Of a DNA stretch of 64,000 nucleotides, positions 1 to 64,000 are shown piece after piece. The translations under genes and the position numbers were made by a program. The stretch spans positions 24,043,501 to 24,107,500 of the forward strand of contig CM075770.1 in assembly GCA_037974665.1 (NCBI GenBank), in the 5' to 3' direction. The stretch comes from Ehretia macrophylla. Its lineage: Eukaryota > Streptophyta > Magnoliopsida > Boraginales > Ehretiaceae. Below the pieces are notes generated by a model, which saw nothing but the letters and a program-made list of their open reading frames with translations, did no database searches and was not told the DNA's origin. Position 1 is the first letter of the stretch; each line of letters opens with the position of its first letter.

Positions 1-3000
1 ACACCTTGCCATGCTAGACATTTCAAAATTTAAAGCATTTGGAAGACAAAAGCTGAAATTGAAAGCATCAAGGCCGAGCATGCTCCTCAACTTGCAAGGC
101 TTTTGTTTTATTTTCATTTCCTTCATTTCTTCCTCTCACATTTCTCTCTCACTCTCATTTTCCTCTCTCCATTTCGGTCCTTGGCTGAGTTCTCACCATC
201 TTTGCTCCTCTTCATCATTCCTTAGTCGAACAAGGCAAGAAAATCATCCAAGCAACTCAAGCAAACAAGCTAGAGTTCGAAAATCACTCTTGCATGTGCA
301 TTGAAGCTTCATTTCGGCCCTAGGTAAGCTTCTTGACAACCATTTCTTTTCTCCATGGTTTAACCTCATGCTTGTGCTAAGAGATTGATCATTAAGCTAG
401 GAAAAATAGAGAAAAAAATAGTGAGGTTCTCGGCTAAGCAAGGGAAAGGAGAAGATTTGAGCTTCAACAAAGGGTCTTGAGCATTTTGTGGTTGATTGCT
501 AAGGTGAGGGTTAAAACCTTTTGAAAACTCTTCAAAATTTCACATGCATGCTCATAAATGTGTGTATTTGCTTCTGTACTTGAGATATATGGTCGTTCAT
601 AAGCTTAAACAACCATGCATGGCAAGATCTTGGCTTGAAAATGATGCTAGGTGAAGTCGAAATGGATGACAGCTCTCTGACCAGTCTGTTCGAGGTAATT
701 TTAGCTAAGAAAATGATGTTAAAAGTGCTTGAAAATTTTTGGGTGACTATTTTGGACAGTTTGGAACATTTTTCCCAGAAATAGGCCGAAGCTAATTTTG
801 AATCTAAGGTCCTCAAAATGGCAAATCATTAAAATGTGACAAAATCTGGAAATCTGGAAAAATGAATCAGGTTTTGGCAGATGCACTGACCTTGTGGAAC
901 GAACCATATTTGACTTAGTAAATGTTGTCCAAAACGTATGAAATTTGGTGCGCTGCTATATTTTTCAGTTCTGGACAATTTTGTCAGAAATGGACCAAAG
1001 CTAAAACTGAATCTAAGGACCTCAAAAACGTCAATTTCTGAAAAGTGTACAAATCTGGACAGTTTTGTGCTACCTCACTGTTTCGGCTATAACTAATGAT
1101 TCTGAACTCCAATTGATGCAAGGTTTGTTTATGATTTTAGTTAACTTCTTAAGCTTTAATTTGACATCTTATTTACTGAATTTGGAGATTGTTTTATTAT
1201 CCTATTGATTGTGAGAAAACAGCCTATTGCAGTAAAGGTTTTATTTAGCCATATGCTTGGAAAATTGTTGTAACCTCTCTTGTGGTACTAATTGTGTGGA
1301 AATGTGGTGTTGGGATGTTGTGTGGACTGTTTTGAACGTTTGAGGATGTTGAATTAAATGATTTATGGTTTGAGATTGACATTGAGTTGGGTTGAGGCTC
1401 AAATTGCATGAATATACTTGAAATGGAAGCCCTAACGACTAGGTAGTCTTAATAAGTGTTGATTATTTGGATATTGTGTTGGAATCATAAGCTTAGTGGG
1501 CTGCCGTAAATGTTTATAACTTCAAAAGTGATCTTGACCATTGCATGTTGACAATTAAGCTTTTCTTGCATCCGAACCCATGTTGATATCATTGCATGTT
1601 GAATAATCTTATCACTTGATTGCGTGGACTTTTTAATGAGTTATATGGCCTGTTTTACATGTGTTACATGGCTGCCCGTTTAATTTCCATATAACTCTAT
1701 ATGCCTTTTAAGTGAAATTTCCTGTCTTATCGTGTCCTGCTTGTTTATCTGTCAATGTGCAATCCTATTACTGTCCGGAGGCAACCTACTTTGTTGTCTT
1801 CCTTCTGTGATATATATTACCTGTCATGAATGTGCATTGCATACAAGGTTGCAACCTTTCCTGTCGGCATGGTAGTGATCACGTACACCGGGCGGCATCG
1901 GGCTTGCCGGTGTTACCGTGACCACCATGTTCCATTCCCTCTCTCGCTTGGGGGCTAGACTTCCTCGGAGAGTTGGGTCATAGGATCTTGGGGCACATCC
2001 GGAGTACACCCACCTGGTGTGTTTGGGGGATGATTTGAAGTCGGCCGCAACAACTGATCTTGGATCTGATCTGAGAGCAAAAGCTCACCGTATCCTTTTT
2101 ATTATGTGTATAAGTACTCCAGCTTGGATCCTAGAGAACCTCGGGGAGGAAATGCCGGTATTCCTGTTCTGTACTTGTATTTCTGTACTTGTATTTATGT
2201 TGTATTCATGTTTGAGAAAGGGGTTTTCATAAGTTTAACCGAAAAAGGAGTTTCAAAACTTATTTCTCGTCGCTGAGTTCATAAGGACTCACCCTCTTTT
2301 ATCATCTCAGGTGAAGAAGAACATGTACAGGAACCCGAGGATAATGTACCTAACGATGAACCCCTGGAGTGATTGCCTGTTATTGTTGTTTTGCTTGAAC
2401 GTGACTACTTGTGTACCTTGTGCTGCTTGAAGACTATCTATCTTATGTTGTTGTTGTCGCTAATGTAAAGACCCCCGTTGTAATTTGGGGTCTAATTTTA
2501 GTTTGTACTTATATTAAGTAGACTGATACTAGACATACTATGATCGTTTTTGCTTTTGTTATCATTAGTATCTATCATAGGTTATGATGCTAGTTAAGGA
2601 ATAGGCAAATGAACTTATCCAATCTCAACAGGTACTCGCTAATAAGCTAAGATCAACAGGTATATTTTAAAACGAGGATAAATGGACAAACGAGACATAG
2701 TATCATGCTAGGTTATAAATCAAACGGGACGTCGAAATAACCAATAGGCAATTCAATTGATGATAAAATAGTAAACTCTAGTCGGGAATGAACTTGAATT
2801 GAAAGTTTTGAGGCTGTTAGAAAATTTAGGTCAAAACAATAGCCCAATTACAACCGTTATGCTGCCGGATTTCTGGAAAATTTTGGAGTCTAGAATAAAA
2901 CGTTAAGTGTTAAACCTCCTAGAATGGTTAAGAATGTGAAAGGACTTGAATGTTTAGATCACACCCTAGTCTAACCTTTATAGGCTGGGTTGGGCTGTGA

Positions 3001-3002
3001 CA
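1..3002 (+). mobile_element. Tekay-type LTR, left part beyond window (solo or 3' LTR)
   Basis: Base 1 corresponds to about 26620 in the 5' LTR of the Tekay element, so roughly 580 bp of this LTR lie outside the window. It ends with the family terminus (GTGACA at 2997-3002) and is followed directly by 5S spacer, so it is either a solo LTR or the 3' LTR of an element to the left. No primer site follows it. It is a mosaic: the start and the last ~770 bp resemble the Tekay LTR, while about 1440-2230 is closer to the LARD LTR. A possible TATA box (TATAAG) lies at 2109-2114. Family assignment rests on similarity to the element at 26039-37944. Confidence 0.88.
1868..1929. other. GC-rich hairpin module in LTR
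   Basis: Outer arms CATGGT...ACCATG enclose an inner GC-rich part containing GGGCGGC and GCCGG. The same module occurs at the same relative place in all Tekay and LARD LTRs of the window, just before the conserved TCCCTCTCTCGCTTGG-type block. Confidence 0.6.
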
Positions 3003-3271
3003 GAAGCCAAGCAGGCCTGCTGCCCCTGTCGTAGAGCTCTCAGAGAGCTTTCCAACGGTATGCTGTGCGTCACATAACTCCTTACGGATTAAAGGTTATG
3101 GGCACCAGAGTGACAGAGACCTGGTCACAAGCCCACGGCCTCGGTTTGCGGGCCCGACCTCTGCGTGAAACGAAGTTGTCGTGCCCAAGGTGCTATGGGA
3201 TTCAGTAATAGAAATGTGGAGGATAAAGTATCTTGGCAACCCTAACTAGGGCAAAAAAAATTGAAAATGGA

Positions 3272-3389
3272 GGGTGCACCAAGAGGACTTCTCAAGGGGT
3301 CACCCATCCTAGTACTACTCTCGCCCAAGCACGCTTAACTTCGGAGTTCTAATGGGATCCGGTGCATTATTGCTGGTATGATCGCATCA
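3272..3389 (-). rRNA. 5S rRNA gene copy 1 (degenerate)
   Basis: About 8 differences from the array consensus, mostly near the RNA ends, including both sides of the transcription start. The mapped internal control region (box A, intermediate element, box C) is unchanged, and the upstream CATAAA is present. First copy after the LTR at the left edge. Confidence 0.85.
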
Positions 3390-3950
3390 GTCATGTTATG
3401 GGCACAAATCCTTTATGTGTTGACAGTTGACAGTCCCAGCCCAGAGAGATGGCCCATTCAAAAGGCCCAAAGGGCTTAACGACAACCCATCCACTTCAAC
3501 ACCGCAACATCCTCGCAAGACGTGATATCGATGCGTGGTAGGGCCCTCTAATATCCCGCGAGTTAGGTTGTCGTCCTTTTAATAGCTCACGATGTACGAT
3601 CCGAGATGAAAAAACAGAGCAAAAGAAGAAATGTGGCACGAAACTGATGACAATGTTCGATTTTGGCCTCCAAAAATAGGCACAGCATAGCAGGCTTGCT
3701 GCCCCCATTGTAGAGCTCTCAGAGAGCTTTCCAACGGTATGCTATGCATCGCGTAACTCCTTATAGATTAAAAGTGATGGGCACTAGAGCGATGGAGACC
3801 TGGTCACAAGCCCACGCCCTTGGTTTGCGGGCCCAGCCTCTACGTGAAGCCAAGTTGTCTTGCCCAAGGTGCCGTGGAATTCGGTAATAGAAATGTAGCG
3901 GATAAAGTATCTTGGCAACCCTAACTAGGGCAAAATAAATTGAAAATGGG

Positions 3951-4068
3951 GGGTGCAACACGAGGACTTCCCAGGGGGTCACCCATCCTAGTACTACTCT
4001 CGCCCAAGCACTCTTAACTTTGGAGTTCTGATGGGATCCGGTGCATTAGTGCCGGTATGATCACACCC
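3951..4068 (-). rRNA. 5S rRNA gene copy 2
   Basis: About 4 differences from the array consensus; one lies in box A. The poly-T terminator on the minus strand is interrupted (plus strand reads AAAATAAATTGAAAA). Confidence 0.87.
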
Positions 4069-4629
4069 GTCATGTTGTGGGCACTAATCTTTTATGTGTT
4101 GACGGTTCACAGTCCCAGCCCAGCGAGATGGCCCATTCAAAAGGCCCAAAGGGCTTAACGACAACCCATCCACTTCAACAACACAGCATCCTCGCAAGAC
4201 GTGATATCGAGGCATTGTAGGGCCCTCTAATGTCCCGTGAGTTAGGTTGTTGTCCTTTTAACATCTCACGACGTAAGATCCGGGACGGAAAAACAAAGCA
4301 AAAGTAGAAAAGTGGCTTGAAACTGATGAAAACGTTCAATTTTAGGCACCAAAAATGGGCACAGTCGAGCAGACTTGCTACCCCCGTCGTAGAGCTCTCG
4401 GAGAGCTTTCCAACGGTATGCTATGCATTGCGTAACTCCTTACGCATCAAAAGTTCTATGCACCAGAGCAACAGAGACCTGGTCACAAGCCCTAAGCCCT
4501 CGGTTTGCAGGCCCAGCCTCTACGTGAAGCGAAGTTTTCTTGCCCACGGTGCTGTAGGATTCGGTAATAGAAATATGGCGGATAAATTATCTTGGCAACC
4601 ATAACCGGGGCAAAAAAAATTGAAAAGAG

Positions 4630-4747
4630 GGGTGCAACACGAGGACTTCCCAGGGGGTTACCCATCCTAGTACTACTCTCACCCAAGCACGCTTAACTTC
4701 GGTGTTCTGATGGGATCCATTTTATTAGTGCTGGTATGATCGTACCC
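4630..4747 (-). rRNA. 5S rRNA gene copy 3 (degenerate)
   Basis: About 8 differences, including box C, the intermediate element edge and a cluster of four changes near RNA positions 24-28. Probably not functional. Confidence 0.83.
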
Positions 4748-5309
4748 GTCATGTAGTGGGCACAAATTCTTTATGTGTTGACGGTTCACAGACCCAGCCC
4801 AGAGAGATGGCCTATTCCAAAGGCCTAATGGACTTAACGACATCCTATCCGTTTCAACAATGTAGCATCCTCGTAAGATGTGATATCGACGCGTGGTACG
4901 GCCCTGTAATATCCCGCGAGTTAGGTTGTCTTCCTTTTAACAGCTCATGACGTACGACCTGAGATGAAGAAACAGAGCAAAAGAAGAAAAGTGGCCCGAA
5001 ACTGATGAAAATGTTCGATTTTAGGCTCTGAAAACAGGTGCAGCCGAGCAGGCTTGCTTCCCTCGTCGTAGAGCTCTCGGAGAGCTTTCCAACGGTATGC
5101 TATGCGTCACGTAACTCCTTACGGATTTAAAGTTATAGGCACCGGAGCGACGGAGACCTGGTCACAAGCCCCACGCCCTCGGTTTGCGGGCCCAACCTCT
5201 AAGTGAAGCCAAGTTGTCTTGCCCAAGGTGCCATGGGATTCGGTAATAGAAATATAGTGGATAAAGTATCTTGGCAACCCTAGCTGATGCAAAAAAAATT
5301 GAAAAGGAG

Positions 5310-5427
5310 AGGTACAACACGAAGACTTCCCAGGGGGTCACCCATCCTATTACTATTCTCGTCCAAGCACGCTTAACTTTGGAGTTCTGATGGGATACGG
5401 TGCATTAGTGCTGGTATGATCGCACCC
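5310..5427 (-). rRNA. 5S rRNA gene copy 4 (degenerate)
   Basis: About 8 differences, two of them in the last RNA residues and one in the intermediate element. The flanking unit is 657 bp, slightly short because of spacer loss near 5725. Confidence 0.83.
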
Positions 5428-5966
5428 GTCATGTTGTAGGCACAAATCCTTTATGTGTTGACGGTTCAAAGTCCCAGCCCAGAGAGATGGCCCATTCAAA
5501 AGGCCCAAAGGGCTTAACGACAACCCATCCCCTTCAACAACGTAGCATCCTCGCAAGACGTGATATCGACGCGTTGTAAGGCCCTCTAATGTCCCGCGTG
5601 TCAGGTTGTCGTCCTTTTAACAGCTCATGACGTACGATCCGGGACGAAAAGACAAAGGAAAAGAAGAAAAGTATCCCAAAACTGATAAAAACGTTCGATT
5701 TTGGGCCCCAAAAACTGGCACAGCAGAGCTCTTGGAGAACTTTCCAACGGTATGTTGTGCGTCACGTAACTCCTTACGGATAAAAAGTTATGGGCACCGG
5801 AGCGACGGAGACCTAGTCACAAGCCCTATGCCCTCAGTTTGCGGGCCCATGCTCTACGTGAAGCAAAGTTGTCTTGCCCAAGGTGTCGTGGGATTCTGTA
5901 ATAGAAATGTGGTGGATAAAAAAAAGTTTTGCAACCCTAACTGGGGCCAAAAAAATTGAAAAGGGG

Positions 5967-6084
5967 GCGTGCAACACGAGGACTTCTCAAGGGATCACCC
6001 ATCCTAGTACTACTCTTGACCAAGCACTCTTAACTTCGGAGTTCTGATGGGATCCTATGCATTTGTGCTGGTATGAATGCATCT
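5967..6084 (-). rRNA. 5S rRNA gene copy 5 (most diverged, likely pseudogene)
   Basis: About 14 differences, the highest count in the window. They are spread over box A, the intermediate element edge and the transcription-start end. Identity as 5S is still clear from the central block TCACCCATCCTAGTACTACTC. Confidence 0.8.
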
Positions 6085-6408
6085 ATCATGTTGTGGGCAC
6101 AAATCCTTTATGTGTTGACAGTTGACAGTCCCAACCCAGAGAGATGGCCCATTTAAAAGGCCCAAAGGGCTTAACGACAACCCATCCACTTCAACAATGC
6201 AGTATCCTCGCAAGACATGATATTGACGCGTGGTAGGGCCCTGTAATATCCCGCGAGTTAGGTTGTCATCCTTTTAACAGCTCACGAAGTACGATCCGGG
6301 ATGAAAAAACAGAGCAAAAGAAGAAAAGTGACTCGAAATTGAGGAAAACGTTCGATTTTGGCCGCCAATAACAGGCGCAGCCAAGCAGGCCTGCTGCCCC
6401 CGTCGTAG

Positions 6409-6460
6409 AGCTCTCGGAGAGCTTTCCAACGGTATGCTGTGCGTCGCGTAACTCCTTACG
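6409..6460. other. Conserved pair of dyads in spacer module (representative)
   Basis: AGCTCTCGGAGAGCT (6409-6423) is a palindrome around one central base; CGTAACTCCTTACG (6447-6460) is a 5-bp inverted repeat with a 4-nt loop. Both recur in nearly every spacer module, with and without a linked 5S gene. Confidence 0.7.
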
Positions 6461-6644
6461 GAATAAAAGTTATGGGCACCAGAGCGACGGAGACCTGGTC
6501 ACAAGCCCACGCCCTCGATTTGCAGGCCCAGCCTCTACGTGAAGCGAAGTTGTCTTGCCCAAGGTGCCGTGGGATTCGGTAATAGAAATGTGGAGGATAA
6601 AGTATCTTGGCAACCCTAATTAGGGCAAAAAAAATTAAAAAGGG

Positions 6645-6761
6645 GGGTGCAACACGAGGACTTCCCAGGGGTCAACCATCCTAGTACTACTCTCGCCCAA
6701 GCACTCTTAACTTCGGAGTTCTGATGGGATCCGGTGCATTAGTGCCGGTATGATCACACCT
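6645..6761 (-). rRNA. 5S rRNA gene copy 6
   Basis: About 6 differences, including a 1-bp deletion and a change in box C, plus one in box A. This copy is the paralogue of copy 25 (41925-42042): both carry the unusual CACACCTGTCA start region. It marks the left end of the tandem duplication. Confidence 0.84.
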
Positions 6762-7322
6762 GTCAAGTTGTGGGTACAAATCCTTTATGTTTTGACGGTT
6801 CACAGTCCCAGCCCAGAGAGATGGCCCATTCAAAAGGCCCAAAGGGCTTAACGACAACCCATCCACTTCAACAACGTAGCATCCTCGCAAGACGTGATAT
6901 CGAGGCATTGTAGGGCCCTCTAATGTCCCGCGAGTTAGGTTGTCGTCCTTTTTACAACTCACGACGTACAATCCGGGACGGAAAAACATAGCAAAAGCAG
7001 AAAAATGGCCCGAAACTGATGAAAACATTCAATTTTAGGCTCCAAAAATGGGCGCAGCCGAGCAGACTTGCTACCCCCGTCGTGGAGCTCTCGGAAAGCT
7101 TTCTAACGGTATGCTGTGCGTCGCGTAACTCCTTATGCATCAAAAGTTGTAGGCACTGGAGCGACGGAAACCTGGTCACAAGCCCTACGCCCTCAGTTTG
7201 CTGGCCCAGCCTCTACGTGAAGCGAAGTTGTCTTGCCCAAGGTGCTTCGTGATTTGGTAATTGAAATATGGCAGATAAATTATCTTGGCAACCCTTACCG
7301 GCGTAAAAAAATTTGAAAAGAG

Positions 7323-7440
7323 GGGTGCAACACGAGGACTTCCCAAGGGGTCACCCATCCTAGTACTACTCTCGCCCAAGCACGCTTAACTTCGGAGTTC
7401 TAATGGGATCCGGTTTATTAGTGCTGCTATGATCGCACCC
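7323..7440 (-). rRNA. 5S rRNA gene copy 7, upstream region deleted
   Basis: About 5 differences, none in the mapped internal control region. The sequence upstream of the start is lost beyond about -20, so the CATAAA element at -28 is missing. It shares the TTTATTAG and CTGCTATG variants with copy 26, its duplicate. Confidence 0.85.
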
Positions 7441-7475
7441 GTCATGTTGTGGGCACAAAATGTGGCCAGAAACTG
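7441..7475. other. Spacer deletion junction shared with 45550-45585
   Basis: About 221 bp of spacer are missing between the bases just upstream of copy 7 and the GGCCAGAAACTGATGAA spacer motif. The same join occurs upstream of copy 26, so the deletion predates the array duplication. Confidence 0.8.
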
Positions 7476-7780
7476 ATGAATACGTTCGATTTTAGGCCCC
7501 AAAAACATGCGCAACCGAGCACGCTTGTTGCCCCCGTCGTAGAGCTCTCGGAGAGCTTTCCAATAGTATGATGTGCGTCACGTAACTCCTTACGGATGAA
7601 AAGTTATAGCTACTGGAGCGACGGAGACCTGGTCACAAGTCGTATGCCCTCGGTTTGCGGGCTCAGTCTCTACATGAAGCGAAGTTGTCTTGTCCAAGGT
7701 GCCGTGGGATTCGGTAATAGAAATATGGTGGATAAATTATCTTGGCAACCCTAACAAGGGCAAAAAAAATTGAAAAGGGT

Positions 7781-7898
7781 GGGTGCAACACGAGAACTTC
7801 CCAAGGGGTCACCCATCCTAGTACTACTCTTTCCCAAGCACGCTTAACTTCAGAGTTCTGATGGGATCCGGTGCATTAGTGCTGGTATGATCACACCC
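7781..7898 (-). rRNA. 5S rRNA gene copy 8
   Basis: About 6 differences, two adjacent ones at the intermediate element edge. Duplicate partner is copy 27 (45889-46006); both have TCACACCC at the start and CAGAG in the middle. Confidence 0.84.
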
Positions 7899-8460
7899 GT
7901 CATGTTGAGGGCACAATTCCTCTATGTGTTAATGGCTCACAGTCACAACCCAGAGAGATGGCCCATTCAAAAGGCCCAATGCGCTTAACGACATCCCTTC
8001 CGCTTCAACAACGCAGCATCTTTGTAAGACGTGATATCGACGCGTGGTAGGGCCCTGTAATATCCCACGAGTTAGGTTGTCTTCCTTTTAACAGCTCACG
8101 ATGTACGATCCGGGATGAAAAAACAGAGCAAAAGAAGAAAAGTGGCCCGAAACTGATGAAAACGTTCAATTTTGGGCTCTGAAAATAGGCGCAGCCGAGC
8201 AGGCTTGCTGCCCTCGTCGTAGAGCTCTTGGAGAGCTTTCCAATGGTATGCTGTGTGTTGCGTAACTCCTTACGGATTAAAAGTTATGGGCACCGGAGCG
8301 ACGGAGACTTGGTCACAAGCCCCACGCCCTCAGTTTGCGGGCGCAACTTCTACGTGAAGCGAAGTTGTCTTGCCCAAGGTGCCATGGGATTCGGTAATAG
8401 AAATGTGGTGGATAAAGTATCTTGGCAACTCTAACTGGGGCAAAAAAAATTGAAAAGGGG

Positions 8461-8578
8461 GGGTGCAACACGAAGACTTCCCAAGGGGTCACCCATCCTA
8501 GTACTACTCTCGCCCAAGCACGCTTAAGTTTGGAGTTCTGGTGGGATCCGGTGCATTAGTGCTGGTATGATCGCACCC
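8461..8578 (-). rRNA. 5S rRNA gene copy 9
   Basis: About 5 differences; one falls in box A. It shares the rare GGTGGGATC variant with copy 28, its duplicate. The following spacer holds the internal deletion junction near 8827. Confidence 0.84.
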
Positions 8579-8769
8579 ATCATGTTGTGGGCACAAATCC
8601 TTTATGTATTGACGGTTCACAGTTCCAGCCTAGAGAGATGGCCCATTCAAAAGGCCTAACTGGCTTAACGACAACCCATCTCCTTCAATAATGCAGCATC
8701 CTCGCAAGACGTGATATATACGCGTTGTAAGGCCCTCTAATGTCCCGCAAGTTAGGTTGTTGTCCTTTT

Positions 8770-8880
8770 AACAGCTCACGACGTACGATCTGATAAAAAG
8801 TATCTCAAAACTGATAAAAACGTTCGATCTAATGTCCTGCGAGTTAGGTTGTCGTCCTTTTAACAGCTCACGAGGTACGA
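8770..8880. other. Internal deletion junction in array (about two units lost)
   Basis: The spacer runs to AAAACGTTCGAT and then jumps to CTAATGTCCTGCGAG. In the other half of the duplication the same two sequences lie about 1.25 kb apart (about 46950 and 48200) with copies 29 and 30 between them, so two units were deleted here or gained there. A short spacer stretch is repeated across the join. Confidence 0.7.
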
Positions 8881-9230
8881 TTCGGTACGAAGAAACAGAG
8901 CAAAAGAAGAAAAAAGTCACGAAACTGATGAAAACGTTCGATTTTGGCTCCAAAAATGGGCGCAGCTGAGCAGGCTTGCTACCCTCGTCGTAGAGCTCTC
9001 AGAGAGCTTTTCAACGGTATGTTGTGCGTCGCGTAACTCCTTACGGATCAAAAGTTATAGGCACCAGAGCGACGGAGACCTGGTCACAAGCCCTACGCCC
9101 TTGGTTTGCAGGCCCAGCCTCTACGTGAAGCGAAGTTGTCTTGCCCAAGGTGCCATGGGATTCGGTAATAGAAATGTGGTGGATAAAGAATCTTGGCAAC
9201 CCTTACCGGGGCAAACAGAATTGAAAAGGG

Positions 9231-9348
9231 GGCTGCAACACGACGACTTCCCAATGGGTCACCCATCTTAGTACTACTCTCGCCCAAGCACGCTTCACTT
9301 CGCAGTTCTGATGGGATCTGGTGCATTAGTGCTGGTATGGTCGCACTC
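9231..9348 (-). rRNA. 5S rRNA gene copy 10 (degenerate)
   Basis: About 10 differences, including box A and box C. Partner of copy 31 (48602-48719): both share CTTCACTTCG, GATCTGG and a TATGGTCGCACTC start region. Confidence 0.82.
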
Positions 9349-9897
9349 GCCATATTGAGGGCACAATTCCTTTATGTGTTCACGGTTCACAGTCCCAGCC
9401 GAGAGAGAAGGCCCAATGGGCTTAACAACAACCCATCCGCTTCAACAAAGCAGCATCCTCGCAAGATGTGATATCGACGCATTGTAGAGACCTTTAATGT
9501 CCGGCGAGTTAGGTTGTCGTCCTTTTAACAGCTCACAACGTATGATTCGGGATGAAAAAACAGAGCAAAAGAAGAAAAGTGGCCTAAAACTGATGAAAAC
9601 GTTCAATTTTAGGCTCCGAAAACATGTGCAACAAAGCAGGCTTGATGCACCCACCGTAGAGCTCTTGGAGAGCTTTCCAACGGTATGCTGTGCGTCACGT
9701 AATTCCTTACGGATTAAAAGTTATGGGCACCGGAGCGGCGGAAACCTGGTCATAAGCCCCACGCCCTCGGTTTGCGGGCCCAACCTCTACGTGAAGCGAA
9801 GTTGTCTTGCCTAAGGTGCCGTGGGATTCGGTAATAGAAATGTGGTGGATAAAGTATCTTGGCAAACCTAGCTAGGGCAAAAAAAATTGAAAGGGGA

Positions 9898-10015
9898 GGG
9901 TGCAAAACGAAGACTTCCCAGGGGGTCACCCATCCGAGTACTACTATTGCCCAAGCATGCTTAACTTCAGAGTTCTGATGGGATCCGGTGCATTAGTGCT
10001 GGTATGATCGCACCC
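9898..10015 (-). rRNA. 5S rRNA gene copy 11 (degenerate)
   Basis: About 7 differences, with hits at the edge of box C, in the intermediate element and in box A. Partner of copy 32; both follow a CCTAGCTAGGGC terminator flank. Confidence 0.83.
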
Positions 10016-10577
10016 GTCATGTTGTGGGTACAAATCCTTTATGTGTTGACTGTTCACAGTCCCAGCCCAGAGAGATGACCCATTCAAAAGGCCCAAAGGG
10101 CTTTACGACAACCCATCCCCTTCAACAATGCAGCATCCTCGCAAGACGTGATATCGACGCATTGTAAGGCCCTCTATTGTCCCGCGAGTTACGTTGTCAT
10201 CCTTTTAACAGCTCGCGACGTACGATCCGGGACGAAAAAAATAGAGCAAAAGAAGAAAAGTAGCCCGGAACTGATGAAAACGTTCGATTATGGGCTCCAA
10301 AAATGGGCGTAGCTGAGCACGCTTGCTGCCCCCGTCGTAGAACTGTCGGAGAGCTTTCCAACGGTATGCTGTGCACCGCGTAACTCCTTACGGATGAAAA
10401 GTTATGGGCACCAGAGCGACGGAGACCTAGTCACAAGCCCTACGCCCTCGGTTTACGGGCCCAGCCTCTACGTGAAGCGAAGTTGTCATGCCCAAGGTGC
10501 CGTGGGATTCGGTAATAGAAATATGGTGGATAAATTATCTTGGCAACCCTAACCGGGGCAAAAAAAATTGAAAAGTG

Positions 10578-10695
10578 GGGTACAACACGAGTACTTCCCA
10601 GGGGGTCACCCATCCTAGTACTACTCTCGCCCAAGCACGCTTAACTTCGGAGTTCTGATGGGATCCGGTGCATTAGTGCTGGTACGATCGAACCC
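10578..10695 (-). rRNA. 5S rRNA gene copy 12
   Basis: About 4 differences, none in the mapped internal control region. The -28 element reads CATAAT. Partner of copy 33. Confidence 0.87.
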
Positions 10696-11257
10696 ATCAT
10701 GTTGAGGGCACAATTCCATTATGTGTTGACGGATCACAGTCCCAGCCCAGAGATATGGCCCATTCAAAAGGCCCAATGGGCTTAACAACATCTCAAGCGC
10801 TTCAACAACGCAGCATCCTCGTAAGACGTGATATCGACGCATGGTAGGGCCTTGTAATATCGCACGAGTTAGGTTGTCTTCCTTTTAACATCTCACGACG
10901 TACGATCCGGGACGAAAAAACATAGCAAAAGAAGAAAAGTGGCTTGACACTGATGAAAACGTTTGATTTTGAGCTCCGAAAATAGGCGCAGCTGGGCAAG
11001 CTTATTGCCCCTGTCGTAGAGCTCTCAGAGAGCTTTCCAATGGTATGCTGTGCATCACGTAACTCCTTACGGATTAAAAGTTATGGGCACCGGAGCGACG
11101 GAGACCTGGTCACAATCCCCACGCCCTCGATTTGCAGGCCCAACCTCTACGTGAAGCGAAGTTGTTTTGCCTAAGGTGCCGTGGGATTCGTAAATAAAAA
11201 TATGGTGGATAAAGTATCTTGGCAACCCAAGCTGGGGCAAAAAAAATTGAAAAGTGG

Positions 11258-11375
11258 GGGTGCAACACGAAGACTTCCCTGGGGGTCACCCATCCTAGTA
11301 CTACTCTCGCCCAAGCACGCTTAACTTCGGGGTTCTGATGGGATCCGGTGCATTAGTGCTGGTATCATTGCACTC
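11258..11375 (-). rRNA. 5S rRNA gene copy 13
   Basis: About 6 differences, three near the transcription start and none in the internal control region. CATAAA is present upstream. No counterpart in the second half of the duplication. Confidence 0.85.
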
Positions 11376-11679
11376 ATCTTGTTGTGGGTACAAATCCTTT
11401 ATGTGTTGACTATTCACAGTCGCAGCCCAGAGAGATGGCCAATTCAAAAGGCCCAAAGGGCTTAACGACAACCCATCCCCTTCAACAAGGCAGCATCCTC
11501 GCAAGACGTGATATCGACGAGTTGTAGGGCCCTCCAATGTCCCGCGAGTTAGGTTGTCGTCCTTTTAACAGCTCACAACGTATGATCCGGGAAAAAAAAT
11601 TGAGCAAAAGATGAAAAGTGGCCTGAAACTGATCAAAACGTTCGATTTTGGGATCCAAAAATTGGTCCAGCTGTGAGGC

Positions 11680-12130
11680 CCGACCCCGAATAACGTGTGT
11701 TACCTTGATTTGCATGCCATAGACCCCTAATTATATGACCGACCTTGGATTACGTGTCTAGTCTTGGTTTTTGTGCATACCTTGTCATACGTGCCTTGAT
11801 CTAGAATAGTGTGCCCTAATCCCCGACTCACGTGCGGTACCTAGAAATACGTGCCCTGACCTCGATGTACGTGCGTAATCTTATTTCGTGTGCCCTAACC
11901 TTGAACTGCGTACCTTAACCTAGGTTTAAGAGTCATACCGCGATTTGTGTGCATTACATTGAATTACATGCCTTGCATTGGTTTACGTGCATTCACCTAG
12001 GATTGCGTGCATTAGTCTTGAAGTCTGTGTCTTACCTCGTAGTTCGTGTCTACTTCGTGATTCGTGCCCTATATTGATTTTTGTGTGTGTCTCGTAGTGC
12101 GTGCCCTAGACTTAGGAAAGCGTGCCCGCA
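11680..12130 (+). repeat. CGTG-rich degenerate minisatellite in LTR
   Basis: Loose period of about 20-25 bp with recurring CGTGCC or CGTGTG cores separated by CCTA and CTTG phrases. I count about a dozen CGTG cores. The copy in the 3' LTR is at 18436-18890; a shorter version (~230 bp) opens the Tekay LTRs. Confidence 0.65.
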
Positions 12131-14025
12131 CGCTAATCAATAAAGAATCCTATACAAAGCACTAGACTATAAAATAATCCTACAAACACCACTAACTATT
12201 ATTATAATCCTAATTCAAATCTCTACAAAATCCACTAACACCTAAATATTATATTTTAAACTCACTACAAGACAAAATCTCACAAACTTCTAAACATATC
12301 ATATATTCTATTCTACCTAAAATCCCTAAATACCCAACATTCTCTTACACACATGTTAAAACAATTCAAAAGATGACACAAATCTGAATTTTTGCATGCC
12401 CAAGGCCAACATATGCATCAACTTTTGCAAAAGCCTCATTTTTCTCTCATTTCTCTCACTTTCCTCACATTTTCTCTCTCTCCCTCTCACTCTCTCTCTT
12501 AGCTCATCTTCATCATCCTATGGTGCATCAAGACAAACCACAAGCAAAGAAACTCACCCAAGCAAGCTAGGATGCAAGAAACACACATGCAAGCATTTTG
12601 AGTCACCATTTTCGGCCTTGGTGAGTTTTTAATCTTCCATTTCTTTTCTTCTTGTTCTAACCTCATGCATGTGCTAAGAGATTGATCACTAAGCTAGGAA
12701 AAATAGAGAAAAGCTAGTTGGAATCTCGGCTAAGCAAGAAGAAGAAGAGATTTGAGCTTCAACAAGGTTTTGAGCATTTTTTGGGTTGATTGCAAAGGTG
12801 AGGGCTAAAACCTTTTGAAAGCTCTTCAAAAAATCCACATGCATGCTAATAAATGTGTGTATTTGCTTCTGTACTTGAGCTATATGGTCGTTCATAAGCT
12901 TAAACAACCATGCATGGCAAGATCTTGGCTTGAAAATGATGCTAGGTGAAGTCGAAATTGTTGACAGCTCTCTGACCAGTCTGTTCGAGGTAAGTTTAGC
13001 TAGGCAAATGATGTTGAAAATGCATGAAAATTGGTAGGTGACTAGTTTGGACAGTTTTGAACATTTTTCCCAGAAATAGGCCGAAGCTAATTTTTACTCT
13101 AAGGTCCTCAAAATGGAAAATATTTAAAATGTGACCAAATCTGGAAATCTAGAAAAATGAAGCAGGTTTTGGCAGATGCACTGACCGTGTGGAACGAACC
13201 ATATTTGACTTAGTAAATGTTGTTCAAAATGCATGAAATTTGGTGTGCTACTATAGTTTTCAGTTCTGGACAATTTTTTTTCAGAAATGGACTAAGCCTA
13301 AATCTGACCCTAAGGACCTCAAAAACGTCAATTATCGAAAAGTGTGCAAATCTGGACAGTTTTGTGCTATCCCACTGTTTCGGATATATCTAATGATCCG
13401 AACTCCAATTGATGCAAGGTTTGTTTCTGATTTTAGTTAACTTCTTAAGATTTAATTTTACATCTTATTCCCTGGATTTGGAGATATTTTGATTATCCTA
13501 TTGATTGTGAGAAAACAGCATATTGCAGTAAAGGTTTCACTTAGCTATATGCTCGGAAAATTGATGTAACCTCTCTTGTGGTACTAATTGCTTGGAATTG
13601 TGGTGTTGGAATGTTGTGTGGACTGTTTTGGGTACTTGAGGATGTTTGAATTGAATGATGCATGACTTGAGAATGATTTTGAGTTGACTTAGGGTTTAAT
13701 CACGCGGTTAAGCATGAAACGGAAACCCTAATGACTAGGTAGTCTTGCTAAGTGTTGATCTTTTGGATATTATGTGGAAATTATTTGCTTAGTGGGCTGC
13801 CCGAAAATGTCTTATACCTTCAAATGTGATTTTGACCATTGCATGTTGACAAATAAGCATTTCTTGCACTCGAACCCATGTTGCTGTCATTGGATGTTGA
13901 ATAATCTTATCACTTGATCATGTGGGCTTCGTAATGAGTTATATGGCCTGTTTTACATGTGTTACATGGCTGCCCGTTTAATTTTCATATAACTCTATAT
14001 GCCTTTCAAGTGAAATTTCCTGTCT

Positions 14026-14316
14026 TATCATGCCCTGCTTGTTTACCTGTCAATGTGCAATCTTATGACTGTCCGGAGGCAACCTACTTTGTTGTCCTCT
14101 TACTGTGATATATTACCTGTTTTATCGTGCCCTGCCTGTTTACTTGGTCAATGTGCAATCTTATGACTGTCCGGAGGAAACCTACTTTGTTGTCCTCCTA
14201 CTGTGATATATTACATGTTTTATCGTGCCCTGCCTGTTTACTTGGTCAATGTGCAATCTTATGACTGTCCGGAGGCAACCTACTTTGTTGTCCTCCTACT
14301 GTGATATATTACCTGT
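14026..14316 (+). repeat. Three copies of a ~98-bp repeat in LTR
   Basis: Copies start at 14026, 14123 and 14221, each running from TATCRTGCCCTG to TGTGATATATTAC. The related Tekay LTRs have a single copy, so the triplication is specific to the LARD lineage. Confidence 0.85.
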
Positions 14317-14359
14317 CATGAATGTGCATTGCATACATGGTTGCAACCTTTCCTGTTGG

Positions 14360-14421
14360 CATGGTAGCGATCACGCACACCGGGCGGCATCGGGCTTGCC
14401 GGTGCACCCGTGACTACCATG
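14360..14421. other. GC-rich hairpin module in LTR
   Basis: Outer stem CATGGTAG(CGA)TCACG pairs with CGTGACTACCATG; an inner stem CACCGG pairs with CCGGTG. The module is followed by a pyrimidine-rich block. Confidence 0.65.
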
Positions 14422-15498
14422 GTCCCATTCCCTCTCCCGCTTGGGGGCTTGACTTCCTCGGAGAGTTGAGTTGTAGGATTTTGGGGTACATCCGGAGTAC
14501 ACCCACCTGGCGTGTTTGGGGGATGATTGAGGTCGGCCGCAACAACTGATTCTGGAACTGATCTGAGAGCAAAAGTTCACCGTATCCTTTTACTGTGTGT
14601 ATAAGTACTCTCGCTTGGTTCCTAGAGAACCTCGGGGAAGAAAGACTGGTATTTCTGTTCCTGTACTTATATTATTGTTACATTCATGCTTGCAAAAGGA
14701 TTTTCATAAGTTGAACCGGAAAATGAGTTTCAAAACCTATTTCTCATTCCCCCTCGCTGAGTTCATAAGGACTCGCCCTCTTTTATCATCTCAGGTGAAG
14801 AAGATCAAGAATAGGTACCCGAGGACGATGTGCCTAACGATGATTCCTTGGAGTGATTGCCTGTCCCTACATGCTTTTGTGCTTTGCTTGAAAGTGGTTG
14901 CTATATGGATGTTGTGTTTGGTTGCAAACTACTCATTTTATTGATGTAAATGACCCCGTTGTAATTTGGGTCTAATTCTGGGTTTGTACTATCTATAACC
15001 GGACGAACTTTTATTTGGTTGTTTACTTTCATTTCCTTAATTAGTACTTATCGTAGGCATTCAAACCACTAGATGAACAATCAACTAAGTTAATTCTATC
15101 TAATTTCACTTAGGTGCTCATTTGCAAACTAAAGGATAATAGGTACTTGCATGATAGGAAATTGACAAATAAACGGGACATAGTTATCATGTTAGGCTTA
15201 TTAACCAAACGAGACTTTCAAGATAAGCTAGTAGGCAAATCGGTTGGTGACAAATAGGAGTCCTTAATGGAATTGGATTAATGATTGGAATAATTGAGAC
15301 ATTTAGAGAATTAGGTCAAACCAAAGAGCCCAATTTCAACCGTTATGCTGCCGGTTTTTTGAAAGATTTTGGAGTTTAGACTAAAACGATAAGTGTTAAT
15401 TCTTCATAAACGGTTAAGTATGTGACAGGTCCTGAACGTTTAGGTCACACCCTAGTCTAACCTTATAGGCCGGGTTAGGGCGTGACACCTTAGTAGAA

Positions 15499-15510
15499 TG
15501 GTATCAGAGC
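15499..15510 (+). other. Primer binding site, initiator Met tRNA (LARD)
   Basis: TGGTATCAGAGC begins 12 bp after the 5' LTR and is complementary to the 3' end of initiator Met tRNA, the usual primer of plant Ty3/gypsy elements. Confidence 0.9.
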
Positions 15511-18410
15511 TTAGTTTAGTAACTAGGCATTAGTCGGGTTCAACTCTCGGACCATGGGTAGAAGCCGAAGGTAATTATGATGTCTTGTTTATATGTGTTA
15601 ATGTGTGTTAATGTGCTTTAATTGCTTTGAGAATTGAATACTATGTGCCTTTGTGGACTATATGTATTATGTGTCATGTACATCGACACGTTAGTGCCCT
15701 CAATTATGCATGCATGCTTTTATACTCCTTCCTTGATACATGTGCATGTTATATAACCATGAATGACTGTTTATACACATAGATAGTTAGGATTAGAACT
15801 TTCAGGGAAGTGAATTCATGTAGGAAGAACGAAAAGTCTCGGTTAGAGATTTCTGGCATCTTCACAGGTACTTGATGGATAGTATGTATTATTGGATATG
15901 CATGTATATAAAATGCGTAGCACAGGTATAATTGTTGAGGTAAAGTTATCTCCTTATTTTTGGAATACCAATACCTGTGATTAAGTTGTCAATTTTATGG
16001 CTATGAAGTTTTGATTCTGTTAAACTGTTCTTCTCATTGTGGTTCAAGTATAAAGGATTAAAGACATACTACTTCCTTAGATATAATGGTATACTATTAA
16101 ATATGTAGAGTAGTATATATTCTCATGTGTTGATAGTGGAAGTTGACTTGGAGGTTTCTTTGAATCCATTTCTCACATCTTAAAATTGGCTTGATAGGCT
16201 ATCTAAGAAGTTGGCAATATGCTCGTACGATCGAATCCTTACTTGATTGGAATTAAGCATTGATGAATTTGATTTGGTGTATACTAGCGAGTTTCAAGTT
16301 CATTAAATGTTGAGATCATAACCTAGAAATTAAAAGATGAATTCGTGGAAGTTGACGATAGTTACTTTTAGGGATTAGATTATTGAGACATGGATAGTGT
16401 ATTTGAGTGACTTAGCAGTGGATAACCTCAAGACATGTAGGAAACTCTGAAGACCGAATTTAATAAAGTTGATGAATCTTTAGTATAACAAGATATGGGG
16501 ATGCTAGAATCAAGGAATTCACGTAGCTAGAACTCGTGTTTGGAAAACTACACCTAAAATGTTAGGTCGGATAGAAGTTTAAGGAATTGAATTATGCATT
16601 AAATGACTAACGTTGCTAAAGGTCCTAAGTTGGATATTTATGATATTAAAAAACACGGTATTAGTTTGGTGTCCCTTGAACTTAGCTGTAAATACGCAAG
16701 TAAGTCATTCTATGCTCTCGTTATTTGGATACCCTAGAGGATATTAGGAAACATATATCCCTAAGTAATACCGATGGACCTATTATATAAACCATCGAAA
16801 TGATATTAAGCATCTGGTTGCAAAGTGGAGTCGTTAGGATATGATTAGTAATCCTAAATGGCTAATAGTAAGTAGGCATGATGATTCATGGTGAACCCTA
16901 GAACCTAAGGTCGATGAGTCTTGACGCTCTTAACTAGTTGAACATGTAAATGAGAAGAGTAAGATTTCATAGAGTTAAGATAGAGATGAATTAGAGTCAT
17001 AATGACCCAAGAGACTATTGTTAGACCACCGTATCTATGTGCATCGTTTCACATCTAGAAACTAGCGATCGGTAGACTTTAAATTGTGGTCGTTTAATAA
17101 GAGGGGTGAATCTTGTAGTAATAGTTAAATAAGTGGTTGATTACTTTTGAAGTTCTATTAGATTATATTGTGGTTATAATTCTTATGATTGACACAGCCT
17201 TGAAGTTATTTTGTGTAATAAGCTACTTGGATTAGTATGGCAAGTATCTTATGAGCTAGATCATTTCGGTACCCATTTATAGTCCTAGGATTGTTGTTGT
17301 ACGACCGGTAACCTAGTAGAGCATTGATATCACCTACATGGCGATGAACCCAACTTAGTAACATTAATGTCGAAGATATATTGGCAGGCATTAAGTATTC
17401 GAAGGAATGACTAGGTCGCTAAATGAGTAGGACCATTGTCTTCTTAAGTATGACGTAACCTTGGATTGAGGTGAGTGGAATTTATTTGAGGTTGAAACTA
17501 TTCGCCTTAGGAGTTTTGGATAAGATTAAAAGAAAATTCTGAAGTCTCGTGACTTGAAGATAGGGATTTGAATAAGGAAATAAATTATGGATTACGAGTT
17601 GATGAATTTACTTGAAAAGTTGAACTAGTACTACATGATTAGTTTACCCATGCAATTTCGATGGCGATTTGTTGGTGATACTTAATAAACCTTAGAGTTT
17701 GAGTTTCATGAACCTCAACAGTCTTTATCCTCGATTACGGGTATGAAGGTTAACGAAGCTGTGAAAGGATGTTAGTGAATAGAAGCCTATGATCGGGAGA
17801 CTAGTCATTAGAAGATTTGCTAATCTAATGTACCTGCGAGATAAGAAGGGCTATAATACCATCGATAGATGACAATTTGAGATAGATCAGTTTGTTTGGA
17901 GAGTTTTTCCTGAAAATAGAGTCGTATTGTGGAAAGGACCCATAACACGTGTATGTCCTAGGTGTTAACAATTTTGAAGCTAGTTGATAGAATATGTAAA
18001 TCTGATATAGATCTATCATCTTGAAATTAGCGTATGTCACCCTAGGATCATGGAATTATTGTGATATTCCTTTTGAGGTATGAATGCGAGATTGACACAA
18101 CATGAGTCATGATTTTGGAGTTACAGTTCTATTGTTAGAATACCGATGCAACTTTGATGACTATGTTTGAAGACTCTAACCTTAGTTAATGAACTTGACC
18201 TTAAGATCAAATGGAGAATAGAGTTGTTCAAAGAAAAGAACTATAAATGTAGAGGTCACACCGAACTAAATGATTGGAGAAACATAGGAAGTCAATTGGT
18301 TATGGTAAGAGATCACCAAACACGGGACGAACCGGAGTAGGAAGAATAACAAGGGTCAGAATCCGTCTAAATGACCTCAATAGGCAAGAATGAATTTCGG
18401 GACGAAATTC
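15511..18410 (+). mobile_element. Non-coding interior of LARD-like element
   Basis: About 2.9 kb without an open frame above ~71 residues. The first ~100 bp (leader, with GGGTTCAACTCTCGGACC) match the leader of the Tekay element. The rest is AT-rich; I recognise no gag, protease, polymerase or integrase motif. The end (GAATTTCGGGACGAAATTC) again matches Tekay. A short stretch near 18045-18090 faintly recalls polymerase-coding sequence, too weakly to call. Confidence 0.75.
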
Positions 18411-18427
18411 TTTTAAGGAGGGGAGGA
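18411..18427 (+). other. Polypurine tract (LARD)
   Basis: TTTTAAGGAGGGGAGGA lies directly before the 3' LTR, the expected plus-strand primer site. The same tract, slightly changed, precedes the 3' LTR of the Tekay element. Confidence 0.85.
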
Positions 18428-20815
18428 TGTGAGGCCTGACCCCGAATAACATGTGTTACCTTGATTTGCGTGCCATAGACCCCTAATTATATGACCGACC
18501 TTGGATTACGTGTCCAGTCTTGGTTTTCATGCATACCTCGTCATACGTGCCTTGACCTAGAATAGTGTGCCCTAATCCCCGACTCACGTGCGGTACCTAG
18601 AAAAACGTGCCCTGACCTTAATGTACGAGCATTACCTCGTTTCGTGTGCCCTAACCTTGAACTGCGTACCTTAACCTAGGTTTAAGAGTCGTACCGCGAT
18701 TTGTGTGCATTATATTGAATTACATGCCTTGCATTGGTTTACGTGCATTCACCTAGGATTGCATGCATTAGTCTTGAAGTCTGTGTCTTACCTCGTAGTT
18801 CGTGTCTACCGCGTGATTCGTGCCCTGTATTGATTTCTGTGTGTGTCTCGTAGTGCGTGCCCTAGACTTAGGAAAGCGTGCCCTCACGCTAATCAATAAA
18901 GAATCCTACACAAAGCACTAGACTATAAAATAATCCTACAAACACCACTAACTATTATTATAATCCTAATTCAAATCTCAACAAATGCCACTAACACCTA
19001 AATATTATATTTTAAACTCACTACAAGACAAAATCTCACAAACCTCTAAACATCTCATATATTCTATTCTACCTAAAATCCCTAAATACCCAACATTCTC
19101 TTACACACATGTTAAAACAATTCAAAAGATGACACAAATCTGAATTTTTGCATGCCCAAGGCCAACATATGCATCAACTTTTGCAAAAGCCTCATTTTTC
19201 TCTCATTTCTCTCACTTTCCTCACATTTTCTCTCTCTCCCTCTCACTCTCTCTCTCCATTTCGGTTTTGGCTGAGTTCTCTCCACCTCTTAGCTCATCTT
19301 CATCATCCTATGGTGCATCAAGAAAAACCACAAGCAAAGAAACTCACCCAAGCAAGCTAGGATGCAAGAAACACACATGCAAGCATTTTGAGTCACCATT
19401 TTCGGCCTTGGTGAGTTTTTAAGCTTCCATTTCTTTTCTTCTTGTTCTAACCTCATGCATGTGCTAAGAGATTGATCACTAAGCTAGGAAAAATAGAGAA
19501 AAGCTAGTTGGAATCTCGGCTAAGCAAGAAGAAGAAGAGATTTGAGCTTCAACAAGGTTTTGAGCATTTTTTGGGTTGATTGCAAAGGTGAGGGCTAAAA
19601 CCTTTTGAAACTCTTCAAAAAATCCACATGCATGCTAATAAATATGTGTATTTGCTTCTGTACTTGAGCTATATGGTCGTTCATAAGCTTAAACAACCAT
19701 GCATGGCAAGATCTTGGCTTGAAAATGATGCTAGGTGAAGTCGAAATTGTTGACAGCTCTCTGACCAGTCTGTTCGAGGTAAGTTTAGCTAGTCAAATGA
19801 TGTTGAAAATGCATGAAAATTGGTAGGTGACTGGTTTGGACAGTTTTGAACATTTTTCCCAGAAATAGGCCGAAGCTAATTTTTACTCTAAGGTCCTCAA
19901 AATGGAAAATATTTAAAATGTGACCAAATCTGGAAATCTAGAAAAATGAAGCAGGTTTTGGCAGATGCACTGACCGTGTGGAACGAACCATATTTGACTT
20001 AGTAAATGTTGTTCAAAATGCATGAAATTTGGTGTGCTACTATAGTTTTCAGTTCTGGACAATTTTTTTTCAGAAATGGACTAAGCCTAAATCTGACCCT
20101 AAGGACCTCAAAAACGTCAATTATCGAAAAGTGTGCAAATCTGGACAGTTTTGTGCTATCCCACTATTTCGGATATATCTAATGATCCCGAACTCCAATT
20201 GATGCAAGGTTTGTTTCTGATTTTAGTTAACTTCTTAAGCTTTAATTTCAAATCTTATTCACTGGATTTGGAGATATTCTGATTATCCTATTGATTGTGA
20301 GAAAACAGCCTATTGCAGTAAAGGTTTCACTTAGCTATATGCTTGGAAAATTGATGTAACCTCTCTTGTGGTACTAATTGCTTGGAATTGTGGTGTTGGA
20401 ATGTTGTGTGGACTATTTTAGGTACTTGAGGATGTTTGAATTGAATGATGCATGACTTGAGAATGATTTTGAGTTGACTTAGGGTTTAATCACGCAGTTA
20501 AGCATGAAACGGAAACCCTAATGACTAGGTAGTCTTGCTAAGTGTTGATCTTTCGGATATTATGTGGAAATTATATGCTTAGTGGGCTGCCCGAAAATGT
20601 CTTATACCTTCAAATGTGATTTTGACCATTGCATGTTGACAAATACGCATTTCTTGCACCCGAACCCATGTTGATGTCATTGCATATTGAATAATCTTAT
20701 CACTTGATCACGTGGGCTTCGTAATGAGTTATATGGCCTGTTTTACATGTGTTACATGGCTGCCCGTTTAATTTTCATATAACTCTATATGCCTTTCAAG
20801 TGAAATTTCCTGCCT

Positions 20816-21106
20816 TATCATGCCCTGTTTGTTTACCTGTCAATGTGCAATCTTATGACTGTCCAGAGGCAACCTACTTTGTTGTCCTCCTACTGTGATA
20901 TATTACCTGTTTTATCGTGCCTCGCCTGTTTACTTCGTCAATGTGCAATCTTATGACTGTCCAGAGGCAACCTACTTTGTTGTCCTCCTACTGTGATATA
21001 TTACCTGTTTTATCATGCCCTGCCTGTTTACTTGGTCAATGTGCAATCTTATGACTGTCTAGAGGCAACCTACTTTGTTGTCCTCCTATTGTGATATATT
21101 ACCTGT
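20816..21106 (+). repeat. ~98-bp triplication in 3' LTR
   Basis: Copies start at 20816, 20913 and 21011, matching the three copies of the 5' LTR, so the triplication predates insertion. Confidence 0.85.
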
Positions 21107-21149
21107 CATGAATGTGCATTGCATACAAGGTTGCAACCTTTCCTGTTGT

Positions 21150-21211
21150 CATGGTAGCGATCACGCACACCGGGCGGCATCGGGCTTGCCGGTGCACCCG
21201 TGACTACCATG
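21150..21211. other. GC-rich hairpin module in 3' LTR
   Basis: Same arms as the 5' LTR copy: CATGGTAG and CTACCATG outside, CACCGG and CCGGTG inside. Confidence 0.62.
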
Positions 21212-22547
21212 GTCCCATTCCCTCTCTCGCTTGGGGGCTAGACTTCCTCAGAGAGTTGGGTCGTAGGATTTCGGGGTACATCTGGAGTACACCCACCTGG
21301 CGTGTTTGGGGGATGATTTGAAGTCGGCCGCAACAACTGATTCTGGAACTAATCTGAGAGCAAAAGCTCACTGTATCCTTTTACTGTGTGTATAAGTACT
21401 CTTGCTTGGTTCCTAGAGAACCTCGGGGAGGAAAGACTGGTATTTCTGTACCTGTACTTATATTATTGTTACATTCATGCTTGCAAAAGGATTTTCATAA
21501 GTTGAACCGGAAAATGAGTTTCAAAACCTATTTCTCGTTCCCCCTAGCTGAGTTCATAAGGACTCGCCCTCTTTTATCATCTCAGGTGAAGAAGATCAAG
21601 AACAGGTACCCGAGGACGATATGCCTAACGATGATTCCTTGGAGGGATTGCCTGTCCCTACGTGCTTTTGTGCTTTGCCTGAAAGTGGTTGCTATATGGA
21701 TGTTGTGTTTGATTGCAAACTACTCATTTTATTGATGTAAATGACCCTGTTGTAATTTGGGTCTAATTCTGGGTTTGTACTATCTATAACCGGACGAACT
21801 TTTATTTGGTTGTTTGTTTTCGTTTCCTTAATTAGTAGTTATCGTAGGCATTCAAACCACTAGATGAACAATCAACTAAGTTAATTCTATCTAATTTCAC
21901 TTAGGTGCTCATTTGCAAACTAGAGGATAATAGGTACTTGCATGATAGGAAATTGATAAATAAACGGGACATAGTTATCATGTTAGGCTTATTAACCAAA
22001 CGAGACTTTCAAGATAAGCTAGTAGGCAAATCGGTTGGTGACAAATAGGAGTCCTTAATGGAATTGGATTAATGATTGGAATAATTGAGGCATTTAGAGA
22101 ATTAGGTCAAACCAAATAGCCCAATTTCAACCGTTATGCTGCCGGTTTTTCGAAAGATTTTGGAGTTTAGACTAAAACGATAAGTGTTAATTCTTCATAA
22201 ACGGTTAAGTATGTGACAGGTCCTGAACGTTTAGGTCACACCCTAGTCTAACCTTATAGACCGGGTTGGGGCGTGACACCAGCCGAGCACGCTTGCTGCC
22301 CCCGTCGTAGAGCTCTTAGAGAGCTTTCCAACGGTATGCTGTGTGTCGCGTAACTCTTTACGGATGAAAAGTTATGGGCACCGGAGCGACGGAGACCTGG
22401 ACATAAGTCGTACGCCTTCGGTTTGCGGGCCCAGCTTCTACGTGAAGCGAAGTTGTCTTGCCCAAGGTGCCGTGGGATTCGGTAATATAAATATGGTGGA
22501 TAAATTATCTTGGCAACCCTAACCAGGGCAAAAAAAATTGAAAAGGG

Positions 22548-22665
22548 GGGTGCAACACGAGGACTTCCCAGGGGGTCAGCCATCCTAGTACTACTTTCGC
22601 CTAAGCACGCTTAACTTCGGAGTTCTGATGGGATCCGGTGCATTAGTGCTGTTATGATAGCATCC
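22548..22665 (-). rRNA. 5S rRNA gene copy 14
   Basis: About 6 differences, including one in box C, one in the intermediate element and one at the box A edge. The unit upstream of it received the LARD insertion. No counterpart in the second half. Confidence 0.84.
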
Positions 22666-23226
22666 GTCATGTTGAGGGCACAATTCCATTATGTGTTGAT
22701 GGTTCACTGTCCCAGCCCAGAGAGATGGCTCATTCAAAAGCCCCAAAGGGCTTAACGACAACCCATCCGCTTCGACAACGCAGCATCCTTGCAAGACGTG
22801 ATATCGAAACGTTGTAGGGCCCTCTACTCTCCCGCAAGTTAGGTTGCCGTCCTTTTAACAGCTCACGACATACGATCCGGGTCTGAAAAATAGAGCAAAA
22901 GAAGAAAATTGGCCCGAATCTGATTAAAACGTTAGATTTTGGGCTCCAAAAATAGGCACAACCGAGCAGACTTGCTGCCCCCCTCGTAGAGCTCTCGGAG
23001 AACTTTCCAACGGTATGCTGTCCACCGCGTAACTCATTACGAATCAAAAGTTATGGGCACCCGAGTGACGGAGACCTGATGACAAGCCCTACACCCTCGG
23101 TTTGCGGGCCCAACCTCTACGTGAAGCAAAGTAGTCTTGCCCAAGGTGCCGTGGGATTCGGTAATAGAAATGTGGTGGATTAAGAATCTTGGCAACCCTA
23201 ACCTGGGCAAAAAAAATTGAAAAGGG

Positions 23227-23344
23227 GAGTGCAACCCGAGGACTTCCCAGGGGGTCACCCATCCTAGTACTACTCTCGCCCAAGCATGCTAAACTTCGGA
23301 GTTCTGATGGGATCCGGAGCATTAGTGCTGGTATGATCGCACCC
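23227..23344 (-). rRNA. 5S rRNA gene copy 15
   Basis: About 5 differences, two of them in box A. Shares CAACCCGAG and CCGGAGCATTAG with copy 34, its duplicate. Confidence 0.84.
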
Positions 23345-23905
23345 GTCATGTTGAGGGCACAATTCCTTTATTTGTTGACGGTTCACAATCCCAGCCCAGA
23401 GAGATGGCCCATTAAAAAGGCCCAATGGGCTTAACAACAACACATCCGCTTCGACAACGTAGCATCCTCGCAAGACGTGATATCGACGCATTGTAGGGCC
23501 CTCTAATGTCCCACGAGTTAGGTTGTCGTCCTTTTAACAGCTCACGACGTACGATCTGGGATGAAAAAACATAGCAAAAGAAGAAAATTGTCCCGAAACT
23601 GATGAAAACGTTCGATTTTGGGCTACAAAAATTGGCACAGCTAAGCAGACTTGTTGCCCCCCTCGTAGAGCTCTCGGAGAACTTTCCAACGGTATACTAT
23701 GCACAGCGTAACTCCTTACCGAACAAAAGTTATGGGCACCAGAGCGATGGAGACCTGATGACAAGCCCTACGCCCTCGGTTTGCCGGCCCAGCCTCTACG
23801 TGAAATGAAGTAGTCTTGCCCAAGGTGCCGTGGGATTCGGTAATAGAAATGTGGTGGATAAAGTATCTTGGCAACCCTAACCGGGGCAAAAAAAATTGAA
23901 AAATG

Positions 23906-24023
23906 GGGTGCAACACGAGGACTTCCCAGGGGGTCACCTATCCTTGTACTACTCTCGCCCAAGCACGCTTAACTTCGGAGTTCTGATGGGATCCGGTGCA
24001 TTAGTACTTGTATGATCACACCC
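23906..24023 (-). rRNA. 5S rRNA gene copy 16
   Basis: About 5 differences, one in box C. The transcription-start side carries three of them. Confidence 0.84.
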
Positions 24024-24563
24024 GTCATGTTGTGGGCACAAATCCTTTATGTGTTGTCGGTTCACAGTCCTAGCCCAGAGAGATGGCCTATTCAAAAGTC
24101 CCAATGGACTTAACGACAACCCATCTACTTCAACAACGCATCATCCTCGTAGGAGTTGATATCGACGCGTGGTAGGGCCTTGTAATATCCCGCGAGTTAG
24201 GTTTTCGTCCTTTTAACAGCTCACGATGTACAATCCGGGACGAAAAAAAGAGCAAAATAAGAAAAGTGGCGTGAAACGGATGAAAACGTTTGATTTTGGG
24301 CTTCACAAAAGGCACGGCCAAGTATGCCTGCTGCCCCCGTCGTAGAGCTCTCAGAGAGCTTCCCAACGGTATGTTGTGCGTTGCATAACTGCTTACGAAT
24401 TAAAAGTTATGGGCACCGGAGCGACGGAGACCTGGTCACAAGCCCACGCCCTCGGTTTGCGGGCTCGGCCTCTACATGAAGCGAAGTTGTCTTGGCCAAG
24501 GTGCCTTGGGATTCGGTAATAGAAATGTGGTGGATAAAGTATCTTGGCAACCCTAATTGGGGC

Positions 24564-24578
24564 AAAAAAAATTGAAAA
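24564..24578 (-). terminator. RNA polymerase III terminator of copy 17
   Basis: On the minus strand, just past the RNA 3' end, a TTTT run is followed after CAA by a run of eight T. T runs of four or more stop RNA polymerase III. The same AAAAAAAATTGAAAAGG block (plus strand) precedes nearly every 5S copy. Confidence 0.75.
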
Positions 24579-24581
24579 GGG

Positions 24582-24699
24582 GGGTGCAACACGAGGACTT
24601 CCTAGGGGGTCACCCATCCTAATACTACTCTCGCCCAAGCACGCTTAACTTCGGAGTTCTGATGGGATCCGGTGCATTAGTGCTGGTATGATCGCACCC
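24582..24699 (-). rRNA. 5S rRNA gene copy 17 (best preserved)
   Basis: Only about 2 differences from the array consensus, both outside the mapped internal control region (RNA positions ~78 and ~97). The terminator is intact. The -28 element reads CATAGA rather than CATAAA. Of all copies this is the strongest candidate for a transcribable gene. Confidence 0.9.
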
Positions 24700-25261
24700 G
24701 TCATGTTGAGGGCACAATTCCTCTATGTGTTGACAGTTCACAGTCCCAACCCAGAGAGATGGCCCTTTCAAAAGGCCCAATGGGCTTAACGACATCCCTT
24801 CCACTTCAACAACGCAGTACCCTCGTAAGACGTGATATCGACGCGTGGTAGGTCCCAGTAATATCCTGCGAGTTAGGTTGTCTTCCTTTTAACAGCTCAC
24901 GACGTAAGATCCGGGATGAAAAAACAGAGCAAAAGACAAAAAGTGGCCTGAAACTGATGAAAACATTCGATTTTGGGCTCCGAAAATAGGCATAGCCTAG
25001 CATGCTTGCTACCCCCGTCGTAGAGCTCTCGGAGAGCTTTCCAACGGTATGCTGTGAGTCGCGTAACTCCTTACGAATTTAAAGTTATGGGTATTGGAGC
25101 GACGGAGACCTGGTCACAAGCCCCACGCCCTCGGTTTGCAGGCCCAACTTCTACGTGAAGTGAAGTTGTCTTGCCCAAGGTGCCCCGGGATTCGGTAATA
25201 GAAATATGGTGGATAAAGTATCTTGGCAACCCTAGCAGGGGCAAAAAAAATTGAAAAGGGG

Positions 25262-25379
25262 GGGTGCAACACGAAGACTTCCTAGGGGGTCACTCATCCT
25301 AGTACTACTCCCGCCCAAGCACGCTTAACTTTAGAGTTCTGAAGGGATCCGGTGCATTAGTGCTGGTATGATCGCACCA
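25262..25379 (-). rRNA. 5S rRNA gene copy 18 (degenerate)
   Basis: About 8 differences, including one in box C and one at RNA position 1. Confidence 0.82.
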
Positions 25380-25939
25380 GTCATGTTGTGGGCACAAATC
25401 CTTTATGTGTTGACAGTTCACAGTCCCAGCCCAGAGAGATGGCCCATTCCAAAGGTCCAAAGGGCTTAACGACAACCCATCCCCTTCAATAACGCAGCAT
25501 CCTCGAAAGACGTGATATCGACACATTGTAAGGCCCCCTAATGTCCAGCGAGTTAGGTTTTCGTCCTTTTAACAGCTCACGACGTACGATCCGTGATGGA
25601 AAAACAAAGGAAAAGAAGAAAAGCATCATGAAACTGATAAAAACGTTCGATTTTGGGCTCCAAAAATGGGTGCAGTAGAGCATGCTTGCGGCCACCGTCA
25701 TAGAGCTCTCGGGGAGCTTTCCAATGGTATGTTGTGCGCCGTGTAACTCCTTACAGATCAAAAGTTATGTTCACCGGAGCGACGGAGACTGGTCACAATC
25801 CCTACGCCCTCGGTTTGCATGCCCAGGCTCTACTTGAAGCGAAGTTGTCTTGCCTTAGGTGCCGTGGGATTCGGTAATAGAAATATGGTGGATAAATTAT
25901 CTTGGCAACCGTAACCGGGGAAAAAAAAATTGAAAAGGG

Positions 25940-26038
25940 GGGTGCAACACGAGGACTTCCAAGGGGGTCACCAATCCTAGTACTACTCTCGCCCAAGCAT
26001 GCTTAACTTCGGAGTTCTGATGGGATCCGGTGCATTAG
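25940..26038 (-). pseudogene. 5S rRNA gene copy 19, 3' part (split by Tekay element)
   Basis: RNA positions about 20-118 of a 5S gene, including the whole internal control region, ending in the target duplication ATTAG. The 5' part of the gene lies 11.9 kb away at 37945-37968. About 4 differences from consensus over both parts. Confidence 0.92.
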
Positions 26039-29000
26039 TGTGAGGCCCGACCCCGATTTGCGTGCGAAACCTAGCTTCGTGTGCCCTAACCTAGATTTGC
26101 GTGCTATGACCTAGGTTTAAGAATTGTGTTCATTTTTTGTGCCATGCATTGAATTACGTGCATTCATTTGGGATTGCGTGCATTTACTCGAAAAACGTGT
26201 GTCCGTCTTGTAGTTCATGTCCTACCTTGTAGTACGTGCCCTAGACCTAGGAAAGCGTGCCTTCACGCTCATCAAGAAAGTATCTTTCACGAAGCACTAG
26301 ACTATTAAACAATCCTACAAAATCCACTAACAATATAATAATCCAAATTTCATTCACTAGAAGACAAAAAAGGCACCAAACACTAGACATTCCTTATTCT
26401 TTATTCTTTGTTCTTTTTGCATTTTCAACACACAACAATTAACACCCAAAAGATGACAAGAATTCAGCCATTTCATTAGCCTTGGCCGACCATACCATGG
26501 TTTTGCACAAGGTTTGAGCAAAATTTTTTTTATTCTATTGCATGCTAAGACAAATTATGACTCAAGCATTAAAAAATTGCTCAAATCTCACTCAATCTCC
26601 TCACCATTCTCGGCCATAACACCTTGCCATGCTAGACATTTCAAAATTTAAAGCATTTTGAAGACAAAAGCTGAATTTGAAAGCATCAAGGTCGAGCATG
26701 CTCCTCAACTTGCAAAGCTTTTGTTTTATCTTCATTTCCTTCATTTCTTTCTCTCACATTTCTCTCTCACTCTCATTTCCTCTCTCCATTTCGGTCCTTG
26801 GCTGAACTCTCACCATCTTTGCTCCTCTTCATCATTCCTTAGTCGAACAAGGCAAGCCAATCATCCAAGCAACTCAAGCAAACAAGCTAGAGTTCGAAAA
26901 TCACTCTTGCATGTGCATTGAAGCTTCATTTTCGGCCTAGGTGAGTTACTAAGCATCCATTTCTTTTCTTCAAGTTCTAACTACATGCATGCACTAAGAG
27001 ATTGATCATTAAGCTAGGAAAAATAGAGAAAAGCTAGTAGGATTTCGGCTAGGCAAAGGAAAGGAGAAGATTTGAGCTTCAACAAGGTTGTTGTTCATCT
27101 TTTGATTGATTACAAAGGTGAGGGTTAAAACCTTTTGAAAACTCTTTAAAATTTCACATGCATGCTCATAAATGTGTGTATTTGCTTCTGTACTTGAGCT
27201 ATATGGTCGGTCATGAGCTTAAGCAACCATGCATGGCAAGATCTTGGCTTGAAAATGATGCTAGGTGAAGTCGAATTTATGTGACAGCTCTCTGACCCGT
27301 CTGTTCGAGGTAATGTTAGCTAGGAAAATGATGTTGAAAATGCTTGAAAATTGGTAGGTGACTAGTTTGGACAGTTTTGAACATTTTTTCCAGAAATAGG
27401 CCGAAGCTAATATTGAATCTAAGGTCCTCAAAATAGCAGATCTTTGAAATGTGACAAAATCTGGAAATCTGGAGAAATGAATCAGGTTTTGGAAGATGCA
27501 CTGACCTTGTGGAACGTACAATATTTGACCTAGTAAATGTTGTTCAAAATGCTTGAAATTTTTTGTACTGATAAATTTTTCAGTTCTGGACAATTTTGTC
27601 ACAAATAGACCAAAGCTAATACTGACTCTAAGGACCTCAAAAACATCATTTTTGGGAAAGTGTGCAAATCTGGACAGTTTTGTGCTACCTCACTGTTTCG
27701 GCTATAACTAACGATTCTGAACTCCAATTGATGCAAGGTTTGTTTCTGAGTTTAGTTAACTTCTTAAGCTTTAATTTTACATCTTATTCACTGAAATTGG
27801 AGATTTTTTGCTTACCCGATTGATTGTGAGAAACAGCCTATGCAGTGAGTGTTTCACTTAGCTATATGCATGGAAATCTATTGTAACCTCTCTTGTGGTA
27901 CTAATTGCTTAGAATTGTGATGTTGGAATATTGCGCGGACTGTTTTGAGTACTTGAGGATGTTTGAATTGAATGATGTATGACTTGGGAATGATGTTGAG
28001 TTGACTTAGGGTTTGAACACACGATTATGCATGAAATGGAAACCCTAATGGCTAAGTAGTCTTACTAAGTGTTAATCATTGGATAATGTGTGGAAACTGT
28101 ACGTTGCGTGGGCTGCCCGTAAAATGTCTTATAACTTCAATTATGGTTTTGACCATTGCATGTTGTCAAATAAGCTTTTCTTGCTACCAAACCCACGTAA
28201 ATGTTGTTGCATGTTGAATAATTCGTATCACTTGATTATATGAGCCTCTTAATGAGTTATATGGCCTGTTTTACATGTGTTACATGGCTGCCCGTTTGAT
28301 GTTCATATGACTCTATATGCCTTTCAAGTGAAATTACTTGTCTTATCGTGCCTTGTTTGACTACTTGACAACGTGCAATCTTATAACTGTTTGGAGGCAA
28401 CCTACTTTGTTGCCCTCCTAATGTGATATGTTAAATGTTATAAATGTGCATTGCATACAAGGTTGCAACCTTTCGTGTGGCATGGTAGCGTTTCACGTCC
28501 GCCGGGCGGCATCGGGCTTGCCGGTGCTACCGTGACTACCATGATCCAATTCCCTCTCTCGCTTGGTATTCACCCTTGGAGAGTTGGGTCGTAGGTTTCG
28601 GGGTACATTCGGAGTACACCCAATTGGGAGTGATAAGTGGATTATTGAAGTCGGCCGCAACAATTGATTCGAAATTGAAATTGAGAGCAAATGCTCACCG
28701 TATCCTTGAAATGATTGGTAATTGTATCCGTTTCTCGATTTGTTTCTTATAATTGCTTACCATATTATTTGTAATATTTGACATGTTTTAAAAAGGGGTT
28801 TTCATAAATTGAACCGGAAAATGAGTTTCAAAACTTATTTCTCGTTCCCCCTCGCTGAGTTCATAAGGACTCACCCTCTTTTATCATCTCAGGTGAAGAA
28901 GAGCAGGTACAGGAACCCGAGGATAATGTACCTAATGATGAACCCCTGGAGTGATTGCCTGTTATTGTTGTTTTGCTTGAACGTGACTACTTGTGTACCT

Positions 29001-29594
29001 TTTGCTGCTTGAAGACTATTTCCCTTATGTTATTTGTTGCTTGTGATGTAAAAGACCCCCATTGTAATTTGGGGTCTAATTTTGGTTTGTACTTATTTTA
29101 AGTAGACTGATACTAGACATGACACTACTATGATCGTTTTGCTTTTACTACCGCTAGTATCTATCACAGGTTATGATGCTTAGTTAAGGAATAGGTAAAT
29201 GAACTTACTCAATCTCAACAGGTACTCGTTAATAAGTTAAGATCAACAGGTATATTTTGAAACGAGGATAAATGGACAAACGAGACATAGTATCATGCTA
29301 GGTTATAAATCAAACGGGACGTCGAATTAACCAATAGGAAATTCAATTGATGGAATAATAGTAATCTTAACTGGAATTGAATTTGAGATGGTAAATTTTG
29401 AGGCTATTAGAAAATTTAGATCAAAACAAAGAGCCCAATTACAACCGTTATGCTGCCGGATTTCCGGAAAAATTTTGAAGTCTAGAATAAAACGTTAAGT
29501 GTTAAACCTCCTAGAATGATGAAGAATGTGAAAGGACTTGAATGTTTAGATCACACCCTAGTCTAAGCTTTATAGGCCGGGTTGGGGCGTGACA
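26039..29594 (+). mobile_element. 5' LTR of Tekay element
   Basis: Starts TGTGAGGCCCGACC, ends GGGCGTGACA. A CGTG-rich opening (~230 bp) is followed by an AT-rich part, a CT-rich tract (about 26745-26790), the TGCATTGCATA anchor and GC-rich hairpin (28481-28543), and the conserved CGCTGAGTTCATAAGGACTC block. No clear TATA box at the place where the LARD LTR has one. Confidence 0.95.
28481..28543. other. GC-rich hairpin module in Tekay 5' LTR
   Basis: CATGGTAG(CGTT)TCACG can pair with CGTGACTACCATG around a GC-rich core (CCGCCGGGCGGC...GCCGG). The bulge differs from the LARD version while the stem is kept. Confidence 0.62.
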
Positions 29595-29605
29595 CCTTAG
29601 AAGAA

Positions 29606-29617
29606 TGGTATCAGAGC
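29606..29617 (+). other. Primer binding site, initiator Met tRNA (Tekay)
   Basis: TGGTATCAGAGC 12 bp after the 5' LTR, the same sequence and spacing as in the LARD-like element. Confidence 0.92.
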
Positions 29618-29840
29618 TTAGATTGCTTAAGCCGGGTTTAACTCTCGGACCGTGGGTAAAGCCCTAAGATAATTAGGATGACTTGTTTGTGTGTTATTGT
29701 GTGATAAAATGTGCCTTCTATGTTCTATGTGCTTAAGTGACTTATATGCCTTGAATGTTTTTAGAATTGTACCTATAATATGTTGCATATCTTATGCATT
29801 AGATTCTTAATTATCATATTTCAATATATTGTGCCTTTAG

Positions 29841-30940
29841 ATGGCTGGCCCTAGTACCCGTACTACTAATAGGAGCGGTGAACCTCAAGAGACCGGGGAT
29901 GCCTATCAAACTAATCCGGGTATAGCTATGTTTAATATGATGGCAACTGCCATGGATCGTGTATCACGTGTGATGGAGCTTCAGGATGCTCGTGAAGCCA
30001 ACAACAACATCAACAACAAGAATGAGGGTAACCATGGGAGACATAACAGAATGAAGCAATTCCTTGACTTTCGCCCGTCTAAATTCTACGGGGAAGCTGA
30101 TGATGAGAAAGTAGAGGCTTGGCTGTCCGAGATCGAGAAGATTTTCAGGCCACTTGATTATACAGATGAAGAGAAATTGGAGTTTGCTGTATTTCTATTG
30201 CACGGGGATGTCGAGCATTGGTGGCACACTGTAGAGGCACTGTGAGAGACTGATCAGACACCTCACTTGTGGGGTAATTTCGTTAAGGCGTTTAAGGAGA
30301 AATATGTACCTGCAGTTTCCAGGCAAAGGCGGATCGAGGAGTTCATGCACTTGACCCAGGGTAATATGACGGTGGCCCAGTACGAGGCTCGTTTTGACCG
30401 ACTGTCCCGTTATGCTCAATATATGGTTTGTACTCCGGAGGCAAAAATGTGGAAATTTACTGTTGGATTGAGGCAAGAGATTCAGGACCAGTTAGCTTCT
30501 CATGACTTCGATACTTATTCTGCTCTCTTCGCTGCTGCCTCTCGAGTTGAGAAGATGAAACTAGATGGAGCCGGTTCGAGTCAACGAAACAAGAAACCAT
30601 ACTAACCTCCAGGTCAGCAGAGGAAATTCCAGAGTCAGAGTCGCGGTCAAGGCCAGAGCCAGAATAGGTCAGTGAATAACCGTGGGCCGACTAAAGCGCC
30701 ATCAGTCTTTTTTACCCGCGGATCCACAGGTAGTTCACCTGCTTCTCAGACTGTTACATGTTCTCACTGTAGCAGGAAGGGTCACACTGAGGCCAAGTGT
30801 TGGAGGAAATCGGGGCGATGTGTGGGTTGTGGTAGTGATCAGCATCGGGCTAAGGATTGCCCTAGATGGCAAGGAGGACAAAATCAGGTTAAACCAGCTG
30901 GTAGAGGCAAGACTCCAGTTCCTAGAGTCCAGGCCTGAGC
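29841..30940 (+). pseudogene. Tekay gag region
   Basis: Gag, the structural protein that binds and packages element RNA. The N-terminal part has low-complexity N-rich sequence, then the plant retrotransposon gag domain (FLDFRPSKFYGEADDEKVEAW; about 30050-30560, with the W-x-FVKAFKEKYVP and MTVAQYEARFDRLSRYA blocks). Near the end two zinc knuckles of the C-x2-C-x4-H-x4-C type lie at 30759-30800 and 30819-30860. The region is part of a broken element and is treated as a fossil. Confidence 0.88.
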
Positions 30941-31019
30941 TTATGCCATTGAGTGCGAGGAGATTCCAGATGAGACCGTTGTTGTTGAAGGTACATTCTT
31001 CATACTGAATCAACCTGTT

Positions 31020-31330
31020 AAGGTGTTAATTGATCCGGGTGCTACTCATTCATTTATTACTCCCTTATGTGTGGAACGTGTGAAATTGAAAGTTGTATGT
31101 TTGACATTTGAGGTGGAAGTTGGTACTGCAATGGGTTCTAAACTTGTAACTAGTTCAGCTTGTAAAGCATGTAAAATCCAAATTAAAGATAGGGAATTCT
31201 CAGCCAATCTTATTGTATTACCTTTTCGAGACTACGAGGTCATTTTAGTGATGGATTGGCTGGCAAAACATCATGTCCAACTGGATTGCCGAGCAAAGAT
31301 TATAACGTTCCGGGTACCTGATCAACCGAT
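31020..31330 (+). pseudogene. Tekay protease domain
   Basis: Retropepsin-like aspartic protease that processes the polyprotein. The active-site motif [11 protein letters not shown] lies at 31026-31058, followed by the [12 protein letters not shown] block about 200 bp on, typical of plant Ty3/gypsy proteases. Fossil. Confidence 0.86.
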
Positions 31331-31479
31331 ACTGGAGGTTTTGGGCCGAAGAGATTTCACCGGGAGTTCCATCATTTCATCTACAAAAGCAGTGAAGTCC
31401 TTGAGGAAAAGATGCAGTGGATACTTGGCTTACCTTATCAACAAGCCGTCGGATAAATCTAAGTTGGAGGAGATGCCCG

Positions 31480-32260
31480 TGATCAAAGACTATACAGATG
31501 TATTCCCTGAAGAGTTACCCGGTTTACCCCCAAATCGGGAGATCGAGTTTGTTATAGAGTTGCTGCCTGGCGCCCAGCCAATATCAAAAGCTCCCTATCG
31601 TATGGCACCGGCCGAGCTACAAGAATTGAAGGACCAATTGCAAGGATTGCTGAAGAAGGGATTTGTACAACCGAGCTCTTCACCGTGGGGTGCGCCAGTA
31701 TTATTTGTTAAGAAGAAAGACGGAACGTTGAGGCTATGCATTGACTATCGAGGTTTGAACCAAGTGACTGTCAAGAATAAATACCCACTTCCCTTGATTG
31801 ACGAGTTATTTGATCAACTGCAAGGAGCCAAAGTGTATTCGAAACTCGACTTGAGACAAGGGTATTATCAGTTGCGGATCAAGAAGGAAGATGTGCCTAA
31901 AACGGCTTTCAGGACGAGATATGGGCACTATGAATATGTGGTGATGCCTTTTGGACTAACTAATGCCCCTGCAGCTTTTATGGATTTGATGCATAGGGTG
32001 TTTCAACCCTACTTGGACCAATTTGTGGTGATCTTCATTGATGATATTTTGGTATACTCGAAATCGGAGGCGGAGCATGAGCAACATCTGCGGTTGGTAC
32101 TGCAGAAACTTCGGGAGCACCGATTGTATGCAAAGTTTAGCAAGTGTGAATTTTGGCTGCAACAGATTGCATTTTTGGGGCATATCATATCCCAAGAGGG
32201 AATAGCGGTTGATCCAGCAAAGATCGATGCAGTGATGTCTTGGAAGAAGCCAGAAAATGT
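31480..32260 (+). pseudogene. Tekay reverse transcriptase domain
   Basis: RNA-dependent DNA polymerase. Visible blocks in order: [18 protein letters not shown], the [17 protein letters not shown] finger motif, [28 protein letters not shown] and the catalytic FIDDILVYS (about 32034-32060). These are strongly chromovirus-like. Fossil. Confidence 0.93.
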
Positions 32261-32299
32261 TACGGAAGTTCGTAGTTTTCTTGGTCTAGCCGGCTATTA

Positions 32300-32830
32300 T
32301 CGGAGGTTCGTGAAGGATTTCTCTAAGATTGCAGGACCGCTTACAAAGCTCACTCAAAAGAAAACCAAGTTCGTGTGGGATGATAAGTGTGAAAACAGCT
32401 TCCAAGAGTTGAAGAAAAGATTGACTACCGTACCAGTTCTTGCATTGCCTGAAGGGAGTCAAGGTTTTGTAATCTATAGCGATGCTTCGAAAGAAGGATT
32501 GGGATGTGTATTGATGCAAAATGGAAGAGTTATTGCATATGCTTCTAGGAAACCCAAGCCTTATGAGATGAATTACCCGACGCATGATTTGGAATTAGCG
32601 GCTATTGTGTTTGCACTCAAGAAATTGAGGCATTATCTGTGGGGTAACAAGTTTGAGGTATTTACTGATCATAAGAGCTTGAAATACTTATTCTCTCAAA
32701 AGGAGTTGAATATGAGGCAAAGGCGGTGGCTGGAGCTTTTGGATGATTATAACTGCTCAATTAATTATGTGCCCGGTAAGGCTAACGTAGTCACAGATGC
32801 CTTAAGCAGAAAAGCAAGCATGGTTAAACT
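32300..32830 (+). pseudogene. Tekay RNase H domain
   Basis: Degrades RNA in RNA-DNA hybrids during replication. Starts after the connection region ([20 protein letters not shown]); motifs [44 protein letters not shown] and DALSRKA are present in order. Fossil. Confidence 0.9.
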
Positions 32831-32999
32831 GGAAGTCAAGGTGCAGGAGTTGTTGGAGGAAGTATTTTTGTGGAAACCACAATTGACTCAGAAGGGGTTA
32901 CTTTTTGCCACTACCCAAGTTCAATCGACTTTGTTGCCTGAGTTACGAGAGGCTCAACAGAAGGACCAACAATTTCAGAAGATTAAGGAAAGTAACGCA

Positions 33000-33960
33000 G
33001 ATTTCAAGTTTCATGATGATGGTGTTTGGAGGTTTAGGAATCGGGTTTGTGTTCTCAATGACCCAGAGCTGAAAAAGAAGATTCTTGAAGAAGCCCATAA
33101 TTCAAGATACACTATTCACCCCGGTGGAACAAAGATGTACCGGGATTTGAAGCAACACTACTGGTAGAATAACATGAAAAGAGAAATTGCAGATTTTGTA
33201 GCACGGTGTTTGACTTGCCAGAGAGTCAAAGAAGAACATCAACGACCCGCTGGCTTACTTCAGCCGTTGGAGATTCCTCAATGGAAATGGGAACATATAA
33301 CTATGGATTTTGTTATGGACTTGCCTAGATCACGAAAGGGTCGTGACGCCGTTTGGGTTATAGTGGATAGATTGACTAAGTGGGCGCACTTTTTACCAAT
33401 AAACAAGGAAGATAGTCCTGAGAAACTGGGAGATATGTATGTGGCGGAGATTGTAAGATTGCACGGGATGCCTGTGAGTATTGTATCGGATAGGAATCCT
33501 CGTTTTACTTCCCGATTTTGGAAGAGATTGCAGGAAGCTTTGGGGACGAAATTGAGTTTTAGCACGGCTTATCACCCTCAGACGGACGGTCAATCGGAGA
33601 GGACTATTCAGATTTTGGAGGATATGCTGAGGGCATGTGTGTTGGACTTCGGGAAAGGTTGTGAGAGATACCTATCTCTAGCGGATTTCGCCTACAACAA
33701 TAGTTATCAGGCCACGATCGGGATGGCCCCTTTTGAGGCGCTGTATGGACGTAAGTGTCGATCCCCAATCTATTGGGATGAAGTAGGTGAGACGAAGACT
33801 TTTGACCCGACCCTTTTACCTGAATTAATGAAAACTGTTGATAACATCCACCTCATCCGGAAACGGATGCTTACCGCCCAGAGCAGGCAGAAGAGTTATG
33901 CAGACCGGTGGAGACGGAGTCTCGAGGTTGGCGACAAGGTGTTCTTGAAGATATCACCCC
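33000..33960 (+). pseudogene. Tekay integrase core
   Basis: Inserts the element DNA into the host genome. An HHCC-type zinc region ends in CLTCQRVK (from 33204). The catalytic D,D-35-E triad is recognisable: D in MDFVMDLP (33306), D in VSDRNPRF (33489) and E in QTDGQSERT (33597). A GPF-E-type block near 34015-34030 follows. Fossil. Confidence 0.92.
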
Positions 33961-34129
33961 GGAGGGGACTGATTAAACATGGCAAAGGTGGAAAGTTGAG
34001 CCCGAGATTTGTAGGACCATTTGAGATAGTTGAAAAGGTTGGCAAGTTGGCGTATCACCTAGCACTACCCCAGAACCTCTCCAATATTCACGACGTCTTT
34101 CATGTTTCGATGTTGTGGAAGTATCATCC

Positions 34130-34315
34130 TGACCCGTCGCACATCTTGGAGCCAGAGTCGTTGCAGATTCGGGAGAACTTGTCCTACGAGGAGAGGCCTA
34201 TTCAGATCCTAGACTAGCAGGATCGGGAGTTGCGCAACAGAACTATACTTATGGTGAAAGTGCTGTGGGATCATCATGGAATCAAAGAAGCAACGTGGTA
34301 AAGGCGAGACCAGAT
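34130..34315 (+). pseudogene. Chromodomain-like integrase tail (Tekay)
   Basis: After the HDVFHVSMLWKYHPDPSH block, which ends Ty3/gypsy integrases, the sequence encodes a tail with VKVLWDHHG and EATW, the C-terminal half of chromovirus chromodomains. Chromodomains direct integration to particular chromatin. Assignment is from the short motifs only. Fossil. Confidence 0.65.
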
Positions 34316-34373
34316 GGAGCAACAGCATCCAGCTTTATTTCAAGGTAGTATTGAATTTCGGGACAAAATTCTT

Positions 34374-34387
34374 TGAAGGAGGGAGGA
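34374..34387 (+). other. Polypurine tract (Tekay)
   Basis: GAAGGAGGGAGGA-type purine run immediately before the 3' LTR; the preceding GAATTTCGGGAC phrase is shared with the LARD-like element. Confidence 0.85.
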
Positions 34388-37300
34388 TGTGAGGCCCGAC
34401 CCCGATTTGCGTGCGAAACCTAGCTTCGTGTGCCCTAACCTAGATTTGCGTGCTATGACCTAGGTTTAATAATTGTGTTCATTTTATGTGCCATGCATTG
34501 AATTACGTGCATTCATTTGGGATTGCGTGCATTTACTAAAAAAATGTGCATCCGTCTCGTAGTTCGTGTCCTACCTCGTAGTGCGTACCCTAGACCTAGG
34601 AAAGCGTGCCTTCACGCTCATCAAGAATGCATCTTTCACGAAGCACTAGACTATTAAACAATCCTACAAAATCCACAAACAATATAATAATCCAAATTCC
34701 ATTCACTAGAAGACAAAAAAGGCACCAAACACTAGACATTCCTTATTCTTTATTCTTTGTTCTTTTTGCATTTTCAACACACAACAATTAACACCCAAAA
34801 GATGACAAGAATTCAGCCATTTCATTAGCCTTGGCCGACCATACCATGGTTTTGCACAAGGTTTGAGCAAAATTTTTTTTATTCTATTGCATGCTAAGAC
34901 AAATTATGACTCAAGCATTAAAAAATTGCTCAAATCTCACTCAATCTCCTCACCATTCTCGGCCATAACACCTTGCCATGCTAGACATTTCAAAATTTAA
35001 AGCATTTTGAAGACAAAAGCTGAATTTGAAAGCATCAAGGCCGAGCATGCTCCTCAACTTGCAAAGCTTTTGTTTTATCTTCATTTCCTTCATTTCTTTC
35101 TCTCACATTTCTCTCTCACTCTCATTTCCTCTCTCCATTTCGGTCCTTGGCTGAACTCTCACCATCTTTGCTCCTCTTCATCATTCCTTAGTCGAACAAG
35201 GCAAGCCAATCATCCAAGCAACTCAAGCAAACAAGCTAGAGTTCGAAAATCACTCTTGCATGTGCATTGAAGCTTCATTTTCGGCCTAGGTGAGTTACTA
35301 AGCATCCATTTCTTTTCTTCAAGTTCTAACTACATGCATGCACTAAGAGATTGATCATTAAGCTAGGAAAAATAGAGAAAAGCTAGTAGGATTTCGGCTA
35401 GGCAAAGGAAAGGAGAAGATTTGAGCTTCAACAAGGTTGTTGTGCATCTTTTGATTGATTACAAAGGTGAGGGTTAAAACCTTTTGAAAACTCTTTAAAA
35501 TTTCACATGCATGCTCATAAATGTGTGTATTTTCTTCTGTACTTGAGCTATATGGTCGGTCATGAGCGTAAGCAACCATGTATGGCAAGATCTTGGCTTG
35601 AAAACGATGCTAGGTGAAGTCGAATTTATGTGACAGCTCTCTGACCCGTCTGTTCGAGGTAATTTTAGCTAGGAAAATGATGTTGAAAATGCTTGAAAAT
35701 TGGTAAGTGACTATTTTGGAAAGTTTTGAACAGTTTTTCCAGAAATAGGCCGAAGCTAATTTTGAATCTAAGGTCCTCAAAATAGCAGATCTTTGAAATG
35801 TGACAAAATCTGGAAATCTGGAGAAATGAATCAGGTTTTGGTAGATGCACTGACCTTGTGGAACGTACCATATTGGACCTAGTAAATGTTGTCCAAAATG
35901 AATGAAAATTGGTGTACTGCTATATTTTTCGGTTCTGGACAATTTTTTCAGAAATAGACCAAACCTAAAACTGAATCTAATGACCTCAAAAATGTCATTT
36001 TCGGGAAAGTGTGCAAATCTGGACAGTTTTGTGCTACCTCACTGTTTCGGCTATAACTAACGATTCTGAACTCCAATTGATGCAAGGTTTGTTTCTGAGT
36101 TTAGTTAACTTCTTAAGCTTTAATTTTACATCTTATTCACTGAAATGTGAGATTGTTTGCTTATCCAATTGATTGTGAGAAAACAGCCTATGCAGTGAGT
36201 GTTTCACTTAGCTATATGCATGGAAAACTATTATAACCTCTCTTGTGGTACTAATTGCTTGGAATTGTGAAGTTGGAATATTGCGTGGACTGTTTTGAGT
36301 ACTTGAGGATGTTTGAATTGAATGATGTATGACTTGGGAATGATGTTGAGTTGACTTAGGGTTTGAACACACGATTATGCATGAAATGGAAACCCTAATG
36401 GCTAAGTAGTCTTACTAAGTGTTAATCATTGGATAATGTGTGGAAACTGTACGTTGCGTGGGCTGCCCGTAAAATGTCTTATAACTTCAATTATGGTTTT
36501 GACCATTGCATGTTGTCAAATAAGCTTTTCTTGCTACCGAACCCACGTAAATGTTGTTGCATGTTGAATAATTCGTATCACTTGATTATATGAGCCTCTT
36601 AATGAGTTATATGGCCTGTTTTACAAGTGTTACATGGCTTCCCGTTTGATGTTCATATGACTCTATATGCCTTTCAAGTGAAATTACTTGTCTTATCGTG
36701 CCTTGTTTGACTACTTGACAACGTGTGATCTTATAACTGTTTGGAGGCAACCTACTTTGTTGCCCTCCTAATGTGATATGTTAAATGTTATAAATGTGCA
36801 TTGCATACAAGGTTGCAACCTTTCGTGTGGCATGGTAGCGTTTCACGTCCGCCGGGCGGCATCGGGCTTGCCGGTGCTACCGTGACTACCATGATCCAAT
36901 TCCCTCTCTCGCTTGGTATTCACCCTTGGAGAGTTGGGTCGTAGGTTTCGGGGTACATCCGGAGTACACCCAATTGGGAGTGATAAGTGGATTATTGAAG
37001 TCGGCCGCAACAATTGATTCGAAATTGAAATTGAGAGCAAATGCTCACCGTATCCTTGAAATGATTGGTAATTGTATCCATTTCTCGATTTGTTTCTTAT
37101 AATTGCTTACCATATTATTTGTAATATGTGACATGTTTTAAAAAGGGGTTTTCATAAATTGAACCGGAAAATGAGTTTCAAAACTTATTTCTCGTTCCCC
37201 CTCGCTGAGTTCATAAGGACTCACCCTCTATTATCATCTCAGGTGAAGAAGAGCAGGTACAGGAACCCGAGGATAATGTACCTAATGATGAACCCCTGGA

Positions 37301-37944
37301 GTGATTGCCTGTTATTGTTGTTTTGCTTGAACGTGACTACTTGTGTACCTTTTGCTGCTTGAAGACTATTTCCCTTATGTTATTTGTTGCTTGTGATGTA
37401 AAAGACCCCCGTTGTAATTTGGGGTTTAATTTTGGTTTGTACTTATTTTAAGTAGACTGATACTAGACATGACACTACTATGATCGTTTTGCTTTTACTA
37501 CCGCTAGTATCTATCACAGGTTATGATGCTTAGTTAAGAAATAGGTAAATGAACTTACTCAATCTCAACAGGTACTCGCTAATAAGTTAAGATCAACAGG
37601 TATATTTTGAAACGAGGATAAATGGATAAACGAGACATAGTATCATGCTAGGTTATAAATCAAACGGGACGTCGAATTAACCAATAGGAAATTCAATTGA
37701 TGGAATAATAGTAATCTTAACTGGAATTGAATTTGAGATGGTAAATTTTGAGGCTGTTAGAAAATTTAGATCAAAACAAAGAGCCCAATTACAGCCGTTA
37801 TACTACCGGATTTCTGAAAAAAATTTGAAGTCTAGAATAAAACGTTAAGTGTTAAACCTCCTAGAATGACTAAGAATGTGAAAGGACTTGAATGTTTAGA
37901 TCACACCCTAGTCTAACCTTTATAGGCCGGGTTGGGGCGTGACA
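34388..37944 (+). mobile_element. 3' LTR of Tekay element
   Basis: Near-identical to the 5' LTR over most of its length (27900-29594 against 36240-37944 shows about 1% difference), but about 35690-36210 is noticeably more different from its partner. Hairpin at 36831-36893. Followed by ATTAG and the rest of the split 5S gene. Confidence 0.95.
36831..36893. other. GC-rich hairpin module in Tekay 3' LTR
   Basis: Same arms and core as the copy at 28481-28543. Confidence 0.62.
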
Positions 37945-37968
37945 ATTAGTGCTGGTATGATCGTACCC
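37945..37968 (-). pseudogene. 5S rRNA gene copy 19, 5' part (split by Tekay element)
   Basis: RNA positions 1-24 of the interrupted gene, starting with the duplicated ATTAG. The transcription start is here; the internal promoter is on the other side of the 11.9-kb insertion. Confidence 0.9.
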
Positions 37969-38529
37969 ATCATGTTGTGGGCACAAATCCTTTGTGTGTT
38001 GATGGTTCACAGTCCCAGCCTAGAGAGATGGCCCATTCAAAAGGCCCAATGGGCTTAATGACATCTCATCCGCTTCAACAACGCAGCATCCTCGTAAGAC
38101 GTGATATCGACTCGTGGTAGGGCCCTGTAATATCTCGCGAGTTAGGTTGTCTTCCTTTTAACAGATCACGACATACGATCCGGGATGAAAAAATAGAGCA
38201 AAAGATGAAAAATGGCAGAAACTAATGAAAACGTTTGATTTTGGGCTCTGAAAACATGCGCAGCTGAGTAGGCTTTCCGCCCTCGTCGTAGAGCTCTCTG
38301 AGTGCTTTCCAACGGTATGTTGTGCATCACGTAACTCTTTACGGATTAAAAGTTATGGGCACCGGAGTGACGGAGACCTGGTCACAAGCCCCACGCCCTC
38401 GGTTTGCAGGCCCAACCTTTACGTGAAGCGAAGTTGTCTTGCCCAAGGTGCAGTGGGATTCGCTAATAGTAATGTGGTGGATAAAGTATCTTGGCAACTA
38501 TAGCTGGGGCAAAAAAAAATGAAAAGGGG

Positions 38530-38647
38530 GGGTGCAACACGTAGACTTCCCAATGGGTCACCCATCCTAGTACTACTCTCGCCCAAGCACGCTTAACTTC
38601 GGAGTTCTGATGGGATCCGGTGCATTAGTACTGGTATGATAGCACCC
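38530..38647 (-). rRNA. 5S rRNA gene copy 20
   Basis: About 6 differences, none in the mapped internal control region; CATAAA is kept upstream. Partner of copy 36 (shared ATGATAGC near the start). Confidence 0.86.
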
Positions 38648-39208
38648 GTCATGTTGTGGGCACAAATCTTTTATGTGTTGACGGTTCACAGACCCAGCCC
38701 AGAGAGATGGCCCATTCAAAAGGCCCAAAGGGCTTAACGACAACCTATCCCCTTCAACAACGCAGCATCCTCGCAAGACGTGATATCGACGCATTGTAGG
38801 GCCCTCTAATGTCCCGCGAGTTAGGTTGTCATCCTTTTAACAGCTCACAACGCACTATCCGGGACTGAAAAACAGAGCAAAAGATGAAAAGTTGCCTAAA
38901 ACGGATGAAAACATTCAATTTTGGGCCCCAAAAACGGGCACATCCGAGCACGCTTGCTGCCCCTGTCGAAGAGCTCTCAGAGAACTTTCCAACAGTATGA
39001 TGTGCGCCGTTTAACTCTTTACGGATGAAAAGTTAAGGGCATCGGAACGATAGAGACCTGGCCACAAGCCCTACGCCCTTGGTTTATGGGCCCAGCCTCT
39101 ACGTGAAGTGAAGTTGTCTTGCCCAAAGTGCCGTGGGATTCGGTAATAGAAATGTGGTGTATAAAGAATCTTGGCAACCCTAAATGGGGCAAAAAATATT
39201 GAAAATGG

Positions 39209-39326
39209 GGGTGCAACACGAGGACTTCCGAGGGGGTCACCCATCCTAGTACTACTCTCACCCAAGCACGCTTAACTTCGGAGTTCTGATGGGATCCGGT
39301 GCATTAGTGCTGGTATGATCGCACCC
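39209..39326 (-). rRNA. 5S rRNA gene copy 21 (well preserved)
   Basis: About 2 differences: one near RNA position 97 and one at the intermediate element edge. Upstream CATAAA is intact. Partner of copy 37. The terminator T run is interrupted by one base. Confidence 0.89.
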
Positions 39327-39354
39327 GTCATGTTGAGGGCATAATTCCTTTATG
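39327..39354 (-). promoter_or_regulatory. 5S upstream promoter elements (copy 21, representative)
   Basis: Relative to +1 at 39326, the minus strand reads C at -1, GCC at -14 to -12 and CATAAA at -28 to -23. This matches the layout known from Arabidopsis 5S genes (C at -1, GC near -12, TATA-like element near -28). Most copies keep it; copies 7 and 26 have lost it. Confidence 0.65.
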
Positions 39355-39885
39355 TGTTGACGGTTCACAGTCCCAGCCCAGAGAGATGGCCCATTCAAAA
39401 GGCCCAAAGGGCTTAACGACAACCTATCTGCTTCAATAACGCATCATCCTCGAAAGACGTGATATCTACGCATTGTAGGGCCCTCTAATGTCCCATGAGT
39501 TAGGTTGTCGTCCTTTTAACAGCTCACGACGTACGATTCGGGTTGAAAAAACAGAGAAAAAAAAGAAAAGTGTCCCGAAACTAATGAAAATGTTCTATTT
39601 TGGGCTCCAAAAATAGGCGCAACCGAGCAGTCTTGCTGCCCTCGTCGTAGAGCTCTCGGAGTGCTTTTATACGGTATGTTGTGCGCCGCGTAACTCCTTA
39701 CGGATCAAAAGTTATGGGCACCAGAGCGACGGAGACCTAATCACAAGCCCTACGCCCTCGATTTGCAGGCCCAGCCTCTACGTGAAGCGAAGTTGTCTTG
39801 CCCAAGGTGCCGTGGGAATCAGTAATAGAAATATGATGGATAAAGAATCTTGGCAACCCTAACCGGGGCAAAAAAATTAAAAAGG

Positions 39886-40002
39886 GGGTGCAACACGAGG
39901 ACTTCCCAAGGGGTCCCCATCCTAGTACTACTCTCGCCCAAGCACGCTTTGCTTCGGAGTTCTGATGGTATCCGGTGCATTAGTGCTGGTTTGATCGCAC
40001 CC
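39886..40002 (-). rRNA. 5S rRNA gene copy 22
   Basis: About 6 differences, including a 1-bp deletion in box C and two adjacent changes in box A; 117 bp long. No counterpart in the second half of the duplication. Confidence 0.83.
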
Positions 40003-40564
40003 ATCATGTTGAGGGAACAATTCCTTTATGTGTTGACGGTTCACAGTCCCAGCCCAGAGAGATGGCCTATTCAAAAGGCCCAATGGGCTAAACGACAACC
40101 CATCCGCTTCAACAATGCAGCATTCTCGCCAGACGTGATATCGACGCGTTATGGGGCCCTCTAATGTCCCGCGAGTTAGGTTGTCGTCCTTTTAACCGCT
40201 CACGACGTACGATTCGAGATCGAAAAACAGAGCAAAAGAAGAAAAGTGGCCTGAAACTGATGAAAACGTTCGATTTTGCACGCCAAAAATTGGCAAACCC
40301 AAGCAGACTTGCTGCCCCCCTCGTAGAGCACTCGGAGAACTTTATAACGATATGTTGTGCACCGCGTAACTCCTTACGGATAAAAAGTTATGGGCACCGG
40401 AGCGACGGAGACCTGGTCACAAGCCCTATGACCTCGGTTTGTGGGCCCAGCCTCTACGTGAAGCGAAGTAGTCGTGCCCAAGGTGCCGTGGGATTCGGTA
40501 ATAGAAATTTTGTAGATAAAGTATCTTGGCAACCCTAACCGCGGCAAAAAAAAATTGAAAAGGG

Positions 40565-40682
40565 GGGTGCAACGTGAGGACTTCCCAGGGGGTCACCCAT
40601 CCTAGTACTACTCTCTCCCAAGCAAGCTTAACTTCGGAGTTCTTATGTGATCTGGTGCATTAGTGCTGGTATGATCGCACCC
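40565..40682 (-). rRNA. 5S rRNA gene copy 23
   Basis: About 7 differences. Shares CAACGTGAGG, CTCTCTCCC and GATCTGG with copy 38, its duplicate; box A and the intermediate element edge are hit. Confidence 0.83.
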
Positions 40683-41243
40683 GTCATGTTGTGGGCACAA
40701 ATCCTTTATGTGTTGACGGTTCACAATCCCAACCCAGAGAGATGGCCTATTCAAAAAGCCCAATGGGCTTAACGACAATCCATCCGCTTCAACAACGCAG
40801 CATCCTTGAAAGACGTGATATCGACGTGTGGTAGGGCCCTGTAATATCCCGCGAGTTAGGTTGTCGTCCTTTTAACAGCTCACGACGTACAATTCGGGAC
40901 GACAAAATAGTGTAAAAGAAGAAAAGTGGCCCAAAACTGATGAAAATGTTCGATTTTGGGCTCCGAAAACAGGGGGAGCCAAGCAAGCTTGTTGCCCCCA
41001 ACGTAGAGCTCTCGAAGAGCTTTCCAACGGTATGCTGTTCATCGCGTAACTACTTACGGATTTAAAGTTATGGGCACTGGAGCAACGGAGACCTGGTCAC
41101 AAGCACACACCCTAGATTTGTAGGCCTAGCCTCTACGTGAAGTGAAGTTGTCTTGCCCAAGGTGCCGTGGGATTCGTTAATAGAAATGTGGTGGATAAAG
41201 TATCTTAACAACCCTAACTGGGGCAAAAAAGATTGAAAAGGGG

Positions 41244-41361
41244 GGGTGCAACACGAAGACTTCTCAATGGGTCACCCATCCTAGTACTACTCTCGCCCAA
41301 GCACTCTTAACTTCGGAGTTCTGATGGGATCCGGTGCATTAGTGCTAGTATGATCGCATTC
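41244..41361 (-). rRNA. 5S rRNA gene copy 24 (degenerate)
   Basis: About 8 differences, one in box A and two near the start. Shares the AATGGGTCACCC and GCACTCTTAAC variants with copy 39. Confidence 0.82.
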
Positions 41362-41924
41362 GTCATGTTTTGGGCACAAATCCTTTATGTGTTGACGGTT
41401 CACAGACCCAGCCCAGAGCGATAGCCCATTGAAAAGGCCCAAAGGGCTTAACGACAACCCATCCACATCAACAACGTAGTATCCTCGTAGGACGTGATAT
41501 CGACGCATTGTAGGGTCCTCTAATGTCTAGTGAGTTAGGTTGTCTTCCTTTTAACAGCTCACAACGTACGATCCGGGATAAAAAAAACATAGCAAAAGAA
41601 GAAAAGTGACCCGAAACTGATGAAAACGTTCGGCTTTGGGCTCTAAAAATTGGTGCAGCCGAGCAAGCTTGCTGCCCCCGTCGTAGAGCTCTCAGAGAGC
41701 TTTCCAACGGTATGCTGTGCATCTTGTAACTCCTTTTGGATCAGAAGTTATGGGCACCATAGTGACGGAGACCTGGTCACAAGCCCTATGCCCTCAGTTT
41801 GTCGGCCCAGCCTCTACGTGAAGCGAAGTTGTCTTGCCCAAGGTGCCGTGGGATTCGGTAATAGAAATGTGGTGGATAAAGTATCTTGCCAACCCTAACT
41901 AGGGCAAAAAAAATTGAAAAGAGG

Positions 41925-42042
41925 GGGTGCAACACGAGGACTTCCCAGGGGGTCACCAATCCTAGTACTACTCTCGCCCAAACACTCTTAACTTCGGAGT
42001 TCTGATGGGATCCGGTGCATTAGTGTCGGTATGATCACACCT
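41925..42042 (-). rRNA. 5S rRNA gene copy 25
   Basis: About 7 differences, with box C and box A hit. First gene of the second duplication half; partner of copy 6. The solo LTR sits 165 bp upstream of its start. Confidence 0.83.
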
Positions 42043-42201
42043 GTCATGTTGTGGGTACAAATCCTTTATGTTTTGACGGTTCACAGTCCCAGCCCAGAGA
42101 GATGGCACATTCAAAAGGCCCAAAGGGCTTAACGACAACCCATCCACTTCAACAACGCAGCATCCTCGCAAGACGTGATATCGAGGCATTGTAGGGCCCT
42201 C

Positions 42202-45034
42202 TAATGTGTGATAACCCGAACCCGGATGCATTTATTAGCACTTGATTGCATTTGATTAAATGTTTAATTAGTTAAATCATCTAATTTTCACTATTTTGCT
42301 ATTTATTTTAGAAGAATTCGAAAAGGATTTATATTATTTGATTAAAAGATTATTACCTATTTCTAATCATTGTAGTAATTGAACTTATTCTCTTGTGATT
42401 AATTAAGTGTCGTCTTAAATGTTAATATTTAATTGCACTTGATTACATGTTTATATTTATTTGTTCATTTGTAACTTAACATTAACTTCATAATTCTTTA
42501 AAATATTCTAGGAATAGTTAAATTAATTGATTTTAAATGAATATTGATTACTTTGACTATTTTGATTATTTTAAAAATCGGTTTTAATTTTCTTGCATTA
42601 AATTACTCGGTTTTCAATTAAATGAGAAAAGTAACTCCGAGCCGGAGTTAATTTTAAACTATTCTACTTTTCAAAGAATTAGAGTTTTATATTATTTTTC
42701 ATCACTTTATTAGCGATCGATTAGTGACCGTTCGATCGTAGAATTTCAAAAATAAGAGTTAGAGAAATATTTTTCGGATTTAGTGAAAAATGTTTTTAGC
42801 TTAATTTAACTAGTTTTAGTTGTTTTTCATTTAATTTCATTGTTTTAACTTGAATTAGATTTAATGGCATCAAAATAAGCTTATTCGATTATTTTTAACT
42901 AAAGTTTGATTTTGCAAAAGACCAAAATGCCCTTTGTCACCTAATAAATAATAAAACAAGGCTAAAATAAAAAAAAACAATTTGCAAAATGCCTCCTATG
43001 TCCTAGCCATGACCGAAAATCACAAGGAAGAAAGAAAGATGATTTTTCTTGCATTTTCTTCTACAATTGCGCGTGGAATTGCTCAGGTGTCGTGGCTCGG
43101 GTCCTTGCGGGTCTTGGTCTTCAATCTCTGTGAGGGTTTTCATGCTTTTGTGCATATAAAATGAAATTTGATTTTTGATACAAATTTTTAGATTTGATAT
43201 TTAATGCGTTATAATGCCTGAATTGATTGGAAATGCTTCTTTAGGGTTCGTAGAGTATTGCTTGATAGTTATTTAGAAATTTTTACGATTGAAACTGCGT
43301 ATTTGAAATTGGGGAAAAATAATGAATAGTGAATTATGAATAGTAAACCCTAGAATTTTGAATTTCGATCTGAATTGCGATTGCTTGATTTGGATAGGTG
43401 CCATTAGTGATAGAAAGCTAAAATGTGAAATAAAAATGGATCGGCCTTTGTTAAAATTGAAAATTAGATAAAGAAACGTAAAGGGTCCGTTTGACCAAAA
43501 GTTGACCGTGCTCGAATTGAGTTGGGGGTTTCGTAATTGAGGGCATGGAAGCACTTTTGGCGTTGTTGTGGCGTTGATTGAATGACCGGTTAGCATAGCT
43601 GTAGTTCAAACGCGGTAGGTGGACTTTCGGGTCTCGGGTGAGAAAGTGAAGTTTAGTGACATAGAAACGTGCCTTGTAGTACCTGAGTGAATGTAGTGAA
43701 ATTGGTTTCCTAATTCCGTAGCTCGTTTGCTTGTAATTGTTCTTGGAAGTTGGGGTTGAATAGTAATATTTGTTGTTTTCGTGTTTGAACTGCCGTTACT
43801 TGTTTAATTGTTGTTATTGTTGCTTATTATTACTTGTTATGCTTGAAAAGTTAGTTGAATGCTAGTATTGATTGAGATTGCTTGTTATCTCGTTTGTTGT
43901 CACTAGTTTGTATTGTTATGCTATCGCTCGTTTATTGCCTTGTATCGAGTCTTGCATTGCATAGTGTCTCGCGCGTGAGTGATGGGCCTCTCTGGGTAGC
44001 CTCGGGTTGCCAGTTTTGGTTGCTCTAGCTCCACTGCTATTCCCTTTTCTCGCTTGGGTTGCCTCCTAGGGAGATTTGGGTCGTAGAATTGATGGATACT
44101 TCCGGGGTATTCCAACTGGTGTTATAAGGTGGATGCACGCTTATTGTCATCTTTGTCAACATCAAGCTCGAGATTGATGTATCGCTCGTGTAATGGTACA
44201 TTGCTTGTATGAGTGAACCACAACCTTCAGAGTGTGGTATAGTTTTAAAGGGCTGTGTTAATGCTTTCTTGATTGTTTCTAGTATTGTTGTTTGTATTGA
44301 ATGTTTCCTTATTGTCTTTATTGCTTAACTGTGTTTATTTGCATTGCACGATCTTCTTTCTCTCCAACTCGATATCTGTCTCGCCCTCACTGAGTATACG
44401 TGTTGTGTATACTCACTCCTCACCATCACATTTCAGGAAATGCCATGTTAGTTGGAAAGTTCGTGATTATGTGTTAGTTCGGGCCTGAAGAGTTGTCTTG
44501 CGTGCTTTGTGGCTTGAGCTGTCAAAGATGTAAAGATGTATGTTCATATGTTGTATGTATTTATTGTTAAAAGAAATGTAATTTAATCTAACTAAGTAGT
44601 TGAGGTAGATTGATAAGTTAGTTATATATTCAGTAGTATAGTTAACCTCGATGCATGTTTGTAATTGTCTAAAAGAAAAGAGTGAGAATGGTATGATAGT
44701 ATATTTTGTGCAGTAGATTAGTATGGATTAAATGTCAAGCTTGAATGTTCTTGTAAAAGATGTAAATAGATAGGTTAATTTTAAACTGGAAATGTATATT
44801 TATATGTTGTGTTTAGTTGTTGAGAACCAAGGCTCGGATGGCCTTAAGGTGGTTGAATGTTTGGACATGGTATTGGTCCACTTATATGCTGTCGCAGGTT
44901 TTTACATTTCGCCTAGAAACAGGGGAGACTCCGTCCGTTTTCCCTGAAAATTTATGCCCGGGTTTGGTTTGGGTTGTGATTAGATTGATTTATAGAACTC
45001 CCGGTCTCGAGAGGGATCGGGGTGTTACATAATG
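42202..45034 (+). mobile_element. Solo LTR, distant Tekay relative
   Basis: A 2823-bp block (42207-45029) begins TGTGATAACCCGAACCC, ends GGGGTGTTACA and is flanked by the perfect duplication TAATG (42202-42206, 45030-45034). There is no internal second terminus, primer site or coding domain, so it is a solo LTR left by LTR-LTR recombination. It shares with the Tekay LTRs the TGCATTGCATA anchor (about 43953), the TTCTCGCTTGGG / GGGTCGTAGAATT block and a CACTGAG...ACTCACTC block (about 44389-44415), so it is a diverged relative. The corresponding site in the first duplication half (about 6924) is empty. Confidence 0.87.
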
Positions 45035-45431
45035 TCCCGCGAGTTAGGTTGTCGTCCTTTTTACAACTCACGACGTACGATCTGGGACGGAAAAACATAG
45101 CAAAAGTAGAAAAATGGCCCGAAACTGATGAAAACATTCAATTTTAGGCTCCAAAAATGGACGCAGGCGAGCAGACTTGCTACCCCCGTCGTGGAGCTCT
45201 TGAAGAGCTTTCTAACGGTATGTTGTGCGTCGCGTAACTCCTTACGCATCAAAAGTTGTAGGCACTGGAGCGACGGAGACTTGGTCACAAGCCCTACGCC
45301 CTCAGTTTGCTGGCCCAGCCTCTACGTGAAGCGAAGTTGTCTTGCCCAAGGTGCTTCGTGATTCGGTAATAGAAATATGGCAGATAAATTATCTTGGCAA
45401 CCCTTACCAGGGTAAAAAAATTTGAAAAGAG

Positions 45432-45549
45432 GGGTGCAACATGAGGACTTCCCAAGGGATTACCCATCCTAGTACTACTCTCGCCCAAGCACGCTTAACT
45501 TCGGAGTTTTGATGGGATCCGGTTTATTAGTGCTGCTATGATCGCACCC
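45432..45549 (-). rRNA. 5S rRNA gene copy 26, upstream region deleted
   Basis: About 8 differences, one in box C. Like its partner copy 7 it lacks the spacer beyond about -20, including CATAAA. Confidence 0.83.
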
Positions 45550-45888
45550 GTCATGTTGTGGGCACAAAAAGTGGCCAGAAACTGATGAATACGTTCAATT
45601 TTGGGCCCCAAAAACGGGCGCAACCGAGCACGCTTGTTGTCCCCGTCGTAGAGCTCTCTGAGAGCTTTCCAATAGTATGCTGTGCGTCGCGTAACTCCTT
45701 ACAGATGAAAAGTTATGGCCACCGGAGTGACGGAGACCTGGTCACAAGCCCTACGCCCTCGGTTTGCGGGCCTAGTCTCTACGTGAAGCGAAGTTGTCTT
45801 ACCTAAGGTGCCGTGGGATTCGGTAATAGAAATATGGTGGATAAATTATCTTGGCAACCCTAACAGGGGCAAAAAAAATTGAAAAGGG

Positions 45889-46006
45889 GGGTGCAACACG
45901 ATAACTTCCCAGGGGGTCACCCATTCTAGTACTACTCTTGCCCAAGCACGCTTAACTTCAGAGTTCTAATGGGATCCGGTGCATTAGTGCTGGTATGATC
46001 ACACCC
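45889..46006 (-). rRNA. 5S rRNA gene copy 27
   Basis: About 7 differences, including box C and the intermediate element. Partner of copy 8. Confidence 0.83.
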
Positions 46007-46568
46007 GTCATGTTGAGGGCACAATTCCTCTATGTGTTAACGACTCACAGTCATAACCCAGAGAGATGGCCCATTCAAAAGGCCCAATGCGCTTAACGAC
46101 ATCCCTTCCGCTTCAACAACACAGCATCTTTGTAAGACGTGATATCGACGCGTGGTAGGGCCCTGTAATATCCCACGAGTTACGTTGTCTTCCTTTTAAT
46201 AGCTCACGACGTACGATCCGGGATGAAAAAATAGAGCAAAAGAAGAAAAGTAGCCTGAAACTGATGAAAACGTTTGATTTTGGGCTCCGAAAATAGGCAC
46301 AGCCGAGCAGGCTTGTTGCCCTCATCGTAGAGCTCTCGGAGAGCTTTCCAATGGTATGCTGTGTGTTGCGTAACTCCTTACGGATTAAAAGTTATGGGCA
46401 CCGGAGCGACGGAGACCTGGTCACAAGCCCCACGCCCCCGGTTTGCGGGCGCAACTTCTACGTGAAGCGAAGTTGTCTTGCCCAAGGTGCCGTGGGATTC
46501 GGTAATAGAAATGTGGTGGATAAAGTATCTTGGCAATCCTAACTGGGGCAAAAAAAATTGAAATGGGG

Positions 46569-46686
46569 GGGTGCAACACAAAGACTTCCCAGGGGGTCAC
46601 CCATCCTAGTACTACTCTCGCCCAAGCACGCTTAACTTTGGAGTTCTGGTGGGATCTGGTGCATTAGTGCTGGTATGATCGCACCC
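46569..46686 (-). rRNA. 5S rRNA gene copy 28
   Basis: About 5 differences, none in the mapped internal control region; CATAAA is present. Partner of copy 9. Confidence 0.86.
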
Positions 46687-47246
46687 ATCATGTTGTGGGC
46701 ACAAATCCTTTATGTATTGACGGTTCACAGTTCCAGCCCAGAGAGATGGCCCATTCAAAAGGCCCAAATGGCTTAACGACAATCCATCCCCTTCAATAAT
46801 GCAGCATCCTCGCAAGACGTGATATATACGCGTTGTAAGGCGCTCTAATGTCCCGCGAGTTAGCTTGTCGTCCTTTTAACAGCTCACGACGTACGATCCA
46901 GGACGAAAAAACAAAGGAGAAGAAGAAAAGCATCTCAAAACTAATAAAAATGTTCGATTTTGGGCTCCAAAAATGGGCGCAACAGAGCACGCTTGCTGCC
47001 CCCATCGTAGAACACTCGAAGAGCTTTCCAACGGTATGTTGTGCGCCGCGTAACTCCTTATGGATGAAAAGTTATGGGCACCAGAGCGACGGAGACTGGT
47101 CACAAGCCCTACGCCCTCGGTTTGCGGGCCCAGGCTCTACGACAAGCAATGTTGTCTTGCCCAAGGTGCCGTGGGATTCGGTAATAGAAATATGGTGGAT
47201 AAATTATCTTGGCAACCCTAACTGGGGCAAAAAATATTGAAAATGG

Positions 47247-47364
47247 GGGTGCAACACGAGAACTTCCAAGGGGGTCACCCATCCTAGTACTACTCTTGTC
47301 CAAGCACGCTTAACTTCGGAGTTCTAATGGGATCCGGTGAATTAATGCTGGTATGATCGCACCT
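47247..47364 (-). rRNA. 5S rRNA gene copy 29 (degenerate)
   Basis: About 8 differences. One of two copies present here but missing from the first half, where the deletion junction near 8827 lies. Confidence 0.82.
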
Positions 47365-47925
47365 GTCATGTGGAGGGGATTATTCCATTATGTGTTGACG
47401 GTTCACAGTCTCAGCCCCGAAAGATGGCCCATTTAAAAGGCCCAATGGGCTTAACGACATCCTTTCCGCTTCAACAACTCAGCATCCTCGTAATAGGTGA
47501 TATCAACAAGTGGTAGGGCCCTGTACTATCCAGTGAGTTAGGTTGCCTTCCTTTTAACAGCTCACGACGTACAATCCGGGATGAAAAAACATAGCAAAAG
47601 AAGAAAAGTGGCCTGGAACTGATGAAAATGTTCGATTTTGGGCTCCGAAAACATGCGCAGCTGAGCAGGATTGATGCACCGATCGTAAAGCTCTCGGAGA
47701 GCTTTCCAACGGTATGTTGTGCGCCGTATAACTCCTTACGGATGAAAAGTTATGGGCACCGGCTCGACGAAGACCTGGTCACAAGCCCTACGCCCTCGGT
47801 TTGCGGGCCCAGCCTCTACGTGAAGCGAAGTTGTCTTGCCTAAGGTGCCGTGGGATTCGGTAATAGAAATATGGCGGATAAATTATTTTGGCAACCCTAA
47901 CTGGGGCAAAAAAAATTGAAATGGG

Positions 47926-48043
47926 GGGTGCAACACGAGGACTTCCCAGAGGGTCACCCATCCTAGTACTACTCTCGCCCAAGCACGCTTAACTTTGGAG
48001 TTCTGATGGGATCCGGTGCATTAGTACGGGTATGATCGCACCC
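47926..48043 (-). rRNA. 5S rRNA gene copy 30 (well preserved)
   Basis: About 4 differences, none in the internal control region; upstream CATAAA and the T-run terminator are kept. Also absent from the first half. Confidence 0.88.
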
Positions 48044-48601
48044 GTCATGTTGAGGGCACAATTCCTTTATGTGTTGACGGTTCACAGTCCCAGTCCAGAG
48101 AGATGGCCCATTCAAAAGGCCCAATGGGCTTAACGATAACTCATCCGCTTCAACAACGCAACATCCTCGCAAGACGTGATATCTACGCGTCGTAGGGCCC
48201 TCTAATGTCCTGCGAGTTAGGTTGTCGTCCTTTTAACAGCTCACGAGGTACGATTCGGTACGAAGAAATAGAGCAAAAGAAGAAAAGTGTCACGAAACTG
48301 ATGAAAACGTTCGATTTTGGCTCCAAAAATAGGCACAGCTGAGCAGGCTTGCTACCCTCGTCGTAGAGCTCTCGGAGAGCTTTTCAACGGTATGTTGTGC
48401 GTCGCGTAACTCCTTACAGATCAAAAGTTATAGGCACCAGAGCAACAGAGACCTGGTCACAAGCCCTACGCCTCGGTTTGCAGGCCCAGCCTCTACGTGA
48501 AGCGAAGTTGTCTTGCCCAAGGTGCCATGGGATTCGGTAATAGAAATGTGGTGGATAAAGAATCTTGACAACCCTTACCGGGGCAAACAAAATTGAAAAG
48601 G

Positions 48602-48719
48602 GGGTGCAACACGAGGACTTCCAAGGGGGTCACCTATCCTAGTACTACTCTCGCCCAAGCACGCTTCACTTCGGAGTTCTGATGGGATCTGGTGCATTAG
48701 TGCTGGTATGGTCGCACTC
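48602..48719 (-). rRNA. 5S rRNA gene copy 31
   Basis: About 6 differences, with box C and box A hit. Partner of copy 10. Confidence 0.84.
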
Positions 48720-49281
48720 GCCATATTGAGGGCACAATTCCTTTATGTGTTCACAATTCACAGTCCCAGCCGAGAGAAATGGCCCATTCAAAAGGCCGAA
48801 TGGGCTTAACGACAACCCATCCGCTTCAACAAAGCAGTATCCTCGCAAGACGTGATATCGACGCATTGTAAGGACCTCTAATGTCCAGCGAGTTAGGTTG
48901 TCGTCCTTTTAACAGCTCACAACGTATGATTCGGGATGAAAAAATAGAGCAAAAGAAGAAAAGTGGCCTAAAACTGATGAAAACGTTCAATTTTGGGCTC
49001 TAAAAACAAGTGCAGCAAAGCAGGCTTGATGCACACATCGTAGAGCTCTCGGAGAGCTTTCCAACGGTATGCTGTGCGTCGCGTAATTCTTTACGGATTA
49101 AAAGTTATAGGCACCGGAGCGGCGGAGACCTGGTCATAAGCCCCACGCCCTCGGTTTGCGGGCCCAACCTCTACGTGAAGCGAAGTTGTCTTGCCTAAGG
49201 TGCCGTGGGATTCGGTAATAGAAATGTGGTGGATAAAGTATCTTGGCAAACCTAGCTAGGGCAAAAAAAATTGAAAGGGAG

Positions 49282-49399
49282 GGGTGCAAGACAAAGACTT
49301 CCCAGGGGGTCACCCATCCTAGTACTACTATCGCCGAAGCACGCTTAACTTCGGAGTTCTGATGGGATCCGGTGCATTAGTGTTGGTATGATCGCACCC
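49282..49399 (-). rRNA. 5S rRNA gene copy 32
   Basis: About 6 differences, in the intermediate element and at the box A edge among others. Partner of copy 11. Confidence 0.84.
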
Positions 49400-49960
49400 G
49401 TCATGTTGTGGGTACAAATTCTTTATGTGTTGACGGTTCACAGTCCCAGCCCAGAGAGATGGCCCATTCAAAAGGCCCAAAGGGCTTTACAACAACCCAT
49501 CCCCTTCAACAACGCAGCATCCTTGCAAGACGTGATATCGACGCATTGTAAGGCCCTCTATTTTCCCGCGAGATACGTTGTTGCCCTTTTAACAGCTCGC
49601 GACGTACGATCCGGGATGGAAAAACAGAGCAAAAGAAGAAAAGTGGCTTGGAACTGATGAAAACGTTCGATTATCGGCTCCAAAAACGGGCGTAGCGAAG
49701 AACGCTTGCTGGCCCCATCGTAGAACTATCGGAGAGCTTTCTAACGGTATGCTGTGCACCGCGTAACTCCTTACGGATGAAAAGTTATGGGCACCAGAGC
49801 GACGGAGACCTGGTCACAAGCCCTACGCCCTCGGTTTGCGGGCCCAGCCTCTACGTAAAGTGAAGTTGTCTTGCCCAAGGTACCGTGGGATTCGGTAATA
49901 GAAATATGGTGGATAAATTATCTTGGCAACCCTAACCGTGGCAAAAAAAATTGAAAAGTG

Positions 49961-50078
49961 GGGTGCAACATGAGGACTTCCCAGGGGGTCACCCATCCTA
50001 CTACTACTCTCACCCAAGCACGCTTAACTTCGGAGTTCCGATGGGATCCGGTGCATTAGTGCTGGTATGATCGCACCC
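49961..50078 (-). rRNA. 5S rRNA gene copy 33
   Basis: About 4 differences, one at the intermediate element edge. Partner of copy 12. After it the order jumps: the next unit matches that of copy 15, so copies 13 and 14 have no counterpart here. Confidence 0.86.
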
Positions 50079-50639
50079 GTCATGTTGAGGGCACAATTCC
50101 TTTATGTGTTGACGGTTCACAATCCCATCCCAGAGAGATGGCCCATTCAAAAGGCCCAATGGGCTTAACGACAACCCATCCGCTTTGACAACACAGCATC
50201 CTCGCAAGATGTGATATCGAAGCGTTGTAGGGCCCTCTACTGTCTCGCCAGTTAGGTTGCCGTCCTTTTAACAACTCACGACGTACGATCCGAGTCGGAA
50301 AAATAGAGCAAAAGAAGAAAATTGGCCCGAATCTGATGAAAATGTTCGATTTTGGGCTCCAAAAATAGGCACAGCCGAGCAGACTTGCTGCCCCCCTTGT
50401 AGAGCTCTCGGAGAACTTTCCAACGGTATGCTGTCCACCGCGTAACTCCTTACGGATCAAAAGTTATGGGCACTAGAGCGACGGAGACTTGATGACAAGC
50501 CCTACGCCCTCGGTTTGTGGGCCCAACCTCTACGTGAAGCGAAGTAGTCTTGCCCAAGGTGCCATTGGATTTGGTAATAGAAATGTGGTGGATAAAGAAT
50601 CTTGGCAACCCTAACCGGGGCAAAAAAAATTGAAAAGGT

Positions 50640-50757
50640 GGGTGCAACCCGAGAACTTCCCAGGGGGTAACCCATCCTAGTACTACTCTCGCCCAAGCAT
50701 GCTTAACTTCGGAGTTCTGATGGGATCCGGAGCATTAGTGCTGTTATGATCGCACCC
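50640..50757 (-). rRNA. 5S rRNA gene copy 34
   Basis: About 6 differences, one in box C and one in box A. Partner of copy 15. Confidence 0.84.
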
Positions 50758-51224
50758 GTCATGTTGAGGGCACAATTCCTTTATGTGTTGACGGTTCACA
50801 TTCCCAGCCCAGAGAGATGGCCCATTCCAAAGGTCCAATGGGCTTAATGACAACACATCCGCTTCGACAAGGCAGCATCCACGCAAGACATGATATCAAC
50901 GCATTGTAGGGCCCTCTAATGTCCCACGAGTTAGGTTGTTGTCCTTTTAACAGCTCACGACGTACGATCTGGGACGGAAAAACAGAGCAAAAGAAGAAAA
51001 CTGTCCTGAAACTGATGAAAACATTCGATTTTGGGCTCCAAAAATAGACACAGCCGAGCAGACATGCTGCCCCCCTCGTAGAGCTCTCGGAGAACTTTCC
51101 AACGGTATGCTATGCACTGCGTAACTCCTTACGGATCAAAAGTTATGGGCACTAGAGCGATGGAGACCTGATGACAGGCCCTACGCCCTCGGTTTGCGGG
51201 TCCAGCCTCCACGTGAAGTGAAGT

Positions 51225-51480
51225 CGTCTTGCCCAACGCAGAATCCTCGCAAGACGTGATATCGACACTTTGTAAGGCCCTCTAATGTCCCACGAGTTAG
51301 GTTGTCGTCCTTTTAACAGCTCACGACGTACGATCCGAGACGAAAAAACAAAGGAAAAGAAGAAAAGTGGCCAGAAACTAATGAAAACGTTTGATTTTGG
51401 GCTCTGAAAACATGTGCAGCTTAGTAGGCTTGCCGCCCTCATCGTAGAGCTCTCTGAGTGCTTTCTAACGGGTCACCCAT
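51225..51480. other. Rearranged array stretch with two deletion joins
   Basis: At about 51236 the spacer end (CTTGCCCAA) is joined to CGCAGAATCCTCGCAAGACG, losing a whole 5S gene. At about 51470 the spacer (CTTTCTAACG) is joined straight into the middle of a 5S gene. Copies 16-18 of the first half have no counterpart here. Confidence 0.75.
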
Positions 51481-51562
51481 CCTAGTACTACTCTTGCCCA
51501 AGCACGCTTAACTTCGGAGTTCTGATGGGATCCGGTGCATTAGTGCTGGTATGATCGCACCC
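51470..51562 (-). pseudogene. 5S rRNA gene copy 35, truncated
   Basis: RNA positions 1 to about 93 are present with a single difference (in the intermediate element); the last ~25 positions and the terminator are missing. It corresponds to copy 19, the gene hit by the Tekay element in the other half. Confidence 0.88.
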
Positions 51563-52124
51563 GTCATGTTGTGGGCACAAATCCATTATGTGTTGACGGT
51601 TCACTGTCCCAGCCCAGAGAGATGGCCCATTCAAAAGGCCCAATGGGCTTAACGACATCCCATCCGCTTCAACAACGCAGCATCCTCGTAAGACGTGATA
51701 TCGACTCATGGTAGGGCCCTGTAATATCTCGCGAGTTAGGTTGTCTTCCTTTTAACAGATCACGACGTACGATCCGGGATGAAAAAACAGAGCAAAAGAT
51801 GAAAAGTGGCCAAAAACTAATGTAAACGTTTGATTTTGGGCTCTGAAAACATGCGCAGCATAGTAGGCTTGCCGCCCTCGTCGTAGAGCTCTCTGAGTGC
51901 TTTCTAACGGTATGTTGTGCGTCATGTAACTCTTTACGGATTAAAAGTTATGGGCACCGAAATGACGGAGACCTGGTCACAAGCCCCACACCCTCAGTTT
52001 GCAGGCCCAACCTTTACGTGAAGCGAAGTTGTCTTGCCCAAGGTGCTGTGGGATTCGCTAATAGTAATGTGGTGGATAAAGTATCTTGGCAACCCTAGCT
52101 GGGGCAAAAAAATATGAAAAGGGG

Positions 52125-52242
52125 GGGTGCAACACGAAGACTTCCCAGGGGGTCACCCATACTAGTACTACTCTCGCCCAAGCACGCTTAACTTCGGAGT
52201 TCTAATAGGATCCGGTGCATTAGTGCTGGTATGATAGCTCCC
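52125..52242 (-). rRNA. 5S rRNA gene copy 36
   Basis: About 6 differences, one in box C. Partner of copy 20. Confidence 0.84.
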
Positions 52243-52803
52243 GTCATGTTGTGGGCACAAATCTTTTATGTGTTGACGGTTCACAGACCCAGCCCAGAGA
52301 GATGGCCCATTCAAAAGGCCCAAAGGGCTTAACGACAACCTATCCCCTTCAACAACGCAGCATCCTCGCAAGACGTGATATCGACACGTTGTAGGGCCCT
52401 CTAATGTCCCGCGAGTTAGGTTGTCGTCCTTTTAACAGCTCACAATGCACGATCTGGGACTAAAAAACAGAGCAACAGATGAAAAGGTGCCTGAAACTGA
52501 TGAAAACATTCAATTTTGGGCCCCAAAAACGGGCGCAGCCGAGCACGCTTGATGCCCCTGTCGTAGAGCTCTCGGAGAACTTTCTAACGCTATGCTGTGC
52601 GCCGTGTAACTCTTTACGGATGAAAAGTTAAGGGTATCGGAGCGACAGAGACCTTGTCACAAGCCCTACGCCCTCGATTTGCGGGCCCAATTTCTACGTG
52701 AAGTGAAGTTGTCTTACCCAAAGTGCCATGGGATTCGGTAATGGAAATATGGTGTATAAAGAATCTTGGCAACCCTAAACGGGGCAAAAAATATTGAAAA
52801 TGG

Positions 52804-52921
52804 GGGTGCAACACGAGGACTTCCCAGGGGGTCACCCATCCTAGTATTACTCTCGCCCAAGCGCGCTTAATTTCGGAGTTCTGATGGGATCCGGTGCATT
52901 TGTGCTGGTATGATCGCACCC
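52804..52921 (-). rRNA. 5S rRNA gene copy 37
   Basis: About 4 differences, two in box A. Partner of copy 21; both have an ATATTGAAAATGGGGG terminator flank. Confidence 0.86.
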
Positions 52922-53482
52922 GTCATGTTGAGGGCACAATTCCTTTATGTGTTGACGGTTCACAGTCCCAGCCCAGAGAGATGGCCCATTCAAAAGGCCC
53001 AAAGGGCTTAACGATAACCTATCCGCTTCAACAACGCAACATCCTCGAAAGACGTGATATCTATACATTGTAGGGCCCTCTAATGTCCCACGAGTTAGGT
53101 TGTCGTCCTTTTAACAGCTCACGACGTACGATTCAGGTCGAAAAAACGGAGAAAAAATAGAAAAGTGTCCCGAAACTAATGAAAATGTTCGATTTTTGGC
53201 TCCAAAAACAAGCGCAGCTGACCAGTCTTGCTGCCCTCGTCGTAGAGCTCTCGGAGTGCTTTTATACGGTATGTTGTGCACCGCGTAACTCCTTACGAAT
53301 CAAAAGTTATGGGCACCAGAGCAACGGAGACCTAGTCACAAGCCCTACGCCCTCAATTTGCGGGCCCAGCCTCTACGTGAAGCGAAGTAGTCTTGCCCAA
53401 GGTGCCTTGGTATTCGGTAATAGAAATGTGGTGGATAAAGTATCTTGGCAACCCTAACCGAGGCAAAAAAAATTGAAAAGGG

Positions 53483-53600
53483 GGGTGCAACGTGAGGACT
53501 TCCCAGGGGGTCACCCATCCTAGTACTACTCTCTCCCAAGCACGCTTAACTTCGGAGTTCTGATGGGATCTGGTGCATTAGTGCTGGTATGATCGCTCCC
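53483..53600 (-). rRNA. 5S rRNA gene copy 38
   Basis: About 5 differences. Partner of copy 23. The unit of copy 22 is missing between copies 37 and 38, consistent with loss of one unit by unequal recombination. Confidence 0.85.
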
Positions 53601-54110
53601 GTCATGTTGTGGGCACAAATCCTTTATATGTTGATGGTTCACAGTCCCAACCCAGAGAGATGGCCCATTCAAAAGGCCCAATGGGCTTAAAGACAATCCA
53701 TCCACTTGGACGACGCAGCATTCTCGAAAAACGTGATATCGACGTGTGGTAGGGCCCTGTAATATCCCACGAGTTAGGTTGTCGTCCTTTTTACAGCTCA
53801 CGACGTACAATCCGGGATGAAAAAATAGTGCCAAAGAAGAAAAGTGGCCCAAAACTGATGAAAATGTTCGATTTTGGGCTCCGAAAACAGGAGGAGCTCT
53901 CGGAGCGCTTTCCAACGGTATGCTGTCCATCGCGTAACTACTTATGGATTAAAAGTTATGGGCACCGGAGTGACGGAGACCTGGTCACAAGCCCAGCCTC
54001 TACGTGAAGTTAAGTTGTCTTGCCCATGGTGCCGTGGGATTCGTTAATAGAAATGTGGTGGATAAAGTATCTTAGCAACCCTAACTGGGGCAAAAAAAAT
54101 TGAAAAGGGG

Positions 54111-54228
54111 AGGTGCAACACGAGGACTTGTCAATGGGTCACCCATCCTAGTACAACTCTCACCCAAGCACTCTTAACTTCGGAGTTCTGATGGGATCCG
54201 GTGCATTAGTGCTGGTATGATCGCATCC
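54111..54228 (-). rRNA. 5S rRNA gene copy 39 (degenerate)
   Basis: About 9 differences, including box A and the intermediate element edge. Partner of copy 24. The spacer just before (about 53890) has lost ~45 bp, giving a 628-bp unit. Confidence 0.82.
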
Positions 54229-54789
54229 GTCATGTTTTGGGCACAAATCCTTTATGTGTTGACGGTTCACAGACCCAGCCCAAAGAGATGGCCCATTGAA
54301 AAGGCCCAAAGGGCTTAACGACAACCCATCCAAATCAACAACGCAGTATCCTCGTAGGACGTGATATCGACGCATTGTAGGCTCCTCTAATATCCAGTGA
54401 GTTAGGTTGTCGTCCTTTTAACAGCTCACGACGTACGATTCGGGACGAAAAAACAGAGCAAAAGAAGAAAAGTGACCCGAAACTGATGAAAACATTCGAC
54501 TTTGGGCTCCAAAAATAGGTGCAGCAGAGCAAGCTTGCTGCCCCCGTCGTAGAGCTCTCGGAGAGCTTTCCAACGGTATGTTGTGCACCTTGTAACTCCT
54601 TACAGATTAGAAGTTATGGGCACCAGAGTGACGGAGACATGGTCACAAGCCCTACGCCCTCGGTTTGCGGGCCCAGCCTCTACGTGAAGCGAAGTTGTCT
54701 TGCCCAAGGTGCCGTGGGATTCGGTAATAGAAATGTGGTGGATAAAGTATCTTGGCAACCCTAATCGCGACAAAAAAAATTTAAAAGAG

Positions 54790-54795
54790 GGGTGC
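54790..54795 (-). pseudogene. 5S rRNA gene copy 40, 6-bp remnant at TRIM border
   Basis: GGGTGC, the last six positions of a 5S gene in the expected register (679 bp after copy 39), abuts the TRIM. The rest of the gene is not on the other side. Confidence 0.7.
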
Positions 54796-55005
54796 TATGG
54801 CGCTCCCACATCGAAAAATTAGGAAGTGATGCAGCTGTGTATAAGGGGGCGACTCCTTGTACAAGCCACAACGCGTTTTCACGTGGGAGACCGCGTGAGG
54901 AACAAAGCCGTGAGAGTATTGGTTCCCTTCGGGGCTTGCTCAAAGCGGACAATATTGTGGTAGTGTGCGGCTCGTGCCCGTGATAAACCGTGGCGGGTCG
55001 TTACA
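54796..55005 (+). mobile_element. 5' LTR of TRIM
   Basis: 210 bp, with the CCCACATCG phrase near the start that recurs in plant TRIM and small LTR elements, ending GTCGTTACA. Confidence 0.92.
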
Positions 55006-55009
55006 TAAA

Positions 55010-55022
55010 TGGTATCAGAGCC
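55010..55022 (+). other. Primer binding site, initiator Met tRNA (TRIM)
   Basis: TGGTATCAGAGCC, 4 bp after the 5' LTR. Confidence 0.93.
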
Positions 55023-55071
55023 TACCGGGGCGACCCGGCGTTGTGACGTTAGCCCCCGAGGGCGCGTGCCT

Positions 55072-55086
55072 CTTAAGGGGGTGGAG
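55072..55086 (+). other. Polypurine tract (TRIM)
   Basis: TTAAGGGGGTGGAG-type run directly before the 3' LTR. Confidence 0.85.
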
Positions 55087-55296
55087 TGTGGCGCTCCCAC
55101 ATCGAAAAATTAGGAAGTGATGCAGTTGTATATAAGGGGGCGACTCCTTGAACAAGCCACAACGCGTTTTCACGTGGGAGACCGCGTGAGGAACAAAGCC
55201 GTGAGAGTACTGGTCCCCTTTGGGGCTTGCTCAAAGAGGACAATATTGTGGTAGTGTGCGGCTCGTGCCCGTGATAAACCGTGGCGGGTCGTTACA
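55087..55296 (+). mobile_element. 3' LTR of TRIM
   Basis: 210 bp, starts TGTGGCGC and ends GTTACA; followed at once by spacer satellite (GACAGATACCTGGTCAC). Confidence 0.92.
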
Positions 55297-56084
55297 GACA
55301 GATACCTGGTCACTAGCCCCATGCCCTTGGTTTGCGGGCCCAACCTCTACGTGAATTGAAGTTGCCTTGCCCAAGGTTCCGTGGGATTCGGTAATAGAAA
55401 TGTGATGGATTAGGTTGTTGTCATTTTCGCGGCTCACGATGTACGATCCGGGATTAAAAAAAATAACAGAAAAGAAGAAAAGTGTCCTGAAACTGATGAA
55501 AATGTTTGATTTTGGGCTCTGAAAATAGGTGCAACCGAGCAGGCTTGTTGTCCCCGTTGTAGAGCTCTCGGAGAGCTTCCCAACGGTATGCTGTGCGCCG
55601 TGTAACTCCTTACGGATCAAAAGTTATAGGCACCGGAACGACGGATACCTGCTCTCTAGCCCCACACCCTCGGTTTGCGGGCCCAGCCTCTACTTGAATT
55701 GAAGTTGTCTTGCCCAAGGTACCGTGGGATTTGGCAATAGAAATATGATGGATTAGGTTGTTGTCCTTTTTGCGGCTCACGACATACAACCCGGGACAAA
55801 AAAACAACGCAAAAGAAGAAAAGTATCCCGAAACTGATGAAAACGTTCAATTTTGGGCTCTAAAAATAGGTGCGGCCGAGCAGGCTTGCTGTCCCCGTTG
55901 TAGATCTCTCGGAGAGCTTTCCAACGGTATGCGGTGCGCCGTGTAACTCCTTACGAATCAAAAGTTATGGGTACCAGATCGACGGATACCTGGTCACTAG
56001 CCCCACACCCTCGGTTTGCGGGCCCAGCCACTACTTGAATTGAAGTTGTCTTGCCCAAGATGCCTTAGGATTCGGTAATAGAAA

Positions 56085-57785
56085 TGTGATGGATTAGGTT
56101 ATCGTTCTTTTCTCGGCTCACGACGTATGATCTGGGACAGAAAAACAGTGCAAAAGAAGAAAAGTGTCCCAAAACTGATGAAAATGTTCGGTTTTGGGAT
56201 CCAAAAATAGGCACAGCCGAGCAAGCTTGCTACCCCCGTCGTAGAGCTCTTGGAGAACTTTCCAACGGTATGCTGTGCGCCACGTAACTCCTTACGGATC
56301 AAAAGTTTTGAGTACCGGATCAACGGAGACCTGGTCCAAGCCCTACGCCCTCGGTTTGCGTGCCCAGCCTCTACGTGAAGCGAAGTTGTCTTGCCCATGG
56401 TGTCGTGGGATTCGGTAATAGAAATGTGATGGATTAGGTTGTCATCCTTTTCGCGGCTCACGACGTACGATCTAGGATGAAAAAATAGCGCAAAGGAAGA
56501 AAAGTGTCCTGAAACTGATGAAAACATTCAATTTTGGGCCCTAAAAATAGGCGCAGCCGAGCAGGCTTGCTCCCCCGGTCGTAGAGCTCTCAGAGTGCTT
56601 TGCAATAGTATGATGAACCCCACGTAACTCCTTACGGATCAAAAGTTATGGGCATCGGAGCGACGGATACCAGGTCACTAGCCCTACGCCCTCGGTTTGC
56701 GGGCCAATCCTCTACGTGAATTCAAGTTGCCTTGACCAAGGTGCCATAGGATTCGGTAATAAAAATGTGATGGATTAGGTTGTCGTCCTTTTCGCGGCTC
56801 ACGACATACAATCCGGGACAAAAAAATAACGTAAAAGAAGAAAAGTGTCCCGAAACTGATGAAAATGTTCAATTTTGGGGTCCGAAAATGGGAGCAGCCA
56901 AGCAAGATTGCTGGCCCCATCGTAGAGCTCTCAGAGAGATTTCCAACAGTATGTTGTGTGTCGCGTAACTCCTTACGGAACAAAAGTTATGGGCATCGGA
57001 GCGATGGATACGTGGTCACAAGCCCCACGCCCTCGGTTTGCGAGCCCAGCCTCTATGTGAATTGAAGTTGTCTTTCCCAAGGTTCCGTGGGATTCGGTAA
57101 TAGATATGTGATGGATTAGGTTATCATCCTTTTCACGGCTCACGACGTATGATCCGGGATAGAAAAATAATGCAAAAGTTGAAAAGTATCCCGAAATTGA
57201 TGAAAACATTCGATTTTGTTCCCCGAAAACAGGCGCAACCAAGCAGGTTTGTTGCCCCCGTCGTAGAGCTCTCGGAGAACTTTCCAACGGTATGTTGTGC
57301 ACTGCTTAATTCCTTACGGATGAAAAGTTATGGGTACCTGATCGACGGACACCTGGTCCCAAGCCCCACGCCCTTGGTTTGCGTGCCCAGCCTCTACGTG
57401 AAGCGAAGTTGTCTTGCCTAAGGTGCCGTGGGATTCGGTAATAGAGATGTGATGGATTAAGTTGTCGTTCTTTTCGCGGTTCACGACGTACGATCCGGGA
57501 CGGAAAAATAGCGCAAAGGAAGAAAGGTGTCTTGAAACTGATGAAACATTCGATTTTGGCTTTAAAAATAGGCGCAGTCAAGCAGGCTTGCTCCCCCCGT
57601 TGTAGAGCTCTCAGAGTGCTTTCCAATAGTATGTTGTACGCCGCGTAACTCCTTATGGATCAAAAGTTATGGGCACCGGAGCGACGCAGACCTGGTCCCA
57701 ATCGTTACGCCCTCGATTTTCGGGCCTAGCCTCTACGTGAAGCATAGTTGGCTTGAAAAGGTGCCATGGGATTCGGTAATAGAAA
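56085..57785. repeat. Trimeric higher-order pattern in satellite
   Basis: Monomers three apart resemble each other: the monomer starting 56425 (GAGTGCTTTGCAATAG, CTCCCCC) recurs at 57448, and that starting 56085 (GGATCAACGGAGACC) at 57107 (TGATCGACGGACACC). Period about 1.02 kb. By eye, two rounds only. Confidence 0.5.
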
Positions 57786-58792
57786 TGTGATGGATTAGGA
57801 TGTCATCCTTTTTGCGGCTCACGACGTACGATCTGGGACGAAAAAATAGTGCAAAAGAAGAAAAGTGTCCCAAAATAGATGAAAACATTCAATTTAGGGC
57901 TCCGAAAACAAGCGCAGTCGACCAAGCTTGCTGCCCCCGTCGTAGAGCCCTCAGAGAGTTTACCAATGGTATGTTGTGCGCCACGTAACTCCTTACAGAT
58001 CAAAAGTTATAGGCACCGGAGCGACAGAGACCTGGTCCCAAGCCCCATACCGTCGGTTTGCGGGCCCAGCCTCTATGTGAAGCGAAGTTGTCTTCCCCAA
58101 AGTGCAATGGGATTCGATAATAGAAATGTCATGGATTAGGCTATCGTCCTTTTTGCGGCTCACGATCTACGATCTGGGATGAAAAAATAGCACAAAAGAA
58201 GAAAAGTGTCCCGAAACTGATGAAAATGTTCGATTTTGGGATCCGAAAATAGGTGCAGCCGCACAGGCTTGCTGCCCCCGTTGGAAAGCTATCGTACGTT
58301 GTGCACCACGTAACTCCTTACGGATCAAAAGTTATGGGCACCGGAGCGACAGATACCTGGTCACAAGCCCCACGTCCCCAGTTTGCAGGCCCAGCCTCTA
58401 CGTGAAGACAAGTTGTCTTGCAAAAGGTGCCATGGGATTCCATATTAGAATTGTGATGGATTAGGTAGTCGTCTTTTTTGCGGCTCAACACGTACTATCC
58501 AGGACGAAAAAACAGAGCACAAGAAGAAAAATGTCCCGAAACTGATGAAAACGTCCAATTTTGGGCTCCAAAAATAGTCGCAGCTGTGCAGGCTTGCTGC
58601 CCCCGTCATAGAGCTCTCGAAGAGCTTTCAAACGGTATGTTGTTCGCCGCGTAACTTCTTACGGATCAAAAGTAATTGGCACCGGAGCGACAGATACCTG
58701 GTCATAAGCCCCACGCCCGCGATTTGCGGGCCCAGCCTCTACGTGAAGTGAAGTTGTCTTGCCCAAGGTGTCCTGGAATTCGGTAATAGAAA
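57786..58792. repeat. Three-monomer block T1-T2-T3, copy 1
   Basis: T1 carries AAAATAGATGAAAACATTCA and GTCGACC; T2 carries TTTTGGGATCCGAAAATAGG and a GCAAAAGGTGCCATGGGATTC end; T3 carries ACGTACTATCCAGG and CACAAGAAGAAA. The block recurs at 60828 and 62532. Confidence 0.65.
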
Positions 58793-60827
58793 TGTGGTGG
58801 ATTAGGTTGTCGTCCTTTTCGCGGCGCACGATGTACGATCCAGGACGAAAAAATAGCGCAAATGAAGAAAAGTGCCCTAAGATAGATGTAAACGTTCAAT
58901 TTTGGTCTCTGAAAACAAGTGCAGCCGAGCAAACTTGCTGCCCCCGCCATAGAGCTCTCGGGGAGCTTTCCAACGGTATGCTGTGCACCGCGTAACTCCT
59001 TACGGATCAAAAGTTACAGGCACGGGAGTGACATAGACCTGGTCCCAATTCCTACGCCCTCGGTTTGCGATCCCAGCCTCTACGTGAAACGAAGTTGACT
59101 TGAAAAGGTGCTATGGGATTCGCTAATAGAAATGTGGTAGATTAAGTTCTGGTCCTTTACGCGGTGCACGACGTACGATCCGGGACGGAAAAATAGTGCA
59201 AAAGAAGAAAAGTGTCCTGAAACTGATGAAAACGTTCGATTTTGGGCTCCAAAAGTAGGTGCAGCCAAGCAGACTTGTTGCCCCCGTCATAGAGTTCTCA
59301 GAGAGCTTTCCAACGGCATGATGTGCGTCGCGTAACTCCTTACAGATCAAAAGTTATGGGCACCAGAGCGACGGAGACCTGGTCCCAATTCTTACGCCCT
59401 CGATTTGCGGGCCCAGCCTCTACGTGAAGCGAAGTTGACTTGAAAAGGTGCCATGGGATTTGCTGATAGAAATGTGGTGGATTAGGTTGTTATCCTTTTC
59501 ACGACGCACGACGTACGATCTGGGATGAAAAAACAGCGCAAAAGAAGAAAAGTGCCCTAAGATAGATGAAAACGTTCAATTTTGGGCTCCGAAAATAGGC
59601 GCAGCCAAGCAGGCTTGCTGCCCCCAACATAGAGCTCTCAGAGAGCTTTCCAACAGTATGTTGTGTGACGCGTAACTCCTTACAGATCAAAAGTTATGGG
59701 CACCGGAGCGACGAAGACCTGGTCCCGATTCTTACGCCCTCGGTTTGCGGGCCCAGCCTCTACGTGAAGCGAAGTTGACTTGAAAAGGTGGCATAGGATT
59801 CGGTAATAGAAAAGTGGTGGATTAGGTTGTCGTCCTTTTCACGGCGCACGACGTACGATCCGGGACGGAAAAACAGTGCAAAAGAAGAAAAGTGTCTTGA
59901 AACTGATGAAAATGTTTGATTTTGGGCTCCAAAAATAGGTGCAGCCGAGTAGACTTGCAGCCTCTGTCATAGAGCTTTCAGAGAGCTTTCCAACGGTATG
60001 TTGTGCGCCGCATAACTCCTTACGGATCAAAAGTTATGGGCACCGGAGCGATAGAGACTTGGTCGCAATTCCTACGCCCTCGGTTTGCGTGCCCAGCCTC
60101 TACGTGAAGCGAAGTTGACTTGAAAAGGTTCCATGGGATTCGCTAATAGAAATGTGGTGGATTAGGTTGTCGTCCTTTTCGCGGAGCACGACGTACGATC
60201 CGGGATGGAAAAACTGCACAAAAGAAGAAAAATGTGCTAAGATAGATGAAAATGTTCAATTTTGGGCTCCGAAAACAGGCACAGCTGAGCAGGCTCACTA
60301 CCCCCATCATAGAGCTCTCAGAGAGCTTTCCAACGGTATGTTGTGCGCTTCGTAACTCCTTACAGATCAAAAGTTATGGGCACCGGAGCGACGGAGTTCT
60401 GGTCCCAATTCTTACGCCCTAGGTTTGCGGGCCCAGCCTCTACGTGAAGCGAAGTTTACTTGAAAAGGTGCCATCGGTAATAGAAATGTGGTGGATTAGG
60501 TTGTCATCCTTTTTCACGGTGCACGACGTACGATCCGGGACGGAAAAATAACGCAAAAAAAGAAAAGTGTCCTAAAATTGATGAAAATGTTCGATTTTGG
60601 GCTCCAAATACAGGTGTAGCCGAGTAGACTTGTTGCCGCCGTCATAGAGCTCTCGGTGAGCTTTCCAACTGTATGATGTGCGCCGTGTAACTCCTTACGG
60701 ATCAAAAGTTATGGGCACCAGAGCGATGGAGACCTGGTCCCAATTCCTACGCCCTCGGTTTGCGGGCCCAGCCTCTACGTGAATAGAAGTTGACTTGAAA
60801 AGGTGCCATGGGATTCGCTAATAGAGA
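58793..60827. repeat. Dimeric higher-order repeat A-B in satellite, three rounds
   Basis: A monomers (58793, 59473, 60153) have CTAAGATAGATG and TTCAATTTTGG; B monomers (59133, 59813, 60487) have CTGAAACTGATG or close and TTCGATTTTGG. All share TTGACTTGAAAAGG and the GCGGCGCACGACG variant instead of GCGGCTCACGACG. The period is about 680 bp. Confidence 0.72.
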
Positions 60828-61853
60828 TATGGTAGATTAGGTTGTCGTCCTTTTTGCGGCGCACGACGTACGATCCGGGACGAAAAAACAGCACAAAAGA
60901 AGAAAAGTGCCCCAAGAAAGATGAAAACGTTCAATTTTGTGCTCTGAAAAAAGACGTAGTCGACCAAGCTTGCTACCCCCGTCGTAGAGCTCTCGGAGAG
61001 CTTACCAACGGTATGCTGTGCGCCGCATAACTCTTTACGGATCAAAAGTTATGGGCACCGGAGCGACGGAGACCTAGTCCCAAGACCAACGCCCTCGGTT
61101 TGCAGGCCCAGCCTCTACGTGAAGCGAAGTTGTCTTCCCCAAGGTGCCATGGGATTCGGTAATAGAAATGTAATGGATTAATTAGGCTATCGTCCTTCTT
61201 GCGGCTCACGATGTACGATCCGGAATGAAAAAACAGCGCAAAAAAAAAAATTATCCCGAAACTGATGAAAATGTTCGATTTTGGGATCCAAAAATATATG
61301 CAGCCGAGCAAGCTTGCTGCCCCCATTGTAGAGCTCTCGGATAGCTTTCCAACGGGATGCTGTGAACTGCGTAACTCTTTACGGATCAAAAGTTATTGGC
61401 ACCGGATTGACGGATACCTGGTCCCAAGCCCCACGCCCCCGATTTGCAGGCCCAGCCTCTACGTGAAGTGAAGTTCTCTTGCAAAAGCTGCCATGGGATT
61501 CCGTATTAGAAATGCGATGGATTAGGTGGTCGTCCTTTTCGCGGCTCACGACGTACTATCCAGGACGAAAAAATAGCGCACAAGAAGAAAAGTGTCCCGA
61601 AACTAATGAAAACGTTAGATTTTGGGCTCCAAAAACAGGCGCAGCTAAGCTGGCTTGCTACCCCCGTCATAGAGCTCTCGAAGAGCTTTCAAACGGCATG
61701 CTGTGCGCCAGGTAACTCCTTACGGATCAAAAGTTATTGGCACCGGAGCGACGGATACCTGGTCATAAGCTCCACGCCCGCGGTTTTCAGGCCCAGCCTC
61801 TATGTGAAGTGAAGTTGTCTTGCCCAAGGTGTCCTGGGATTCGTTAATAGAAA
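60828..61853. repeat. Three-monomer block T1-T2-T3, copy 2
   Basis: Starts 3042 bp (nine monomers) after copy 1. T1 has GTCGACCAAGC, T2 TTTTGGGATCC, T3 ACGTACTATCCAGG with CACAAGAAG. T1 is also A-like, linking the block to the dimer array. Confidence 0.65.
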
Positions 61854-62531
61854 TGTGATGGATTAGGTTGTTGTCCATTTTGCGGCTCACGATGTATGAT
61901 CTTGGATGAAAAAACTACGCAAAAGAAGAAAAGTGTCCCGAAACTAATGAAAAGGTTCGATTTTGGGCTCCGAAAGTAGGTGCAGTAGAGGAGGCTTGCT
62001 TCCCTCGTCGTAGAGCTCTCGGAGAGCTTTCCAACAATATGCTTGGCGGCGCGTAACTCCTTACGGATCAAAAGTTATGGGCACCGGAGCGACGGATACC
62101 TAGTCACAAGCCCCACGCCCTCAGTTTGTGGAACCAGCCTACGTGAAGCCAAGTTGGCTTGCAAAAGGTGCTTTGGGATTCGATAATAGAAATGTGATGG
62201 ATTAGGTTGTCGTCCTTTTTGCGGCTCACGACGTACGATCCGGGACAGAAAAACAGCAAAAAAAAAGAAAAGTGTCCCAAAACTTTTGAAAATGTTCAAT
62301 TTTCGACTCCAAAAAAGGCACAGCCAAGCAAACTTGCTGCTGCCATCATAGAGCTCTCGGAGAGCTTTTCAACGGAATGTTATGTGCCGCGTAACTCCTT
62401 ACAGATCAAAAGTTATGGGCACCGGTGTGACGCAGACCTGGTCCAAATCCTTAAGCCCTCGGTTTGCGGGCCCAGCCTCTACGTGAAGCGTAGTTGTCTT
62501 GAAAAGGTGCCATGGGATTCCGTAATAGAAA

Positions 62532-63553
62532 TGTGATGTATTAGGTTGTCATCCTTTTCGCAGCTCACGACGTACGATCTGGGACGAAAAAATAGCGCAA
62601 AAGAAGAAAAGTGTCCCAAAATAGATGAAAACATTCATTTAAGGGCTTCAAAAATAGGCGCAGTCGACCAGGCTTGCTGCCCCCATCGTAGAGCTCTCGG
62701 AGAGCTTACCAACGGTATGTTGTGCGCCGCATAACTCCTTACAGATCAAAAGTTATAGGCACCAGAGCGACAGAGACCTAGTCCCAAGCCCCACGACCTC
62801 GGTTTGCGGGCCCAGCCTCTACGTGAAGCAAAGTTGTCTTCCCCAAGGTACCATGGGATTCGGTAATAGAAATGTGATGGATTAGGTTGTCGTCTTTTTC
62901 ACGGCTCACGACGTACGATCCGGGATGAAAAAACAACGTAAAAGAAGAAAAGTGTCCCAAAATTGATGAAAATGTTCGATTTTGGGATCCGAAAATAGGC
63001 GCAGCCAAGCAGGCTTGCTGCCCTGTCGTAGAGCTCTTGGATAGTTTTCCAACGGTATGCTGTGCACCACGTAACTCCTTACGGATAAAAAGTTATGGGT
63101 ACCGGAGCGACGGATACCTGGTCGCAAGCCGCACGCCCCCGATTTGTGAGCCCAGCCTCTATGTGAAAGGAAGTTGTCTTGCAAAAGGTGCCATGGGATT
63201 CTGTATTAGAATTGTGATGGATTAGGTGGCTGTCCTTTTCGCGGCTCACGACGTACTATCCGGGATGGAAAAACAACGCAAAAGAAGAAAAGTGTCCCAA
63301 AACTGAAGAAAATGTTAGATTTTGGTATCCGAAAATAGACGCAGTAGAGCAGGCTTGCTACCCCCGTCGTAGAGCTCTCGGAGAGATTTTCAACAGTATG
63401 CTTTGCGCCTCGTAACTCCTTACGGATCAAAAGTTATAGGCACCGAAGTGACAGAGACTTGGTCCCAAGCCCCAAGCCCACGGTTTGCGGGCCCAGCCTC
63501 TATGTGAAGCAAAGTTGTCTTCCCCAAGGTGCCATGGGATTCGGTAATAGAAA
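62532..63553. repeat. Three-monomer block T1-T2-T3, copy 3
   Basis: Starts 1704 bp (five monomers) after copy 2, with the same three diagnostic motifs (GTCGACCAGGC; GGGATCCGAAAATAGG; ACGTACTATCCGGG). Confidence 0.65.
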
Positions 63554-64000
63554 TGTGATTAATTAGGCTATCGTCCTTTTCGTGGCTCATGACGTACGAT
63601 CCGGGACGAAAAAATAGCGCAAAAGAAGAAAAGTGCTCGAAACTAATGAAAATGTTCGATTTTGGGATCCAAAAATAGGCGTAGCCGAGCAGGCTTGCTG
63701 CCCCCGTCGTAGAGCTCTCGTATAGCTTTCCAACGGTATGCTGTGCGCCACGTAACTCATTACGGATCAAAAGTTATGGGCACCGGAGCGACGGATACCT
63801 GGTCGCAAGCCCCACGCCCCCAGTTTGCGGGCCCAGCTTCTACGTGAAGGGAAGTTGTCTTGCCCAAGGTATCGTGGGATTCGGTAATAAAAATGTGGTG
63901 GATTAGGTTGTCGTCCATTTCGCGTCTCACGACGTACGATCCGGTAAAAAAAAATAGCGCAAAAGAATAAAAGTGTCCCGAAATTGATGAATAGGTTCGA

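Follow-up and report, generated by a model that had tools for sequence, protein, structure and literature searches.

The 5S rDNA array and its LTR elements

The window, that is, the whole 64,000-nt stretch of Ehretia macrophylla DNA analyzed here, is free of gap letters and carries 39 5S genes (Rfam RF00001), every one on the minus strand. RF00001 matches and BLAST searches with the unit delimit four minus-strand segments of 5S array, which are split by LTR elements designated D, A, B and C. Segment 1 (3003–11671) has elements D (1–3002) and A (11672–22278) at its ends, segment 2 (22279–26038) lies between elements A and B (26039–37944), and segment 3 (37945–42206) between elements B and C (42207–45029). 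A TRIM-like element breaks the last unit of segment 4 (45030–54795) at base 7 of its gene module, read on the plus strand, with gene-module positions 1–52 at 54744–54795. Perfect 5-bp duplications flank elements A, B and C (CCAGC, ATTAG and TAATG, respectively), element B being inserted inside a 5S gene at 26039. Two adjoining ORFs of a Ty3-type element at 31023–34217 encode Pfam protease, reverse transcriptase, RNase H and integrase domains; we take this element to belong to a Tekay-like lineage. The 5S gene, this Ty3-type element and the TRIM-like element all point to a plant source.

The unit length of 679 bp given in an earlier note on this DNA was upheld, as 28 of 35 gene-to-gene intervals measure 676–681 bp. 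The unit at 52803–53481 (minus strand, from unit BLAST) was used as the reference for comparisons. Its 342-bp portion common to the satellite described below, referred to as the S segment, occupies positions 53095–53436.

None of the 39 gene copies is identical to the gene consensus, from which they differ at 2 to 15 positions per copy, and the supposed parent array is therefore degenerating. In an alignment of 33 modules, from which six of the 39 were left out, the gene deviates from the consensus at 5.0% of sites and the flanks at 7.6%. The 5S genes have thus experienced some past constraint, and the array is now decaying and poorly homogenized. An old block duplication is visible between 6935–42206 and 45030–54795, comprising 11 pairs of S segments in conserved order, with divergences such as 2.9% (8844/48217) and 10.2% (38821/52416), as compared to a mean of 14% among 5S copies. 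Elements A and B are found in the first block only, so their insertion probably postdates the duplication. Each block also contains one shortened unit of 457/458 bp (7322–7779 and 45431–45887) with an identical 222-bp deletion of unit positions 137 to 359.

A satellite made of 5S spacer

The remainder of the window (55297–64000), as delimited by TRF and BLAST, is occupied by a satellite that contains S only, in the orientation that S has in the 5S units, and that runs beyond the window end. TRF reports a period of 340 and 25.6 copies over this region, which resolves into 25 full monomers of ~341 bp and two partial ones (113 bp at the start and 98 bp at the window end). The earlier note had described the monomers as spacer-only, and this is borne out: each matches positions 293–634 of the 679-bp 5S unit (BLAST, query 52803–53481), the full monomers with 77.6–84.5% identity. 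The non-coding monomers follow one another in tandem, head to tail, and show homology to a portion of this genome's own 5S unit; no ORF of at least 150 aa was found among them. The missing module of 337–338 bp comprises ~45 bp of 3' flank with a T-run, the 119-bp gene and ~173 bp of upstream sequence. Its best match in the satellite has an E-value of 2.6, which is at chance level, and all 39 Rfam 5S matches fall outside the satellite; a retained gene-derived region of the PcP190 or 5SHindIII type was likewise not found in the monomers. The module is therefore wholly absent, in agreement with the clean removal proposed earlier; the preference for loss over gain that this wording implies rests on parsimony. 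No sign of a selected function was detected in either array, the satellite being devoid of gene, promoter and T-run. No lag with a clearly reduced mean distance, as expected for higher-order periodicity, was found in the satellite, and the closest single pairs of monomers are 14 and 9 monomers apart (distances 0.091 and 0.099).

All 26 joints in the satellite lie at one place, GGA/TTAGG, where the slash marks the joint. The first full copy is found at 55398–55418, with the joint at 55410, and the satellite-type joint sequence is of the GATGGATTAGG type. The surrounding bases read TGGA/TTA in 21 joints, carry a substitution in four (59142, 60837, 62541 and 63563) and a 4-base insertion in one (61182). 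The sequence AATGTGATGGA given earlier needs a correction, as its seventh base, A, is replaced by the 5S-type G in eight of the 25 full monomers. Within the 5S units the same ends read GGAT/AAAGTATC and CGAG/TTAGG, so that a single base (T) of microhomology spans the joint; beyond this overlap the breakpoints show no clear homology to each other (10 of 30 bases match). A search allowing up to three mismatches found the satellite-type joint at 22 places in the satellite and at none in positions 1–54795. The earlier claim of one joint in every monomer holds.

Separate evolution and age of the two arrays

The relationship between monomers and 5S spacers was analyzed with 35 full S copies from the 5S units and the 25 full monomers; the tree and the distances exclude partial copies, which number 8 of 43 on the 5S side and two of 27 on the satellite side. 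Mean distances are 0.141 among the 5S copies, 0.169 among the monomers and 0.176 between the groups, and 14 of 342 sites (4.1%) distinguish the two consensus sequences. In the unrooted tree, all 25 monomers group in a single clade to the exclusion of the 35 5S spacers (support 98.5/99), a split that recurs in trees of the first half of S (96.6/94) and, more weakly, of the second half (88.5/65). The tree proposed in the earlier note as a check thus recovers the monomers as one clade, and does not nest them among particular 5S units. All 50 sites with shared polymorphisms are transitions, and C to T and G to A changes make up ~55% of the departures from consensus in either group. The shared polymorphisms accordingly reflect recurrent deamination rather than exchange, and neither ancestral nor exchanged variants are needed to account for them. 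The satellite descends from a single founder joint, as indicated by the identical joint in 26 of 26 cases, the single clade of 25 monomers and the lack of intermingling, and it has evolved separately since, with no exchange detected.

Transversions between the groups amount to a distance of 0.065 per site, as compared to 0.009–0.012 for the LTR pairs of elements A and B, the value of A being slightly high because its LTR pair was aligned with ~10 outside bases. If rates are alike, the split between satellite and 5S spacers is roughly six times older than these insertions. After removal of 11 duplicate 5S units, the monomers proved more diverged from their own consensus than the 5S spacers, both for all changes (0.104 versus 0.085) and for transversions (0.035 versus 0.026, p 0.005), which argues against recent budding. 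The greater divergence is unlike that of a young derivative, but the same pattern would result if the 5S units had turned over. The satellite seems to have radiated earlier than the surviving 5S units, and the present 5S 'parent' is a relic that may be no older than the satellite radiation.

Order of events and origin of the border

The loss of the gene from a 5S unit is the preferred direction on grounds of parsimony, since a deletion of any extent yields a clean monomer, whereas an insertion needs exactly one module without a target-site duplication. Deletions inside 5S units occur in this array anyway, as evidenced by the 457/458-bp units that lack 222 bp and by others of 628–667 bp, which favors gene loss. 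That several independent losses, later homogenized, made the satellite is highly improbable: five joints differ slightly, no support was found otherwise, and all 26 lie at the same place, differ by point changes or one 4-base insertion, and belong to monomers of one clade. The reverse order we consider unlikely on balance. The S satellite would have come first, and a ~338-bp 5S module (gene, promoter and terminator), possibly circular, would have entered a single S monomer, or else a monomer would have been captured between two short 5S units, the composite 679-bp unit being amplified thereafter as 5S rDNA. The boundaries between S and module are symmetrical and fit an insertion equally, 338 bp is enough for a standalone 5S unit, and the higher divergence of the monomers points the same way. 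On the other hand, this order requires one complete module to be inserted, or exactly one monomer to be captured, without target-site duplication, and no 5S unit lacking S was encountered, such losses as occur among the 43 S matches in 1–54795 being partial only. The unrooted tree would look alike if the 5S module had been inserted into the satellite, so the nesting test proposed earlier cannot decide the direction. Non-reversible rooting without an outgroup assigned likelihood weights of 0.46 to the 5S side, 0.53 to the satellite side and 0.006 to the dividing branch; roots on the 5S side, where the single best root lies, are not rejected. The rootstrap values tilt toward the satellite (~74 per cent, versus ~23 for the 5S side and 0.1 for the dividing branch), although the satellite share comes mostly from one long monomer tip, T56775 (52.4). 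The rooting tests thus conflict and, if anything, lean toward the satellite side, contrary to the preferred gene loss. The single deletion event of the earlier note is retained as a single founder, its direction being the less certain part. A bolder version of the reverse order, which we likewise regard as unlikely, is that the 5S locus was built on the satellite, a complete transcription module having entered an older dinucleosome-sized monomer (~341 bp) and the composite (~2 × 340 bp) having become the 679-bp unit. If so, a satellite would have set the length of the rDNA repeat, not vice versa.

A second alternative concerns how the arrays came to be neighbors, and is compatible with either direction, so that the odds of the two questions are not exclusive. 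The arrays meet through the TRIM-like LTR element (54796–55296, plus strand), which is 501 bp long and comprises two LTRs of 210 bp each (54796–55005 and 55087–55296; 8 differences in 210) around an 81-bp interior. The LTRs have the form TGTGG...TTACA (TA... in the left copy), and the interior ends in primer-binding-like and polypurine-like sequences, TGGTATCAGAGC and AAGGGGGTGGAG, which are presumably the primer-binding site and the polypurine tract. The short direct LTRs beginning with TG and ending with CA, these two sites, the non-coding interior and a length under ~1 kb are typical of TRIM elements. No 5-bp target-site duplication is present: the left flank, GGTGC, lies at base 7 of the 5S gene module, and the right flank, GACAG, at S position ~229 of a monomer. 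In view of the perfect duplications of elements A, B and C, these mismatched flanks indicate that the border did not arise by simple insertion; a deletion starting at an element edge, recombination of one copy with another or a misjoin would account for it. The arrays probably became adjacent secondarily, by a later rearrangement that formed the border. Neither array shows a gradient of similarity toward the border, and monomers near it are no more 5S-like than others (Spearman -0.01, p 0.94). It is quite conceivable, if somewhat short of an even chance, that the arrays are not neighbors by descent at all, the border joining two TRIM copies through ectopic recombination between distant arrays or through the assembler. 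The flanks without duplication and the missing gradient are in favor of this, but a deletion from one end of a single TRIM element between arrays already close fits as well, and the window is free of gap letters. Amplification beside the parent array, as the earlier note had it, needs qualification in view of the intervening element with its mismatched flanks, the lack of a gradient and the apparently older satellite radiation.

Returning to gene loss, we infer the following history, to which we assign a probability of about 0.6. End joining at one base of microhomology would have removed the 338-bp module (terminator, gene, promoter and upstream region) from one 5S unit. The leftover spacer piece of ~341 bp, without a Pol III signal, may then have been amplified in tandem, either by unequal exchange or by rolling-circle copying of an excised circle. 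The satellite would subsequently have diverged from the 5S spacers, up to the consensus difference of 4.1%, and both arrays would have decayed with slight homogenization. Rearrangement at the TRIM-like element presumably formed the present border later. Satellites are mostly found without their source. The locus described here combines an exact joint, a satellite of one clade and homologous spacers in one contig with a supposed source array in decay, and offers a clear test case for the conversion of gene repeats into gene-less satellites, or of satellites into gene repeats. It illustrates a common origin of the two kinds of array, whichever came first and however they came to be neighbors. 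The locus also cautions against taking an array border for a birthplace, as the arrays are joined here by an LTR element with mismatched flanks.

Satellites derived from 5S rDNA are already known, and the unusual feature of the present one is a spacer-only array beside 5S units in one contig. A 2025 review, in the parts accessible, names the intergenic spacers of rRNA genes among the sources of satellites and cites 5S-derived cases (PMC12692304). PLsatB of the Plantago lagopus B chromosome (Kumke et al. 2016, as cited in PMC6410184) is likewise a plant satellite of 5S rDNA origin and of comparable monomer length (325 bp); as summarized there, it differs in including 5S rDNA fragments and in being B-specific, whereas the present repeat has no gene sequence and shares a contig with 5S units. 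The frog satellite PcP190, according to the account in PMC7806164, is also derived from 5S rDNA and often associated with 5S clusters on the chromosomes, but it keeps a gene-derived region of ~120 bp, whereas here the spacer is kept and the gene is missing. 5SHindIII of the fish Hoplias malabaricus (Martins et al. 2006, as cited in PMC5437419 and PMC12692304) originated from 5S rDNA as well; as far as described, a 5S-like stretch remains recognizable in it and has been aligned to 5S genes (PMC5437419). Satellites derived from the 35S rDNA intergenic spacer in potato and Vicia sativa (references in PMC12692304) resemble the present one in that the source is, by that account, a spacer and not a gene, the spacer being that of 35S there and that of 5S here. 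None of the 5S-derived, spacer-derived or gene-lacking satellites in the literature searched, with partial coverage of subscription journals, was recognized as the present repeat, which is no proof of its being unpublished.

The S segment itself displays no internal duplication of ~170 bp and no homology to the gene module, with scores no better than those of shuffled sequences (p 0.59–0.76). Derivation of S from the LTR elements of the window was rejected, the best match having an E-value of only 1.2. Pattern scans for a conserved S stretch gave 0 matches each in viral contigs and in genome contigs, as expected for eukaryotic DNA, and are silent on relatives. An imperfect inverted repeat, CCGTCGTAGAGCTCTC/GAGAGCTTTCCAACGG, is found in S at 54544–54576, its arms being 81% complementary and separated by 1 nt. 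It is followed by TTACGGATCAAAAGTTATG, the least variable 20-bp bin of the satellite (0.066); similar words presumably occur in plant LTRs. The lengths of the monomer and the unit are ~2 and ~4 times 170 bp, and it may be conjectured that nucleosome spacing lies behind them.
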